A DNA stretch of 58,892 nucleotides from a virus. Positions 1-58,892 of this stretch are shown here, one piece after another. Within the stretch, counting starts at the first letter, position 1. Each line of letters opens with the position of its first letter. Made by a program: the position numbers and the translations under genes. The notes below the pieces were generated by a model. It did not search any database, was not told where the DNA came from, and saw only the letters and a list, made by a program, of their open reading frames with translations. The stretch is taken from positions 1-58,892 of the IMG/VR virus record IMGVR_UViG_3300021962_000120; one strand, given 5' to 3'.

Positions 1-29
1 GTGAGCCGTTTTTGCATCGCCTGTGCGTA

Positions 30-396
30 CATAGCACATAGCGCAAAGCACCGTGAAGGAGGTGCGTAACGCACCCATATGGGTTGGGGTCAAGGGTCGC
101 TATTCATGGGGGCTTGCGCCTATCGGCGTTTGGGGTTATGGGTGCATGGGGCGAAGGGGCCGATTTCTATAGACCACCACACGCAAGCGCATGGGGGATG
201 GGGCTGGATTCTATAGACCGCCCCCTTGCGCCCCTGTCTATAGACCCGCCCCCGCCCGCAAGGGGTGGGGTTGAGGGCCATAGCACAACGCCGTATAGCG
301 GTCTATAGAACGGGACACTGCGCCCCACCCACCCCATAGCACAGCCCCATAGCACCCCCTTAGAAGGAGCCATAGCAAGGTGCTATCCCATAGCAC
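30..396. repeat. CATAGCAC repeats, one pair forming a hairpin
   Basis: CATAGCAC or one-base variants occur at 30-37, 37-44 (CATAGCGC), 279-286, 335-342, 348-355, 371-378 (CATAGCAA) and 389-396. The last copy pairs with GTGCTAT at 380-386 to give a 7-bp stem with a 3-base loop. The reverse copy GTGCTATG lies at 469-476 and contains the proposed start codon at 474, so a protein bound there could block the first gene. Confidence 0.55.
166..311. repeat. Four copies of palindromic TCTATAGA box
   Basis: TCTATAGACC occurs at 166-175, 210-219 and 237-246, and TCTATAGAAC at 302-311. The core TCTATAGA is a palindrome; the copy at 237 extends to a perfect 10-bp palindrome. Copy starts are 44, 27 and 65 bp apart. 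A dimeric DNA-binding protein could recognise such boxes. The same core also appears at about 30475, shortly before the promoter of the protease gene, which may be chance. Confidence 0.6.
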
Positions 397-442
397 TTCT
401 TTTAAGAGCGCACAGCGTTCCCAAAAAAAATTACAAAAATGG

Positions 443-453
443 ATTTTTTATAC
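443..453 (+). promoter_or_regulatory. Archaeal TATA-type promoter for the gene at 474
   Basis: TTTTTTATACC with TATA at 449-452 is preceded by an A-rich stretch (423-439). Its centre is about 24 bp before the ATG at 474, so transcription would start at or within a few bases of the start codon (leaderless). The promoter before 1338 has the same layout and similar flanks, which supports both. Confidence 0.6.
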
Positions 454-473
454 CAAGACCTCCTGTGCGTGCT

Positions 474-1274
474 ATGACAGGCCGCTCATTTGAAGAATCC
501 TTTCGGATTTTAAAGAGTCTCGTAAGTGAAATTGCCGACCCTACAATGCGAACAACTGGAAACAAATTAAGAGTCAATCCCAATGCCGCTGAGCAATATC
601 ACCGGATGAACCAAGGAAAACGGGACAGGCGAGCAGATGAAATTGCAGAAGAAAACATGACACCCAACATGGTGATTAACGAAAAAATGTCAAGAAGGCT
701 CCAACCCGTACTTGGTTCGCACGAATTGGACTTGTACCAAGATGACCGATACCAAAACAAAAGAGTTCCACCGGAAATACAAATAGGACATATGGTAAGT
801 GATTCACAAAACCTCTTCCATCGCAACCAACTTCATGAAATGCCCGCACCTCTCTCATTTGCTGAAGTACAACAAATGCAAGGTAGTGGACTTCAAGGCC
901 CACTTCCATATGAACAAATACGGCAGTTTCCCAATGAACCCACCAACCCCTTCAAATTGAAATCCAGCCCGTTTGACCTTGCATGGACAATCCTCAAGGG
1001 TGATGATGTACTTGAGCCAATCCGCCAACGCCAACGCCTCCGTGAACAAGAACCATTTAACCCATTTACCGTAAGACCACCCTCAACCCCGCCACCAATG
1101 CGTGAAGAGCGAAGCCTACCAATGGGAGGTACTGAAGGCATGTCCCGTGGCCCAATGCGTTCTCGCAAGCGAGGTAACCCTGCCAGTTCACCACGATTTA
1201 TACGACCGGGCTTCCGCTCAACTGAAGCCATGCCTTTGACGGATGAATCAGCCGAATACAGAATGGAATTATGA
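474..1274 (+). CDS. Motif-bearing protein of unknown function
   Basis: This is a 266-residue protein of unrecognised family. It carries two copies of the window-wide helical motif: FEESFRILKS close to the N-terminus (DNA 486-521) and PFDLAWTILKG near the middle (DNA 966-1001). The remainder is polar, with many Arg, Gln, Met and Pro residues, and looks partly disordered. An in-frame GTG at 465 is possible, but ATG 474 is preferred because it sits about 24 bp after a TATA box, as expected for a leaderless archaeal mRNA. I infer a virion or assembly-associated protein because the motif is shared with genes in the packaging region; no enzyme motif is visible. Confidence 0.75.
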   Translation: MTGRSFEESFRILKSLVSEIADPTMRTTGNKLRVNPNAAEQYHRMNQGKRDRRADEIAEENMTPNMVINEKMSRRLQPVLGSHELDLYQDDRYQNKRVPPEIQIGHMVSDSQNLFHRNQLHEMPAPLSFAEVQQMQGSGLQGPLPYEQIRQFPNEPTNPFKLKSSPFDLAWTILKGDDVLEPIRQRQRLREQEPFNPFTVRPPSTPPPMREERSLPMGGTEGMSRGPMRSRKRGNPASSPRFIRPGFRSTEAMPLTDESAEYRMEL

Positions 1275-1303
1275 ACGGCCTTTCCAAAAAAAATAAAAAA
1301 AAT

Positions 1304-1317
1304 AATTTTCATATACC
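1304..1317 (+). promoter_or_regulatory. Archaeal TATA-type promoter for the zinc-knuckle/HMG-CoA lyase operon
   Basis: AATTTTCATATACC follows a run of A residues (1286-1302). TATA at 1312-1315 is centred about 24 bp before ATG 1338, which implies a leaderless transcript. The CCAAAAAAAA...TATACC layout repeats that of the promoter at 423-453. Confidence 0.6.
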
Positions 1318-1337
1318 ATTAGTTTCTGTAGCATTTT

Positions 1338-1430
1338 ATGGCTAAGAATTACTGTAACAAATGCGGCAGGGGTTTGGCCGGTACAAAGAAAAGCAACAGA
1401 TGCACTTTTTGTAAGAGGCACAACCAATAA
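1338..1430 (+). CDS. 30-residue zinc-knuckle protein
   Basis: A tiny open frame beginning MAKNYCNKCGRG with two CxxC pairs (CNKC and CTFC) about 15 residues apart, rich in Lys and Arg, so it probably folds around one zinc ion. It is first in a unit after the TATA box at 1312 and precedes the small membrane protein and HMG-CoA lyase. Its length is short for random expectation to be excluded, but the paired cysteines and promoter spacing favour a real gene. A nucleic-acid or protein adaptor role is likely; the exact role is unknown. Confidence 0.6.
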   Translation: MAKNYCNKCGRGLAGTKKSNRCTFCKRHNQ

Positions 1431-1461
1431 CTTTAATTTCTGCACCGCACTCGCACCTTAC

Positions 1462-1617
1462 ATGATGCTGGCCGCACTGTTTATCCTGTCATTCATTGCA
1501 GGATTTTTCACAGTGTGGCTGGCTACACCCGACCCAAAAGACACCATAATTTTCATTGATGACGAAGAGGCGTTTCACCGAGCATGTTACAACGGTATGC
1601 GGAGGGGAATCCAGTGA
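1462..1617 (+). CDS. 51-residue single-span membrane protein
   Basis: The frame opens with MMLAALFILSFIAGFFTVWL, a hydrophobic stretch that fits one membrane helix or an uncleaved signal anchor. A short acidic then basic tail follows (IIFIDDEE and CYNGMRRGIQ). Its stop codon overlaps the GTG start of the HMG-CoA lyase (shared GTGA at 1614-1617), so the two are probably translationally coupled. No family was recognised. The overlap and the hydrophobic helix are direct observations; membrane location is inferred. Confidence 0.6.
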   Translation: MMLAALFILSFIAGFFTVWLATPDPKDTIIFIDDEEAFHRACYNGMRRGIQ

Positions 1618-2510
1618 ATATATCCATCTACGAGGTCGGCCCTCGTGATGGACTACAAGCCCTTAAACAAATTGTGCCAACAGCCACGAAAAAAGAACTC
1701 ATTGCCAGCCTATACGCCGCAGGCTTGCAATCTATAGAAGAGGTGAGTTTTGCTCACCCTCGCCTCATGCCTCAAATGGCTGATGCTGAAGAAGTGTTTG
1801 ACAAAGGCAGTGCGCTGGTCATGAACAAGCGTGGCTACGACCGGGCTGTAGCGGCTGGCGTGCAAAAGTTCAACATTGTATTTTCACCGTGCGAGACTTT
1901 TAACATGAACAACATGGGCAAAACCCGCAGTGAAATCGTGCTCATGTACAAGACCTTCATGGACAAAGTGCCCAAGAAGAATGTGCGGGTGTACATCAGC
2001 ATGGCGTTTGGTTCACCCGACAGCGGAACGCCTTCACTTATCACACTTATTTCGTGCATTCGTGATGCAAAGATGTTTGGCGATACCGTGGTTTTTGCTG
2101 ATACAGTAGGCATTGGTACTGAAAAGGATATAGCAGAATTAGCCGAACTCGCCAAAAATGAAGGGATAAAAGCCGCCTTGCACTTGCACCACAATGGTAG
2201 TGAAGAGCGTGCACTACAATTAGTCCGTGCCGCTCTTATGAATGGGATTCGTGAAATTGACTCAAGCATCGGCGGGCTTGGTGGCTGTCCGTTTGCCAAA
2301 AACAGCGGAGCGAATCTGTCTACCGAAACATTAGTGTCTCATTTGCACGGTTGGGGTTTTACCACGGGTGTGGACGAAATAGCCCTCAAAGCGGCTTTAC
2401 AGATTGCTCAGCAAATTAAACTTAAAGAAACTGGCCATGGAAAAGAGGCATGGACGGGCGAAACATGGTTGGACTTAAATCTCCCAAGTGCTTCTCGGCC
2501 AGCAATTTGA
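1614..2510 (+). CDS. Hydroxymethylglutaryl-CoA lyase (DRE-TIM metallolyase), viral metabolic gene
   Basis: A 298-residue TIM-barrel enzyme that matches HMG-CoA lyase along nearly its full length. That enzyme splits HMG-CoA into acetoacetate and acetyl-CoA in leucine and ketone metabolism. Numbered from GTG 1614, the signature EVGPRDGLQ gives R11 and D12, E42 fits the third DRE residue, H190 and H192 are the metal histidines, C225 lies in GGLGGCP, and N234 is nine residues later, as in the human enzyme. The one notable change is H-L-H-H-N-G where most relatives have H-x-H-D-T. GTG 1614 is preferred over ATG 1584 because GGAGG sits at 1601-1605 and the start overlaps the previous stop. The last 89 bases overlap the minus-strand gene. 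A related lyase of the same family is the main alternative. Confidence 0.88.
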   Translation: MNISIYEVGPRDGLQALKQIVPTATKKELIASLYAAGLQSIEEVSFAHPRLMPQMADAEEVFDKGSALVMNKRGYDRAVAAGVQKFNIVFSPCETFNMNNMGKTRSEIVLMYKTFMDKVPKKNVRVYISMAFGSPDSGTPSLITLISCIRDAKMFGDTVVFADTVGIGTEKDIAELAELAKNEGIKAALHLHHNGSEERALQLVRAALMNGIREIDSSIGGLGGCPFAKNSGANLSTETLVSHLHGWGFTTGVDEIALKAALQIAQQIKLKETGHGKEAWTGETWLDLNLPSASRPAI

Positions 2511-4074
2511 CTACATGCTCCATATCGGGGTGAATGTTTTCAATAAGCGTACCTTCGTTAGTGTCGGTCATTTTGTGCGCTCGGTCAAGAGTGGTAAGGT
2601 CATTTCGCAGTGCTTCAGTGATTTGATGTGGCAACTGCAACTCGCCTTTGAGCATACGCCAAGCCAAATCCATCGGGAAACTTTTCTTAAAGTGCCCCCG
2701 TTTAAGCAATTGCAAATAAATAGCCTGCAACAATACGCTTAATTTTTTAGGGTCGGTAATGATACTACCTTCAAAGGCAGGCATACCAAAAATAGAAGTA
2801 AAATTAGCCGCTATTGCTTTACCTTCTTCAGTATCAAGAAACTTAGTGTGTTCCATTGCATTTACTAAGTTTGAAACTTCATTTTTATGCCTCTTTGCTT
2901 CTTCCGCCGCCGCTTTGTTGGCCGCCCTTGTTTCAGCGGCTTTTCTGTTACGCTCATCACGCTCTTCTTGCGCTGTTTGATTGATTCCGTCCTGCACTGC
3001 TTTTTGATTCTGCTCATCTTTTTTTGCTGTTGCTTCCAATCGGCGTTTTTCACGCTCTTCACGCTCTTGCTGTAGTTTTTGTTGTGTAAATGCTAACATG
3101 TCATCTTTACGATTAAGGTTCCTTTGCATAAACGAATGCGGTAATACAGTGACGGCTCCTTCTTTTTCTTTTCTTTTATTTGCCTCTAAGGTGCTTCTTA
3201 ACGATGGTTCACTAAATGCATCTTGTAGTACGGGAGTATATTCTTGCAAAGTTTTACTTTGCCAGCCATCCTTTTTTCTTTCAAACAAGTTAGGGACAAT
3301 AGCACGCACTTTTCTGTTTTCTCTCCAATCGGGTAAATCGCTAAAATTAACAAAAGAGCCAACCGCATTTAACATTTGATGAGCAGGAATGTTGTACATA
3401 CCGGGAAACTTCTTTTGGTCGCTATGTTCTTGGTCATACATGAAATCAGCAGGATGGCGTGCATCAATCCACCTACCTTGCTCATCCTCGTATTCATTTT
3501 TCTCATTGGGCGTTAGTCCTTCCACCATTCCAGCACGGATTTTTCCATGGTGTTGTTCTCCAAAATAATTTTGTCGTTGCATATTTTCAATGGCTTGGTC
3601 AATAATGCGTTGGCGTGCTTGTGCGTATTCGGGGGTTTGATATTGAGAAGTAAAGTACATGTCTTTTAACAACCGCCACGACATGTCCATGGCTTCTCCC
3701 GTAGCGATTTGTGAGCCAGCCTTGGCTTTCTCGGCCATTTGCATGTTTTGGTCGGCCATGCGTTGTTGAGATTCCCGATTGGCTTGGGCGTAGGCCGCAC
3801 CAGCATCAGCCGCCGCCTTGCCTCGCTCTTTTATTTTATCAGTGAATGATTGTTGATTGTTAGCCTCGGTGATGTTTTCACCACCAGTAAGAGCATCACC
3901 CACCTTACCGCCTGTTTTTGCACCTAAAACGGCACCAGCAATACCACCGAGAACCGTGCCAACACCCGGAACAATACTTCCAAGAGCCGCACCACTGGCC
4001 GCACCACTGGCCGCACCACCTACAGTTCCAACAGCCTGTCCAATGTCACCTTTGACAAGGACACGCCTGCTCAT
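2422..4074 (-). CDS. Glycine-zipper and coiled-coil protein with two helical tags
   Basis: A 550-residue protein read on the minus strand. It starts MSRRVLVKGD and continues with a Gly/Ala-rich stretch (about residues 10-60: SGAALGSIVPGVGTVLGGIA) typical of glycine zippers that enter membranes. A long charged Glu/Lys/Arg/Gln coiled-coil region (about 325-405) follows. It carries the recurring helical motif twice, as AMDMSWRLLKD (DNA about 3652-3700) and PMDLAWRMLKG (DNA about 2643-2690). The shape recalls phage internal or ejection proteins that insert into membranes, but no family match is certain. Its start is 51 bp from the divergent gene at 4126 and they share a promoter. Its C-terminal end overlaps the HMG-CoA lyase gene. 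Confidence 0.8.
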   Translation of the reverse strand: MSRRVLVKGDIGQAVGTVGGAASGAASGAALGSIVPGVGTVLGGIAGAVLGAKTGGKVGDALTGGENITEANNQQSFTDKIKERGKAAADAGAAYAQANRESQQRMADQNMQMAEKAKAGSQIATGEAMDMSWRLLKDMYFTSQYQTPEYAQARQRIIDQAIENMQRQNYFGEQHHGKIRAGMVEGLTPNEKNEYEDEQGRWIDARHPADFMYDQEHSDQKKFPGMYNIPAHQMLNAVGSFVNFSDLPDWRENRKVRAIVPNLFERKKDGWQSKTLQEYTPVLQDAFSEPSLRSTLEANKRKEKEGAVTVLPHSFMQRNLNRKDDMLAFTQQKLQQEREEREKRRLEATAKKDEQNQKAVQDGINQTAQEERDERNRKAAETRAANKAAAEEAKRHKNEVSNLVNAMEHTKFLDTEEGKAIAANFTSIFGMPAFEGSIITDPKKLSVLLQAIYLQLLKRGHFKKSFPMDLAWRMLKGELQLPHQITEALRNDLTTLDRAHKMTDTNEGTLIENIHPDMEHVVKLLAEKHLGDLSPTMFRPSMPLFHGQFL

Positions 4075-4125
4075 GTGCTACGCAGGAAGCGGTATGTCTT
4101 TAAATTATTTCACCATGGAAGGAGC
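4075..4125. promoter_or_regulatory. Compact divergent promoter with one central TATA-like box
   Basis: Only 51 bp separate the minus-strand ATG (4074) and the plus-strand ATG (4126). A single AT-rich element, TTTAAATTATTT (4099-4110), lies in the middle. The palindromic TTTAAA is centred about 27 bp from one start and 25 bp from the other. Both genes would have leaderless or near-leaderless transcripts. The same design recurs at 12039-12088. Confidence 0.55.
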
Positions 4126-5451
4126 ATGGCGAGGGTGCTGATAAGCAAAGCAACCCTCGCTGATTTTGGTGTGCCTCGTCAAGAAGTAGCCGTGCGTCAA
4201 CCCATGCCCTCGGCTGAGGAAATGGAGCGCATAGTTCGTGAAAGTGATATTGCTCTAACACCAAAAGAGTTTGCTACAAAAGTGCCGCTTATTGAGCGAA
4301 ACACAGAAGGTTTTGATGAGCGTTTTGGAGATACAGCCAAAAGATTTGACGAACAAATGGGACTGGAAGGTGCTGTAGCGCAAGGACTTATTGCAAGAGA
4401 ACATCCTCAAGTTGCAGATTTAGACCCAAGACTTACACCCTTTCTTCGTGATTACTACAGCCGTCAATCCACTTTGCCCGAACACTTTTGGAATTACCAC
4501 ACTGAAGGGCCATATTATGATGAAGAAGGAAACATTTTACCCGGCCAAGTACCTCCTGTTGATGCTGTAAAACTAATGAGTGAAAGTGACATACGCTATT
4601 TAGGTGGAAGAGAAGGTGTTGGGTTAAAACCCGTACCGTTTAGTCAATCTAATCGTAATTGGGAAATGAATGAAATACCATTAAAATATCGTGTGCCTGT
4701 AGAAAATGCTGGATTTGTAGGAGGTCTTACAGAACAAGACATTCTTAGAAATCAAGCCGGTAATGTATCGGGTAAGTTGCCAAAAGGGGTTGTTGGTATT
4801 CGGGGTTTTGGCCGTCCACAAGATAAGGCTTTTGCTCGTAGTGTTGGCAGAGAAGGTAGAGAAGCAATATATACTGCACCTATACCACCCGAAAGACTTG
4901 TAGGTGTTATGCCAAGAACACGCATGACAGAAAATGAATTAAAAGGGGGTGAACTAAGGCATTTATACGCTCCCGAAAAACCATTTGAACAAAAATTACA
5001 TGAACTTGTTTCGGATGGTATAATCTCACCTATCAATGCTATGTATGCTATGATAACCCATAGAGCACAACAAAAACACTCACCCGAACATTTATTTGAA
5101 AATCCAAACCCGTTATTGGAACTTTACCCATCACCTTCCTCGTTAATAGATACCGATGCTGGCGAAGAAAAAATGCAAAAAGTGGGAGGATGGAGAACAC
5201 CTTTTGCTACACCAAGTAAAACAGCACGGAGACAAGTTGAAAGCAATTTTAGTGATGCTTTACCACTTGCATGGCAACAAGGCGTTTTTGGTCTTGAAAA
5301 TCCATTACTTACAGAAGCCGAAAAAGAAGCGTACTTAAAAGACATTGAAAATATGAGATACATGGATGATGACACAACTCCAATAAGAGACATTGACCCT
5401 AAAAAATTGAGAAGTCTTTATCCAAAACAAGCAGGGGTGAGGTTCGGATGA
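4126..5451 (+). CDS. Unknown protein, possible weak ADP-ribosyltransferase-like segment
   Basis: A 441-residue protein. ATG 4126 (MARVLISKATL) is chosen over the upstream in-frame GTG at 4075 because the TATA box is about 25 bp before it. The N-terminus resembles those of other proteins here (MSRRVLVKGD, MSKKVLIRKQ). Around residues 225-260 it reads VVGIRGFGRP, then EAIYTAPIPPERLVGVMP. An acidic strand followed by IPPE..xGV is reminiscent of the end of some ADP-ribosyltransferase-like folds, but this is a faint resemblance and no catalytic triad was identified. It ends with ATGA overlapping the next gene, so the two are co-translated. I give it no function. Confidence 0.75.
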   Translation: MARVLISKATLADFGVPRQEVAVRQPMPSAEEMERIVRESDIALTPKEFATKVPLIERNTEGFDERFGDTAKRFDEQMGLEGAVAQGLIAREHPQVADLDPRLTPFLRDYYSRQSTLPEHFWNYHTEGPYYDEEGNILPGQVPPVDAVKLMSESDIRYLGGREGVGLKPVPFSQSNRNWEMNEIPLKYRVPVENAGFVGGLTEQDILRNQAGNVSGKLPKGVVGIRGFGRPQDKAFARSVGREGREAIYTAPIPPERLVGVMPRTRMTENELKGGELRHLYAPEKPFEQKLHELVSDGIISPINAMYAMITHRAQQKHSPEHLFENPNPLLELYPSPSSLIDTDAGEEKMQKVGGWRTPFATPSKTARRQVESNFSDALPLAWQQGVFGLENPLLTEAEKEAYLKDIENMRYMDDDTTPIRDIDPKKLRSLYPKQAGVRFG

Positions 5452-8060
5452 AGCCCGTGCAAGTCAAAAAGGCGTATTTGCCCACCATTGATGAGGCACG
5501 GGGTGTTTCGCTTGACGACATCCAAGCCTTGCGGTGGATTCCGGGTAAATATCGCTCTTCGTTTAGCCAAGCAACCCCGTTTAGAACTCCGGGTAATATC
5601 AGATGGGAAAAGGATAAAGAAGAGGATTTGGGAGAAGCCTATCGGCCAATACCGGGTTTTAGAGAAGGCACAAACTTTCAAGGTTATTTTCTAAATCCTG
5701 CCACCGCTTACGGTGCTTTGCAAGGGGATGTGGGATGGAATACCCTTGCAAATAGGGCAGTAAACCCAATTCTTCTTGGAATAACGGACACTCCTCATTT
5801 TTGGCGTACACCAAAACAAGGAGCATCAATGCAAGGTTATGCTGGTGAGGGTTATCGTTATGGAACGCTACCAAAAGCAAGTTTCGTTGAGATACCGCAC
5901 GAAACTTCTCCTATTGATATGCAACGAGCCATGATGGATTTTCAACGAAATCGTGCGTTACAAGGAATGAGTTCGGATGAGGCTTGGGACACAATGGCTG
6001 AGAAAAACCCCGATGAGTATGATGTGGCGGGTTTGTTTCCGAGAAAAATTACTGAAAACATATGGGGGCAACCAGCACAAATGGCTGGCAACCCTGTCGT
6101 TGATTTTAATTGGGAAAGATACAAAGTCGCCAGCGAACCAATGGACATCGCCTTCCAACTGCTCAAACAAAGCCTTGAACTGCAACCACCAATGACTCAA
6201 GGTGTTGAAGAAGAGCAATCAGTTGAAGAAGAAATGCCTATGCAGGAAGTTTCAATGGGTGATTACGAAACCCCCTGTGAATGTGCTGAACGAATACGAA
6301 CCCATGTAACTTCCATAATCCGAGAAGGACTTGAAAGGCTAAAGAGTAATCCACAAGACATATATCGCAGTGGTTGGGAAGTTTGGGAAGTTCCCTCTTT
6401 AATAGAAAGTAATGAAAGCAACTTAGCAGAATTAGAACAGATGAGTTGTGAAGAAATCCTACAATGGGCCGAAGGTCACTCAGTATATTCCAAAATGTGT
6501 AATAGTGGTGGGATAAGCGAAGCCGACCAAATGAAATATGCAGGTGAACCAATGGACATCGCTATGCGGTTGCTCAAAGAAGACCCGCTTCATCTTCAAT
6601 CAAGCAATACTCTCGCTCGTCGTGCAAGAGAAGAATTAGAAACTGATAAGATGGGTGAAAACAGTCCGGCTTATCAAGAAATGATGGAGCGAATGATGGA
6701 AATGTACGAACCACAAGACAATACCATTCCTCTTGAAGACAACCTTGACCAATATGCACAAGAAACAGGTAAAAATCCGTGGCGTATGTTATCCGGTCGT
6801 GAAATGCCAAATAAACACGGCGGTACAGCAAAAGTACATCTTGACCCACTAACTCCAATTCATCCTCAACAATTTTATGATTGGCAAGCAAAGAACGCCA
6901 GCGAACCCATGGAAATCGCCTTGCAACTGCTCAAAGAGGATATTGATTATGAGGAAGATGATTACATTTATCCCCATGAGCAAATATGGAATGATGAAGC
7001 AGATGAACAACTAATTGATACCACCAACTCTTTGTGGGACTATGTTAAAAACATGAGTAATGATGATAAAATAGAATGGCTAAGGCTTCAAGGTAACCCT
7101 TTCATGCAAAGAGGTATGCAACGAATGAATGGTGATTTTCCGAAACTTAGTCAGCAAGATATTGACGATTCAATTTGGGAGATGATGTTTGACGCTTGGC
7201 AAGACTCACAAATGGAAATGCCCGACGGAATTGATTTTGATTTAGGTGGTAATCGTAAAATTGAACAGACTCGTGACCCAACAAGGGCATACGCAGTACA
7301 CCCCAAGTATTGGAAAAAATTAGCCAGCGAACCAATGGACATCGCCTTCCAACTGCTCAAAGAGCGTGTAAGTCCCGAAGCCAAGCGGCACAAGTTGGAG
7401 TACGACAAGAAGTACGAGTCCACGCCGGAGCGGGTGAAGTACCGGGAGGAGTTGAACCGTGAACGCCGTCGCCGTGGTATCTACGGTAGCCACGACCATA
7501 AGGACATCAGCCACACCGAGGGCGGCAAATTGACCCTTGAAGGCGAGCATGAAAACAGGGCACGGCACTTCAAAGACAAGGGAACTCTTCGGGATTTGAA
7601 CAAAGCACAACAAACTTTACCTTCATACGACAAATCTCAAGTTGAAAGTTTGGTTAAACCCGACCAATCCACCATGTATATTTCATCAAGACCGGGAAGA
7701 GAAAAAGTCACGGCAGAAGAGCAAAGTGAAAAACATGATGCGTTGTTAGCGGCTATAGCGGAATTAAACAAAAACAAACAAATGAACATCATGACGGGTA
7801 CTGGTGAAGGTGAATGGGGTAAGGAACATTCAATTGCTATTCAAAATTATCCGCCCGAAATGAAAGAAAAATTGTACGCTTTAGCGAGACAATTTGGACA
7901 GGATGCAGTGGCCGAATCAAATGCAAGGGAAAAAGGAATGCGTTTTGTGAATCCAGCAACTCGTGAAGATACCTTTTCTTTTGGAGGTCGTGAAATACAA
8001 GAAGAACCTCGTTACAGCACCAATTTCCCGACAGGACAAAAAATTACTTTTACTGAGTAA
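5448..8060 (+). CDS. Beads-on-a-string protein with four helical tags and C-terminal HNH-like segment
   Basis: An 870-residue protein built of unrelated segments joined by four near-identical linkers: ASEPMDIAFQLLKQ, AGEPMDIAMRLLKE, ASEPMEIALQLLKE and ASEPMDIAFQLLKE (DNA 6129-6170, 6540-6581, 6897-6938, 7323-7364). The N-terminal 225 residues are of unknown fold. The segments between linkers are acidic, helical and AT-rich. The last, after residue 640, switches to GC-rich codons and reads like small phage HNH-type proteins (EYDKKYESTPERVKYREE, then HDHKDISH and an ENRARHF ending). No complete HNH set is proven. Overlap ATGA with the previous gene shows coupling. It could be a polyprotein cut by the prohead protease or one multidomain virion protein; both are inference. 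Confidence 0.8.
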   Translation: MKPVQVKKAYLPTIDEARGVSLDDIQALRWIPGKYRSSFSQATPFRTPGNIRWEKDKEEDLGEAYRPIPGFREGTNFQGYFLNPATAYGALQGDVGWNTLANRAVNPILLGITDTPHFWRTPKQGASMQGYAGEGYRYGTLPKASFVEIPHETSPIDMQRAMMDFQRNRALQGMSSDEAWDTMAEKNPDEYDVAGLFPRKITENIWGQPAQMAGNPVVDFNWERYKVASEPMDIAFQLLKQSLELQPPMTQGVEEEQSVEEEMPMQEVSMGDYETPCECAERIRTHVTSIIREGLERLKSNPQDIYRSGWEVWEVPSLIESNESNLAELEQMSCEEILQWAEGHSVYSKMCNSGGISEADQMKYAGEPMDIAMRLLKEDPLHLQSSNTLARRAREELETDKMGENSPAYQEMMERMMEMYEPQDNTIPLEDNLDQYAQETGKNPWRMLSGREMPNKHGGTAKVHLDPLTPIHPQQFYDWQAKNASEPMEIALQLLKEDIDYEEDDYIYPHEQIWNDEADEQLIDTTNSLWDYVKNMSNDDKIEWLRLQGNPFMQRGMQRMNGDFPKLSQQDIDDSIWEMMFDAWQDSQMEMPDGIDFDLGGNRKIEQTRDPTRAYAVHPKYWKKLASEPMDIAFQLLKERVSPEAKRHKLEYDKKYESTPERVKYREELNRERRRRGIYGSHDHKDISHTEGGKLTLEGEHENRARHFKDKGTLRDLNKAQQTLPSYDKSQVESLVKPDQSTMYISSRPGREKVTAEEQSEKHDALLAAIAELNKNKQMNIMTGTGEGEWGKEHSIAIQNYPPEMKEKLYALARQFGQDAVAESNAREKGMRFVNPATREDTFSFGGREIQEEPRYSTNFPTGQKITFTE

Positions 8061-8063
8061 GCA

Positions 8064-8231
8064 CTCACTTACCTCACTTTACTCAAACTTCACCTCACCT
8101 AAAATGAGGTAACCGAAATAGTCACTTTATTCAGTACCCTTACTCTCAATATAATAGTAGTATAGGGATAGTGAATAAATGAAGTAAACTGGGGGGTCAA
8201 AAATAGTGAGTGAAGTTTTGAGGTAAGTGAG
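8064..8231. repeat. Long hyphenated inverted repeat in a 220-bp gene-free gap
   Basis: CTCACTTACCTCA at 8064-8076 is the exact reverse complement of 8219-8231. Further in, 8126-8140 (TTTATTCAGTACCCT) pairs imperfectly with 8164-8179. The partly matching sequence between gives an extended imperfect palindrome centred near 8150. Both flanking genes point the same way, so it is not simply a shared terminator. It could be a replication or recombination site, an operator, or a structured RNA end. Confidence 0.6.
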
Positions 8232-8244
8232 GAAAGCGAAACGC

Positions 8245-8250
8245 TTATAT
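8245..8250 (+). promoter_or_regulatory. TATA-like box ahead of the GTPase module
   Basis: TTATAT at 8245-8250 (in GCTTATATTG) sits about 33 bp before ATG 8281, so the transcript would have a short leader of several bases that includes the GAGGA (8275-8279) close to the ATG. It follows the inverted repeat directly. Confidence 0.4.
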
Positions 8251-8280
8251 TGACCACTCATGTGACCATGGTTGAGGACA

Positions 8281-8847
8281 ATGCAACAAGGTAGCAACAC
8301 TTCCGACGCTGAAATCCGACTTATGGGCCTAATTCTTGCTCAATCCGCACTTGTGGGTTTGGCAATTGGCCTGTTTGACGCTGATATGTGGTTGAACACA
8401 AATGACCCAACGGTGAATGGCTTTACTTACGCCATGGCCGCATTTTTCGTGCAAGGCATCGCCTATTATTTCTTCAAAATGTTCTTTGAACAAAACATGC
8501 AAGAAAAAGTGCGGATTCAAAACATGGAGCGAGAACGACAAGGGCGTTATCGTACTATGCAATATCAATTTGATAATCGCCGCTCGGAAATGGAACTTCG
8601 TATGCAAGAAGCCCAGTTGGAGGCTGAATTGCGTTGGATGGAAGCCAACCCCGGTAAAATGCCGCCATCGTGGGGCGTACCGGGTGGTTCTCCTTCGTTA
8701 ATTGAACAGCAAGAAAACAAACTAATTTCCAATCCACCAAAGCATTCGGCTGAAATCAAAGCACCAGTCAATCTTGGTATCAAGGAAGAAGAAACTCCTT
8801 TGAAAAAGGACGGCACTCCCGACAAGCGATACAACAAGAATGACTGA
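8281..8847 (+). CDS. Two-span membrane protein with coiled-coil tail
   Basis: A 188-residue protein with two predicted membrane helices, near residues 13-33 (GLILAQSALVGLAIGL) and 48-69 (YAMAAFFVQGIAYYFFKMFF). A charged coiled-coil region (about 70-125, rich in Gln, Arg, Glu and Met) and a Pro/Lys tail follow. The start is ATG 8281; the frame is open from TTG 8272 but the ATG has a nearby GAGGA. It opens a unit with another membrane protein and the Arf-like GTPase, so it may be the membrane partner of that GTPase. No family was recognised. Confidence 0.7.
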   Translation: MQQGSNTSDAEIRLMGLILAQSALVGLAIGLFDADMWLNTNDPTVNGFTYAMAAFFVQGIAYYFFKMFFEQNMQEKVRIQNMERERQGRYRTMQYQFDNRRSEMELRMQEAQLEAELRWMEANPGKMPPSWGVPGGSPSLIEQQENKLISNPPKHSAEIKAPVNLGIKEEETPLKKDGTPDKRYNKND

Positions 8848-8858
8848 GTGGTGATGGT

Positions 8859-9119
8859 TTGGGTCGCATTTTCAAAACGCCTACGGATGATTCTACCGAG
8901 GCTACGCTTCGTGCGATGCATACCCAAAATACGCTTGACAACTATTATGAAAAAGGTGTAGGATGGCTACGAACCATTCTTTTTGTCGGTATGGCAATAC
9001 TCATTACCAGTTATTGGGAACTACACACAGGTGAATCAGCGTGGGAAAACACAGTAGAATGGGCGTGGGGCAAAGCACAAGACTTCGCAGACTGGCTTTG
9101 GGGGCTTGTAAATGGTTGA
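8859..9119 (+). CDS. Small single-span membrane protein
   Basis: An 86-residue protein (if TTG 8859 is the start; ATG 8916 would give 67) with one membrane helix (LRTILFVGMAILITSYW) and a Trp-rich amphipathic C-terminal part (WENTVEWAWGKAQDFADWLW). It overlaps the start of the GTPase gene by 8 bases, so the two are probably translated together. It may dock the GTPase at a membrane, but this rests only on position. Confidence 0.6.
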   Translation: MGRIFKTPTDDSTEATLRAMHTQNTLDNYYEKGVGWLRTILFVGMAILITSYWELHTGESAWENTVEWAWGKAQDFADWLWGLVNG

Positions 9120-9828
9120 ACCAGCAGGCACGGCGGTTGTCGGTGCGATGGTGTGGGGCAAAGCCATCTTTAATGCGTGGAGGCCACGCAAGGTCGGTAT
9201 TTACGGAGCGGGATTGACGGGTAAAACCACACTTGACCGTTACATGACCACACCGGGCGAAATGGAAGAAATACCCGAAGAGGACAGAACAACACATTTC
9301 AAAATACTTGGACGGCACATGCTTCCTAATCCAACACGAAAGCGTGTATCTTGGAAAGGAGAAAAGCGTGTTGTCTTTTCTGCTGATGTTGGTGGACAAG
9401 AGCGGTTTTGGAATCTGTGGATAGATGATATGGTGGCTCGTCAAGTAGAATGTGTAGTGTACATGTTTGATGACCGGGCTATCAAAGGGGGTGATGAAGC
9501 CCTGCAACAAATTGCTGGCTTCAAATATCTCGTTGATGCTATAACAAACAGACATTATCGTTATCGTAATTTCAAAAGCCGATGGAAGGGCAAAAGATAC
9601 GCTCCTAAACTCGTCATGCTGGTTGCCAATAAAGCCGACCGATTCTTTGATGAAACGGCGGTGATGCTTTGGCAACAAGACCGTATCGGTGAACACAAAA
9701 TCTTTGATGCATTCCGTGATGACCTTATTCGCTTGCAAAAAGCAGGTGTGCCTACTCGTCGCTCGTTTATGGCGACAAGAATTGGGTGGAATGTGGACGC
9801 AACCATGGTAAATCTTTTAACATCGTAG
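9112..9828 (+). CDS. Arf-like small GTPase
   Basis: A 238-residue P-loop GTPase. G1 is GAGLTGKT (residues 32-39), G3 is DVGGQERF (from D92) followed by WNLW, as in the Arf/Arl family where DVGGQ precedes an invariant LW, and G4 is NKAD (173-176). The G5 region is weak (MATRIGW). A hydrophobic N-terminal helix (VVGAMVWGKAIFNAW) before the fold resembles the membrane-binding helix of Arf proteins. Such GTPases switch between GDP and GTP states to control membrane or assembly partners. It directly follows two membrane-protein genes, which suggests action at a membrane. Alternatives are a Ras-like or MglA-like GTPase. A GTPase of this type in a virus is unusual. Confidence 0.85.
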   Translation: MVEPAGTAVVGAMVWGKAIFNAWRPRKVGIYGAGLTGKTTLDRYMTTPGEMEEIPEEDRTTHFKILGRHMLPNPTRKRVSWKGEKRVVFSADVGGQERFWNLWIDDMVARQVECVVYMFDDRAIKGGDEALQQIAGFKYLVDAITNRHYRYRNFKSRWKGKRYAPKLVMLVANKADRFFDETAVMLWQQDRIGEHKIFDAFRDDLIRLQKAGVPTRRSFMATRIGWNVDATMVNLLTS

Positions 9829-9837
9829 GTGGAGAAA

Positions 9838-10008
9838 ATGACAAAAACAACAATAGCATCAGTAGGACAAACCAGTAACAGTGTACGCACCGTTATTCCA
9901 ATGTGGATTGCTGAACTTATGGGACTTGAAAAAGGTGCAAAAATTAAATGGAAATTGATTCGCACAGAAGAAGGCTACGCCGCACAATTTATAGGTGATA
10001 AACAATGA
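9838..10008 (+). CDS. AbrB/SpoVT-type swapped-hairpin DNA-binding protein
   Basis: A 56-residue protein, MTKTTIASVGQTSNSVRTVI then PMWIAELMGLEKGAKIKWKL. The pattern S-x-R-T-V-I-P-x-W-I-A-x-x-M-G-L-x-x-G-x-x-I-x-W is that of AbrB-like antitoxin or transcription-regulator folds, which bind DNA as dimers. GGTGGAG lies just upstream as ribosome site, and its stop overlaps the next start (ATGA). No toxin gene is recognisable next to it, so a viral transcription regulator is more likely than an antitoxin. Confidence 0.75.
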   Translation: MTKTTIASVGQTSNSVRTVIPMWIAELMGLEKGAKIKWKLIRTEEGYAAQFIGDKQ

Positions 10009-10931
10009 TGAACTTTACACGACCTCAACAACGACTTAGCGATGCAAATAATGCTCACTTGTATGCTTTAGCACAACAAGGCAATGCAGGACTTTCTCAT
10101 GCCGCTCTTATGGAACAGGCTACTGCTCAACAACGGATGCAAGCCATGGCTGGTGAAAACAATTTGCAAGTTCCAAAAGTGAACTTTTACCCATCACGCC
10201 ATCCCGACCCACACAAGGCTCGGCGTAAAGACATTAAACAAGCATATTCGTTGTTGATGCCTTCTAAGCGTAATATATTCAATCCAATGCGTACATTTTT
10301 TGGTCGCAAATACCGCTATGACAAACAAACCAATGTGTGTGTTGTGGACGGTTGTGATTGCGCCGTTTTAATTCAATACGACAACTTGTACGCTAAGATT
10401 TGTGATGAAGATACTGGGCGCAGTCTATGGGAAATGTATTGGCAGAACCCAGTAACAGGTGAGGCTGAAGCATTTATCGCAAAAGACAAAGTAACCAATG
10501 GGCGTAAAATGCGTGGCACCTATTGTCCCGAACACCTTCATCTCTACCATTTGCTGTGCAAGTGGGAAGCAGAAGAGGACAAAGTGCGTGAAAATAACCC
10601 ACGCCGCCTTCGTGACCATGTAAAGCGTGGTGTAAGTGTGGTTACCGTTCCTGTAGCCTCCATTACGAAGAAAGACCCAACACCACCCATGCTTGAGAAA
10701 TACGAGCCTTTCTTTGACCAGTTGATGCAAGATTCAAAGAAAACAAAAGGCATCAACATCATTCACTACCAAAACCCTGTAAGTAAACAAAATGATGTTA
10801 CCATGGTAGTGTTTGACTTGCGTATTTTTGAGCATGAATTGCTCATGATGAATCAACCAACGCAGGCTTTCCAAAACATGATGAGTAATCAAAACGCTCT
10901 TGAACAAGAAACGCTTGGATTGGGTGAGTGA
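10005..10931 (+). CDS. Unknown protein with Cys/His cluster
   Basis: A 308-residue protein of unrecognised family. The N-terminal 60 residues are Gln/Ala-rich. A middle region has Cys residues in VCVVDGCDCAV and later YCPEHLHLYHLLC, which could bind a metal. The C-terminal half is mixed alpha/beta and ends in a Gln/Met/Asn-rich tail. It overlaps the AbrB-type gene by ATGA and is followed after one base by the next gene, so it is in the same operon as the GTPase. Confidence 0.7.
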   Translation: MMNFTRPQQRLSDANNAHLYALAQQGNAGLSHAALMEQATAQQRMQAMAGENNLQVPKVNFYPSRHPDPHKARRKDIKQAYSLLMPSKRNIFNPMRTFFGRKYRYDKQTNVCVVDGCDCAVLIQYDNLYAKICDEDTGRSLWEMYWQNPVTGEAEAFIAKDKVTNGRKMRGTYCPEHLHLYHLLCKWEAEEDKVRENNPRRLRDHVKRGVSVVTVPVASITKKDPTPPMLEKYEPFFDQLMQDSKKTKGINIIHYQNPVSKQNDVTMVVFDLRIFEHELLMMNQPTQAFQNMMSNQNALEQETLGLGE

Positions 10932-10932
10932 C

Positions 10933-11553
10933 ATGTTGGGACTTGGCGGAAACAATAACCAAATGCCGATGAATAACGGTGCCCTTAACTTGGGCGTATC
11001 GGGTAATCAACAACCGTGGCCTGCACAGCAAAATCCATTCGGTCAAGCCGCCGCTAACCCATTTGTGCAAGGTATGACGGGGGGAGCATCTGCTCAATGG
11101 GCACAACAACCTGTTGCACCACCAAGTGAAATTGAATTGCAAATTATGTTGCTTCGTGGGATTGTACCTGTGGACAGGTTCATTGCCAGCCAACAAATGG
11201 CTACACTGATTCAAATGTTAAACAATCTTGTTAGTTTTAGCGTTCTTGAAGTTATGAAAAACGCAGTGTTCATTGAAGATGGGGATGGTAACCTCAAAAT
11301 GGACATTACCAAGTTGCCTCAGCATCTCCAAACCATGAGTGCTGAAAACATCAAGGCTGAGTTTAATGCCCTGCAAAGCGGGGCACAGCAAAACATCACG
11401 CTTGCTGAGCAAGGACAATCACAAATAGCCGCATATTCGCAACAGAATATGATGAGCGGTGCGCTTTCAGCGGCATTGGCTGATGAAGGTATGATGGAAA
11501 AAATGGGTAGCGGTGTTGGAAGTGTTGCTCGTGGACTTATGGGGTTGAGATGA
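10933..11553 (+). CDS. Unknown Gln/Asn-rich protein
   Basis: A 206-residue protein, taking ATG 10933 (MLGLGGNNNQ); the frame is open upstream to TTG 10900 but that would overlap the previous gene. The first 60 residues are low-complexity Asn, Gln, Pro and Gly. The middle (EIELQIMLLRGIVPVDRFIA) is helical, and the C-terminus is Met/Gly/Ser-rich (MMEKMGSGVGSVARGLMGLR). The style is that of a virion or assembly protein. No family was recognised. It overlaps the next start by ATGA. Confidence 0.65.
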   Translation: MLGLGGNNNQMPMNNGALNLGVSGNQQPWPAQQNPFGQAAANPFVQGMTGGASAQWAQQPVAPPSEIELQIMLLRGIVPVDRFIASQQMATLIQMLNNLVSFSVLEVMKNAVFIEDGDGNLKMDITKLPQHLQTMSAENIKAEFNALQSGAQQNITLAEQGQSQIAAYSQQNMMSGALSAALADEGMMEKMGSGVGSVARGLMGLR

Positions 11554-11795
11554 TGGATAAAAATACAATGATTGGACAATCGTTTGCCGCTACTTCACTG
11601 AATGTGCTTAATCCTCATCGCAGTGTCATTGTGGACATGATAATGGTACAAATCCTTTCTTCCATTATCACACTTACTTTACTCCTTCTTTTCAAAGGCA
11701 ATGAAATTGGTTCAACCAACGCTTCATATCTATTGGTAGGATTATTCGGCTCACTCGTCTTTTTGACCGCTGTTTATTCCCGCATCACCAATTGA
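11550..11795 (+). CDS. Two-span membrane protein
   Basis: An 81-residue protein with two hydrophobic helices: DMIMVQILSSIITLTLLLLF (about 29-48) and ASYLLVGLFGSLVFLTAVYS (about 58-77). It starts with ATGATG overlapping the previous stop. Its end overlaps the minus-strand zinc protein by 45 bases, tail to tail. It closes the operon that begins at 8281. No family was recognised; a holin-like role is possible by size and topology but not shown. Confidence 0.65.
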   Translation: MMDKNTMIGQSFAATSLNVLNPHRSVIVDMIMVQILSSIITLTLLLLFKGNEIGSTNASYLLVGLFGSLVFLTAVYSRITN

Positions 11796-12038
11796 CGGCC
11801 ATTTTCCAATCGGGCATTCCGATGAAAGAAGTGCCACTTTAGTTTTGATGAAACAACCGCATTGTGTACATCGTGGTTGGTCACCTCCAAACGGGCAACT
11901 GTAACAGATTCGGGTACGCTCTTCACGAAGAATCAGTGGTGCTTCTCGCCCCAACGCAATATCTTTCATAGCATTGGTAAGACTCCGAATTGTTTCGTAG
12001 TTTAATGGCACTTTTGCTATCCTTGGCCTTCTTCCCAT
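11751..12038 (-). CDS. Small zinc-binding protein, phage-type CxxC...CGC family
   Basis: A 95-residue minus-strand protein. After a helical N-terminus it has CYSCPF, then CTQCGCFIKTKVAL, then CPIGKW, a cysteine order typical of a widespread family of small phage proteins that bind one zinc. Homologues usually end soon after the CP-x-GKW. It starts 50 bp from the divergent gene at 12089, with which it shares a central TATA-like box. The function of the family is not known to me. Confidence 0.75.
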   Translation of the reverse strand: MGRRPRIAKVPLNYETIRSLTNAMKDIALGREAPLILREERTRICYSCPFGGDQPRCTQCGCFIKTKVALLSSECPIGKWPSIGDAGINSGQKDE

Positions 12039-12088
12039 ATTGTTGTTTCATTCGGAATCGTTTTTAACTCCTGCTCTTTAACACCGAC
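12039..12088. promoter_or_regulatory. Second compact divergent promoter with one central TATA-like box
   Basis: Fifty bp separate the minus-strand ATG (12038) from the plus-strand ATG (12089). The only AT-rich run, GTTTTTAAC (12060-12068), lies in the middle, about 25 bp from each start. It mirrors the 51-bp promoter at 4075-4125 in size and layout. Confidence 0.55.
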
Positions 12089-12766
12089 ATGGCGGGGGAG
12101 CGGGTAGTCAAGCGTTCTTGCGCTTTTTGTATTTCCGAAGAGCGGGCTTCGCTTGAAGAGCAAATGCTTCAAGGGTATATTTCGGCTCGCCAGTTGGACA
12201 AAGACATGGGGTGGCGAAGTAACACCGCAGACCGTCATTACCGTAATCACATGGGGGATTATCACATGGCCGCAAACACCGATTGTGCTCTTTGTGTAAC
12301 TCCTATGCGAAGCGATTACGAGCGTGCGTACTTTGAAGATGGAAGTGTAAGTGAACATATTGCTCAAGAGATGGGTATTTCCGAGGACAATGTGTACCAC
12401 CACATGCGACACCACTTTCAGCCCCTCGTGCAAAAGTCTGCCGCTATTGAAGTTGCACTTACGGCTGGTAGTGAAATCGCTCTTCTTCGCTCAAACGCTG
12501 AGAAATTAAATCACAAACTTAGTGAGTTGTTGGACGAAGGCACAGTTCATGAAGATGGATTCGTGCGGGATGCGGTGGCTTTGCATAAAGAAGTGCGTGA
12601 AACTGTCAAAGACCTTTTGCGCTTCCAAGACCAATGGGGTGCTAAGAGTGACGGCCAACAAGTCAATCAAACATTCAACATTTTGCAAGTAGAGTTGGGC
12701 AAAGAAAGCCCCGACACATGGATGCGAATTAAGCGGCAATTGCAAGAAAACATGGGGGTTGAATAA
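12089..12766 (+). CDS. Terminase small subunit-like protein with duplicated zinc/helix-turn-helix module
   Basis: A 225-residue protein with two tandem copies of a C-x2-C ... helix-turn-helix ... H-x3-H module: CAFC with HYRNH (residues about 11-52), and CALC with HMRHH (about 66-110). This pattern, a cysteine pair followed by 'R..E....G.S...IA...G.S...VY.H...H', is known from phage terminase small subunits and related DNA-binding proteins. A helical C-terminal half follows (KLNHKLSELLDEG, LHKEVRETVKDLL). Position upstream of TerL supports a DNA-recognition role in packaging, though three large genes lie between. A transcription regulator is the alternative. It is probably expressed leaderless from the shared promoter. 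Confidence 0.7.
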   Translation: MAGERVVKRSCAFCISEERASLEEQMLQGYISARQLDKDMGWRSNTADRHYRNHMGDYHMAANTDCALCVTPMRSDYERAYFEDGSVSEHIAQEMGISEDNVYHHMRHHFQPLVQKSAAIEVALTAGSEIALLRSNAEKLNHKLSELLDEGTVHEDGFVRDAVALHKEVRETVKDLLRFQDQWGAKSDGQQVNQTFNILQVELGKESPDTWMRIKRQLQENMGVE

Positions 12767-14886
12767 TGCCAATGATGGGTCGTGGCTCCGATACTCGCAT
12801 GTACTCGCCTCGTAGCGAGTCGGACAAAATGTACTCCTCGGCTAACGAGGACGAGGACAAGTACAGCCCTGCCGACCCGGAGTACAATGAGCAAAAGCGT
12901 GAAGAAAAGAAACGCATGGCTGAGGAGAAAAAAGCCAAGCGTGCAAAAGTCAAGCACATCAAAATCCGTGCCACACAAGGATTAAGCGGAGAAGAGTCTC
13001 CATCTCCGCTGGATGACGGTAACAAGCGTGATGATGAGCGTGAAATTGGTTTGGCTGGTGGCCCTGCTGGAAGTCGTGGTACACTTCTTGACCTCGCTAC
13101 TGGGGCAAAAAGCGGAACAGGCTCAGCCATGAGTCCCGGCCTCCCAATTGCCATGAGCGAGCCGATGGAAGATGCTTGGAGTACATTGTTGAAAGAAGAT
13201 GAAGAGCCACATTCATTTAATTTAAACGAAGTGTTCAAAACTCCTAATCACGAGTGGTACGACCAAATTATGGGTATGGAAACTCCAATGGTGCAGAACT
13301 TGGTCAATAGCGGAATAATGAATGCAATGGGCTATAAAAACCACCTCTATGGAGATGCAGAAACAATAAGTGGTATGCACGAAGATGAACTTGACCCACA
13401 GGATTCAATGGACATGATAATGGAACATCGCAATTCTTTGTTGGTTTTGGATGCAATAATGCGAGGTAAAGAGCATACTATACCACAGCAATTCCGTGAT
13501 TATCACAAAAATGCGGATATGACAAGGATGCTCAGTGGTATGCCACCACATGCACAAATAGCCGCAAACTTAGCAGGTTTGTACACCAATTTGAATTATC
13601 TCGGACAACTCATTGGCCCTCAAATGGGCGAACCCGATGATGATTTTAGGACAAAGAATGCCAGCGAGCCGATGGAGGATGCTTGGAGTTCGTTGCTCAA
13701 GCAAGACGACCATGTACACGATGTTGGTGATGGTTCGGATAAAGACGCTCAACGGTATTTTGACGAAGAAGTAAAACCCGTGGTCATGAATCCCGACACT
13801 CCAAGACCATACGCAATGTTGGATAACGGTGTATTGGAATCAAAAATAGAAAGAATGATAATGAGACTTGAACCAATGGACGAAGAAATACTCAATGAGT
13901 ACAATTACCGAATGGTTGAAAATGACCTTGATGCACAAGGTAGCCCTGTAACTGATGCGGGATATGACCGTACTTTCCAAGATGTTTTTAGAAGTGAGCC
14001 GATGGAGGATGCTTGGAGTTCGTTGCTCAAGCGTGAAACTGAACGCACTATTGCAGGGCGACGGCGGCGTGAGGCTCGTCAAGAGTTTCGCCCATCTACG
14101 GGTCAATTCAAAACGCCACCGGGCGGTATGAGCGGTGGGGCTGGTGCGACGATGCGCCGCTTCAAAGCGCAAATGCGTGGTATCAAAAGCGGCAAAAAGA
14201 CGGGACTGATGAAACCACATTTGGCTGTGGAAATGAGTCACCGTGGTATTCAAACTAAACAACCGCTGTCTAAAGACCCGCAAAAGTACACGCAGTACAA
14301 AGGCCAATCCGAGGCTCGTAAAATCATGGGTGGTGTACGCACTCCGTTTTCACCGCACGCACGATACGGTGCCCGCTCCAACTACGCTGGCCCAACGGGT
14401 GCTGGCCGTATTGGAGGATTGATGCCCGGACAGCGTGGACAAATGAGCCAACCTTCATTGCGTCCTATGCGTGTACGCCAACCTCGTATGCCAAGTATGC
14501 GCCCTCCTATGCCTCCTACACCACCTATGATGCCGCCGATGCAATCCAGTGTACCCAGTGTACCCAGTATGCCCGCTCCTCCATCCAGCATTATGATGAG
14601 TGAAGAGCGATACCAAAGCGAATTGTTGAAGGCTCGCAACACGCTTCATCGTATTGAATTGCTTAACCTTATGCGACGGTTAATTCAAGCCAAAGAGCGT
14701 GAGGCTAAACTGAAGAAGTCCGAAGGTATCAAGCCCAACAGCGGCCATTTGCCACCCCACCCTGCTGGTGTTGAGCCAAGCGATGATGATGACCCCGATG
14801 GGCCAACCGAGAACCTTGAGACAGATGCCAAAACTTTTGGGCTTGACCCAGTGGGTATCATCAACAGCCGAAGGGGGCATATGTGA
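12766..14886 (+). CDS. Beads-on-a-string protein with three helical tags and Met/Pro-rich tail
   Basis: A 706-residue protein. The N-terminal 130 residues are highly charged (Lys, Glu, Asp, Ser) and probably disordered. Three copies of SEPMEDAWSxLLK follow (DNA 13153-13197, 13660-13701, 13990-14034), the last two identical through SEPMEDAWSSLLK. They are separated by 160- and 100-residue AT-rich segments of unknown fold. The C-terminus is basic, then Pro/Met-rich (PPMPPTPPMMPPMQ), then coiled coil. The same arrangement is seen in the 870-residue protein at 5448. It is likely a virion or prohead-associated protein. It overlaps both neighbours by 1-4 bases, so it is co-translated with the TerS-like gene. 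Confidence 0.8.
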   Translation: MPMMGRGSDTRMYSPRSESDKMYSSANEDEDKYSPADPEYNEQKREEKKRMAEEKKAKRAKVKHIKIRATQGLSGEESPSPLDDGNKRDDEREIGLAGGPAGSRGTLLDLATGAKSGTGSAMSPGLPIAMSEPMEDAWSTLLKEDEEPHSFNLNEVFKTPNHEWYDQIMGMETPMVQNLVNSGIMNAMGYKNHLYGDAETISGMHEDELDPQDSMDMIMEHRNSLLVLDAIMRGKEHTIPQQFRDYHKNADMTRMLSGMPPHAQIAANLAGLYTNLNYLGQLIGPQMGEPDDDFRTKNASEPMEDAWSSLLKQDDHVHDVGDGSDKDAQRYFDEEVKPVVMNPDTPRPYAMLDNGVLESKIERMIMRLEPMDEEILNEYNYRMVENDLDAQGSPVTDAGYDRTFQDVFRSEPMEDAWSSLLKRETERTIAGRRRREARQEFRPSTGQFKTPPGGMSGGAGATMRRFKAQMRGIKSGKKTGLMKPHLAVEMSHRGIQTKQPLSKDPQKYTQYKGQSEARKIMGGVRTPFSPHARYGARSNYAGPTGAGRIGGLMPGQRGQMSQPSLRPMRVRQPRMPSMRPPMPPTPPMMPPMQSSVPSVPSMPAPPSSIMMSEERYQSELLKARNTLHRIELLNLMRRLIQAKEREAKLKKSEGIKPNSGHLPPHPAGVEPSDDDDPDGPTENLETDAKTFGLDPVGIINSRRGHM

Positions 14887-16846
14887 TGTTGATTCGTGTG
14901 GGTCACCCTCTCATCAAGGCGTGGAGTCTTGTGGGGCACGGGCCAGCAGGCCCGCAGATTTTCCGCAACCCCCCACCGCAGGCCTTCCGCCCCGAAAATG
15001 AAGATGACCTCCCTGCTTTTGCTCATGATGGTGTGGGAAATGTTTTGCCCGGTCAATGGAGTATTGGAGAACACGGTCAAAAAGTGTATCAAACCGACCA
15101 TGGTGATTTTCACCACGGCATTGATGCAGTGGTAAAGCATCTTGGTGATTTTTTGCGAGCAAGAGGCTTAAACTACGACCCTGTGGAAATTGTAAACCAC
15201 GCCATCAACGAGTTTAACGATACGCACACCAACGCTGACCAGCATGAGTTGGCTAATTTCCATTCCCCCGAATGGCGCAAGATTCGTGGTAATGCTCTTG
15301 CCCCCGGTGATGCTACACGAGACATAACCACTCGCCCTGCCCGCACACAAGGTGGAACAAAAATTACCATGCTTACCAACAAAAATCACGAGCAAACGCC
15401 CGTTGGTCGTTTTCTTGAATCGTATTACATTCCATTCAACAAACAATTGATGCACACTTTAGAAGATATTGGCATTCCTCAAGCCGAAATCAAGCAAGCA
15501 CTTCCTTTCACCAAATACCCGTACTTGTATGCCCACTTGTCGGCTCCACAGGGCTATTTACGCTCGTATGCCAAACAACACGGGTCGGAAATTGACGAGG
15601 CAATGATGGGTAACGCTCCCGAAGGATATTTTGGAGACACCGAGGCTGTACGCACTTGGGAGGTCTTGCACCACCTTCCCGACGCTTTCTTTTATCCCAA
15701 TGTCAAAGAAAACATGCAAAAGAAGGGTAAGCAACCCACGGGATTGTACCAAGCCGCTCATTCCATGATTGACAAAGCCTTGCAACAGGGGATTGAACAT
15801 ATTCCCAATGTCAATGTCACCATCAATACCGGAACGCTTGGTAGCCCGCAGATGATTAACCGACCACTTCACGAGATTCTTCAAACACCCGATTTGCGAG
15901 AGGCTTTGGTCAAAGATATGGCGAATGTGCCTGCTATGATGTTCCTGTTTGGTCGCAGTGGACAAGGTGACTTCAAGCGACTGTATGACCATATGATGGA
16001 AAAATACGGTGCAACTGAAGATATGCTTTCAGCGAGTGAGCAAGCCAAGTATCTTTCTGCTGGTGAAAAAGGTGGCAAGGGTATGCACGAATCGGCTAAA
16101 CGCATGTTTGCTCTTGCCCGTGCATCGGGTGAAGGTAGTGAAGAAGGGCGTAGCCGATTTGGTGAGCATCCCATTTCAGCCGATGAGTTGCAAGCCATGG
16201 GGGTGTACCACAGTGACAACCTCATGAATCAAGTTGACCGTTTTCGCACTGTTCTTGAGGCACTGGCCGACCATCAAGCCAGTGCACAAGGTCACAAAGT
16301 TAAGCGAGGTATTGGTGACATTCCTACCACCGCTCGCCCTGCCATGAGCATTGGTGGTTATCCACAAATGAATGCTGAAACAGGTGAATACTCCATGTCA
16401 CCTCTTGACCCCCACATGGATGCGTATATTCACGACATCCATGACTTTGCACCAACACAGGGCTTTGACCCTACCCTTACACAGTCGCCCGGACAGCAGG
16501 TTCTTTCTTCACCTGTTCCACCCGTACCATCTCCTGCGGGTTCTCTTCCGGCTACACCTTCGGCTCCTGTCCGGGCGGCACCTTCTTCTTTCCCACACAC
16601 CCCACGGCAACAGTTCCAACAGTTGCGACCGCAAATTGGGCAACTTGACCCCATGCAGTTCCGTCAACTGCTTGAACAATCGGGCCGTCGCAGACCCATG
16701 CCGATGAGCGATGCACCGCTTTCTCCCATGGAAGCGGCGGCACAGCGACTCATGGCTGACCCACAACAATCTCTTCTCAGCGAGTATTACAAGTCCATGG
16801 ACAAAGCCATGGATGATGTCATGCAAATTATAAAAGGTGGACGACG

Positions 16847-16850
<4 letters not shown>
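14883..16850 (+). CDS. Large His-rich protein with C-terminal helical tag
   Basis: A 655-residue protein of unrecognised family, starting at GTG 14883 or ATG 14886. Residues 1-480 look folded, mostly helical and rich in His, Gln and Met. A Pro/Ser/Ala linker follows (about 545-585), and the protein ends with SMDKAMDDVMQIIKGG, a degenerate copy of the recurring helical motif (DNA about 16794-16844). No catalytic pattern was found. Position between the TerS-like gene and TerL and the tag suggest a role in head assembly or as an internal head protein. It overlaps both neighbours by 4 bases. Confidence 0.75.
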
Positions 16851-17875
<1,025 letters not shown>

Positions 17876-17879
17876 TACC

Positions 17880-19364
17880 GTGAGCGACATGGAGGAGTTT
17901 ATTCACGACATGGACAGGAAGATGTCTGCAAAGTCGTTTGAATACTTCTTCAAGGAAATCTTGGGCTTTGACTACTCCAACCACCACAGGTCGTGGGATG
18001 AAGGATTGGCAAACAACCGCTATTACTGCGTGAAAGCAAGTCGTGACCATGGCAAGTCTGTGTTCTTCATGTCTTACGCTTTGTGGATTGCGGCTTTCCA
18101 GCCGGGAAAGCACATCATGATTTTCTCGCACTCGTTGGAACAGACGCTTGAACACATGCGTTTTATTCGTCAAAACATTGAGAGCACGCCTTCCATTCGC
18201 TACCTCATTCCCGAAGGCCGACCTTGGCGAAAGACCTACTTTGAGTTCAGCAACGGTAGCCGTATCATGGCTAAGTCGGTGGGTGGTGGTACTCGTGGTT
18301 TCCACCCGAATGTTGTGTTGTGTGACGACATTCTGTGGGGTACAACGGGTACTGAACTTCAGCGTGCCGCAGACTGGTTTTACGGTGTCCTGCTTCCTGT
18401 TCTTCACCATTCGGGTCGTCTTATGATGGTGGGTACGCCGTTTTCGTACAACGACTTGTATTCGCAGTTGGAGCAGACCGAGACATTCCAAGTGGAGACA
18501 TACCCCGCCATCAACAAAGAAGGTGAAGCCCTGTGGCCGGAGCGATGGGATATAGAATCGCTTGACCAACGGAGACTTACCATGCCTGCTATCCAATTTT
18601 CCCGTGAATATCTATGCGAGCCTATTCACGATGTTGCCAGTATGTTTCCTCACAACATTTTAGAAAAAGCCCGCAACACTGACCTTGTGTTGATTGATAA
18701 GGCTGAAATGGAGTATGATGAAGAAGGTGAAGTAATAGGAGTGTTTGGCCAGCATTTTATTGGGTGGGACACCGCTATTGCATCGGACAAGAACGCTGAC
18801 TTTACCGCTATGACGGTTATGCGTATGCTACCGAATGAGGATGTCAAGCAAGTTGTTGGTATTGTACACGAGCGTGGTATGTCGGGGCTGGCACAGAAAA
18901 ATCAAATCATGATGCTCAATAACCGTTTTCAGCCCGAACTTATTGAATTAGAAGGCAACAACTTCCAGCGAATGTTTGAGGCTGAATTGATTGAAATGCG
19001 CCAAGACATTCCAATCAAGACTTTTATGACAACACGCACACGCAAGGAAAGCCTGTTCATGTCTCTCTTGATGGCCTTTGAGCAGGGCCGCATCCAAACT
19101 CCATACGGCGATAAGCGAAGCCGTGAGTTTACTCACAAATTAGAGACTGAACTCAACCGCTTTGGTATGCAAAAGAACGGTCGCTTGGAAAGCGTGGGTA
19201 CGCACGACGACTTAGCCATGTCACTTGCACTGGCTAATTGGGCCACTAAGGAGTTCAAAGGTGCTGTAGTTCTGCTTGACGATTTACTACCCGGTTTTGA
19301 TGAGTGGCTTCGTGACAAACCTCATCGCAATGATAATCCTGCTGATGGGTGGATGATTCCGTGA
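17880..19364 (+). CDS. terL: Terminase large subunit
   Basis: The 494-residue packaging motor. Numbering from GTG 17880, the ATPase half has Walker A ASRDHGKS (53-60), Walker B VVLCDD (145-150) and coupling motif MMVGTPF (182-188). The nuclease half has GWDTAIAS (D297), LIELEGNN (E358) and THDDLAM (D443/D444), the three acidic sites of the RNase H-like nuclease. It cuts concatemeric DNA and drives it through the portal into the prohead. Length is normal for the family. GTG is the only start that follows the previous stop, with AAGGGGTGA nearby. The genes around it are packaging and head genes. Confidence 0.96.
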   Translation: MSDMEEFIHDMDRKMSAKSFEYFFKEILGFDYSNHHRSWDEGLANNRYYCVKASRDHGKSVFFMSYALWIAAFQPGKHIMIFSHSLEQTLEHMRFIRQNIESTPSIRYLIPEGRPWRKTYFEFSNGSRIMAKSVGGGTRGFHPNVVLCDDILWGTTGTELQRAADWFYGVLLPVLHHSGRLMMVGTPFSYNDLYSQLEQTETFQVETYPAINKEGEALWPERWDIESLDQRRLTMPAIQFSREYLCEPIHDVASMFPHNILEKARNTDLVLIDKAEMEYDEEGEVIGVFGQHFIGWDTAIASDKNADFTAMTVMRMLPNEDVKQVVGIVHERGMSGLAQKNQIMMLNNRFQPELIELEGNNFQRMFEAELIEMRQDIPIKTFMTTRTRKESLFMSLLMAFEQGRIQTPYGDKRSREFTHKLETELNRFGMQKNGRLESVGTHDDLAMSLALANWATKEFKGAVVLLDDLLPGFDEWLRDKPHRNDNPADGWMIP

Positions 19365-19393
19365 TATTTCCGTTTAATGACTGGGGGTTTTGA

Positions 19394-19576
19394 ATGAACG
19401 GTTGCGAATGTGGTCACTGTGTTGGAATGGGCATCGCTTGGGATGCCCTCCAAAAGAAACTGTGTCCCGAAGGTAAAGCCGCCGCTAAACGGAAGTTCAA
19501 GGTGTACCCGTCTGCATACGCCAACGGTTGGGCTGTTCAATACTGTAAGGGTAAGTTTAGGGGGAAAAAGAAATGA
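19394..19576 (+). CDS. Small Cys-rich basic protein
   Basis: A 60-residue protein, MNGCECGHCVGMG at the start and KVYPSAYANGWAVQYCKGK near the end. The 'K-VYPSAYAN' phrase recurs in small proteins of many tailed phages and large DNA viruses whose function is unknown. Four Cys in the first half may bind a metal. It is the first of four very small genes that overlap head to tail (ATGA) between TerL and the LAGLIDADG gene. Confidence 0.75.
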   Translation: MNGCECGHCVGMGIAWDALQKKLCPEGKAAAKRKFKVYPSAYANGWAVQYCKGKFRGKKK

Positions 19577-19797
19577 AACCCTTTGATACTGCATGGCAGA
19601 TTTTGAAATCTGCTCTTCAGTACAGAGAAAATCCGTTTTATCCAGTTTATGGAGAAAGATGTCCAAAATGCGGTGGGCCGTTGTATTATCAAAAAGGTAG
19701 TGAAACAAAAGTTTGTGGTAACTTTGAATGTGGAAATGTAGTATATCCACAAGCACCACAAGAACCAGTTAATCCTTTTGCGGCGGTGAAAACATGA
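19573..19797 (+). CDS. Helical tag fused to a zinc ribbon
   Basis: A 74-residue protein. The N-terminus, MKPFDTAWQILKSAL, is a clear copy of the recurring helical motif. The rest is a zinc ribbon with CPKC, then CGNFEC about 17 residues later. It is the simplest member of the tagged set: one tag plus one small domain. It overlaps both neighbours by 4 bases. Confidence 0.8.
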   Translation: MKPFDTAWQILKSALQYRENPFYPVYGERCPKCGGPLYYQKGSETKVCGNFECGNVVYPQAPQEPVNPFAAVKT

Positions 19798-19997
19798 TGG
19801 ACTTTGATTATGTCATGGCTTTTCTCAAAGCAAAGCGTGATGCTCCTAACTACCGTGAGGCTACGGACAAGGAGATGAAGGCAAAGAAAAACTGTGGTAC
19901 ATGCAAAGCGTGGGACACAAAAACTGGTTACTGCAAGTGGTATGATTTCACCTGTAAGGCAGACCACATTTGCGATGCGTGGGTGAGGAAAGAATGA
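19794..19997 (+). CDS. Small Cys-rich protein with N-terminal helical tag
   Basis: A 67-residue protein with N-terminal MDFDYVMAFLKAKRD, a divergent copy of the recurring helical motif, then a compact Cys-rich module (CGTCKAW, GYCKWYDFTC and CDAWV) of a type common in small phage proteins and likely to bind zinc or an iron-sulphur cluster. It overlaps both neighbours (ATGA). Confidence 0.75.
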   Translation: MMDFDYVMAFLKAKRDAPNYREATDKEMKAKKNCGTCKAWDTKTGYCKWYDFTCKADHICDAWVRKE

Positions 19998-20392
19998 GCG
20001 ACCGTTGCACCTGCCACGATGTTCTTATTGTGAAGAACTTGAACCGATGGTTCAAGGAAAAGTGGGTGGATGTGTCCCGCAAGGACAAGGACGGCAAGCA
20101 CCCGCCTTGCGGTCGCTCTAAAGCCAACACTTCCAGCAAGGGTTACCCTAAGTGTCGCCCCAGTGTCAAAGTAAACGAAAAGACTCCAAAGACCAGCGGT
20201 TCTATGAGCGAGGGTCAAAAGCGTGCGGCCACGAAACGCAAGCGAGCCAAGAAGCAAGGCGTGGGTGGCAAACCAACGGTGGTGAAAGCAATGAAAGACG
20301 AAAAAGAAATGAAAGGCAAAAAAGGTATGGTGATGGTGATTGCGGTCACGGCCAAACCAAAGAAAGTCGGTGTTAAAGGCAAAAAGGATTAA
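19994..20392 (+). CDS. Small basic protein of a widespread phage/large-virus family (DUF5872-like)
   Basis: A 132-residue protein taking ATG 19994, which overlaps the previous stop; the longer open frame from 19970 is less likely. The conserved core reads WFKEKWVDVSRK, PPCGRSKA, YPKCRPSVKVN and MSEGQKRAATKRKRA, a pattern seen in many viruses infecting all domains, whose function I do not know. The C-terminal 55 residues are Lys-rich, suggesting nucleic-acid binding. Confidence 0.75.
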   Translation: MSDRCTCHDVLIVKNLNRWFKEKWVDVSRKDKDGKHPPCGRSKANTSSKGYPKCRPSVKVNEKTPKTSGSMSEGQKRAATKRKRAKKQGVGGKPTVVKAMKDEKEMKGKKGMVMVIAVTAKPKKVGVKGKKD

Positions 20393-20396
20393 ATGA

Positions 20397-21713
20397 GTGG
20401 TCAATCCAGTGGTCATTATGTGGGGGAGTCTGTTTATCGGTGACGAGTACGATGTGCCGTTGCAGGTTGCAGACGACTTTTCCCACGATGTATTGAAAAG
20501 TTTGGCTCAACATCCCTATTTTCAACCTAACCAAGTGCCACTTGTTTTTGTTAAAAACGATTCATCAGTAAAAGACAATATATCATCATTTTCAGTAAAT
20601 GGTGATGGATGGTTTGAAACCAAATACGGTACTGATGCTAACACTATTATTCGTATGTGTCGCAAAATGCGCCGACATGACAAAGCGTTTCGGGAAGAGT
20701 ATGACGGTATCATCAAAGACATACGCCGTGTAAAAGCCATGGAAATTGATTTGACAATCAAATCTCTTACATGGGCAAACGGTATGGAAGATGTTATACG
20801 CAACATTGGTCTTGATGACCGCTCTCTCAAAGCATTGCGTAAGTTTGGTGAATCAAGAAGTACCAGTTTGCAAAAAGCCTGCCAACAATACCTTAAGGCA
20901 ATTACTGTATTGCAACACCTTAACGACAAGTTAGATTGGGACACTATAGACCAACAAAATTGGGTTGATGCTAACGAAATGAAAAAGGATGCTCAAACAA
21001 TGTGGAAAAATACCTTACATCAAATTGATAATTTGAAAAAAACGGACATAGCCGCACTTGAATATGCATCAAAATTACTTGAAGTAGAAGGTGCTTTAGG
21101 AAGTCAAGAAATTGTGCGTAGGGGTTATAATATCCTTAACAAATCTATGACGGCTGGAAAAATGAGTTCACTTCTCAAAATGTATGGTGAAGAAGTAGAT
21201 GTGTACAAAGGAAGTGAACGGCACACATATGTGAAAAAGGGTACAAACGGTTTCATTGTTAAGGATATTTGGGCATACACGGCTGGTTTTGTTGATGCTG
21301 ATGGAAGCATTTTCATTTCCGAGCGTGGTGACCCTCGTGTAACCATTGTAGCCAGCGGTGAAAATGGGAAAATACATTGCGAGGAATTGCAAAAAATGAT
21401 TGGATGTGGGCGTTTAGTCTCCGACCAAAAGTTGGCCAAAAACACCATCAAACCTGTTCATCGGCTTATTTTTTCTTCAAAGGACGACATTCGTGATATT
21501 CTCAAAGGAGTGCTTCCACATCTTAAACTTAAATCGTTGCAGGCAAAGGCTGTTTTGAATTACATTGAGGAAAAAGATTCTATGCGAAAAACAGAATTGT
21601 ACCAATTGGTAACATACAACAATTGGAAAGAGCATAAAAACAAAGCCGCTTCTCTTCTTGATAAGTGGGGCATCAATGCTGACACGATAGGCGTATATGC
21701 GGAGGGATTATGA
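20397..21713 (+). CDS. Unknown domain fused to a LAGLIDADG homing endonuclease
   Basis: A 438-residue protein. Residues 1-280 are helical and of unrecognised family (an alternative start is ATG 20418). Residues about 288-438 form a LAGLIDADG domain with the active-site helix YTAGFVDADGSI (294-305, with the catalytic acid in DADG), followed by the usual beta strands and a KSLQAKAVL second helix. One motif is present, so it would act as a dimer. LAGLIDADG enzymes cut DNA at specific sites and spread their own gene. The domain runs to the C-terminus without intein splice motifs, so it is a fusion and not an intein. It sits between TerL and portal and ends with ATGA overlap. Confidence 0.85.
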   Translation: MVNPVVIMWGSLFIGDEYDVPLQVADDFSHDVLKSLAQHPYFQPNQVPLVFVKNDSSVKDNISSFSVNGDGWFETKYGTDANTIIRMCRKMRRHDKAFREEYDGIIKDIRRVKAMEIDLTIKSLTWANGMEDVIRNIGLDDRSLKALRKFGESRSTSLQKACQQYLKAITVLQHLNDKLDWDTIDQQNWVDANEMKKDAQTMWKNTLHQIDNLKKTDIAALEYASKLLEVEGALGSQEIVRRGYNILNKSMTAGKMSSLLKMYGEEVDVYKGSERHTYVKKGTNGFIVKDIWAYTAGFVDADGSIFISERGDPRVTIVASGENGKIHCEELQKMIGCGRLVSDQKLAKNTIKPVHRLIFSSKDDIRDILKGVLPHLKLKSLQAKAVLNYIEEKDSMRKTELYQLVTYNNWKEHKNKAASLLDKWGINADTIGVYAEGL

Positions 21714-23494
21714 TGGCAGATGATGACAGCAGAATCTCTCGTTTTCTTTCTGCTCTTGGTAGTCCATTTCGGCGTAAAGAATCACCTACTCCTACTATGC
21801 CGCTTTGGACAAGCGGTATTCAAGAGCCAGTTATGGCTCAAGGTATCACCATTCCTGCTCTTTATGCTGTAAGCAATGAATCGTTGATTTTGCGTACTGT
21901 GCTTGCAAAATTGCGTCAAGAAATGTTTCGCCGTGGTTATTATTGGGAAAAGAAGTTTGCACGCAAATGTACAGTATGTGACGAAGAATACCAAAGTGAA
22001 GTAGAATCTTGTGCTGAGTGCGGCGGCTCAGTTCGTAAACCGGATATTGATGAATTGACTTATCCCAAGTGGCTTCTCAAGCAAGAAAACAGCATGGAAC
22101 AATCGTTTCTCCATGTAATGAATGAAATTGAAAGTGACCTCAACATTGTAGATGACGCTTTTTTAATTCTCGTAAAAGAGTATTTTATTGACCCACAAAG
22201 CAAAGAAGTAGCATTTTACCGAGTCAAAGAAATTATGCGTGGTGACCCCATTTTTATGCGTATTGTTGCTGACAAGCGTGGTGTGCGTGGTGGCCGTTAT
22301 CGCATTTGTTTAATTCATCGTGATGAAGTTAAAACACATGCTGAAGATGAAACTTGTGAACAATGTGGTGCTGAATTGCAAGATGTTCATTATGTGAACA
22401 TGGCAGGCAGTGGTAAAACACAATACTTTGCAGAAGGTGAAGTATTACATTTAAGCAAGTATATGCCTTCTAAGTTGTATGGTCGCTCGCCTGTTAATAC
22501 AATGTGGCGACAAGCCATGACGCTTACAGCCATGGACAATTACATTTACACAGCATATCAAAAACGAAGAATGCCAAAAGGCATTGTATCAGTTACTACA
22601 GATAATTTGGAATCCATGAAGTCTTTTTGGAAGGCTGTGGATGAAAAAATGGAGCGTGACCCTCATTATGTACCAAAGGTCGGTATTGAGTCGGCTACAG
22701 GACGAGGTGGTGTAAATTGGGTTAAGTTCATGGACACGCTGGAAGAGATGCAGTATATTGCGGTGCGTGACGAAATACGAAATCGTATGGCCGCTTTTTA
22801 TGGCGTATCTTCAGTGTTCATGGTAGATAGCGGTAAATCGGGTGGACTCAACAATGAAGGTATGCAAATACTGGTAACAAACCGAGCCGTAGAGTTTGGA
22901 CAAAAAGTGTACACTGAAGTCTTGTTTCCACGAATGCTTAAACAATTGAATGTTAATGATTGGAAACTTACGCTTTATCCAAACGAAGAAGAAGATGAAA
23001 TTACACGCCTACGCCGTGATGAACAAGAACTCAATGTGGCGCAACGCATGGCTCAATTGGGCTTTATGCCCGAACTCATTGAGGACACGGCTAACCGAGA
23101 CATCCGTTTCACTTACAAGCGTCCCCCACCTCCTCAACCACAGCAAGGCGCACCTCCCGGCGGAGCACCTCCCGGTATGCCACCCGGTATGCCACCCGGT
23201 GGCGGTATGCCACCCGGTATGCCACCCGGTATGCCACCCGGTGGCGGTATGCCACCAATGATGGGAGCAGGGCCACAAATGCCACCGCAGTTGGCACAGC
23301 AAATTATGCCTCCCCCACAACCCGGTGGTCAAGGGATTGGTTTGCGAAACCGTGGGCCTGCGGCACCGGAACGGCGAAATAGTATGGGAAGTGGCGCACC
23401 ATTTAGCAATGTTCAACAACGAGGGCCACCGCTTTCTATGCAACAAAACTTGAGCAATGCACTACTTAACGCTCGTCGCCCCCGTGGGCAGTAA
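21710..23494 (+). CDS. Portal protein with embedded zinc sites
   Basis: A 594-residue portal, the dodecameric ring at the packaging vertex. The core shows typical portal signs: an LHLSKYMPSKLYGRSPVNTM segment, long helices after it, and a clip/stem part (AVRDEIRNRMAAFYGVSSVF). Two metal sites are inserted: C87xxC90 with C101xxC104, and C200 with H203 plus C216xxC219. The C-terminal 110 residues are Pro/Gly/Met-rich and disordered, with repeated GMPPGMPPGGG. The usual HK97-type portal is shorter and lacks zinc sites. Position after TerL and before the protease and capsid genes supports the call. Confidence 0.88.
   Translation: MMADDDSRISRFLSALGSPFRRKESPTPTMPLWTSGIQEPVMAQGITIPALYAVSNESLILRTVLAKLRQEMFRRGYYWEKKFARKCTVCDEEYQSEVESCAECGGSVRKPDIDELTYPKWLLKQENSMEQSFLHVMNEIESDLNIVDDAFLILVKEYFIDPQSKEVAFYRVKEIMRGDPIFMRIVADKRGVRGGRYRICLIHRDEVKTHAEDETCEQCGAELQDVHYVNMAGSGKTQYFAEGEVLHLSKYMPSKLYGRSPVNTMWRQAMTLTAMDNYIYTAYQKRRMPKGIVSVTTDNLESMKSFWKAVDEKMERDPHYVPKVGIESATGRGGVNWVKFMDTLEEMQYIAVRDEIRNRMAAFYGVSSVFMVDSGKSGGLNNEGMQILVTNRAVEFGQKVYTEVLFPRMLKQLNVNDWKLTLYPNEEEDEITRLRRDEQELNVAQRMAQLGFMPELIEDTANRDIRFTYKRPPPPQPQQGAPPGGAPPGMPPGMPPGGGMPPGMPPGMPPGGGMPPMMGAGPQMPPQLAQQIMPPPQPGGQGIGLRNRGPAAPERRNSMGSGAPFSNVQQRGPPLSMQQNLSNALLNARRPRGQ
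23171..23257. repeat. Tandem repeat encoding GMPPGMPPGGG
   Basis: GGTATGCCACCC is repeated, interrupted by GGTGGC, inside the disordered C-terminal tail of the portal gene. Confidence 0.8.
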
Positions 23495-23540
23495 CGCTCT
23501 TAAAGTTGAACGATATGAGACAGACATAGCAGGGATTAAC

Positions 23541-23888
23541 ATGGACTTGTTGAAAATGCACCCGATGGCCCGAAAAATGGAACAAGCAAACAAGGCTTTT
23601 CTTAATGCTCTTGAAAATGGTGATGGCCATATGGCTAAGCAATATCTTTCGGAAGTACAAAAGTTGAGTGACTTTTTGGCTGATGATTTGCACCAAGAAA
23701 TTGTTAAATCCGATGTAGTTACTCCTCAAGGCCCACGAGACATTTTCGCTGGCGGCGTTCCTGTGTTGAAAATGGAAGCACCTGCTGAAAAGACCAACAT
23801 TGAGGGTTCTCGCCTTGGTTTTATGTCCTCTTCTCGCCACAACCCACAATACAAGCGAAGCGCAGGTTCCTACGGTCGTAAGGTTTGA
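23541..23888 (+). CDS. Small helical protein after the portal
   Basis: A 115-residue protein if it starts at ATG 23541 (MDLLKMHPMARKME), preceded by AGGGA at 23531-23535. The frame is open upstream to 23457 inside the portal gene, but that longer form lacks a ribosome site. The N-terminal half is helical (EQANKAFLNALENGDGHMAK), the C-terminal part basic and extended. No family was recognised. It is likely a head or scaffold-related protein by position. Confidence 0.6.
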   Translation: MDLLKMHPMARKMEQANKAFLNALENGDGHMAKQYLSEVQKLSDFLADDLHQEIVKSDVVTPQGPRDIFAGGVPVLKMEAPAEKTNIEGSRLGFMSSSRHNPQYKRSAGSYGRKV

Positions 23889-23897
23889 GGTGAGTTA

Positions 23898-24239
23898 ATG
23901 ACTGAATCCTCAAATGCCGAGCAATTGATTGGTGTTCTCATCAACAAAATGGAGTCCATGGACTCTAATCTTATGCTCCTTAAGGCGGAAAACGAGGCTC
24001 TCAAAAATCTCATTAACAACCCACAACGCCTTCTTCGCAAAATGGGGCTTGTGAGTGTAAGCACCCCCTTTACTACCGATTTGCAAATTGACCCATTCCG
24101 TGGTGACATGGAACTTAACAGTAGTGCATTGCTCAAGAGCCAGCCCGGTTTTGGCACCATGAGCAACGAAGATATTCACGCCATGTCGTGGGAAGATATT
24201 CACGAAATGGCTAACAGTGCAAAGGAGGCAGTACAATGA
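23898..24239 (+). CDS. Small coiled-coil protein sharing a C-terminal tag with the scaffold
   Basis: A 113-residue protein. A coiled-coil stretch (MDSNLMLLKAENEALKNLI) is followed by a linker and a C-terminus reading MSNEDIHAMSWEDIHEMANS. That last segment matches the end of the protease-scaffold protein (STQDLANMGWDEVHALAQRT), so the two may bind the same partner. The ribosome site GAGGTGA overlaps the previous stop. It may be a minor scaffold or chaperone; this is inference from the shared tail. Confidence 0.7.
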   Translation: MTESSNAEQLIGVLINKMESMDSNLMLLKAENEALKNLINNPQRLLRKMGLVSVSTPFTTDLQIDPFRGDMELNSSALLKSQPGFGTMSNEDIHAMSWEDIHEMANSAKEAVQ

Positions 24240-24805
24240 AACCCCGCCCAGTTGAAAATGGATATTTAGCAAAAGCCATTGAACTTGAACAACGCCTTGA
24301 GCGAATTGAAAAGGCCAAGTGTGATTGCGGCAAAGAGCCTTGTGAGTGCAAAGACTGTCCAAAGTGCGGTTCTAAAATGAACAAGATGGGTTGCATGAAG
24401 ATGGGTTGCGGCGGCAAAATGGAAAAAGCCGAACCGGGATTCAAGCCCGAAAAAATCACGGACATCAATCCTTCTTTCCACGCCGAGTCGGGTGGACAAA
24501 CCAAGAGTGGTTACTTCACCACCAACGGGCGCACCATTGAGACTGAGGATGCGCCAAAGAAAAAGAAGCCAAAGGAAGCAACCAACATGGAGCAACTTGG
24601 CTCTCGCATGAACCCTCACGAGGGTAGCGGCGTTGAGCGTGAAGAAGGTGAGTCGCCCGTTAAGAAAATGAATCCAAGAGCGGCTATGCGAGAAAGTGGC
24701 GCACCAGTGATGTGTGGGCTTTGCGGCGGCACTCAGCGAACAGGGTGCTTGCTCCACGAGGGTGGTATGGATTTGCACGCTTGCCCACAGTTTAAGCCGC
24801 TATGA
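24236..24805 (+). CDS. Cys-rich small protein
   Basis: A 189-residue protein beginning with a helical stretch (AIELEQRLERIEKA) and a dense Cys region (CDCGKEPCECKDCPKCG), which could bind two metal ions. A polar, probably disordered middle and a second cluster (CGLCGGTQRTGC, later HACPQF) follow. The start has a strong AAAGGAGG just upstream and overlaps the previous stop by 4 bases. No family was recognised. Confidence 0.65.
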   Translation: MKPRPVENGYLAKAIELEQRLERIEKAKCDCGKEPCECKDCPKCGSKMNKMGCMKMGCGGKMEKAEPGFKPEKITDINPSFHAESGGQTKSGYFTTNGRTIETEDAPKKKKPKEATNMEQLGSRMNPHEGSGVEREEGESPVKKMNPRAAMRESGAPVMCGLCGGTQRTGCLLHEGGMDLHACPQFKPL

Positions 24806-27800
24806 TTGGCGGTGAGGACATGGATGACCACTTCTATGTGTGTAGCAACGAGTTGCTAAAATCATTGAACGATGGTCTTGACCTTCGCACTGCGGCGGCT
24901 GAATACATTCTTGCGTTTGAAAACCTTCACACGCTTCCCACTGAGCCGCTGTTCAAGTCGTTGAAAGCAACGGCTGAAATGGTGCTTAAAGCAGAAGAAG
25001 AAAGCAGTGTTGATGTGGAAAAGGACTACCATTTTCCCGAAGGTATCGGTTACATGTTTGCTTTGCAACACACGCACGGCGAGCCGACCAACCATGTATG
25101 GAAAGACGGCCTTCAATCCCCTACTAATCCTAAAAACCGACATGCGGTGTGGCCGTATTATCAACCCAAAGACGGTGCTCATCCATACCAACGCCACCAT
25201 TTTCCCTTCCATGAAGTGAACCACCCTCTTCTTCGTACCAACGCCGTGACGGGCACACCTGCTTATGTGGAGATGCTACGCAATTGGGCATTAGGTGGCC
25301 ACAGTGAAAAAGAAAAGGAAATGGAAAAACAATTCTTTGATACGCTTGGTAAGAAACATCCGTTGGTTGGTGGGTTTCAACAAGGAGAAGGAAAAAAGGT
25401 CAATATCATTGGTGATACCCGACCAAACGGTACACTTCTTCATCATCAACATGACCTGTACGAGCGAGATTATTTCCGATGGTTAAAGCAAAACAATAAA
25501 CGGCAAGAGGAGTTGTTGGCTGAAGGTATGACCAATGCTGAAATGAAAGAGCAACTTCGCAAAGAACACTTTGCTGACCGAGCCGCTATGTGGGAGGCTG
25601 ATGAAGATAACAACATGGTGCTGGATGACAAATACGAGGAACACCCAACCCGACTTGGACATCTCGGCTACATGCTTGGCCTTGAGTGGTTCAGTCCCGA
25701 AGAACGCAGTGCTATTGTCAATCACATTGACGAAAAAGGGCTTGACAAGCATGATTTGATTACCCTGCCTAACGGTGAAAAGTTTCCTTCTGCTCGCCTT
25801 AAGTACAACGCTCTTATGCGAATGACACCCGAAATGAACTGGGCTATTCGCCCTATGACCATGATGGGTCGTAACGCTCATTACCATCAAGAAAACAACG
25901 ATAACGATTACACCAAAGGTGAAGAAGGTATGTTCCTTCAACAAGCGTTGGGTCGTCTTTCTCACGAGCCTTTAGATGAGTTTGATAATAAGTCAATTGC
26001 CAGCCACATTCAAGAAGCCATACGGGACAATTACGGGGCTGATAAGCGAATGAAGTATTTGCCTCGCCTTAACATTCACAAAGAACCAATGAAAGAAATG
26101 TCGTATGATGAATTGTTTGATGCTTCCCGTATTCATTTCAAGGGTAAAGAGCGAGGACTGGAAAAGGTAAGAATGTCCAAAGATGACTTGTTATATTTGG
26201 CTGGCTATGACCCTAAAACACGAGAGTTGCTTACTGACCATCCATTGTACGGTAAGTTAGAGGAACCAATTGTAGATGCTGGTATGATTGATTACATAGA
26301 AGCGGTTGCAAAAACACAATCTTCATTGCATCGTCAAATCAAAGACATTCGTAATCATCGTGCTTTTTTCACCTCACCACACGGCCCACATCCCGATGAA
26401 GAAAAACCCAAATACTGGCAAGAACATGAAAATGGATTTACATATGGGCCGGGTCATTTTTGGGCTTCGCCATTTCAAAGTACAGGTGGTGCTGGAACTA
26501 ATCTTGCTACATACCACGAAATCTTGAACGCTACACACGCTAACGAAGAAGGTGTATCGCCGTTTAATGAATTAACAGAAAGCCGAGACAATTACATTCA
26601 ACCAAGTGAACTAAACAGAACGCTTGCTCATCATTTCATGCCTCTACGATTGCAAAGCATAGGGGAAGCAACACAAGATGGAAAGTATGTCAAGTTTAAT
26701 TACAACTCAAGTGCAGAACACTTGCAAAACCTGTTGTCACCGTTTGGTACATCAAAGAAACACCCAAACACAGAAGGGGCCACCAATAAAAACAACTACA
26801 CTGAACACAAATCATCTCTCAATCCACAATACGAATACAACATAAGACATCTTTCGGAAAACGAGTTAAAAAATAAGTTTGTAGGTAAGTTTTTGCGAAG
26901 CATGGCGTTTCCACACACAGTGGTACCTACACAGCATGTTGGGGGCTACACGGCCTACGGAGCATCACCATCCGATTCTCGTAGTCATGTTAATGCCATT
27001 CTTGCACATAACATGGAAACGCTTGGTGGGCGCATGTTTCACCCCAATACACCAGCAAAAAAATCATTTTCCAGTGCTGAGGATTGGATGCGTGGCGATG
27101 AGTCGGCCAGTGGTGGAACGACTCGTGAAGAGTTCAAAGATTTCATGCGTTGGGGTGGACAAAGCGGTTTTTCTTTTGATTCAATGAAAAACCGTGTTCT
27201 TGATAACCCTTCAATGAATCATGCAATGATGGCAATTACCAACGCATCAAAGATTCTTGGAACACAAAATCCAAAGGCTATTTTGGACTACCTGCACAAC
27301 GAAGAAAATCACGATGAGTTAAACAAGATTTTGTTAGACAGGCAACTTGGAGAGTTTGATAAAACAAAATTAAACGATGGGATTGACACTGTGATTCAAA
27401 ACATGAATCAAGAGATTCAAACAGCCAAGAAAAATCAAAAGACAAAAACCACAATAGCGGCTGGTGAGGCTGACGCTGTAGCACGCTTTTTGCAATTTGG
27501 TGGTATGTTGCCTGCATCTCAAAAAGAAGATGAACTGCTTGAAGAAGTGGAAATGCTCAATGAACGGTTAATGGAAGAGCAAGTTGCTGGTACTCCGTTT
27601 GAAGAACTTCTTCCAATGAGAGAACAATTACGACAAGCAACTCAACGATTAGAACAATTACAGGCGCAAGCGGCTATCAAAAAACCAACAACACATTGGG
27701 AAATAGACCAAAGGCGACTTGAGCAACTTCACAAAGGACATCGCCAAACTGTTGCACAAGTAGCACGGGACATTATTCTTCCAAAATATCTTGAGCATGA

Positions 27801-30519
27801 CCCAAATGCGTTTGACCCCAACGACCCTGCTACTTTCATTGCAAACCACCATCAATTGATGCGTGACGCTCAACGATACATTGCGTCTGTTCCTCATTCA
27901 GTACACGGTTTAACTACTCTTAATTATGGTAGTGATAAATCGGTAAAAGCCACCTCACAAGGTGTGCAAAATCCATTCCACAAAACACTTGGCAAACATC
28001 TATCTACTGATGGTAAAATGATTGACAGCAACATGTCTGTTGATGAAGTGCTAAAGATTCTTGGTGTTGAAAAGACTCCTGTAGCAAAAGAAAAGGCAAC
28101 AGAACTCATCAACTTATCTTCAAAAATGAATACGCCGTTGTTTGCATCCACGGTGAAAGATATACTGCTCAGTGGTAAAATCCCTAACATTGACGGCATC
28201 AATCTCAAGCAGTTTAGCGATGAAGAATTGATGAACAAGCCCGAAGAAGAACTAAACGATGAAGAACGCTTCTTCCGTCATGCACGAGAAAAGGGTTATC
28301 ATCAAGCATTGAATCATTTTCAACAAGAAGCAAGCGGGCAAAGTGAATGGAAAGGACATCATTCTCACGCTATTCCTCGTTACATGAATATGATGCTTAA
28401 CCCTGCACAGTTTGAAATGTCTATGCTTTCGGCTGGTATTGGGAGCATTAGCGGTGATATTCACGACTCAAAAGGAACTGGAAGTGCTACAAAGGCCCGC
28501 AGTACAAGCACCACAAAAAACAATCTTGACACCATCGTGCATTTTGACCCTCGTGCATTGGATGATGAAGAGGGTATTTTTACAGCAGGTGAAGATATTT
28601 CCGAAACCGCAGGCTTTGGTCAACGACCTGTAGGAGCGGCGAGTCCTGTTAATACGGCGATTACCGATAACTTTGACAGCGGTGCATGGCATCATGGGTA
28701 TGAATTGACTCCCACTCTTGGTGCTGAGTTTGACAGTGAAGGCAACATCCATGTTGGTAGCCATGTAGGGCCGGGTCTGTATCATAGTGTACCCGAAGAA
28801 CTCACACAAGTGGTTCATGGAAAAGATGTGTCGGACTTTGTGTACGCTAATGCTCCTCCACCGTTGTACCCCAATAACCCCCATCAAAGCATGAATATGG
28901 AAACAGGAGAAGTGGCCAGTGAAAACATGACTACAATAGCAACCAGCGAAATGACCGAACTGATTACCTCCCTGCTTGACCCCGATGTGTTATTGTCCAA
29001 GAGTGACGATGCAAAGTGGAGTCCAGCAGTTCGCCCCATGCACCGCATTTTTGATTTGGCCGACCTTGAACACCTTCGTGGTTTCAGCGGGTCATGGGTT
29101 GTAAGCAAATGGTATGATGGACAGCGTATCATCATTGTTCGCAGTGGTGATGAAATCACAGCGTATGATGAAAATGGGAGAAAGAAAGGATTACGCAAGG
29201 CTACCAAAGAGGCTCTTGACAAAATGAGTGACAAGAATTACACACTTGACGGTATTCTTGGTGAAGATGAATTAAACATTATTGACATTATCAACTACGA
29301 TGATACCAATGTGGGAGAAATGCAACTGTTTGAACGCTTGAAAATCCTTCGCTCGCAATTTGATAGTCAAGAGCATGTTATTGTTCCCGGCCCACATGAT
29401 ACTCGCATGACCGATGATGAAGGACTGGTTGACGCTGTGAAGAACCTCAAAAATGACCATGATAACATCTTGTTGCGTGATAACAAGTCCACTTACATGC
29501 GTGGAGAGCGTAGGCATCCAAAATGGATTGTGTACCGTGACAGCCGAGACTTCAATTTCATCGTTCTTGACCGAAGAGGCACTGGGCCGTTCACTTATCA
29601 ATTGGGTGCTGGCCCTATCCTTGAAATTGAAGGGCTTGGAAACCGAGCAGTGGAATACAAAGGGGAACATTACATGGATGTAGGCACAGCCCACAATCAA
29701 AGCAAAGTGTTCAAAGTTGGTGACATTGTTCGTGCATCCATCACGGGTATTTCCAAAAAGAACCGTAGCAACCGCCCTGTGTATAATGTACAGGTCAAAG
29801 AATTAGAAGGTGAAGGAGAGGGTGAGGGTGCCGCCAGTACCGAATCACTTGACCTTATGACAAAATCATTTGCACCAATTCTTGTACCTCACGATATTCA
29901 AATCCACGAGAGTCATATTGAAATCCTGTTAAACGAAGTTGATACAGTAATGTACAAGATGGAAGAAATTGGCGATGTTTGGTATGTTCACTCTCCTAAG
30001 AGTGCAATGAGCGGTATTACCAAAACCGATTATCCTGTAGTGCTGGCTGAAAGTCTCATGCCTTTTTGGTCGGCAGTGGCTCCGTTAATGGTAAAAGGGT
30101 ATGTGGCAAAGAAGGTAGAAGTAGATATGCCAAAGAAGCCAACGGAAGAAGAAATGGAAGAAGGCAGTGCGGGCATCATTGATGATGATGATGAAAACCG
30201 CTTGCTTAAGCCCAACCAAACGAAGAAGGCTTTGGAACTGATTACACGGGCTTTGGACAAAATCGCCAAAGAAAAGATGACTTGGACAGGGCCAAAGGGG
30301 TTGGGTATTGATGTCGGTACGCCGCAAGAATCACCTCGTGGCCCAACTCAATTGCGTGATGAGGCCACTCTTCCAGATTTTGATGGTGAAAAGAAAAACA
30401 CCGATGAAAGAAAAGAAAAGAAAAAAGAGCGACTGAATCACATTCAAGTCCAAACAGATGAAGGTGAAAATCTCTCTATAGAATACGATAATGACCAACC
30501 TTTGCTATCTCGGCAATAG
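24802..30519 (+). CDS. 1905-residue virion-type protein with ligase-like C-terminal domain
   Basis: A very long protein. Residues 1-1400 are mostly helical, rich in His, Asn, Asp and Gln, with no recognised domain apart from a coiled coil near 910-960. Residues about 1405-1665 resemble an ATP-dependent DNA ligase/nucleotidyltransferase core plus OB fold: RPMHRIFDLADLEHLRGFSG, then SKWYDGQR (1435-1442), LDGILGEDEL, NILLRDNKSTYMRGERR and WIVYR. The catalytic lysines expected in motifs I (KxDG), IV (EGxxxK) and V (WxKxK) are missing or shifted: W1437 occupies the nucleophile site with K1436 beside it, and R1559 replaces the motif IV lysine. The domain may therefore be inactive or rewired. The C-terminus is acidic then basic. 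It ends 39 bp before the protease start. Confidence 0.72.
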   Translation: MIGGEDMDDHFYVCSNELLKSLNDGLDLRTAAAEYILAFENLHTLPTEPLFKSLKATAEMVLKAEEESSVDVEKDYHFPEGIGYMFALQHTHGEPTNHVWKDGLQSPTNPKNRHAVWPYYQPKDGAHPYQRHHFPFHEVNHPLLRTNAVTGTPAYVEMLRNWALGGHSEKEKEMEKQFFDTLGKKHPLVGGFQQGEGKKVNIIGDTRPNGTLLHHQHDLYERDYFRWLKQNNKRQEELLAEGMTNAEMKEQLRKEHFADRAAMWEADEDNNMVLDDKYEEHPTRLGHLGYMLGLEWFSPEERSAIVNHIDEKGLDKHDLITLPNGEKFPSARLKYNALMRMTPEMNWAIRPMTMMGRNAHYHQENNDNDYTKGEEGMFLQQALGRLSHEPLDEFDNKSIASHIQEAIRDNYGADKRMKYLPRLNIHKEPMKEMSYDELFDASRIHFKGKERGLEKVRMSKDDLLYLAGYDPKTRELLTDHPLYGKLEEPIVDAGMIDYIEAVAKTQSSLHRQIKDIRNHRAFFTSPHGPHPDEEKPKYWQEHENGFTYGPGHFWASPFQSTGGAGTNLATYHEILNATHANEEGVSPFNELTESRDNYIQPSELNRTLAHHFMPLRLQSIGEATQDGKYVKFNYNSSAEHLQNLLSPFGTSKKHPNTEGATNKNNYTEHKSSLNPQYEYNIRHLSENELKNKFVGKFLRSMAFPHTVVPTQHVGGYTAYGASPSDSRSHVNAILAHNMETLGGRMFHPNTPAKKSFSSAEDWMRGDESASGGTTREEFKDFMRWGGQSGFSFDSMKNRVLDNPSMNHAMMAITNASKILGTQNPKAILDYLHNEENHDELNKILLDRQLGEFDKTKLNDGIDTVIQNMNQEIQTAKKNQKTKTTIAAGEADAVARFLQFGGMLPASQKEDELLEEVEMLNERLMEEQVAGTPFEELLPMREQLRQATQRLEQLQAQAAIKKPTTHWEIDQRRLEQLHKGHRQTVAQVARDIILPKYLEHDPNAFDPNDPATFIANHHQLMRDAQRYIASVPHSVHGLTTLNYGSDKSVKATSQGVQNPFHKTLGKHLSTDGKMIDSNMSVDEVLKILGVEKTPVAKEKATELINLSSKMNTPLFASTVKDILLSGKIPNIDGINLKQFSDEELMNKPEEELNDEERFFRHAREKGYHQALNHFQQEASGQSEWKGHHSHAIPRYMNMMLNPAQFEMSMLSAGIGSISGDIHDSKGTGSATKARSTSTTKNNLDTIVHFDPRALDDEEGIFTAGEDISETAGFGQRPVGAASPVNTAITDNFDSGAWHHGYELTPTLGAEFDSEGNIHVGSHVGPGLYHSVPEELTQVVHGKDVSDFVYANAPPPLYPNNPHQSMNMETGEVASENMTTIATSEMTELITSLLDPDVLLSKSDDAKWSPAVRPMHRIFDLADLEHLRGFSGSWVVSKWYDGQRIIIVRSGDEITAYDENGRKKGLRKATKEALDKMSDKNYTLDGILGEDELNIIDIINYDDTNVGEMQLFERLKILRSQFDSQEHVIVPGPHDTRMTDDEGLVDAVKNLKNDHDNILLRDNKSTYMRGERRHPKWIVYRDSRDFNFIVLDRRGTGPFTYQLGAGPILEIEGLGNRAVEYKGEHYMDVGTAHNQSKVFKVGDIVRASITGISKKNRSNRPVYNVQVKELEGEGEGEGAASTESLDLMTKSFAPILVPHDIQIHESHIEILLNEVDTVMYKMEEIGDVWYVHSPKSAMSGITKTDYPVVLAESLMPFWSAVAPLMVKGYVAKKVEVDMPKKPTEEEMEEGSAGIIDDDDENRLLKPNQTKKALELITRALDKIAKEKMTWTGPKGLGIDVGTPQESPRGPTQLRDEATLPDFDGEKKNTDERKEKKKERLNHIQVQTDEGENLSIEYDNDQPLLSRQ

Positions 30520-30526
30520 CGTGTGG

Positions 30527-30535
30527 TATATATAC
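30527..30535 (+). promoter_or_regulatory. TATA box for the protease-capsid unit
   Basis: TATATATAC is centred at about 30531, about 28 bp before ATG 30559. It lies in the only short gap between the 1905-residue gene and the head genes, so it probably drives late structural genes with a leaderless or near-leaderless message. Confidence 0.6.
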
Positions 30536-30558
30536 TACAACAGAAAGTCGGATGTTTA

Positions 30559-31920
30559 ATGCTGAGCATTCAACGACCTACTGACGGTATCACTCTCCTC
30601 AAGAGTGGTAACGATTTGGTTGTTGCTGGTTACGCATCGGTTGAACTTGTTGATAAACAAGGTGACCTTATTACTCGCTCCGCCCTAAAAGATGCCTTTG
30701 ATGGTTTCATGAAGGGTGAAAAGTACCGCAATGTGCAGTTGGCTCATTCCAACATTCAAGTTGGTGAAGTCATTGACTCGTACATTGATTCAAACGGACG
30801 AATGTGGAAATCCGAAGTGGATGACACAGGTATGTTCGTTGTAGTAAAACTCCGCAGTGACATTGAGAAGGCTCGTGAAGTAGCCGCTGAAATCCGCAAG
30901 GGAAACCTTCGTGGATTTTCCATTGGAGGACAAGCATTCAAGCGAGTGCGAAAGTCCGACATGGAAAAAGGCGACTACCAAGAGATTTCAAAAATGGAAT
31001 TGCATGAGGTGACGATTTGTGAAAAGGGCATTAACCCCGAAGCACAATTTCGCATTTTAAAGGAGGACACAAACATGACTGAAGAAAACAGCGATTTGAG
31101 CGAAATTATGTCACGCCTTGAAGCACGATTGGACGCTATGGAGAAGGGAGAACTTCCTCCTCAACTCCGTGAAGCAATGTCCGATAAGAAAGAAGGCGGC
31201 GATGAAAAGAAAGACAAAAAAGAATCCAAAGAAGAGGATGATGAAATGGAAAAGAGCAACGACGAATACAGCGATGTTATCTCGGCAGAATACTTGAGTT
31301 GGATGGAAAACACCCTCAAGTCGGCTGGCGTGGACACCTTGGCCGCACGAAACCACTTTGATGCTCTTGAAAAGGCTCAACTTGGTGGATTTGACAACCC
31401 CGATGCCGTGGACGGTGCTGACTACTTCGCTGGTCAAGTCCGTGGCCGAGGACAGGAGAACGGTTCTCCTTCCACGGGTGCAATCAGTGCTATCACTTCC
31501 AGCGGCGGTAGAACCCCTGCTGGTGCTCTCGGCCCTGTCTCTATGGCTAAGGGTTACCTCAACTCCGACAATGTGAGTGAGGCTGACCTTGAAGCCGCTT
31601 ACGAAGTGTACAAAGCCGCCGCTTTGGAACAACACTTCCGCAACGACCTTGAAGGCAACTTCTCCGCTCGTTTCAACAACGAGATGCGAGTTGCAAAGGC
31701 TGAGGCTGAGAAAGCCGCCTTTGACGCACGAGCACCTTTGTCGGAAATCGTGAAGTCCATTGAGGCACTTTCCGAGCGCATTGACAACATCGGCGCAGGA
31801 GCAGGTACGACCATTAAAAAGTCGGCTTCCTCCGTCAACATTCCCTCAACGCAAGACTTGGCAAACATGGGGTGGGATGAAGTCCACGCCCTCGCACAAC
31901 GCACTTTGCGTGGAGAGTGA
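30559..31920 (+). CDS. Prohead protease fused to scaffold
   Basis: A 453-residue protein. Residues 1-170 form an HK97-type (U35) prohead protease: H63 in VQLAHSN, S121 in GFSIGG and E150 in MELHEVTICEKGINP fit the catalytic pattern. Residues 173-453 are charged, then helical (coiled coils near 180-235 and 385-420), as expected of a scaffold. The tail ends NMGWDEVHALAQRTLRGE, similar to the small protein at 23898. ATG 30559 is chosen over upstream GTG 30523 because of the TATA spacing. The protease would trim scaffold and capsid during maturation. An internal start gives scaffold alone. Confidence 0.88.
   Translation: MLSIQRPTDGITLLKSGNDLVVAGYASVELVDKQGDLITRSALKDAFDGFMKGEKYRNVQLAHSNIQVGEVIDSYIDSNGRMWKSEVDDTGMFVVVKLRSDIEKAREVAAEIRKGNLRGFSIGGQAFKRVRKSDMEKGDYQEISKMELHEVTICEKGINPEAQFRILKEDTNMTEENSDLSEIMSRLEARLDAMEKGELPPQLREAMSDKKEGGDEKKDKKESKEEDDEMEKSNDEYSDVISAEYLSWMENTLKSAGVDTLAARNHFDALEKAQLGGFDNPDAVDGADYFAGQVRGRGQENGSPSTGAISAITSSGGRTPAGALGPVSMAKGYLNSDNVSEADLEAAYEVYKAAALEQHFRNDLEGNFSARFNNEMRVAKAEAEKAAFDARAPLSEIVKSIEALSERIDNIGAGAGTTIKKSASSVNIPSTQDLANMGWDEVHALAQRTLRGE
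31062..31066 (+). promoter_or_regulatory. Strong internal ribosome binding site inside the protease gene
   Basis: GGAGG, within AAAGGAGG, lies 8 bases before the in-frame ATG 31075. It is the strongest such site in the region and sits exactly at the protease-scaffold boundary. Confidence 0.7.
31075..31920 (+). CDS. Nested scaffold protein translated from inside the protease gene
   Basis: The same frame as the protease, starting MTEENSDLSEIMSRLEARLD, gives a 281-residue coiled-coil, charged protein with no protease domain. The ribosome site just upstream makes separate translation likely. Phage lambda does the same: scaffold Nu3 is made from an internal start in protease gene C. More scaffold than protease is needed, which this arrangement provides. 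Confidence 0.7.
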   Translation: MTEENSDLSEIMSRLEARLDAMEKGELPPQLREAMSDKKEGGDEKKDKKESKEEDDEMEKSNDEYSDVISAEYLSWMENTLKSAGVDTLAARNHFDALEKAQLGGFDNPDAVDGADYFAGQVRGRGQENGSPSTGAISAITSSGGRTPAGALGPVSMAKGYLNSDNVSEADLEAAYEVYKAAALEQHFRNDLEGNFSARFNNEMRVAKAEAEKAAFDARAPLSEIVKSIEALSERIDNIGAGAGTTIKKSASSVNIPSTQDLANMGWDEVHALAQRTLRGE

Positions 31921-31943
31921 AACACAAACTGAGGTGAACAAAA

Positions 31944-33044
31944 ATGGCAAGAGATTACATCCGAAACATTACTGACATGGAACGCTACTACTATGGCGCA
32001 GGCAACGCAATGGGTTACTCCTACTCCGGTAGCGAGTTGCTCAAGGCTGACGCTCCAATGCTATCCACGACCGCTGGTACTTACCAAGCGATTTATGGAC
32101 GCAAAGTTTGGAGCCAGTTGAACCAAGAGTTCAACGCCTTCTCCATCCTTCCAAAGCGACCTTGGGAACGAAGCGGCTGGCGTGTTATCACGGCTCGCCC
32201 CTCCTTCACTGTTGGTGGCGGTGTGGCTGAGAACGCTACGCTCCCCGACACCACCAAGCCAACCTTCCAGCACATCGCCGCCAAGCCAAAGACTGTCGTG
32301 CACACCTTTGACATGAGCGAAACAGCCATGTTCTTGTCCGACAAGGACGATGGACTGGGCGACATCCGTGCAATCTTGAAGGAAGAAATGGGTAAGCACC
32401 ACGCTGAGCACATCAACAAAATGCTGACCACCGACAAGGCTACCGCCGCTGGTAACAACTTTGAGTCCCTTGACCGTGTTACTGTTGGTGCCTCCGCCTC
32501 CACTGATGAGGACATGTACTCCATTGACCGCAGTGCAAACTCGTGGTCGTTGGCTGAGCACAACCAAAACAGTGGTACCGACCGCAACTTGTCCCTTGAC
32601 CAATTGGACGACTTGTTCCAAAAGACTTGGACTCGTGGTGGTAACCCCAAGGTCATCCTTACGGGGTACGACACGCTCATGCGCCTTCAGCAACTCCTCC
32701 AATCGCAACAGCGATTCATGGAAGAGAAGCGTGTTACGCCTACTTACAACGGTGTGAAAGGTGTTCCCGGTATTGAGGCTGGTTTCATCGTGGCTACCTA
32801 CAACGGTGTTCCAATCATCCCCTCAAAGGATGTTCAAACCGACACTTTGAGCCGCATGTACTTCCTTGACACGGACTACCTGTATTTCAGCACTGCAATT
32901 CCAACCCAATACTTTGAGAGCGGTATTGAAACTGGCGACCCATTCGCCATCAACCGCCTCGGCCAAGAGGGAATGTACCGTACCATGGGTGAACTATGGA
33001 CGACTTTCTTCGGCGGTCATGGTTCCATCCGTGACCTCAAGTGA
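31944..33044 (+). CDS. Major capsid protein, HK97 fold
   Basis: A 366-residue capsid protein directly after the protease-scaffold gene. The N-terminal arm is followed by a domain with SILPKRPWERSGWRVITARP, a long spine-helix region (DIRAILKEEMGKHHAEHINK), and the typical C-terminal pattern of a beta-rich P-domain with FIVATYNGVPIIPSKDV and MYFLDTDYLYF. It assembles into the icosahedral head. The start has GAGGTGA at spacing of about 6. Codon use is richer in C-ending codons than in the accessory genes, as expected for high expression. Fold assignment is by gene order and sequence style, not by alignment. Confidence 0.88.
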   Translation: MARDYIRNITDMERYYYGAGNAMGYSYSGSELLKADAPMLSTTAGTYQAIYGRKVWSQLNQEFNAFSILPKRPWERSGWRVITARPSFTVGGGVAENATLPDTTKPTFQHIAAKPKTVVHTFDMSETAMFLSDKDDGLGDIRAILKEEMGKHHAEHINKMLTTDKATAAGNNFESLDRVTVGASASTDEDMYSIDRSANSWSLAEHNQNSGTDRNLSLDQLDDLFQKTWTRGGNPKVILTGYDTLMRLQQLLQSQQRFMEEKRVTPTYNGVKGVPGIEAGFIVATYNGVPIIPSKDVQTDTLSRMYFLDTDYLYFSTAIPTQYFESGIETGDPFAINRLGQEGMYRTMGELWTTFFGGHGSIRDLK

Positions 33045-33064
33045 GGGTTGAAACAAAAACACAT

Positions 33065-33084
33065 TGAGGTGAAAAAATATGGCA
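33065..33084. repeat. 20-bp leader identical to that at 33828-33847
   Basis: The 20 bp around the start of the gene at 33079 (ribosome site GAGGTGA, spacer and ATGGCA) recur exactly at the gene at 33842, which may reflect copying of a translation leader or common ancestry of the two small genes. Confidence 0.7.
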
Positions 33085-33492
33085 AAACAACTTGTATTGA
33101 CTGGAACTGCAACTGCGGCCCTCGTTGGCGCATGGGAACTTCGTGCTGGCTCGCATGACACGACCGAATGGTTGGATGGCGCAAAGGATGTCACCTACCC
33201 CGGTGGTGGCCCCGACACCTTCTCGGCCTCCAACGCCGATGGTGCTAATGGCTACGATGCCGCTCCTAAGATGGCTTTGATTACTCTTACAAATGCCGCT
33301 GATGCTCAAACCATCATCCTTACGGAAGGCACGACTGACACCCGTACCCCTACTATCTTCTCGGCATTCGTGACGAGCGGTGTGGCGGCGGCGGCTCAGA
33401 CCCTTGGTTTGACCATCAGCGGTGGCACGGTTACCCTTGAGGCATCGGGTACTAACACTGGAACGAGCCAACTGATGGTGCTGTACGACTGA
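33079..33492 (+). CDS. Probable head decoration protein
   Basis: A 137-residue beta-rich protein (TGTATAALVGAWELRAGS, GGTVTLEASGTNTGTSQLMV) placed just after the capsid gene. Size, Thr/Ala/Gly composition and position fit a capsid decoration or cementing protein, but no family was recognised. The leader is GAGGTGA with ATG 33079. Confidence 0.65.
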   Translation: MAKQLVLTGTATAALVGAWELRAGSHDTTEWLDGAKDVTYPGGGPDTFSASNADGANGYDAAPKMALITLTNAADAQTIILTEGTTDTRTPTIFSAFVTSGVAAAAQTLGLTISGGTVTLEASGTNTGTSQLMVLYD

Positions 33493-33503
33493 GGCTGATT
33501 TGA

Positions 33504-33830
33504 ATGCCCACGGTGACCTTTACTGGGCCTTTTTACGAGCGGAGGCGGCGAGATACTGCTTCTCCGTGGCTTCGTGGAGAGGTTGTTGAGGTTACTCAAG
33601 AGTGGTTGAACGAGTGGCGACACACGCTACCCGCAAAGCACTTCCTCATTGAAGGCGATGAAGGAGTCACCGTTGATGGTGGCAATGACGGCATCCCCGA
33701 CAACGGCTGGTCACGAAAGGACATCCTTAAGTGGCTGGACGATAACGGAGTGGACAAGGGTAACGGGTATCTAACGAAATCCGCCGCTCTCGCTCTTGTT
33801 GATGAGCATTTGAATCCAACAGAAGAATGA
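33504..33830 (+). CDS. Small head protein with SAP/HeH-like helical hairpin
   Basis: A 108-residue protein. The N-terminal half is beta-rich (TVTFTGPFYERRR). The C-terminal half, GWSRKDILKWLDDNGVDKGN then TKSAALALVDEHL, resembles the SAP or HeH helix-extended-loop-helix domains often found at the ends of phage head and tail proteins. Its gene lies between two probable head genes. The exact role is unknown. Confidence 0.7.
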   Translation: MPTVTFTGPFYERRRRDTASPWLRGEVVEVTQEWLNEWRHTLPAKHFLIEGDEGVTVDGGNDGIPDNGWSRKDILKWLDDNGVDKGNGYLTKSAALALVDEHLNPTEE

Positions 33831-33841
33831 GGTGAAAAAAT

Positions 33842-34186
33842 ATGGCAGGCGAAGTTTCCACAGGCGTAACAATTGACGCAAGACCAACAGTATTTGGCGA
33901 CAGAATGATTATCACAGGCACTTATGACGCTGGTGACAACTACATTGATTTGAGTAGTTTCTTTAGTGAAATTGACTTTGCTGGTGTGAACGCAAGTGGC
34001 GTTTTGGCGGCAGAAGTTATCACAGACACAGGTGCAGTTCCAGCAACTCAAAATGTATTGTTTAATCCACAAGTTCGTATTGATGGCACTGCTCTTCGTA
34101 TTGCGAGTGCATTGGCTAACGGTACAATTGAAGATAGTGCAGTAACTCAAGCAGGTACATTCATCGCTATTGGTCGCCGTGCATGA
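33842..34186 (+). CDS. Small beta-rich head protein
   Basis: A 114-residue protein, MAGEVSTGVTIDARPTVFGD, followed by an all-beta pattern and ending IAIGRRA. The ribosome leader is identical over 20 bp to that of the gene at 33079. It could be a decoration protein or head completion protein. No family was recognised. Confidence 0.65.
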   Translation: MAGEVSTGVTIDARPTVFGDRMIITGTYDAGDNYIDLSSFFSEIDFAGVNASGVLAAEVITDTGAVPATQNVLFNPQVRIDGTALRIASALANGTIEDSAVTQAGTFIAIGRRA

Positions 34187-34197
34187 GGTGAGTCCTC

Positions 34198-34380
34198 ATG
34201 GCGGTAAGTCCAACGGTGAAGGTGCTCGGCCCTTACTCCCCCAAGGAGTTTAGTGACCTCAGTACGCTCAGTGCGCTGATTACCAGCGAAGCGGCTTCTC
34301 TTGCTGGAAGTGCGCTGATTTCGGCTGAGCCGATTACGGTGCTTGGAAATGTCTTTGTTGTCTTTACCACCGTTCCTTGA
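34198..34380 (+). CDS. Small unknown head-region protein
   Basis: A 60-residue protein (MAVSPTVKVLGPYS ... EPITVLGNVFVVFTTVP) with ribosome site GGTGA overlapping the previous stop (TGAGGTGA). Too short to classify. Spacing and codon use support a real gene. Confidence 0.6.
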   Translation: MAVSPTVKVLGPYSPKEFSDLSTLSALITSEAASLAGSALISAEPITVLGNVFVVFTTVP

Positions 34381-34389
34381 GGTGGTTAG

Positions 34390-34689
34390 GTGGCATTTGA
34401 TGTCCGAAGCATTGACCTAAGCGACATTGTTCGTGCTGGTAAGCAAGACCGTAAGGCTGACTACGAGTACGGCGGCGAGGTGGTGAGAAACCCACAGCGA
34501 CCGCTTGAGGGCATTACACAGTCTCAGCGCAACCGCAATCAAGAAATAGGTGACATCCTTAACATTGGTTCGGGTACACGCTGTAAGCACTGCGGGTTTC
34601 TCCACTTCCTGTGGAGAGCCACCTGTGGGGCTTGCAACAAACCGATGGAATACAATTTAGGACATCGTGACGAAAAGAAGAGGTTGTAA
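34390..34689 (+). CDS. Zinc-ribbon protein
   Basis: A 99-residue protein from GTG 34390. The C-terminal half has CKHCGFLHFLWRATCGACNK, a classical two-CxxC zinc ribbon. The N-terminal half is polar and Arg-rich. It sits among head and connector genes with short gaps. A structural zinc protein of the head is possible. Confidence 0.7.
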   Translation: MAFDVRSIDLSDIVRAGKQDRKADYEYGGEVVRNPQRPLEGITQSQRNRNQEIGDILNIGSGTRCKHCGFLHFLWRATCGACNKPMEYNLGHRDEKKRL

Positions 34690-34691
34690 GT

Positions 34692-35447
34692 ATGAAGGTA
34701 CTGATTAAAGCAATGCGACCGCACCGACAAAAGGTGCTGACTGAAGATGGCGAAGAAATGCGTTTGCAACAATGGGCAAACAAAAAGGCATCAGCCGCTC
34801 TTCGCACTGCTGGCGGAGAGGCCAGTGGAGAACAATTCACACAGGCTCGTGATGCTCTCATGCGTGATGCTGTGGCCAATCCCCAAGAGCATGGCCTCAA
34901 GTTTATGGGTGAGCGTATGCCCTTTGAAGGTCAAACCTTGGAAGAGTCGCTGAGCGAACCCGATGTTGAGGCTGAACAAGGAGCAATTGATGAACAGTTT
35001 GGCCCCGAATCCGGCCCGGATATGAGTGAAAAAGACATGCACGATGAAGCACTGGCCGATTGGGAAGCCCGTCAAAGTGACATCAATTTTTCTCGTGAGC
35101 AAGGACATACCGAAGGATTTGAAGGTAAGCCGTATCATGAAATGGAGCAAGAGGAATTGGATGCTGACAAAAAGCGTTTTTATGGCATGTACCCTCATTT
35201 GAAACCTCAAGAAGAAGGTGGTTTTGACCCCGATGCTGAGGCTGAACACCTCCGCCGCATCATGACCTCTCGTGATGTTGCTATGCGTGATGCTTGGAGT
35301 GTGTTGAAAAGAGATTTTTTTAACCCACCAAAAGTTCCATGCGCTAAGTGTGGAAGGCCAACCGAACCAATGATGTATTATGGTTCTAACGAAATGGGGC
35401 CACAAGATAACACTCTTTGTGAGCAGTGTGAAGATGAAATGCAGTGA
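34692..35447 (+). CDS. Tagged protein with C-terminal zinc ribbon
   Basis: A 251-residue protein starting MKVLIKAMRP, similar to the starts of other tagged genes. The middle is acidic and helical. The recurring helical motif appears as VAMRDAWSVLKRDFF (DNA 35278-35319), directly followed by a zinc ribbon (CAKCGRP, then CEQCEDEMQ at the end). The same motif-plus-ribbon order is seen in the 74-residue protein at 19573. This is the only tagged gene inside the capsid-tail block. Confidence 0.75.
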   Translation: MKVLIKAMRPHRQKVLTEDGEEMRLQQWANKKASAALRTAGGEASGEQFTQARDALMRDAVANPQEHGLKFMGERMPFEGQTLEESLSEPDVEAEQGAIDEQFGPESGPDMSEKDMHDEALADWEARQSDINFSREQGHTEGFEGKPYHEMEQEELDADKKRFYGMYPHLKPQEEGGFDPDAEAEHLRRIMTSRDVAMRDAWSVLKRDFFNPPKVPCAKCGRPTEPMMYYGSNEMGPQDNTLCEQCEDEMQ

Positions 35448-35460
35448 GGGGGTTTGATGT

Positions 35461-37035
35461 ATGCCAGTAGTGTTCAGTCCCGGTGAGCCGGAAACCCGGC
35501 CTCTTGACCCCACCGCTGTAGTGTACTGCACCGCCCAACAAGTCGCTGACCTGCTGGACATTGGCCCGCAAGACGCTATCCTCATGAGTGCTGACGCTGA
35601 TACGGATGCCGTGTACATCACAGGCAACGAGTTTCGTCAAGTGGGTTTTAGCGTAGGCGACAAAATCCGTGTGTACAGTGACGCTGACCCCTTCGGTGAG
35701 GATGATTTGGAAATCACCGCTATTGGGCGAGGGGCTGGCGGCAAGGCTGGACATGTCAAACTTACTTTTAGTGGGGCTACGCTGACAACTACGGATTACG
35801 AGGTAGCCGACAACGGGTATGTACAGAACAAAGCCTCGTTCACCAATGGGCGAGTTCGTGGACTGACCAAGGATAAGGTGGAGCATGTCATTCTCAAAAT
35901 GCAAGACCGCATAGACAACATGACTCGCAACGCATGGCGACCGTATTTGGTGGCCGCTGAGTACATCAACTTTGACACTTACAAGCCCTACCGCCGCCGC
36001 TACTACACAGATTATGTCGGTACCAGCCCACTGCTGTTTCGCAATGTACAGCAAATGCTTCGCATTGAATTGTGGCAAGGTGATGATTACCGAGAGATTG
36101 CGGCGGCTGAGGCACGCATTAAGTTCAACGATGTGTCAAATCTTTCATCAGCAAACATTTACCTTTCACCGGGCAACGGTAGTGTAGCAACGCTCGCACA
36201 AGGCACAGGCACAGGCCAGTGGCGTGATGACTTTGATGCCACCACTGTCGCTCAAAACCTCGCTGACCTCATCAACAAGGAGGACAGGGTGAACAAAGCG
36301 GCTGTTGCTTTTTCACCAGCATTTACTTTAGAAGGCTCCACTGCCAATGTAGCCGTTCACAACGAGTTCTTTGCATCAGCCAACAGCGACTACGGCACGG
36401 GTGTGGTGAAGGTCACTTCCATGCGCCCTGTCAAGGCTGGTGAGGTGTGTAGCATCGTCGTGGACAGCAGTGACATTGAACTTGACCAAGTACAGTCGGC
36501 AAGTACCACCGCATCGGCTGAGGCTGGTGGCACGATTACAGTAGCATCCACTACCGATTTCGTACAGGCTGGTGTGGCTACAGACGGCACGAATGTTTTC
36601 CGTTACACGGGTAAAACGGCCACGACCTTTACCGGGTGTGTTGTTGTGACCGGCTCCTTGCCTTCCAGCGGTACGATTACGCAGAAATCATTCCTTGTGG
36701 ACTTGCAAGGTGGAAGCGGAAGCGGTGATGTAGGTCGTTTGCGAGACTGGTGGATTGACCATGAAATGGGCATCATTTACTTCAACAACTCCTATCCGTT
36801 CTTTGAATGGAATGCAATTAAGGTGGCGTACATTTACGGTGAGCGATATGTGGAAAAAGCCATTGAGGATATTTGTGTAAAGATGGTGGCCATTGAATTG
36901 CTGATGGCTGACGACCGTAGCGTGCTGATTCCCGAAGGGACTCAAAACATTGACCTCGCCAGCAAGGTACAACTGTATCAAGCCGAGATTGAGCGAACCC
37001 TACCAAAGTACATTGAGATGGTGGTGTTTGAGTGA
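35461..37035 (+). CDS. Head-tail connector (adaptor-like) protein
   Basis: A 524-residue protein. The N-terminal part, YCTAQQVADLLDI, and the helical C-terminal part (EKAIEDICVKMVAIELLM) match phage gp6-type adaptors, which form the ring under the portal. The centre holds a large beta-rich insertion (about residues 215-430) not seen in usual adaptors of 100-250 residues. Position between head genes and tail genes supports the call. Confidence 0.7.
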   Translation: MPVVFSPGEPETRPLDPTAVVYCTAQQVADLLDIGPQDAILMSADADTDAVYITGNEFRQVGFSVGDKIRVYSDADPFGEDDLEITAIGRGAGGKAGHVKLTFSGATLTTTDYEVADNGYVQNKASFTNGRVRGLTKDKVEHVILKMQDRIDNMTRNAWRPYLVAAEYINFDTYKPYRRRYYTDYVGTSPLLFRNVQQMLRIELWQGDDYREIAAAEARIKFNDVSNLSSANIYLSPGNGSVATLAQGTGTGQWRDDFDATTVAQNLADLINKEDRVNKAAVAFSPAFTLEGSTANVAVHNEFFASANSDYGTGVVKVTSMRPVKAGEVCSIVVDSSDIELDQVQSASTTASAEAGGTITVASTTDFVQAGVATDGTNVFRYTGKTATTFTGCVVVTGSLPSSGTITQKSFLVDLQGGSGSGDVGRLRDWWIDHEMGIIYFNNSYPFFEWNAIKVAYIYGERYVEKAIEDICVKMVAIELLMADDRSVLIPEGTQNIDLASKVQLYQAEIERTLPKYIEMVVFE

Positions 37036-37400
37036 ATCAGCGTGATTTCATGCGTGAGGGTGAAAACATTCACCAGCGTTTGATTGAAGAAGTTTTCAAG
37101 AAAGACAAGCACATGCAGGCACAATTTCGTGAGCAATTCACGACTCAACCCGCTTCGTTTCGTGAGCAAATGGAGCGCATTGAGGCTGGTGCTAAGGGCT
37201 TCACCATTCAAGACGGTTATCCTATCAGCAATCAAACAGGCGAGCCAGCCAGCGAGATTGAGTACAAACTCATCCAAGAGGCTACTGATAAGGCGATGAT
37301 GCGTCAAAACCCCGACCTTGAGCGGTTTAACATGCGCTATGACAACGGCTTTTTTATCCCCATTGACTTCAAGAAAATCATTGAGAAGGAGGGGCTGTGA
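37032..37400 (+). CDS. Small connector-region protein
   Basis: A 122-residue protein starting with GTG 37032 overlapping the previous stop (GTGA). It is helical and charged (MREGENIHQRLIEEVFKKDK) with no recognised motif. By order it may be a head-completion protein. Confidence 0.65.
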   Translation: MNQRDFMREGENIHQRLIEEVFKKDKHMQAQFREQFTTQPASFREQMERIEAGAKGFTIQDGYPISNQTGEPASEIEYKLIQEATDKAMMRQNPDLERFNMRYDNGFFIPIDFKKIIEKEGL

Positions 37401-37849
37401 TGGTCGCCACATGGACTGAGGGGCTGGACTCTCTCATCAACCTTTTCAAGAGCGATTGGAACCGTGCCAACACCAGCAATTATCGCCCCGTGGTTATTGA
37501 TATTGCTGATACTACCGCTGAGCATGGAAAGCGTCTTGACTTGGAAAAGCATGATTATGTGCTGGTGTACGAAACAGCCCACAACGAAGAGGCACCCGAA
37601 CTGTTTTACGACTTTGTAACGACACGCATAAATATCACGGTGGATGTCCGAACAGTTAAGGGGCGCAAGCATTTACAAGCCCTTGAGAACGAAGTGCGGA
37701 GGGTGATACATACCAAGAGGAAAGGCGACGGTACAAACTTTGACCGACTCGTGTTCAAAACCCGCACTGATTTGAGTGACCGAAGCAAGTTCCTTTTCCG
37801 TATGACATTCCAAATTGAAGTCGTGATTTTAGCGGAACTGATACCATAG
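37400..37849 (+). CDS. Tail terminator / head-tail closure protein
   Basis: A 149-residue protein from ATG 37400, with GGAGGGG 5-6 bases before it and overlap with the previous stop. The alpha/beta pattern (YRPVVIDIAD, RINITVDVRTVKGRKHLQAL, FRMTFQIEVVIL) fits the tail-terminator fold, which caps the tail tube and joins it to the head. It precedes the tail tube gene, as expected. Confidence 0.65.
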   Translation: MVATWTEGLDSLINLFKSDWNRANTSNYRPVVIDIADTTAEHGKRLDLEKHDYVLVYETAHNEEAPELFYDFVTTRINITVDVRTVKGRKHLQALENEVRRVIHTKRKGDGTNFDRLVFKTRTDLSDRSKFLFRMTFQIEVVILAELIP

Positions 37850-37859
37850 GTGAACAAGA

Positions 37860-39743
37860 ATGCCATCAACAGTGTACAAGGGCGATTTGGCGGAGGTTTC
37901 CTTTGCTCCCGAAGTTGGAATCAGTATCGTATGTGCTTCGGGCAGTGATGGAACATTTGTCCTTTCACACCCTGCCGCTGGTGACCACTCAAAATTGGTG
38001 TTTACAGGTGCAAACGCCGTGTTGTTTGACACCAACAATTTGCGATACCCCGATGGAATGCTGGTTGGCTCTCAAGTAAAGTTCACCCGAAGTTCGGGGT
38101 CTGCTATTGCAAATGGCGACTTAGACCGTGTGTTCACCATCGTGGGCAATGACGGGCCAAACTTGTACTTGTCTCCTAAAATGCTCACAGGAGCGACTAC
38201 AATCAACGATGCAAATGTCACTCTCCACATCCTACCCTACAAAACTCCTCCTCTTGATTCAGCAATGTCTCAAGGTGCTAACAGCGAGTCTGTTTTGACT
38301 GACCAATTCCTCGGTATCGCTAACGCTCTTACCCTCCCCGAAACCAAAATGGACTTGAAGCGATTCCATGTTGTTGGTCTTGGCCGAGATACCAGCGTGC
38401 AAGTGCCGGGTAAGTTCATCACCGAAGGTGGCTCGTTTGAGGTTGCTATGCACAGTGCCCGATGGCTCAAATACTGCCTCGGTGGAGAAGTGGTGACCAA
38501 CGGTTCTAATTCCGATGTTACGACCGATTTAAGTGCCGCCACAGAAGCGGGTCAAAGTTTTATTACTGTTGATTCAGTAACCAATTTTGACATAAACAAG
38601 TATGTCATCATTCAAGACACGAACTACACACCAGTCACAACCACTCATGATGCTGACATCAGTGATGCCGCTTTGCAGTGGGATGGTACTTTCACTGATA
38701 CCCGATTTGACACGGCTCTTCGCAGTGAGGCTCGCCGCATTATCGGTGTTGATGGAAACAAGATTTACTTGGATGAACCTCTTCAATACCCTCATCCTGT
38801 GATTGTTGATGGTGTTCATCTGAGAGAATACGGTACAAACGCCGCCACACGAAACGCTCCACTTGTTACCGTGTCGGGTAGTACAGCAACGATTACCGAT
38901 GCACAAACTCACCTTCTTTTCACCAACACCTATCAGCCATCATTCAGCCTTGAAGTGTCGCAACGCCGCCGGAATGTGGACTCCGACGAAGGAGCCGTTG
39001 ATGGTGGCCCTACTGACTCAAAGGAATTAACCCGTGTGTTCCGTGGATGCAAGGTCACTGACTTCACCATGACCACGGATAACGATGCCGCTCTCCGATT
39101 GGCTGTGAACTTCAACGCCGCCTTGTGCTACACAGATACGGCTCGTTTGAACGGTAACCCTTCAAAATACGCCGCTCGTCGTATGTTTGACGATACCGCC
39201 AACACGGACACCAACAGATACATTTCGGGTATTGCGCCCTGCACTCAAAAACCATTCATGTTTTACAACGGTTCCATCAACATGGCAGGTGTTCAAGTTG
39301 CTCAAGTGTTGAACTTTACGCTGACTGGGCAAACGGGTATGCAGGCTTTCCACACCATTGGAGGTCAAAGTAGCGTCAATTCGGCTACTGAGCAAGTACC
39401 ATTCGGTGGCTCTCGTAACACCAACATCATGGTTGAGGGTCAAACATCCTATGAGATGACGATGGAAATTGGTGTTGATGACCCCTTGTTCTTCCACAAA
39501 ATGCGCTCCGCTACTGAGTTCAACAGTAGCAAGGAAGGACTTGCTGACAATCAAATCCGCATTGACTTTGAAAAGACGACCACTGAGGGCGAAACTGAAC
39601 GCATGATGCTCATTATTGATGATTATTACATCGTTGAAGCACCACTTCAAATCCCCGAAGACAAGGGCATGGTGAAGTCGCAACTCAAAATCATGCCAAA
39701 GACCATCAAGGTTATTGCACGAGATACCATCATCAAATACTGA
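37860..39743 (+). CDS. Probable major tail tube protein (large)
   Basis: A 627-residue beta-rich protein. It lies between the tail terminator and the chaperone genes, where the tail tube gene is normally found. Segments such as KFITEGGSFEVAMHSARWLKY and TGQTGMQAFHTIGG fit a tube core, and its C-terminus (IIDDYYIVEAPLQIPEDKGM) resembles tube-protein ends. It is far longer than usual tube proteins (150-300 residues), so extra beta domains are probably displayed on the tail surface. No sheath gene was seen, so a non-contractile tail is likely. Confidence 0.65.
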   Translation: MPSTVYKGDLAEVSFAPEVGISIVCASGSDGTFVLSHPAAGDHSKLVFTGANAVLFDTNNLRYPDGMLVGSQVKFTRSSGSAIANGDLDRVFTIVGNDGPNLYLSPKMLTGATTINDANVTLHILPYKTPPLDSAMSQGANSESVLTDQFLGIANALTLPETKMDLKRFHVVGLGRDTSVQVPGKFITEGGSFEVAMHSARWLKYCLGGEVVTNGSNSDVTTDLSAATEAGQSFITVDSVTNFDINKYVIIQDTNYTPVTTTHDADISDAALQWDGTFTDTRFDTALRSEARRIIGVDGNKIYLDEPLQYPHPVIVDGVHLREYGTNAATRNAPLVTVSGSTATITDAQTHLLFTNTYQPSFSLEVSQRRRNVDSDEGAVDGGPTDSKELTRVFRGCKVTDFTMTTDNDAALRLAVNFNAALCYTDTARLNGNPSKYAARRMFDDTANTDTNRYISGIAPCTQKPFMFYNGSINMAGVQVAQVLNFTLTGQTGMQAFHTIGGQSSVNSATEQVPFGGSRNTNIMVEGQTSYEMTMEIGVDDPLFFHKMRSATEFNSSKEGLADNQIRIDFEKTTTEGETERMMLIIDDYYIVEAPLQIPEDKGMVKSQLKIMPKTIKVIARDTIIKY

Positions 39744-39752
39744 GGAATTGGA

Positions 39753-40247
39753 ATGCGAACTTCACTTCAACAATACCGCCGTCTTGGTTCGCTTGCATAC
39801 GCTCGTTGGGTGTGCGAGGCAAACGGTGTTGAGTTCAGCGATGACATGGTGGCTTTGATGGACAACCACGCTATCCACGCTCATGTGGAGAGCCTGTTGG
39901 ATGTTGTGTTTGCTCCTGCTAACGAACCAGCACCGTTGGTGGAGGAAGAGATTGTGAACCCTTTCCCCGCTGACCTTCAAGAATACGATTCATTGACCGT
40001 TGCAGAACTGCGTGCTCTTTGCAAAGAGCGTGGCCTGCCTGTGTACGGCACCAAGGCTGAAATCGTTTTGCGCCTCAAGCAAAACGACGAAGGCATCATT
40101 CCCGAAGAGGAATCGGAAAGCCCTGCCGAAGAGGTGGCCCTTGAAGATGACTCGGAAGCCCCTACCGAAGAGGTAGCCGCATCCAATGGAGAGGAAACTG
40201 ATGAGCAAAACAGTGGTAACGAACAAGAGCCTGCTATTGAAGAATGA
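39753..40247 (+). CDS. Small protein with SAP domain
   Basis: A 164-residue protein. Residues about 80-115 read LTVAELRALCKERGLPVYGT then KAEIVLRLKQ, a clear SAP helix-loop-helix (usually DNA binding). An acidic, repetitive tail (EEESESPAEE, SEAPTEEVA) follows. Its end overlaps the chaperone gene by about 47 bases in another frame. It lies where phages often have a small tail gene; its role is unknown. Confidence 0.75.
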   Translation: MRTSLQQYRRLGSLAYARWVCEANGVEFSDDMVALMDNHAIHAHVESLLDVVFAPANEPAPLVEEEIVNPFPADLQEYDSLTVAELRALCKERGLPVYGTKAEIVLRLKQNDEGIIPEEESESPAEEVALEDDSEAPTEEVAASNGEETDEQNSGNEQEPAIEE

Positions 40248-40572
40248 CGATACGACCAAGCATGTAGTTGGGATTGACCCCAACGACGATACGCAGGTCA
40301 TTGAGGTATGGGTACGAGACATCTCATTCCTTGACATCCAAGCCGCCGCACAACACATGCTTCGTGTGGAAAAAGGCGATGTTACTCTTGATTTGGCTGG
40401 CTACTGGCGATTTGCCTTCTCCAATTGGATTACCAAAACCAACCCCAGTTTGACGACTGATGAATTACTTTCCCTCAAAGGTTACATTGGCGAGCAAGTC
40501 TGTAAAGTGCTCCCGCAGCCACAGGAGTTGGCGGAGGCTATGCAAGGGGGGTTTACGAAGCCGAGCGAGTGA
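40201..40572 (+). CDS. Tail assembly chaperone, first frame (gpG-like)
   Basis: A 123-residue protein from ATG 40201 (MSKTVVTNKS), with GAGAGG upstream. It lies between the tail tube and tape measure and is followed by a second small frame overlapping by 4 bases, the classical pair of tail assembly chaperones (lambda gpG and gpGT) that hold the tape measure before tube polymerisation. Near its end is a run of six G residues (40546-40551), a possible frameshift site. Confidence 0.65.
   Translation: MSKTVVTNKSLLLKNDDTTKHVVGIDPNDDTQVIEVWVRDISFLDIQAAAQHMLRVEKGDVTLDLAGYWRFAFSNWITKTNPSLTTDELLSLKGYIGEQVCKVLPQPQELAEAMQGGFTKPSE
40546..40551 (+). other. Candidate -1 frameshift site in the tail chaperone genes
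   Basis: Six G residues encode GGG GGG in the first frame. Moving back by one base leads into an open frame that continues through GTG 40569 into the second protein without a stop. It lies 18 bases before the stop of the first frame, the usual place in tailed phages. The slip would not be a perfect heptamer, so this is only a candidate. Confidence 0.35.
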
Positions 40573-40844
40573 GGGTGGAAAAGTTCCTCAAGAAAGACAA
40601 GTATGATGCGGTGGAAGACATAAGCACACAAATTGAATTGTGGGCATACATCATCGCTAAGCACTTCGGTATTTCCTTGATGGAAGTTTACTCAATGCCC
40701 CCTCATTTGTTCAAGCAATCGCTCGTGTGGGCGATGGTATCAACCGAAGAGAACAATAAGGAGATTGAGCGTAAGAAGCAACAGGCCAAAGCGGGAGATA
40801 GGGAAGTCGTATCACTGGATTATTCGTTTTTAGACTGGGAGTGA
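40569..40844 (+). CDS. Tail assembly chaperone, second frame (gpT-like)
   Basis: A 91-residue frame starting at GTG 40569, overlapping the previous stop by 4 bases. It is helical, with YIIAKHFGISLMEVYSMPPH and a basic end. It may be made as an extension of the first chaperone by frameshifting, or separately from the GTG with coupling. The tape measure follows 4 bases downstream. Confidence 0.7.
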   Translation: MRVEKFLKKDKYDAVEDISTQIELWAYIIAKHFGISLMEVYSMPPHLFKQSLVWAMVSTEENNKEIERKKQQAKAGDREVVSLDYSFLDWE

Positions 40845-40848
40845 AAGA

Positions 40849-42072
40849 ATGTCGCTAATTTCCATGATTTCCTCCATGTCCAGCATGGTGTCGCAGATTG
40901 GCCCCGGTTTCAAAGCGGCTGGACAGATGGCGATTGAAGCACTCAAAGACTTGGCAAAGTGGTTCAACGACAATGTGATTCAACCGATTAAGGACAAGAT
41001 TGACGAGTTATCGTGGGAGTCCATCAAAGAAAAGGCTAATGAGGCGTGGGAATCAATTAAAACAAAAATTGGTGAACTTTGGGATAGCCTACCCGACCTG
41101 CCCGAAGAACTCACATGGGATTACTGGTTTGGAGAAGGTGGGGTATTTGATTGGGACATCAATTGGAATAGCCTCTTTTCCTTCACACTGCCCGACGAAT
41201 TGACCTACGACCACTGGTTTGGTGAGGGTGGTGTCTTTGATTGGGACTTTGACTGGGATGGGTGGTTTGACTTTGACCTGCCGGATGAACTGACCTACGA
41301 CCATTATTTTGGCGAAGGTGGTGTGTTTAACTGGGATATTGATTGGGGGTCAATCTTTTCTTTCACATTACCCGATTGGATGACGCTGGACTATTACTTT
41401 GGTGAAGGCGGAGTCTTTGATTGGAACATTTCGTGGAGTGACCTGTTTTCGTTCACCCTCCCCGACTGGCTTACCCTTGACTACTACTTCGGTGAAGGCG
41501 GTATTTTTGATTGGGACATCAACTGGGCAAGTATTTTCTCATTTACACTTCCCGATTGGCTTACCTTTGACTATTACTTTGGCGAGGGTGGTATCTTTGA
41601 TTGGGATTTTTCGGGTATTGTAAGCACTATGAGCACCGCTTTTAGTGATGTTGGAACAACCATTGGTGGTTATCTTAAAGCCCCGATTAACACTTTAATT
41701 GAGTCTATCAACAACCTTTTCGCAAATATTAAGTTCACCAAAACCATCCCCAATCCTTTCGGTGATGATTGGAATGTAGGGTTGGATTTGTCTAATTGGA
41801 GTATTCCCGCACTGGCTAAGGGTGGTATTGTAAATGGCCCTACACTTGCTCTTTTGGGTGACAACGCTTCGGGTAGAGAAGCAGTAGTGCCACTTGAAAA
41901 AGCCGGTGAGATGGGCTTTGGAGGACAAGGTAACACTTTCAACATCACAGTCAATGCCAGCGGCATCACCGACCGCACGGACAAGCGTGCCCTTGCTCGT
42001 GAGATTGGCAACATGATTCAGCAAGAGATGGCCCGCAACATCGGCGGCACCACCATGAGGGGGCGGTACTGA
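40849..42072 (+). CDS. Short tape measure protein with six 30-residue repeats
   Basis: A 407-residue protein. The helical N-terminus (GPGFKAAGQMAIEALKDLA) is followed by six tandem 30-residue repeats (residues 84-263) of the type LPDxLTxDYYFGEGGxFDWD, rich in Trp, Tyr, Phe and Asp. The C-terminal part, GGIVNGPTLALLGDNASGRE then AVVPLEKAG and a helical end, is the usual ending of phage tape measure proteins. Most tape measures are 600-2000 residues, so this one is very short and its middle is not helical. It follows the chaperones, as expected. The number of repeats may set tail length. Confidence 0.82.
   Translation: MSLISMISSMSSMVSQIGPGFKAAGQMAIEALKDLAKWFNDNVIQPIKDKIDELSWESIKEKANEAWESIKTKIGELWDSLPDLPEELTWDYWFGEGGVFDWDINWNSLFSFTLPDELTYDHWFGEGGVFDWDFDWDGWFDFDLPDELTYDHYFGEGGVFNWDIDWGSIFSFTLPDWMTLDYYFGEGGVFDWNISWSDLFSFTLPDWLTLDYYFGEGGIFDWDINWASIFSFTLPDWLTFDYYFGEGGIFDWDFSGIVSTMSTAFSDVGTTIGGYLKAPINTLIESINNLFANIKFTKTIPNPFGDDWNVGLDLSNWSIPALAKGGIVNGPTLALLGDNASGREAVVPLEKAGEMGFGGQGNTFNITVNASGITDRTDKRALAREIGNMIQQEMARNIGGTTMRGRY
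41098..41637. repeat. Six tandem 90-bp repeats in the tape measure gene
   Basis: Each unit encodes 30 residues, starting at LPEELT, LPDELT, LPDELT, LPDWMT, LPDWLT and LPDWLT, with the core FGEGG[VI]F[DN]W[DN] in every unit. DNA identity is moderate, so the array is old and maintained by selection. The last unit diverges after its core. Confidence 0.9.
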
Positions 42073-43229
42073 TGGGTACACCAATCCGTCTTGTACGCAA
42101 TGATGGCGGCATCATTGAGTTGATGGCCACCACCCTCACCATGAATGTGGACAGGGGCGTTTCACCTCTTTCTGTGCCCTTTGCTGGCGGTTCCCGTTTT
42201 GCTTTTGACCTCAATCTTCCAAAATCTCTTATCACTATTGAGGGTGTAATGACAGATGATGATTTGTTGAACATTGGGGAATTACAACGAGAAGCCAGTG
42301 CAGTAATTGATTTTTCTCGCATAGCAGGATTGCCTGCTGATTCAGCATTTCGTTGGAACTTTTACGCCGCATACCTCGTAAATGGAATGGCGGATGGTGT
42401 AACTGCTGATGCTGATTATTCTATCAAAATCAACAACAGTTATGAAATATGGCTGGTTAAAAACTCATTATCAAATGAAGGACTTGACGGTGGGCGTTAT
42501 TACATTACTATCCATGATAATTCTTCTGCAAGGAGCGCATCGGACATTGCGGCGAGCCTTGTTACGCTTGTAACCACTTATACCAGTACATTTGAATTAA
42601 CAGCAAATCAAATCAATTCACCCATTGATGGTGCAACAAGCACTGCGGTGGAATTAACAAATGTAAACAAAGGACAAAACGGGAACAATGAAACCATTTC
42701 TTTCCCTTCATACCCGCCCGGTCTTGGTGTTCAAAAGCCTTACCACACACAGTATTCGGGAGGTCGTAGTTCTTCAGCCGTAAGCAATAAAAGTGCTGGT
42801 GATAAAGTGGCTGAATTGTTTGCGGTGCTGAACAACAGCAACAATGGTGGCGGTGGTGCTTCAATAGGCGGAGGGAGCATACATGGTATATCCAATAACC
42901 TTGAAAAAATCTTGAAAGGAAAACTTGAGTTTGAATCTATTTCAAGCAGTAATTTAAAGTATGGAGATTATATCATTGCTATTCAAATCCCATTTTCATC
43001 CAATGTAAACTCAAACGAATCGTTGTTTTACATGCCTACTGGCGGCATGAGAGAAACAATAGACAAAACTGCTAACAATGCAAAACCAGCGGGTACAACT
43101 TTCACTGAAAATAACAGAAAGTACACAGGCATCAAAGGAAGCGTTGCTAACGCTACATTTGTTCAACTTGGTGGTGAACCGCTTTATTCGTACACCATCA
43201 ACTTTGCACCAGTTGATTGGATATTTTGA
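42072..43229 (+). CDS. Distal tail / baseplate protein
   Basis: A 385-residue protein following the tape measure with a one-base overlap, the position of distal tail proteins. The N-terminal part (IRLVRNDGGIIELMATTLTM, GSRFAFDLNLPKSLITIEGV) is beta-rich and resembles the tail-ring domain of such proteins. A Ser/Asn/Gly-rich middle and a beta C-terminus (SYTINFAPVDWIF) follow. It would form the ring on which the giant fibre protein sits. Confidence 0.65.
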   Translation: MGTPIRLVRNDGGIIELMATTLTMNVDRGVSPLSVPFAGGSRFAFDLNLPKSLITIEGVMTDDDLLNIGELQREASAVIDFSRIAGLPADSAFRWNFYAAYLVNGMADGVTADADYSIKINNSYEIWLVKNSLSNEGLDGGRYYITIHDNSSARSASDIAASLVTLVTTYTSTFELTANQINSPIDGATSTAVELTNVNKGQNGNNETISFPSYPPGLGVQKPYHTQYSGGRSSSAVSNKSAGDKVAELFAVLNNSNNGGGGASIGGGSIHGISNNLEKILKGKLEFESISSSNLKYGDYIIAIQIPFSSNVNSNESLFYMPTGGMRETIDKTANNAKPAGTTFTENNRKYTGIKGSVANATFVQLGGEPLYSYTINFAPVDWIF

Positions 43230-43238
43230 GGTGAAGAG

Positions 43239-46200
43239 ATGGTTGCAATCGGTCGCAGTAGTCACGCCTTCTTTTTTGACGGCGTGAGCGATTCGGTGAT
43301 TATTCCTCAAGGCCGCTTCACCAAGACGGGTGTAAAGGATGCTGACGGCAACAAACTGATGACCAAGACCCTACAGGGTAGCGGCGACATCGTTTCAATA
43401 AACAATAAAACAATTGCTGATTTCGTCATTGAGGCATGGGTTGTGCCCGATTGTGGGGGTGTAATTGCCCACCGAGAAGGGCAGTTTACCCTTGAAATGG
43501 GAACGGTGGACACTCCCGGCCCCGCTGTGTTTAGCGTTAGTGTGGAGTCCATCGCTGGCCCATCAGTGTTCCGCTTAGCCACAGCCTATGATGCCAGTAC
43601 CCGATGGGATGGCATCGTGTACCCACAACAGGAACACGGTGGTATTCACGATTCGTACAACCGTTACGACACAGGCAATTATGGCGAGGCCACCAACCTC
43701 AACTTCAACAACCGACCGCTGTACCATGTTGTGGCTGGTATCACCAAGAACCGTGTGTTCTTGGCTGTCAACGGCGAGATTGTCTCCGAGCAAGACATTC
43801 CACCCGAAACTCGTCTTGCCCGCTCCACTGAGCATGTGTACCTCGGTGGTAAAGGTGGTGAGTTTCGTGGTGCGATTGAGGCCATCCACTTCTCAAATGA
43901 GTTTGACGAGAACATGCTTCAGCCATCTATGGCGGTGAAGGGACAAACCACCTCGGCTTTGTTCCGCTTTGAAGAGCCGATAGATGTCGTGCAAGAGTCT
44001 TACGAGTTCACCGCCTATACCGTGACCGATGCCAGCACCACGACGCTGACGATGGCGGCGGCTGACGCACAGGCTCTCATCGCTCGTTTGACGGGTAAAG
44101 CATACGATTCATCCTCACCAACTACGACCTTTACATCCACACCGTATAGTATGGGTAATTACAAGGTCGTGGATTACTACACCAACAGTGGCACACCCAC
44201 CACCATTAGCGTACCGCACACCCCTTACAACCTGCTGATTAACCCCGGTGCTATCAACCGCAATACACAGAAGCCTAACCAATCCCCACCCGAAAGGGTG
44301 CGGTTGGAAAGCATCAACGGAAACACAGGCGTTGTCACCTTTAACAGTATTCACATTGACTTCATCAACGGTACGGGCGGCTTGCGAGGTGCCTTGCACA
44401 CCCGAACAACCGATGTGGACAACTACTTCGTGGTCGTTGGGGCTGACTCGTTGATTGACAACGGTACGGGCAAGCCTTACCAGCCACCTCACTACGGAAC
44501 GCAAATCTTTGACAAGACGGGGCAGATGATTCTTGATGAAAGCGATATTGCAAACCACGGTATGGTGTACTCGTCACAAATGGCTACCGACACGGCTACT
44601 AACGCCTACGCCGTGAACTGGCCTGCTGACCTTGACACGCTGTTTCAAGTGGGCCACAGCGGGCGACACACCTTCTCACACATCACGGGCCATGAGTATA
44701 TGCGCCGCTACCCTAAACCAACCGACCTCATCATTGACCAGCAGGTTGACGGCTCGGCTGACATCGTACAAATGGCGTATGACTCTAACACTCGTAACAT
44801 TGACGAGATGTTTGCGATGAACTCGCTAATTGATTTTTACAGCGAAACGCTGGAAGCACCCATCGCCCGCATTGAGAACTCGTCCAGCGTGGCCACCATC
44901 ACGCATAACGGTATGCCAGTGAGCAAGCGTGAACTCATTGCTATTGGCGGTAGCGGATTCAAGTACGCTCCGTTTATGCTTAAAGGCCCAGTGCCCGAAG
45001 TAGGAAGCATTGACGAGAACAACCGTCTGTATCACCTTACTCCCGAAACCGAGAGCCGTGTGGCTCTCTTGCATGTTCCCGACCTTAAGACCAGCCACAA
45101 CCTCGCTCCGTTTGTTGAGGTGCATTACAACGCCATAGACCTCACAGGAGCGAGCATGGGCGAATCCACACCAATGCTCATGGTAGAAAAGACCGTACCA
45201 GCGGGTTCGTTTGACTTGGGTGGCGGCACACGGGTATTGGATGTCATTACCGCTGACCTTGCTAACACCACACTCTATTCACCCGGCGGTGTGATTTACC
45301 TGTCAAACGCCATCAGTGGCTATGGCTCGCTCATGCAGGAGTCGCACACACTGATTGGTGACAACACAGGCGGGCAAGACAGCGATACAGAACTGGATTA
45401 CAGCCGCACGCCCGCCCTGTACACCCCCCCAAACGATGTTAATGCTGAACCAGCCAGCCCACCGTTTGCTGTTGCACGCTCGCACAACAGCAGTACGCAT
45501 CATTCGGTGTACCATCGCCTTGCTATTGAAGCCATGTCGTCAAGTCAAAGTGACACCATCACCGATGAGGGTGCTGGCAAGCGCACACGCCAGCCCACGA
45601 CAGATAAGACAGGCACGGGTGTGTTTGACCTCGGCCCGACCACACATTCAAGTCGTGTGTTTGAGATGTTTAACATCATTGACAATGTGATAATTACTGA
45701 TGAAGCGGGTATCATTGCGAAGATTTTCGTCCAGCCGTCTGTTAAATCACGAGTAAATCAATTGTCGCTGGTGCGTAGCCTACAAAGCGGGGATGTACCC
45801 AACATCGCCAGCATCATGTTCCTCATGAGCCGCTGTCGGGTGCGTGGGGTGTCCAAGCAAGAAAGCCCCGAATCCAACATGTCCACAGTGGTTGTCACGG
45901 CCACGGGCATTGCTGACTCTTTCGTGAATGAGAATGTCTCGGCTGTTGGCAGTGGGTCGCCCGACTCGCATGTAGTAAAGGAGATTGAACCCAACGCTCC
46001 TGTTGTTACGGTTACGCTTGGCGGGCCGGGGCAGGGAGGTGTGAACACCAAGCCCACCTACGACCCAAGCCCACTCATGCGACTTCCCGGCTCCACTCGT
46101 CGCAGTTGTGCAGTGCAGGCACGGGTGGTGGACACCAATACCTCAATTCTTTCAATGAGTGTTGCTCCACTTAACAACGGCTCACCCGACATTAAATCAT

Positions 46201-49200
46201 GGGGAACTATTTGTTTTCCCAAAACTGGCCGTATCTACCTCGCTGATGGTGCCAGTGCTGAATACTTTCTAAAAAATGGGGCTGGATTCCAATTTAACGA
46301 AACAAATGCCATTCAAAATCGTAAGTTCCTTGATGCCGCTGGTGTTGCTTATGCGACCTTCCATGATTGGTGTAACGCTACAGGAGTTATTGAACCAACA
46401 GCCAGCACAGGTACCTATACGACATCGGTGTATGTGTTTAATGACGGTGATTTTGATAATGATTCGCTGGCACAGGATGGTAGCACTGTCAATGACCGCT
46501 TGTTCCAATCCCTTGATACAGTTACGCACGATTATCAGTTGGGTACGCAGTATGCCAGTACCCGTGCAATGGTGGAGATTCCTGTGTTCCCACAGCAGTT
46601 CTTTGACCATACTGAACTCGGCATTTTCCCCGGCCCCGATAACAGCATGAAACTGCATATTGATGCGACCTACACAGCCCACACATGGAATCCTACACCT
46701 GTAGGTCGTCGTGCTGATGACATCGGTGTGGCTGATAAGAGTGCTAATTCAGCCTATTCGTACACTATCAATAACCAAGATTACATTGAATCGGCTACAA
46801 TTTTGCGTGTTGAAAATGCTACTGCAAGCCATACACACCCAAGCACTGGTGCCACAACCCACACTGACCACTTTCACATTTATGTGTCTCATCCTAAAAT
46901 GTTCCCCAATGGGAGTAACACGGATGCGTTTGGTAATCTCAAAGGCATTAACCGTTTGCGTCGTGTTTTCCTTACCAGCGGTGAGTGGGCTGTGTACGAT
47001 AACGACCCCGCAACTGATGGGTACCTGTCCATACCATCCAACGCTACTGGTGGTTATCATGACGGCTATTCGCAGACATTTTTCCAAAATGCCATTGTGG
47101 GAGCGAAATTGCATATCGGTGCAGGTTTCCGTAACGAAACGCTGATTCCTGTTGCTTCCGACCTTGAACTTCCTTCTTCGGATATTGAAGGGCGGTCACC
47201 GTATTACTACGATGCGGCAAACATGAAAACGCAAGGTGGCAACCTTGATTACGGCCTGCGCCAGTATGTGTCGGCTGTTGAGTTCAAGGCTGGCCCGCTG
47301 GCTAACCCCCACGCCCCTCGCACAATTACCAAGTGTGCTACAACTACCATCACTCAAGCAATTGCCGCACCAAGTGGAAACAGCATTATTCTCACACTGG
47401 AAAATGCTTCGCTGTTCCCCGACCCACCGTTTAACCGTAACTCTTCAAACGCTATTGATATTGAAGAGGGTGACCTGTTGTATGTTGGTGAAATTATGCT
47501 TGATACGCCCGTTGAAGTGGCATATTTCAGCAAAAACAACGGCCCAATATCGGAAAACTCCATTCTTGTTGAACCACTAAATGGTGTGTCCATAACGCTT
47601 GGTGACATCATCGGTGTTGAGTTTCGGCTAACAAAGGCTGGACACAACATGGGTATTCTTGATGACCCTGCAAACATCACAGTAGCAGAAGCAAGCACAA
47701 GTCTTACAAAAACGGATGAGATATGGGAAGTGAAAGTAGCGGCGACTTCGGGAAGTACGACAAGTATTGAGATAGCACCTGCAACTCTTACAAATCGCTT
47801 CGCTCATGCTAACACAGTGGGTTTCAACGCACGCAAGGGCGATAAGTTGTACATCTATTCGGGAGGTTCATACAATTATGTTGGCGAAGTAAGTGCAGTA
47901 GTTTCCGACTTAACGCATCCTACAGCATCAAACACTGTTGTAACACTTACCGCAAACAACGCCACTGCGTTAAGTGTTGGTGATGACCTTTACATCAGTT
48001 CAGCCACCGTTATTCAAGAAGATTTTGATGCTATCCTCAATCGCAGTTGGTTGTACCCATATGCACAGGGTGGGCTACGCAATGGTGACACCGTATGGAT
48101 GAACATGACGGTGAACAACCCGCACGCTGTGGAGGGTTTGTTCGCAAAAAGCCGTGGTGTATTTAATGAAAACACCGTATGGAAAGGCTTCAACGGCGGG
48201 CGGGGAACCCTTGACGACAACCCAAGAGACTCCATTCCGCTTGAAAACTTCTTGATTGGCAACTCGTGTCTTGAAACGGCACAAAACTTTGCTCAACATG
48301 TAAACAAGACGGTGGAGATGAACTACGAGGCTATGGGACTGGATGCCAGTCAAGCCCCCACTGTTGCCTACATTGACCCGTATCTATCCACCGATGGAAA
48401 CGCTCGTGTGTTGTTGTTTGATGTAGCCCACGACCGTGAGTTCATTGCTTTCCATGACATTCACATGCAGGTGCAATCCAGTGCGGCTACGCCTACTATT
48501 GGTTACACCCGCAACATCGCTCACGAAACAGGAACCATCAAACTTGACAAGTTCCTTATCAGCACCAACGGTGGTGCGCCGCACTACTTTACCACACAGA
48601 TTGATGTAGCCAATGGTTTCCCTTCACAAAACAAGTATGTTCGTGCTACGCAACAATCAAAGTTCATTGAAAGTGCATACGCTCACAATGTTCCAAACAC
48701 CGTCACACATGACTTGTTGGGTAAAACCACGGCTGGTAGTGATGAAAAATACACAATTGGCGACCCTACAAGTACAGCAAACTCAGCACGGAGAGGAAAG
48801 GGACACGGGCACTTCGTTCACACTGGTTTATTTCACGAGCAAACAAGTAATACGCACACTGTAGGAGATAGCAACCTCCCTCGTGTTCAACCTGCGGTGG
48901 CTTCAGTCTATTATGCCTCACAAGCACATAAGTTGATTCGCAAAGAGAATGATGGCAACGCTTTGTTAAAACGATTGAAAAAGCACCGTGCCGACCAAGA
49001 CCCCAATTTGTTTTCATTAACTGACCCAAGCACCTTGTTTGACACACCCGATGGTACTCGTGTGATTTCGGCTTTCCTTTGTTTGAAAGGCAAACGAAAC
49101 TCCACTCTTGAATTAGCAAACCATGAAGAGTCACGCTTGCAACATCTCAAACACTGGACTCAAATGGATTTCGTGCGCCGTATGACTCTTGACTTGGGTG

Positions 49201-52200
49201 AAGTCGGAGTCAAAGAGGGTGTCACTGACATTGAAGCGGCGGCACGGGAAATGGTGCGCCTCATCAACCAAGGGGGTGCACCTAATGGTCGCACGCACGC
49301 TCGCCGTCCCTCTCAGCAATACCCCGGTGAAAGTGAACGGCTTGACCTTACACGAATCGGTGTGCGTCAAGACATCGCTGATGAAAACAAAGACCCCACC
49401 TCAGCCCACATTAACGCAGACTTTGCCGCCACAGGTTCCACATACGACCCTGCTCCGTTTTGGTATGGCGACATCGCCTTTGACACGCATGACCGTGGTT
49501 CTCACATGGGGTATGTCCGAGCGCACTTAGGTCGGGTGGTTGAGGACATTAACGGTAATGAAGGCTACAGCATTGTCATCCACTCCACCATTCCCGGTGC
49601 ATCGGGTCGTAATTTCTGTGTGTGGCTTGACAACAGCAAGGGCCAATCATCGTATCAGCCGCAATTCCTCATCGGTCACGGTGGCCGTTTCCGCAACTTT
49701 TGGGCACAGCCCGATGAGATATTGGGTGAAAACATGCACCCTGCACCCATGCCACTTAACAAAGACGGGCGACCTTTTGCACCCGTTACGACACTGCGTG
49801 AGTATGTAGCACAGGAAGAACCCGATGAAGCCTTCACCAGTAATCACGATATTACTTCACGACGAAATGAAGTGGCTAATCCCAAGGGGCGCAACATTTC
49901 TGCTCATCTCGGTGGTATGTCGCATAACAGTGTGAACGATGAATCGTTTGAAACGCAAAGCCCATCCACAGCACTCGTCAAAGGATTGCGTGTTGGTAAG
50001 CAGGCCGTAGGTCGTATCAACTTTGGTGGGCTGGTTGCTTCGGGTGTACCCGGCTTTTCACCCATCGCTGGTAAGCATGGTCTTGGTCGCAAAGGTGATT
50101 CGTCGTTTGACAAATTGTACAATGAAGGAATCCAAATTGGAAGCACTTCTCCTTCGGCTATTACAAATTATAGCGGCCATGTCAAGAATACAGAAGTGAT
50201 TGATGATGCAATCGGTGATACTCCACTGTACGGTTTCCGTTTTGCTGACCACCGAGGACAAGGCTACGGTGTGCGTTACATTTACCGCAAAATGGATGAA
50301 GCCTTTGCCAACGATTTGACAACCATTCCTTCCACGCTTGATGATGAAGTGTGCATTTATTTCAACGATGGGGATGTAGCAAAAGGTGGCTTTACCATTG
50401 GACACCACATGTTGGGATATGGTGATGCTACAGGACAAATGGATGTTTCTTTACTCAGTAAAAACAGTTGGCGAGGAAACCAATGGAGAGGTGTTTATGC
50501 GCCATCATTAGGGGTTGATTGTGATATATCGTGGGATGCCAGCGCATCAACATTAGAAGTTTTGTTAGGTGCACCATTTGACACTGGTGCAACTGTTCTT
50601 AATAATCATCCCGATATTCTTGGTTATCTTGGTTTCCCTCGCCAAAACGGTGTTATTCAAATTACTGACCCTTTTACATCAATAACTGGTAGCACTGGTA
50701 ATGTAATTTCATATGAAAGTCGTACTCAATTAGGTACTACTGGTACACATGTGTTTTACGGTGTACGAGGTAATGAGTTCAACGCATCTCATTATTTATC
50801 AGTTTTAGGAGATATATCATTAACTGCTGGTGCAGTAACAATGTTTAACACATCAACAAATCGTATCATTAAAGCCATTATTACACCACGAATCAATTGG
50901 ACAACACTCGTAACTGATGAGTTAATTGCGGCTGTCACGGCTGAGGCTATCAACTTGGTTAATCCCAATGTGCAGGACGGTGTGACTTTTGATTGCCGAC
51001 ACATGTACGCCGCTGACGGGCGCACCTTTGGAGACTGGGGCGTGGCCGCTGACGCTATTCGCATCCGTGCCCACAATCCGCAACGGGGGGCACGCCCGCT
51101 CTCCACCATGTTTGAGGCATCACTTCACCAAGACTTGGGTATTGAGGCACCGCACCTTGAGTTTGGTGAATACGAAAAACTTGACCAAACAAGCAACAGT
51201 CAATGGACGGTTACGGCAAGCAGTGCCCACCATAAACCAGTGAGTGATGCAAACATTAAGGACAATCACCAAAAAGCCGATTGTGGTTATTTGCCTTACA
51301 CTGTGCTACAAATCCGCACAAAGGCCCGTGGTTACCATACCAATACTCCTACACCTGTACTGGTGGATTCGTATAACGACCCAGTGCCTACAAAAACATG
51401 GGCAAACAACCTCAAAGGATTGACTTACACTTCTCGTAGTGGTGACCATATTTTACCAGCAATCAATAATAATATGGCTGTATTTGCTAATCACAATTAT
51501 AGTCCACCTAATAATTTAAGCACTTTTACTCTTCTTGTTGGTGAATATGTTACTGATTTGGTAAAACCCGCTGGACAAGAAAGTGCATCTTTTAGTGGTG
51601 AAACAAAACTTCTTTCTTTTGGTGAAAGAAAAAAAGTATATCATGGAAGTGACAAAATAGCCATAATGAAATCACAACAGGGTGTAAACTCTTTAACAAT
51701 TTTAGAAGTTTCCGATTTATACGCTAATGATGCTTTTATGAATGAGTTTGGTGGCGGAAGTGTAACTGAAGATGGATTACTAATGAGTCATGCTGACATA
51801 AAGTGTAGTGGTATGCGCCTATACGGTAGCGTAGAAAGTGAACCCATCACCTACTTCAAAGGCGGGCGGGACAGCACCGACCACAGTGTACCCCTGTACT
51901 TCGGTGGTGGATTCAGTGGGGTCGTGCTGGATGTCAATGACGGCTCGCAAAACGATTACTCCTCATTTTACACGCACCCGTATTCTACTGGCCCAACAGG
52001 TACAGCGGGCATACAGAACGCTAACGAAATTAGCACAGCATATGCGTTGGTGGACTGTAACGCCCTGCTCGCTTTCTTCCCCGGCACGCCTCTTCTCAAC
52101 CAACATCGTGGTAGCATTAACCCGCCAGCGTACAACCAAGACAATGTATTGTCACCCGACCTTGATGCAGGAACGCTGATAAATCTTATCACTAATCCGA

Positions 52201-55200
52201 GCCATGTAACAGCACGATACGCAAACGGTATTGTTCGCCAACGACCCATTCCTCTTGTTATGCGTATGCCACATCAAACTGCACGCTACACTGACCATAA
52301 AACAAGCACGAAGTATTTCACCACTTACCTCATTTATGGCCCCGGTCAAGCCTTCCCATTCAATGAACCAACATCGGGTCTTGGAGATGTTGAGCCGCAC
52401 CCCGGCTATGTGGTGACTACGGGTAACACATGGAGTAAAGTGCCAGCCAATCTCAATCTACCCAACGAAATTACCAACTCGGATGGTGATTATGGCCCAC
52501 CCAATAGCGTATATCAAACAGACCGACAACGATTTCATTGGCGTACAACACTTAACTGGTCACCAGCACAAGGTATTCCAAACATTGGAGATGGTGTCGG
52601 TTTATACCAACGACCCGAACACGGCTACCATTATGGTGAGCATTTTATCAATCCAGTACCCGGTAAGATTTCTCTCAGTAACGATGCAGATTATCGTAAA
52701 GCACACCCATACCAGCACTGCGCTATGGCGTATTACGGCATAGCCATGAGTGCCGATATGACTTTCCACATGGATGGTGGGTATCACCCCGGCGGCTCGT
52801 GGCTTGACAATCAAATGGCATTCAATCCGCAAATGCAAAAGAATGATTTCACGATTAGCAAAATCAACGGTAACCTCGTGAACCCAACGGCTTTCCGTGT
52901 ATCGGGAGTAATGGCTACCAGTGTGTTAAATGGCTTACTTGGAGAAAGTGCCAGTGACTTTGACCGTGAAATTATCGTAGTTGATGCTACACGCTGTCAA
53001 AACGGAGAAGAACTGGCGACTATCATCGGCCAAGCCATTAACGAAAACCCCGGCAAAGGGGCACTCAAAGCAATGGGTGGTACTTTCATGCCAAGTATGG
53101 GTAACGCTCAACGCCAAGACCGATACGGTTGGATTGAAATGGACTGGAACACGGTGTATGTGAATGACACCGCCACTTCTTCTCAGTCTTACATTGAAGG
53201 TACAATGAGTGGTGGTACCCAAGCATCGCTTGAACAAATCCCTGCGTGTGGTTGGATTCGCACTGATGATGGTGGTCGTCCCGTAGCGGGTGGGGGCATT
53301 TGTCCAGCCTTTGCACCATATCATTCTCGTGAGGTGTATGACAACGGTGGTACATGGACAGTGAGATTTTGGCTTGCACCAAACCGAATCACGGGTAAAG
53401 CACAGTTTGAAGATATAACCACATGGCAGGAAAAGTGCGACTTAATAACACCTGTCACTGTTCCTACTTTTGCTATTGCTCCGCCATACGGTGTTCCAAC
53501 AAAATTGTACATTTGGAGCAAGTCGGGTGTTCACTACTACAACAACGAAAACGATAGCACTCGTGACCACATGACCCGTGTACACTTTAGCGGTCTTGTG
53601 GATGCTCTTGACCGTACACGACCTGTTGGTGCGATGGGGTGGGCTGGTGAGCGTTACTCTTACCTTAACTCACTTAAAGTCGGTACAGAAGGATATGGTG
53701 CAGGGTTGGGTGCATGGCACCCCATATTGGGCTTTTCACCCTACGGGCCAGCCTCAAGTGTGATGAGCACTTTTGGGCATCTTCCTCACTACACACCTAT
53801 GCGTAACGCCCCCGAAGCAACAGGTGTGCTTAATGGTGTGAACAACACAGACACGATGATTACAACAAAGTACACTTGGACATACGCATCAACCAATACC
53901 ACACCAGCCTACTCGTTTACTGACGCTGAAAGTTCAAATTATTTCACTGACCCTGTTCACATTGGTGACAAAAACGCTGTACCTCGTGCCCTTCATCATA
54001 CTCAAGGCGTGTTTAGTCGTGCTTTCCTTGTTATATCGTATGAAGCCGAAATGCCGTTAGTGGCTAAGTATGACCGTGACGGAATCACTGGAACAGGTGA
54101 CTGGTTGGCTGTAGTAAACAAGACCGCTGGTGGTACTGCCGCCGCCGATGCCATCAAGTTTGCTGGTACAGTACAGTGGGATGAGCGCATTCATGGTGTG
54201 GATAGATTTGTTGCGCCTGCCCATGGAGGGCCAAACATTGAGGCTTTGATTCCCCTGCCCGTGACCTTGCCTATTGACGACATTCCATCAGTGCCTTTCC
54301 AAATGCACGGGCCTGTTGTTGATGACAATATATTGTACAATGCTGAACCATGTTACGCAAAGACTGGTGATTTATTCTTTGACCTTGACCAAAGCCCCGG
54401 CAGTTTCTTTTTGGAAGATGCTACTGATGTTGAGCGAAACCTCATCACTGACCTCAAAACAAGTACCAGCACTGAACTTGACCGATACGGAGATGATGCG
54501 AATTATTGGCTTGGAGACACCAACGCTTTCAAAATGAATCAACGCTCACCCGCTCGTAACTTCTCCGTGGAGCATATCGTATGGAAGCGCATGGATGGCG
54601 GTAATCTTTCACTCCCTGCTGTCAACGCTCGTGGACTTGGTGCAGTACCATTTGTTACACGAGTAAACAGTGGAACAGCCTACACCACAGGTGAAAAGTT
54701 GTACGGTATCAACCGCTTCTCATTTGAAACCACGAACAGTGCCATGTTCCCCATTATACAGGCTCAAGAATTGGCCCATCCACAAATCGCCGCCGCACAC
54801 CCCGATGAATTGCGAAATGTATTGGCTATCCCCAATGAAGAAATGCAGTTTGAAGAAGTGCAAGTTGAGGACGACACGGGCCAAGTTCACATTATTGAAG
54901 GTGGTTCGCCATTTGGTACGATTATCCGCACTTTCAACCCTGTTTCCGACCGTAGCGCAGAAGGTCTTGCTCCCGCAACCGCTGGAAGTGGAGTAGAGCC
55001 AAACCTCAAGGTACGCCTTCCCAACCCCGACAGCATTCCCGGTAACCTGCTTGTGCGTGCTGGCTTTGACCGTTTGCAAGCCTACCAAAACGAATCGTTT
55101 GGCACGGGTGGAATGATGCGGCCTATGTCTGCTAACAGTATCAAGCATCTATTTACTGATGAAACAAAAGGGCCACGCCTTGGTGGTACATTTAGCGACC

Positions 55201-58200
55201 ATAACTGGGAACATATCAGCCAAGGTAACTTCCCCGACCCAACTTATTCGGGTTGGGAAACGGCTACAGGCAACGCTCCGCTTGAAACTTCATACGAGTT
55301 GCATGACCGTACACTGTTCTTCCATATCACCAAGAACGGTAACACCCACAGTCACCGATACCCAACTTATTATACGCACGCTGGTGGTGTAACAAACGCT
55401 GAATTAACGGCTGTGTCATACAGCGGCACTACACTTACTGTCAATGCCGCTCCCGATATTTTGTTGTTTAATGAAGCCATTCGTGATGGTCGCAAGTTCT
55501 TGCGCTTGTATGACCCTGTTACTGACCGAGGTGGGGTTGCATCATTTACCAACATTGTTGGCTCCACTTTTACTGGATGTGTTGGAGATGCTGACTTTGA
55601 TGCACTTGTTTCATCCTCAATTACTTCGCTGAAAGTTGTTCCATCGTACTACATTCCAGCAGGCAGTACTCGCTTCTTTGCCGCTCGCCGCCTTCGTGAC
55701 CATGCAGAAGTGAGTGGTAATTCACCCGACATGGTGCATACTCGTTACATCAATTTTTGGACACTGGCTGATACGCTATGTCATACTATCTACGAAATAC
55801 CGCAGATGAGTCCATTGTCTTTGCCTCGTATGGGGCATCACTTTGTCAATCCAACCATGGCAATGCTTCCCGGCCATTTTGCTCACCCTGCCTATCAAGG
55901 TCTGTACAATAAACACCGAGCAATCCGTTCTGCTACAGTGAAAGCGCATGAAACAGCACTAATGGAAGAACAAGACCTTGGTGACCTCAAGACCGATATT
56001 TCAACTACACTTACTGATAAACTGTACGGTTACGATACGCTACACACCTTCGGTGCGCTTACGGCTACACCAAGCGGGCCGAGTGATATTCACGGCGGTG
56101 CTTTCACACTTATGTTTGAATCCAAGATTCGTAGCGATGGGTATGGTGTACTGGCATCGGAAGGAGAGGCTGGTAACATCAACAAGGCTGGTGGACACTC
56201 CATTGTGTTAGAAGCCGCCGCTACCTACACCCTGCGCCATCACTTCCCCGACCCAAGCGAGGTAGGTGCATACCAAATTGTCATTCAGCCTAACATTCAC
56301 AAATCTCAATTGATAGGCTACCATGCCAACGGTGCGGCCACTGGTTTACCCGATGGCACCGTCAATGAACTGACCAGCCAACAGGTCGCACTCGTTGTAG
56401 GTCTGCGTGAACCCGACAGTGCTACGGGTGCGGTCGCTCTTGTATTGGCTGAGGCTACGATGGCTGATGTGCGTGGGTGTGAGGTGTTCATCAATGAACT
56501 CATCCTTGACCACGACCCCGACCACGGTAGCCAATTCACCAACATCCCGCCGTTGATGCTGTACAACGCTTTGGGTGTGCAGGCAACCGAAAGCCCTGCA
56601 TTTGTCAAGCGTTCACTGCCTTACCACCCGCAAATGTTTGACCGCTCTACTCCGGGTATGACGACCAACATCCCGTGGTGGAGTATCATCCACAAAAACG
56701 GCCCCGACCATGCAGACGCTACGGGCTTCCGTCACCTCAACCACCATCGTCTTGACAACTACTACGAGTTCTTGCGTGCAAGCACGGGAAGTATAGCCTG
56801 TCAAATCACACTTGCAGGCTACCCAAGTTTGTACCCCGACTTGTATCACGAGGTGCTTGAGAACATCAGCCTCAACCCTGTGTGTACCGTGGTAAGTTGG
56901 ACATCAACCACCATCACCGTTGATGATGCTCGTGGCTTCCCGCAAATACCCTACTACGGCAACAAGTTGGAATACACGGATGCTAATGGTGTACGACGCA
57001 CTCATACTTACACTGAGCGCAGTGGGTATGATGCTACGAACATGAATGAACCAAAGCAATTCACTATTACTGCCAAGACTTCTTTCACCAGCAATTTAAC
57101 TGCTGGCACGAAGTTGCGCCTTACCCGTGCTTACGACTTCCGCCCTGCTGGTGCTATTTTCACAGATTCCAAGACCAGCATGGTGACTCGCATTCTACCG
57201 CAGATGCTACAGGGTAGCCGAGATACCAACAGCCTGCACATGGCCGATGCATTCTTGTGTTTGTGGCATCCTAACCTTGGGCGACCCCATACCTTCTATT
57301 CCGATTCCAGTCGCACATGGCTCAACCCACTCACCGACCGTGCTGTGGACAAGAAACCACTCAATAGTATGCCCGAACATTTTGAGACTGTACACTACCA
57401 CGATGCCGCATACTACGCCAGCCTCGGCCCATTTGCATTTGACCGTAAGTTTGTAGCACCGCCATATGAAATTAAAGACACCACTGGTAACCCTTCAACG
57501 GTAACTGGGGTAGGTAGTAATTTTGTTAATACTACATTACGAGGTACTGTTTTATCTTCTCTTCTAAAAGTTATCATTGATGGAACAGCATACACCGTTA
57601 GTGGAGGTAGCGGCACACAAATCATTTTCCAAGAAACTGTCAAAGCAACTATACCAATTGGCAGTACAATTCTTATTGATGGTAGCGGAGATTTAGTTAC
57701 CGCCGATGTGTTGGACACGACATACGGAAACCCCTTGTTGATTGCAAACCGATTTGACCCACAAGGTGGACAGGCTGATTCGGGCGATGCGGCAACAAAG
57801 ACCAACCTCAACCATTACTGGCCGTGTGGTAGTCGTGGTGGCCCGCTCATCAGTCGTCTTGACGGGTACGGGTATGTCTCAGCCGCATGGAATTATCCAC
57901 GAGACTACTCGTTTGATGGCCCAGTATGGACTGACGCTGATGATACTGGTAGCGGTTACACGGTGCTCAACGGTGTTAGTAATACCTCTTACGACAGTAT
58001 CAGCGACCCTACCCGCACCCGCCCATTTGGTTATCGTATTGGTCTGCGCCAACCGTACAACAAACCACAATGGTCGTTGTATGGTATGCGTGCATTCCGT
58101 GAGGCGGCTGTAACGACTACGAACAATGTCGTAGGTTATCCACACGGGCCACTTGTGCAAGGTGAAACTGAAACATGGACATACGCAGGCGGGAGTGGCC

Positions 58201-58892
58201 TTTCCAATGGTACATACCCCAACACCCAACTCGGTATCATGGAGCGTCAAACCAACTTCAGCGGTATGCTTGGAGTGGACAAACCCGAATGGCAGGTGCG
58301 TTACAGCGACGGTATGCGTGTAGCCCGCCCATTCGGTTGTCCTGTTCGCACGCTACGAAACACCAACACTGTTCTTCGTGATTGGTGGGGTGATAGCGAA
58401 GGCAAGGGTATTTACAAATTAGACGAGGCTGTAGCCTATTACTTGGTGGACTGGTGGGGTAACACTCGTGGTGAGGATGTGCGCCGCCATCCTGTTCGTG
58501 CCTTCGGTATTCGCCCTGCTTGGGATGCCGCTGATGTGTACGAATATGACCGAACAGATGACCGAACCCCCTATCAGCGCATTTACAACAACGGAAACCC
58601 AGTTGTTAATATGAAGGGATTGATTGATAGTAATGGTGAAGTAAGTTTAGCGGGGGGTGTAACTGTCCCACGCTTCGGTGGGCGACTTAACGACACCAAC
58701 AACAATGACACTACACAACTTGTGGATGTGTACTTCCCCACCAACGCCCATCGTGTTGGTGATGATGGACACGGGCGTGGTCTGCGATACCCCACTGCTT
58801 TCAATGAGGATGTGCTGACAGCCCTCAACGAGCCGTATCACGCAACAGGTGTTGTGTTGTCTCACCACACCGCTGAGCCAAACATGAATGAT
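43239..58892 (+). CDS. Giant tail fibre/adhesin-like protein, incomplete at window end
   Basis: One frame, open from ATG 43239 (with GAGGTGA at 43229-43235) to the last base of the window: at least 5218 codons. I read it through in frame and found no stop. Residues 1-240 form a LamG/concanavalin-like domain (ADFVIEAWVVPDCGG, HVVAGITKNRVFLAVNGE, HVYLGGKGGEFRGAIEAIHF). The rest is beta-rich, high in Asn, Thr, Gly, His and Tyr, with recurrent short beta modules (GDKLYIYSGG, ITVDDARGFPQIPYYGNKLE). No enzyme motif stands out. It follows the distal tail gene, so a tail fibre, baseplate spike or host-binding protein is likely. Open frames on the other strand and frames here are shadows. Confidence 0.9.
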   Translation, partial: MVAIGRSSHAFFFDGVSDSVIIPQGRFTKTGVKDADGNKLMTKTLQGSGDIVSINNKTIADFVIEAWVVPDCGGVIAHREGQFTLEMGTVDTPGPAVFSVSVESIAGPSVFRLATAYDASTRWDGIVYPQQEHGGIHDSYNRYDTGNYGEATNLNFNNRPLYHVVAGITKNRVFLAVNGEIVSEQDIPPETRLARSTEHVYLGGKGGEFRGAIEAIHFSNEFDENMLQPSMAVKGQTTSALFRFEEPIDVVQESYEFTAYTVTDASTTTLTMAAADAQALIARLTGKAYDSSSPTTTFTSTPYSMGNYKVVDYYTNSGTPTTISVPHTPYNLLINPGAINRNTQKPNQSPPERVRLESINGNTGVVTFNSIHIDFINGTGGLRGALHTRTTDVDNYFVVVGADSLIDNGTGKPYQPPHYGTQIFDKTGQMILDESDIANHGMVYSSQMATDTATNAYAVNWPADLDTLFQVGHSGRHTFSHITGHEYMRRYPKPTDLIIDQQVDGSADIVQMAYDSNTRNIDEMFAMNSLIDFYSETLEAPIARIENSSSVATITHNGMPVSKRELIAIGGSGFKYAPFMLKGPVPEVGSIDENNRLYHLTPETESRVALLHVPDLKTSHNLAPFVEVHYNAIDLTGASMGESTPMLMVEKTVPAGSFDLGGGTRVLDVITADLANTTLYSPGGVIYLSNAISGYGSLMQESHTLIGDNTGGQDSDTELDYSRTPALYTPPNDVNAEPASPPFAVARSHNSSTHHSVYHRLAIEAMSSSQSDTITDEGAGKRTRQPTTDKTGTGVFDLGPTTHSSRVFEMFNIIDNVIITDEAGIIAKIFVQPSVKSRVNQLSLVRSLQSGDVPNIASIMFLMSRCRVRGVSKQESPESNMSTVVVTATGIADSFVNENVSAVGSGSPDSHVVKEIEPNAPVVTVTLGGPGQGGVNTKPTYDPSPLMRLPGSTRRSCAVQARVVDTNTSILSMSVAPLNNGSPDIKSWGTICFPKTGRIYLADGASAEYFLKNGAGFQFNETNAIQNRKFLDAAGVAYATFHDWCNATGVIEPTASTGTYTTSVYVFNDGDFDNDSLAQDGSTVNDRLFQSLDTVTHDYQLGTQYASTRAMVEIPVFPQQFFDHTELGIFPGPDNSMKLHIDATYTAHTWNPTPVGRRADDIGVADKSANSAYSYTINNQDYIESATILRVENATASHTHPSTGATTHTDHFHIYVSHPKMFPNGSNTDAFGNLKGINRLRRVFLTSGEWAVYDNDPATDGYLSIPSNATGGYHDGYSQTFFQNAIVGAKLHIGAGFRNETLIPVASDLELPSSDIEGRSPYYYDAANMKTQGGNLDYGLRQYVSAVEFKAGPLANPHAPRTITKCATTTITQAIAAPSGNSIILTLENASLFPDPPFNRNSSNAIDIEEGDLLYVGEIMLDTPVEVAYFSKNNGPISENSILVEPLNGVSITLGDIIGVEFRLTKAGHNMGILDDPANITVAEASTSLTKTDEIWEVKVAATSGSTTSIEIAPATLTNRFAHANTVGFNARKGDKLYIYSGGSYNYVGEVSAVVSDLTHPTASNTVVTLTANNATALSVGDDLYISSATVIQEDFDAILNRSWLYPYAQGGLRNGDTVWMNMTVNNPHAVEGLFAKSRGVFNENTVWKGFNGGRGTLDDNPRDSIPLENFLIGNSCLETAQNFAQHVNKTVEMNYEAMGLDASQAPTVAYIDPYLSTDGNARVLLFDVAHDREFIAFHDIHMQVQSSAATPTIGYTRNIAHETGTIKLDKFLISTNGGAPHYFTTQIDVANGFPSQNKYVRATQQSKFIESAYAHNVPNTVTHDLLGKTTAGSDEKYTIGDPTSTANSARRGKGHGHFVHTGLFHEQTSNTHTVGDSNLPRVQPAVASVYYASQAHKLIRKENDGNALLKRLKKHRADQDPNLFSLTDPSTLFDTPDGTRVISAFLCLKGKRNSTLELANHEESRLQHLKHWTQMDFVRRMTLDLGEVGVKEGVTDIEAAAREMVRLINQGGAPNGRTHARRPSQQYPGESERLDLTRIGVRQDIADENKDPTSAHINADFAATGSTYDPAPFWYGDIAFDTHDRGSHMGYVRAHLGRVVEDINGNEGYSIVIHSTIPGASGRNFCVWLDNSKGQSSYQPQFLIGHGGRFRNFWAQPDEILGENMHPAPMPLNKDGRPFAPVTTLREYVAQEEPDEAFTSNHDITSRRNEVANPKGRNISAHLGGMSHNSVNDESFETQSPSTALVKGLRVGKQAVGRINFGGLVASGVPGFSPIAGKHGLGRKGDSSFDKLYNEGIQIGSTSPSAITNYSGHVKNTEVIDDAIGDTPLYGFRFADHRGQGYGVRYIYRKMDEAFANDLTTIPSTLDDEVCIYFNDGDVAKGGFTIGHHMLGYGDATGQMDVSLLSKNSWRGNQWRGVYAPSLGVDCDISWDASASTLEVLLGAPFDTGATVLNNHPDILGYLGFPRQNGVIQITDPFTSITGSTGNVISYESRTQLGTTGTHVFYGVRGNEFNASHYLSVLGDISLTAGAVTMFNTSTNRIIKAIITPRINWTTLVTDELIAAVTAEAINLVNPNVQDGVTFDCRHMYAADGRTFGDWGVAADAIRIRAHNPQRGARPLSTMFEASLHQDLGIEAPHLEFGEYEKLDQTSNSQWTVTASSAHHKPVSDANIKDNHQKADCGYLPYTVLQIRTKARGYHTNTPTPVLVDSYNDPVPTKTWANNLKGLTYTSRSGDHILPAINNNMAVFANHNYSPPNNLSTFTLLVGEYVTDLVKPAGQESASFSGETKLLSFGERKKVYHGSDKIAIMKSQQGVNSLTILEVSDLYANDAFMNEFGGGSVTEDGLLMSHADIKCSGMRLYGSVESEPITYFKGGRDSTDHSVPLYFGGGFSGVVLDVNDGSQNDYSSFYTHPYSTGPTGTAGIQNANEISTAYALVDCNALLAFFPGTPLLNQHRGSINPPAYNQDNVLSPDLDAGTLINLITNPSHVTARYANGIVRQRPIPLVMRMPHQTARYTDHKTSTKYFTTYLIYGPGQAFPFNEPTSGLGDVEPHPGYVVTTGNTWSKVPANLNLPNEITNSDGDYGPPNSVYQTDRQRFHWRTTLNWSPAQGIPNIGDGVGLYQRPEHGYHYGEHFINPVPGKISLSNDADYRKAHPYQHCAMAYYGIAMSADMTFHMDGGYHPGGSWLDNQMAFNPQMQKNDFTISKINGNLVNPTAFRVSGVMATSVLNGLLGESASDFDREIIVVDATRCQNGEELATIIGQAINENPGKGALKAMGGTFMPSMGNAQRQDRYGWIEMDWNTVYVNDTATSSQSYIEGTMSGGTQASLEQIPACGWIRTDDGGRPVAGGGICPAFAPYHSREVYDNGGTWTVRFWLAPNRITGKAQFEDITTWQEKCDLITPVTVPTFAIAPPYGVPTKLYIWSKSGVHYYNNENDSTRDHMTRVHFSGLVDALDRTRPVGAMGWAGERYSYLNSLKVGTEGYGAGLGAWHPILGFSPYGPASSVMSTFGHLPHYTPMRNAPEATGVLNGVNNTDTMITTKYTWTYASTNTTPAYSFTDAESSNYFTDPVHIGDKNAVPRALHHTQGVFSRAFLVISYEAEMPLVAKYDRDGITGTGDWLAVVNKTAGGTAAADAIKFAGTVQWDERIHGVDRFVAPAHGGPNIEALIPLPVTLPIDDIPSVPFQMHGPVVDDNILYNAEPCYAKTGDLFFDLDQSPGSFFLEDATDVERNLITDLKTSTSTELDRYGDDANYWLGDTNAFKMNQRSPARNFSVEHIVWKRMDGGNLSLPAVNARGLGAVPFVTRVNSGTAYTTGEKLYGINRFSFETTNSAMFPIIQAQELAHPQIAAAHPDELRNVLAIPNEEMQFEEVQVEDDTGQVHIIEGGSPFGTIIRTFNPVSDRSAEGLAPATAGSGVEPNLKVRLPNPDSIPGNLLVRAGFDRLQAYQNESFGTGGMMRPMSANSIKHLFTDETKGPRLGGTFSDHNWEHISQGNFPDPTYSGWETATGNAPLETSYELHDRTLFFHITKNGNTHSHRYPTYYTHAGGVTNAELTAVSYSGTTLTVNAAPDILLFNEAIRDGRKFLRLYDPVTDRGGVASFTNIVGSTFTGCVGDADFDALVSSSITSLKVVPSYYIPAGSTRFFAARRLRDHAEVSGNSPDMVHTRYINFWTLADTLCHTIYEIPQMSPLSLPRMGHHFVNPTMAMLPGHFAHPAYQGLYNKHRAIRSATVKAHETALMEEQDLGDLKTDISTTLTDKLYGYDTLHTFGALTATPSGPSDIHGGAFTLMFESKIRSDGYGVLASEGEAGNINKAGGHSIVLEAAATYTLRHHFPDPSEVGAYQIVIQPNIHKSQLIGYHANGAATGLPDGTVNELTSQQVALVVGLREPDSATGAVALVLAEATMADVRGCEVFINELILDHDPDHGSQFTNIPPLMLYNALGVQATESPAFVKRSLPYHPQMFDRSTPGMTTNIPWWSIIHKNGPDHADATGFRHLNHHRLDNYYEFLRASTGSIACQITLAGYPSLYPDLYHEVLENISLNPVCTVVSWTSTTITVDDARGFPQIPYYGNKLEYTDANGVRRTHTYTERSGYDATNMNEPKQFTITAKTSFTSNLTAGTKLRLTRAYDFRPAGAIFTDSKTSMVTRILPQMLQGSRDTNSLHMADAFLCLWHPNLGRPHTFYSDSSRTWLNPLTDRAVDKKPLNSMPEHFETVHYHDAAYYASLGPFAFDRKFVAPPYEIKDTTGNPSTVTGVGSNFVNTTLRGTVLSSLLKVIIDGTAYTVSGGSGTQIIFQETVKATIPIGSTILIDGSGDLVTADVLDTTYGNPLLIANRFDPQGGQADSGDAATKTNLNHYWPCGSRGGPLISRLDGYGYVSAAWNYPRDYSFDGPVWTDADDTGSGYTVLNGVSNTSYDSISDPTRTRPFGYRIGLRQPYNKPQWSLYGMRAFREAAVTTTNNVVGYPHGPLVQGETETWTYAGGSGLSNGTYPNTQLGIMERQTNFSGMLGVDKPEWQVRYSDGMRVARPFGCPVRTLRNTNTVLRDWWGDSEGKGIYKLDEAVAYYLVDWWGNTRGEDVRRHPVRAFGIRPAWDAADVYEYDRTDDRTPYQRIYNNGNPVVNMKGLIDSNGEVSLAGGVTVPRFGGRLNDTNNNDTTQLVDVYFPTNAHRVGDDGHGRGLRYPTAFNEDVLTALNEPYHATGVVLSHHTAEPNMND

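Follow-up and report, generated by a model that had tools for sequence, protein, structure and literature searches.

The window analysed here, 58,892 bases long, covers the whole of one virus record in IMG/VR. Near its beginning, at positions 1614–2510 of the plus strand, lies a gene of 298 codons for an HMG-CoA lyase-like DRE-TIM metallolyase, a description that draws on profile, fold, tree and residue evidence. The gene starts with GTG, which we prefer to an alternative in-frame ATG at 1584 because both a Shine-Dalgarno-like GGAGG (1601–1605, plus strand) and the alignment of its relatives support the GTG. The GGAGG lies within the last codons of a predicted single-pass membrane microprotein of 51 amino acids (1462–1617, plus strand), which is conserved directly upstream of the lyase, and the four bases GTGA at 1614–1617 are common to the stop codon of the microprotein (TGA, 1615–1617) and the start codon of the lyase (GTG, 1614–1616). 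A promoter-like stretch, TTTAATTTCTGCACCGCACT (1432–1451, plus strand), is found about 30 bases 5' of the microprotein start. The 3' end of the lyase gene is overlapped by an antisense open reading frame of 550 codons (2422–4074, minus strand), which has relatives in three of ten records and whose product weakly resembles lysin or tape-measure segments in its N-terminal part. The overlap takes in the codons for residues 276–298 of the lyase, a segment that is modelled with pLDDT below 50 and is unconserved among the viral sequences.

The virus was assigned from its major capsid protein gene (31944–33044, plus strand). All 11 matches to this protein in the phage collection were archaeal viruses, the best being Haloarcula viruses at 35–37% identity, and the protein is 36.6% identical to that of HVTV-1 and its relatives, an HK97-type kinship with the haloviruses (Druskaviridae). 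It also matches 506 stretches in IMG/VR. Thirty-four records were selected by capsid protein, representing 34 of 80 capsid loci. DNA polymerase B (PolB) was present in 25 of 34 records searched and the Cpn60 chaperonin in 22 of the 25 searched, the window being included in both sets; neither was found in the 58.9-kb window itself, and both are present in most of its longer relatives. Magroviruses have been described as having genomes of 90–110 kb with PolB, a chaperonin and two oppositely transcribed modules, and as related to Druskaviridae (PMC10768690). Because the PolB and chaperonin of its relatives fit this ICTV description, the window most likely derives, as a fragment, from a magrovirus, and the earlier characterization of the virus as archaeal in type agrees with capsid matches solely to archaeal viruses and with the PolB and chaperonin of the relatives. 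Magroviruses are viruses of Poseidoniales archaea, and the virus described here probably infects abundant ocean archaea.

The lyase occurs in 10 of the 34 capsid-selected records, many of which are fragments. It lies about 26–30 kb 5' of the capsid gene in the window and in eight of the ten records, and about 29.5 kb downstream of it in the other two (G023 and G026), so that the gene does not have one fixed position. In the same ten records the identity to the window is 57–75% for the lyase and 85–97% for the capsid protein.

The presence of an HMG-CoA lyase gene in magroviruses is already known. It is a named auxiliary function of Aoguangviridae in the ICTV profile (PMC10768690), and a 2023 survey lists it among magrovirus metabolic genes (PMC10160649), so the earlier description of it as an unusual virus-borne metabolic gene has to be corrected. 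The lyases of Aoguangviridae and other magroviruses are of the same kind, in the same kind of virus, as that of the window, the likeness being one of description rather than alignment. A literature search for further accounts of viral HMG-CoA lyases turned up PMC10160649 alone. The upstream microprotein, the conservation of residues and the phylogeny are not mentioned in PMC10768690 or in the sections of PMC10160649 compared, and no mention of the membrane microprotein was found in the literature compared, Philosof 2017, Prabhu 2025 and Zhou 2023 lying outside that comparison. The usual pairing of microprotein and lyase and the placing of the viral enzymes in one deep clade are what the present analysis adds to the published gene annotation.

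Family, fold and phylogeny of the viral lyase

The open reading frame matches the Pfam HMGL-like family (PF00682) at 2.9e-22 with 79.8 bits, above the cut-off of 29, and the NCBIfam hydroxymethylglutaryl-CoA lyase family (NF004283) at 7e-61. The NF004283 score of 205–206 bits is below the curated cut-off of 246, which is a naming rule rather than a biochemical feature, and this is still the best family by far. The same model picks up every one of the 44 viral members (best E 1e-64); every other family scores 1.6e-10 or worse. The structure of human HMGCL (2cw6) matches the reading frame at 6e-37; a PHROGs family search with the lyase gave no match. Together with the IMG/VR relatives, the Pfam, NCBIfam and 2cw6 matches place the 298-codon gene, found exactly where the earlier note had set it, far beyond chance.

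An AlphaFold2 model of the lyase (pLDDT 89) predicts a TIM-barrel lyase fold that is nearest to solved HMG-CoA lyases. The best 14 chains in a Foldseek search were all HMG-CoA lyases, and in a second fold comparison eight HMG-CoA lyase entries reached Z scores of 35.2–36.9, the next class scoring 27.7. The viral enzyme has the same fold (Z 35–37) as human HMGCL 2cw6 and the bacterial lyases 1ydn, 1ydo, 2ftp and 6nds, is about 30–35% identical to them, and has the catalytic and metal residues and the GGCP loop in common with them. It differs from them in lacking the NE of DGLQNE; in a profile alignment, the loop around residue 63 is also shorter, and two residues are inserted behind the HxH motif.

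A protein scan of IMG/VR with the lyase recovered 55 loci at 56–87% identity, and an alignment scan recovered 79 loci at 55–87%, the two sets overlapping. Cellular matches are more distant, reaching 34% identity at 11 loci on bacterial genome contigs and 37% among the best 40 of 375 matching plasmid records. A tree was built from 56 rows, with the truncated L064 and one neighbouring open reading frame excluded. It contains 28 of the 44 available viral rows, and these form one clade with 100/100 support on the HMG-CoA lyase side, set off by a stem 1.74 changes per column long. Support for the HMG-CoA lyase side is 99/90 once one Bacteroidales paralog is removed, and the viral lyases group apart from the synthase and carboxylase classes, with an outgroup branch of 99/73 in this 56-row set, from which archaeal lyases are absent. 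Grouping with another DRE-TIM class, which the earlier note had named as counter-evidence, was seen neither in this tree of viral and non-archaeal lyases nor in the fold and HMM comparisons. The earlier label of HMG-CoA lyase is in line with the family scores, the fold, the tree position and the conserved active site, and membership of the gene in this class is nearly certain.

The candidate sister of the viral clade is a Bacteroidota/Acidobacteriota-type group, placed weakly (85/29) where long branches meet and in the absence of archaeal lyases from the tree. Lyases of the Bacteroidota/Acidobacteriota/Verrucomicrobiota type (L063, L237, L066 and L067) resemble the viral lyase in that DGLQNE is likewise missing and the residue following HxH is not D. 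The viral lyases form a single deep clade, and no cellular sequence close to it turned up among the data searched, in which archaeal lyases are absent; a literature search for a lyase from Marine Group II or Poseidoniales yielded no usable account.

The phage collection holds three records that match the lyase, at just 29–31% identity, and we dropped these homologues as a sign of viral spread. An Acinetobacter record among them, whose lyase adjoins an acetyl-CoA carboxylase gene and sits among bacterial lyases in the tree, was taken to be probable DNA of a bacterium and not a lineage of viruses. In the tree, the lyase of a fecal clone is placed together with one from a Sphingomonas plasmid.

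Active site, substrate and selection

The earlier note had listed R11, D12, E42, H190, H192, C225 and N234 as the expected residues of a DRE-TIM metallolyase, and all seven are present and do not vary among the 49 distinct viral sequences. Y127 joins them as an eighth invariant residue in all rows of the viral alignment, which holds 44 of these 49. In human HMGCL the critical residues are Arg41, Glu72, Tyr167 and Cys266, and the Mg ligands are Asp42, His233, His235 and Asn275, according to a review (PMC6941031); the former correspond to viral R11, E42, Y127 and C225, and the latter to D12, H190, H192 and N234. An ungapped alignment had pointed to H192 and N194 as metal ligands. This was ruled out by a profile-profile alignment with the human lyase (E 1.3e-67), and H190 and H192 are the better assignment because that alignment pairs them with H233 and H235 and because position 194 is variable.

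The viral enzyme is likely to be active, judging from these residues, and HMG-CoA is its probable main substrate. Its mechanism is most likely the standard metal-assisted one of other HMG-CoA lyases. Substrate binding would fall to a divalent metal coordinated by D12, H190, H192 and N234, R11 would presumably polarise the substrate, and C225, in a glycine-rich loop, would presumably take part in acid-base catalysis, these being the roles of Arg and Cys in the HMG-CoA lyase literature. The products would be acetoacetate and acetyl-CoA.

Substrate preference is made less certain by two changes in the viral enzymes: N46 and E47 (human numbering), two positions of DGLQNE that hardly vary in canonical lyases, are replaced, and the stretch following the HxH motif has been remodelled. 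These changes, the long stem of the viral clade and the score below the curated lyase cut-off would fit a change of substrate within the HMG-CoA lyase class, to a different 3-hydroxy-acyl-CoA or to a tertiary acid, in which case leucine breakdown and the mevalonate pathway would not be its target. The best-scoring cellular relative in a small set points the same way: this gene on a Peribacillus plasmid (L234), annotated as an HMG-CoA lyase, is flanked by 3-isopropylmalate dehydratase and Asp/Glu racemase genes, a context that suggests a different substrate for that relative. We nevertheless consider such a shift unlikely for the viral enzyme, in which the residues listed in PMC6941031 as critical for HMG-CoA cleavage are all invariant and whose nearest structures are all HMG-CoA lyases.

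The patchy occurrence of the gene among the capsid-selected records might also suggest a non-catalytic or decaying passenger. Against this stand the active site, invariant throughout the distinct viral sequences, the lack of an internal stop in any of the 27 lyase matches examined, and dN/dS values of 0.015–0.14 across 19 comparisons of viral lyases, of which the seven involving the window lyase are rough, with dS above 1. These ratios indicate that the viral lyase family is under purifying selection, and a passenger gene is very unlikely.

Weak shared-fold matches are what speaks for a synthase-type DRE-TIM enzyme, and an isopropylmalate, citramalate or homocitrate synthase is extremely improbable and was ruled out, given that the tree, the fold ranking and the HMM scores all point to lyases (the 2-isopropylmalate synthase model gave 24.6 bits, against a cut-off of 517) and that a product of 298 amino acids is too short for the C-terminal regulatory domain of LeuA.

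The upstream microprotein and a possible role for the pair

The microprotein has one hydrophobic stretch, from which its membrane nature was judged by eye, and a conserved E...C..G(M/L)R tail; it is probably a single-pass membrane protein. The conservation of the tail may be due in part to the Shine-Dalgarno sequence contained in it. Pfam and PHROGs searches with the microprotein gave no match. The microprotein clusters at 44 of 81 loci. Among 67 distinct loci, a count that excludes L219 with its truncated start, the microprotein is directly 5' of the lyase in 39, and stop and start codons overlap in 35 of these; L053 has a similar short hydrophobic open reading frame that lies outside this count. 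At several loci free of the microprotein, the lyase start overlaps the 3' end of a long upstream open reading frame.

A strong microprotein match (E 6.5e-18 or better) was found in 17 of 51 records, all 17 of which carry the lyase, and in none of the 24 lyase-free records. Three more records gave weak matches: in G050 the match is immediately 5' of the lyase, in G026 the lyase is present and the match is located elsewhere, and in G021, which has no lyase, it covers 19 residues (E 3.4e-4). Scans with two versions of the microprotein returned nine contigs, each already among the lyase-bearing ones. This co-occurrence is to be read as linkage rather than function: fragments are common among the records, and a locus missing from one would take both adjacent genes with it.

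A box around TTTAATTT, about 26–33 bases before the microprotein start, is kept in 21 aligned loci, and the window holds a single occurrence of the promoter-like box. We infer that it may be an archaeal TATA promoter. One promoter, together with the overlapping stop and start codons, would lead to joint expression of microprotein and lyase. With reasonable confidence, we regard the gene as that of a virus-adapted magrovirus HMG-CoA lyase, for which a single promoter would serve both the lyase and the small membrane protein.

HMG-CoA is the starting material of archaeal membrane lipids. In the infected archaeon, the lyase might deplete the precursor from which mevalonate and lipids are made, or acetyl-CoA might be recovered from HMG-CoA, and the earlier proposal that the virus redirects carbon or lowers HMG-CoA is plausible. 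Neither HMG-CoA reductase (PF00368) nor HMG-CoA synthase (PF08540) was found in any of the 25 records searched for each, several of them fragments. In these 25 records the viral lyase therefore stands without pathway context, and the reading as a pathway cassette was dropped. An active viral lyase would operate where acyl-CoA breakdown and archaeal lipid synthesis branch, in archaea that are abundant in the surface ocean.

A further role for the microprotein could be to tether the lyase at the host membrane, which is a guess. That the two proteins form one functional unit, in which the microprotein tethers or tunes the lyase so that HMG-CoA is destroyed at the site where isoprenoid precursors are made and the virus controls lipid supply, seems to us quite doubtful. 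With the conserved pair, what was no more than an annotation becomes a two-gene module that can be put to the test.

Other reading frames in the window and its relatives

A single open frame, at least 5,218 codons long and continuing past the end of the window, fills positions 43239–58892 (plus strand), which rules out a non-coding or recoded stretch at 43–58.9 kb. Pfam and PHROGs searches with its two halves gave no match; its product is probably a giant tail or adhesin protein. The last 8 kb align at 64% to an open reading frame of 3,329 amino acids located ahead of the lyase in L044.

The hexamer CCTGCT is repeated about 21 times at 17546–17666, within a 342-amino-acid open reading frame just 5' of the terminase gene. 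The 870-amino-acid product of 5448–8060 (plus strand) weakly matches DUF3293 and an S-adenosylmethionine lyase family in its C-terminal part, a possible anti-restriction domain. Between the portal and head protease genes, a reading frame of 1,905 amino acids (24802–30519, plus strand) weakly matches a domain of ATP-dependent DNA ligases, its E of 2.9e-4 falling short of the cut-off. Among the relatives, PolB matches are in pieces in G044, G045, G054 and G055, as from a split gene or an inserted element; in G055 the pieces are about 1.5 kb apart, with one in-frame stop counted.

Follow-up and report, generated by a model that had tools for sequence, protein, structure and literature searches.

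Membrane-acting small GTPases of the Ras/Arf type are characteristic of Asgard archaea and of eukaryotes. The locus described here, in which an earlier note had read an Arf-like GTPase beside two membrane-protein genes, raises the question of what such a switch does in a tailed virus. The window, i.e., the whole stretch of DNA analysed, spans 58,892 bases and corresponds to a linear virus record in IMG/VR. Judged from its gene content, it belongs to a magrovirus-like tailed virus, and the type of virus in turn suggests Poseidoniales, an abundant group of ocean archaea, as the presumed host. The marks of Magrovirales are present in the window or its long relatives, namely an MCP and a portal related to those of Druskaviridae, PolB, and an HMG-CoA-lyase-like gene; the MCP is 36.6% identical to that of HVTV-1, and the portal, protease, and MCP were assigned through PHROGs matches. 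The HMGL-like gene (HMG-CoA lyase family, window 1584-2510, E 2.9e-22) borders the late cluster, a placement shared with Aoguangviridae.

The locus and its features are as follows (window positions):

8272..8847, + strand: membrane protein of 191 aa, probably two-span; its C-terminal helix is long and charged (hydropathy; HMM comparison)
8859..9119, + strand: single-span membrane protein, 86 aa, overlapping the GTPase start by 8 nt (one TM, KD 1.63)
9112..9828, + strand: Ras-superfamily small GTPase, 238 aa, ATG start (motifs, profile, predicted fold)
9121..9180, + strand: hydrophobic helix near the N-terminus (residues 4-23), presumably the membrane anchor (both AlphaFold models, hydropathy)
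9205..9228, + strand: G1/P-loop GAGLTGKT, residues 32-39 (G32...K38-T39), with conserved G-K-T
9286..9291, + strand: G2 candidate Arg-Thr, residues 59-60, placed by spacing in alignments; alternative T75/S75
9385..9399, + strand: G3 DVGGQ, residues 92-96, followed by the signature W100..W103..D106 M107..R110 (family alignment)
9628..9639, + strand: G4 NKAD, residues 173-176, preceded by A172 (family alignment)
9772..9780, + strand: G5 position ATR, residues 221-223, preceded by M220; SAK in clade B (alignments)
9838..10008, + strand: small ORF of 56 aa, immediately downstream of the GTPase gene and possibly in the same operon (AbrB-like look, no family match)
10005..10931, + strand: Cys/His protein; a similar gene follows the clade-B GTPase (L171:9766-10428)

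A core gene and its membrane-protein neighbours

Relatives of the GTPase were encoded on 118 stretches in a first scan of IMG/VR, and later scans raised this number to 212 and then to at least 516. A second clade (B) was found by profile in two contigs that are binned with a 'Maricaulis' MAG and bear viral protease and MCP genes; 118 further stretches of this clade occur in IMG/VR, and its GTPases are 27-32% identical to those of clade A, to which the window belongs. Clade-A contigs reach 101-115 kb, and Apasviridae, at 108 kb, are nearby in size (PMC12999244). PolB is present in all eight long relatives (8/8) and lies in two parts in the 92-97 kb clade-B genomes, a split that has been described for Aoguangviridae (PMC10768690). 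No close cellular homologue was found in 84,980 species genomes, in which only three short marine MAG contigs matched, with the same gene order as the viral loci. Viral contigs of the group were binned in MAGs of Maricaulis, Cytophagaceae, and an Asgard archaeon (contigs L082, L171, L172 (G002), L083 (G001), and L084 (G003)), and homologues in those MAGs are thus likely to be binning errors.

The GTPase gene is present in 47 of the 48 testable clade-A contigs with TerL, the 48th having a copy just outside its stretch on the same contig (L118), and in 61/61 testable clade-B contigs with MCP; additionally, it follows the gene for the two-span protein in 53/53 related loci. This presence throughout the 48 and 61 testable contigs and the 53 loci identifies it as a core rather than an accessory gene. 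It lies on the same strand as terminase, portal, protease, and MCP and, in clade B, about 1.6-2 kb past the MCP gene. The cassette is located 1.3-2.6 kb downstream of MCP in clade B; in clade A it precedes TerL by 7-9 kb. Promoter and terminator scans gave signals near background. In the 10-97 kb part of HVTV-1 (Druskaviridae), neither a profile match nor a protein combining a P-loop with NKxD was detected.

The two membrane-protein genes that the earlier note had placed upstream, one of them overlapping the GTPase, are borne out, and their order is fixed in both clades. In clade A, a probable two-span protein of ~190 aa, a one-span protein of ~86 aa, and the GTPase follow each other in nearly every locus, usually touching or overlapping, while in clade B a two-span protein of ~130 aa and a one-span protein of 72 aa precede the GTPase in the same order. 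The single span of the smaller protein, which consists of a short polar N-terminus, the TM segment, and an amphipathic C-terminal tail, is clear; the two spans claimed for the larger one stand less firmly in the window, where TM1 is strong but the second segment is only moderately hydrophobic (KD 1.21, compared with above 1.4 in many relatives). Homology of these proteins between the clades was not demonstrable by hhalign (probability 0.1-0.3), so that their partnership with the GTPase rests on gene order and topology. On this basis, the three proteins likely form a physical or functional module.

Several other features of the head-gene region and its surroundings were recorded. An ORF of 1905 aa in the head-gene cluster (window 24802-30519) carries an apparent ATP-dependent DNA ligase domain; ligase-like counterparts of 840 aa occur in clade B (L171:2274-4811 and L172:6871-9399), and HVTV-1 has a long 'zeta toxin' ORF at this place. 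In both virus clades, the head protease and a small protein encoded nearby have similar C-terminal ends, of the form MxWxD(I/V)HxM (window 23898-24239 and 30523-31920; L171:1490-1735 and 4842-6071); this motif is probably a capsid-binding tail of scaffold and protease. A further motif, (E)PM(D/E)xA(F/W/M)xxLLK, recurs in six ORFs (window 465-1274, 2422-4074 (-), 5448-8060, 12766-14886, 19573-19797, and 34692-35447), with up to three or four copies per protein and 14 matches in total, where shuffled proteins gave a mean of 1.0, and could be a capsid-loading or protease-recognition signal. The ORF between terminase and portal (window 20397-21713) has a homing-endonuclease-like C-terminal half (PHROG HNH endonuclease), and an open frame of >5,200 aa (window 43239-58892), which runs past the end of the record, probably encodes a giant tail or adhesin protein.

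Fold, motifs, and affinity of the GTPase

The G1, G3 (DVGGQ, with W100 and LW103 close downstream), and G4 motifs claimed from the sequence are all present in the exact ORF, and they persist throughout the family. Conservation was counted over 212 distinct proteins of both clades. The G-K-T of the P-loop is kept by every clade-A row that has letters there (122/122) and by every row of clade B (88/88), and D92/G95 of G3 and N173-K174-x-D176 of G4 are kept in essentially all 212 relatives. The Arg-Thr of switch I, tentatively assigned to G2 by spacing, is likewise conserved and reads RTVG in clade B; G5 is the canonical SAK in clade B versus ATR in clade A. The textbook SAK and RTVG of clade B guide the reading of the more divergent clade-A motifs. 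Against close relatives, the gene shows a dN/dS of 0.02-0.07, the differences being mainly synonymous, and this purifying selection, together with the motif conservation across the 212 relatives, goes far beyond chance.

Single-sequence searches gave weak matches (Pfam Roc, E 0.018; PDB ARL8A, E 0.13). Among family members, the best Pfam E-values were 1.4e-4 for MMR_HSR1, 3.6e-4 for Roc, 0.0015 for SRPRB (matched by 11/42 members), 0.0023 for Ras, and 0.0025 for Arf. The family profile searched against PDB sequences placed first 8oun (E 7e-4), an archaeal 'GTP-binding protein' and Asgard ArfR, followed by SR-beta (5ck3, 0.009), Rab33B, and Arl8/10. An earlier AlphaFold model from 38 near sequences was weak (pLDDT 73.5); the addition of clade B, giving 42 sequences of both clades, raised the pLDDT to 83.8, with a pTM of 0.81. 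In Foldseek searches of the PDB with this model, the best 50 matches were almost only Rab, Ras, Rho, Rag-like, and Arl GTPases (best E 2.5e-8), and the small-GTPase fold is unambiguous. The protein is, with near certainty, a small GTPase, and the claim of a true member of this class in a tailed virus of archaea is upheld by fold, motifs, and family profile. A different P-loop class mistaken for a GTPase, such as a packaging ATPase or kinase, is exceedingly improbable and was rejected, for although a P-loop by itself is unspecific and the single-sequence Roc match is weak, NKxD is found in all rows and SAK in clade B, the fold search returned almost exclusively small GTPases, and an HMM-HMM comparison with the virus's own TerL gave a probability of 0.2, versus about 94 for Asgard ArfR and RasL.

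Its placement among the small GTPases was examined with Asgard ArfR and RasL proteins from the MAG behind contig L083. HMM-HMM comparison (hhalign) related the viral family equally to both (ArfR probability 94.6, E 6.5e-8; RasL 94.2, E 1.1e-7), whereas single-sequence scores of the viral profile were 16-19 bits for canonical ArfR versus at most 6 for RasL. In the tree, the viral family occupies its own long branch and ArfR forms a separate group (97/93); however, a grouping of the virus with canonical ArfR was not rejected (p-AU 0.175). The Arf-like designation therefore stands in part: the best single-sequence scores and the top PDB match point towards it, but hhalign does not separate ArfR from RasL, SR-beta and Rab33B rank close behind 8oun, the tree keeps the viral family on its own branch, and the switch glutamine, present in the DVGGQ of the window, is frequently replaced in relatives. 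The helix described as amphipathic is present at residues 4-23 in both models; it is hydrophobic, and its moment of about 0.30 indicates no more than moderate amphipathicity. The Gly2 myristoylation site of eukaryotic Arf is absent, its place being taken by Val, Ser, Ala, or Thr. As read from these comparisons, the viral GTPase appears to constitute its own family of the Ras superfamily, with Arf-like features but only a possible place within Arf itself.

A proposed role at the host membrane

We propose, tentatively and at a confidence approaching but not reaching the probable, that the protein is a membrane-tethered small GTPase, forming its own Ras-superfamily family and encoded by a core late gene, which acts as a GTP switch with two membrane partners, most likely in egress. 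The N-terminal hydrophobic helix would insert into the cytoplasmic membrane, and the GTP-bound form may dock on the cytosolic coiled tail of the two-span protein, on the N-terminal tail of the one-span protein, or on both. GTP loading or hydrolysis would then turn the three-protein complex from inert to active, presumably late in infection, when the cassette is expected to be expressed. The active complex could gate or build a membrane opening through which the progeny leave a host that presumably lacks peptidoglycan. In this it would be comparable to holins and the PVAP pyramid system, but timed by GTP.

The choice of egress over another membrane task, which is plausible rather than probable, follows from a host presumably without peptidoglycan, from the resemblance of small late membrane proteins to typical exit proteins, and from the finding that no exit gene is named for these viruses in the literature consulted. 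Small membrane proteins of late operons also serve in assembly, entry, and superinfection exclusion. The exit of tailed viruses from archaea without pseudomurein is an open question; viruses of such hosts need a route that does not involve an endolysin, and a review of the subject knew of no holin gene in any archaeal virus isolated up to its time (PMC4456609). No exit gene is named for magroviruses in PMC12596118, and the search for holin sequences yielded nothing beyond a chance-level PHROGs match (E 0.34). The absence of the GTPase from the searched part of HVTV-1 implies that related viruses exit without it. A stronger version, in which the cassette is a universal, essential, GTP-driven membrane machine of magrovirus-like viruses, found in no other tailed virus and controlling progeny exit, appears doubtful.

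An unlikely alternative is an assembly platform, in which the GTPase and its partners would hold proheads, portal, or tail parts at the membrane and control when a maturation or packaging step occurs, with hydrolysis freeing the finished particle. The cassette does lie inside the morphogenesis cluster and is as universal as assembly genes are, and a Cys/His protein, judged by eye to be alike in the two clades (CVV(D)G..., RGTYCP(E/K)H), stands beside the GTPase in both. However, tailed viruses generally assemble without a GTPase, the related HVTV-1 combines head genes of this kind with no such GTPase in the part searched, and the position relative to the head genes differs between the clades while adjacency to the membrane genes is kept.

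It is less likely that the viral GTPase controls the host by mimicking or competing with a host small GTPase, thereby redirecting membrane traffic, the cell surface, or division, or blocking superinfection at the membrane. In its favour, regulation is what small GTPases do, Rab/Ras copies occur in giant viruses of protists, and the presumed N-terminal membrane helix resembles that of Arf and ArfR, whose GTP forms bind membranes (PMC12554972). Yet genes for host interaction tend to be patchy in distribution and to evolve fast, in contrast to this strongly conserved gene, which occurs in every testable genome. The scan of species genomes also found no close cellular homologue, only the three short contigs with viral gene order.

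A GTP-binding scaffold that hardly hydrolyses, i.e., a structural element of a membrane complex that does not cycle, is improbable. It would account for the retention of the water-positioning Gln of Ras and Arf in only 74/212 sequences; at this position, clade A otherwise has Glu (36), Asp (12), or His (2), and clade B has Glu in 88/88. However, the other switch residues are invariant, the conserved Arg-Thr of switch I could supply a catalytic Arg, and Glu at the place of Gln is not inactivating in Ras, for which Q61E is reported to hydrolyse faster.

Whichever membrane task applies, the data suggest a GTP-controlled step at the host membrane that is apparently undescribed. No small GTPase of magroviruses, Poseidoniales viruses, or tailed viruses was found in the literature searched, although earlier magrovirus papers may list the gene. 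That a distinct small-GTPase family belongs to the core gene set of abundant ocean viruses, whose presumed hosts are archaea other than Asgard, shows that prokaryotic tailed viruses have made use of a Ras/Arf-type switch, probably at the membrane; the three adjacent genes offer a handle on virus exit, assembly at the membrane, or host control.

Comparison with known systems

No tailed-virus counterpart of the GTPase was found in phage records, PHROGs, the best 50 BFVD rows, or the literature searched; INPHARED phages, PHROGs, PADLOC, and NCBIfam gave no direct match above the cut-off, and the top BFVD rows were giant viruses of eukaryotes. The Rab/Ras proteins of these viruses (mimivirus, klosneuviruses, and pithoviruses) are similar in fold and are the only such viral proteins among the BFVD matches listed, and the mimivirus Rab 5xc5 is among the Foldseek PDB matches. 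However, they are clearly cell-derived Rab, Ran, or Ras proteins of protist viruses, share 10-17% identity with the present family, are not core genes, and are not paired with membrane genes in this layout.

Among cellular proteins, Ras, Rab, and Rho (RasL) have the same fold and the best Foldseek E-values, and clade B shares with them the SAK G5 and an xTxG-like switch I; the viral family differs from them in DxGG versus DTAG and in having an N-terminal helix instead of a C-terminal lipid motif. SRPRB is an Arf-like GTPase with an N-terminal membrane segment that acts on a partner protein at the membrane, but the viral protein lacks an SR-alpha partner, has a short helix rather than a long TM, and belongs to a viral gene cassette. 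Asgard ArfR and eukaryotic Arf/Arl share with the viral family DxGG(Q) with a Trp soon after, a membrane-type N-terminal helix, and, in clade A, A-T at the place of G5. The viral family departs from them in the ~10-20 additional conserved residues that separate helix 1 from switch I in clade A, in its W..W..DM..R signature, in the frequent swap of Gln, in the Ras-type SAK of clade B, and in the lack of Gly2. Furthermore, it occurs far outside Asgard archaea, the only group reported to have ArfR (PMC12554972).

As exit systems, holins and PVAP provide the analogy proposed here, in that small late membrane proteins open the host membrane; unlike the viral cassette, neither has a GTPase. If egress is indeed its task, the cassette would represent the first case of a prokaryotic virus timing its egress through a GTPase.
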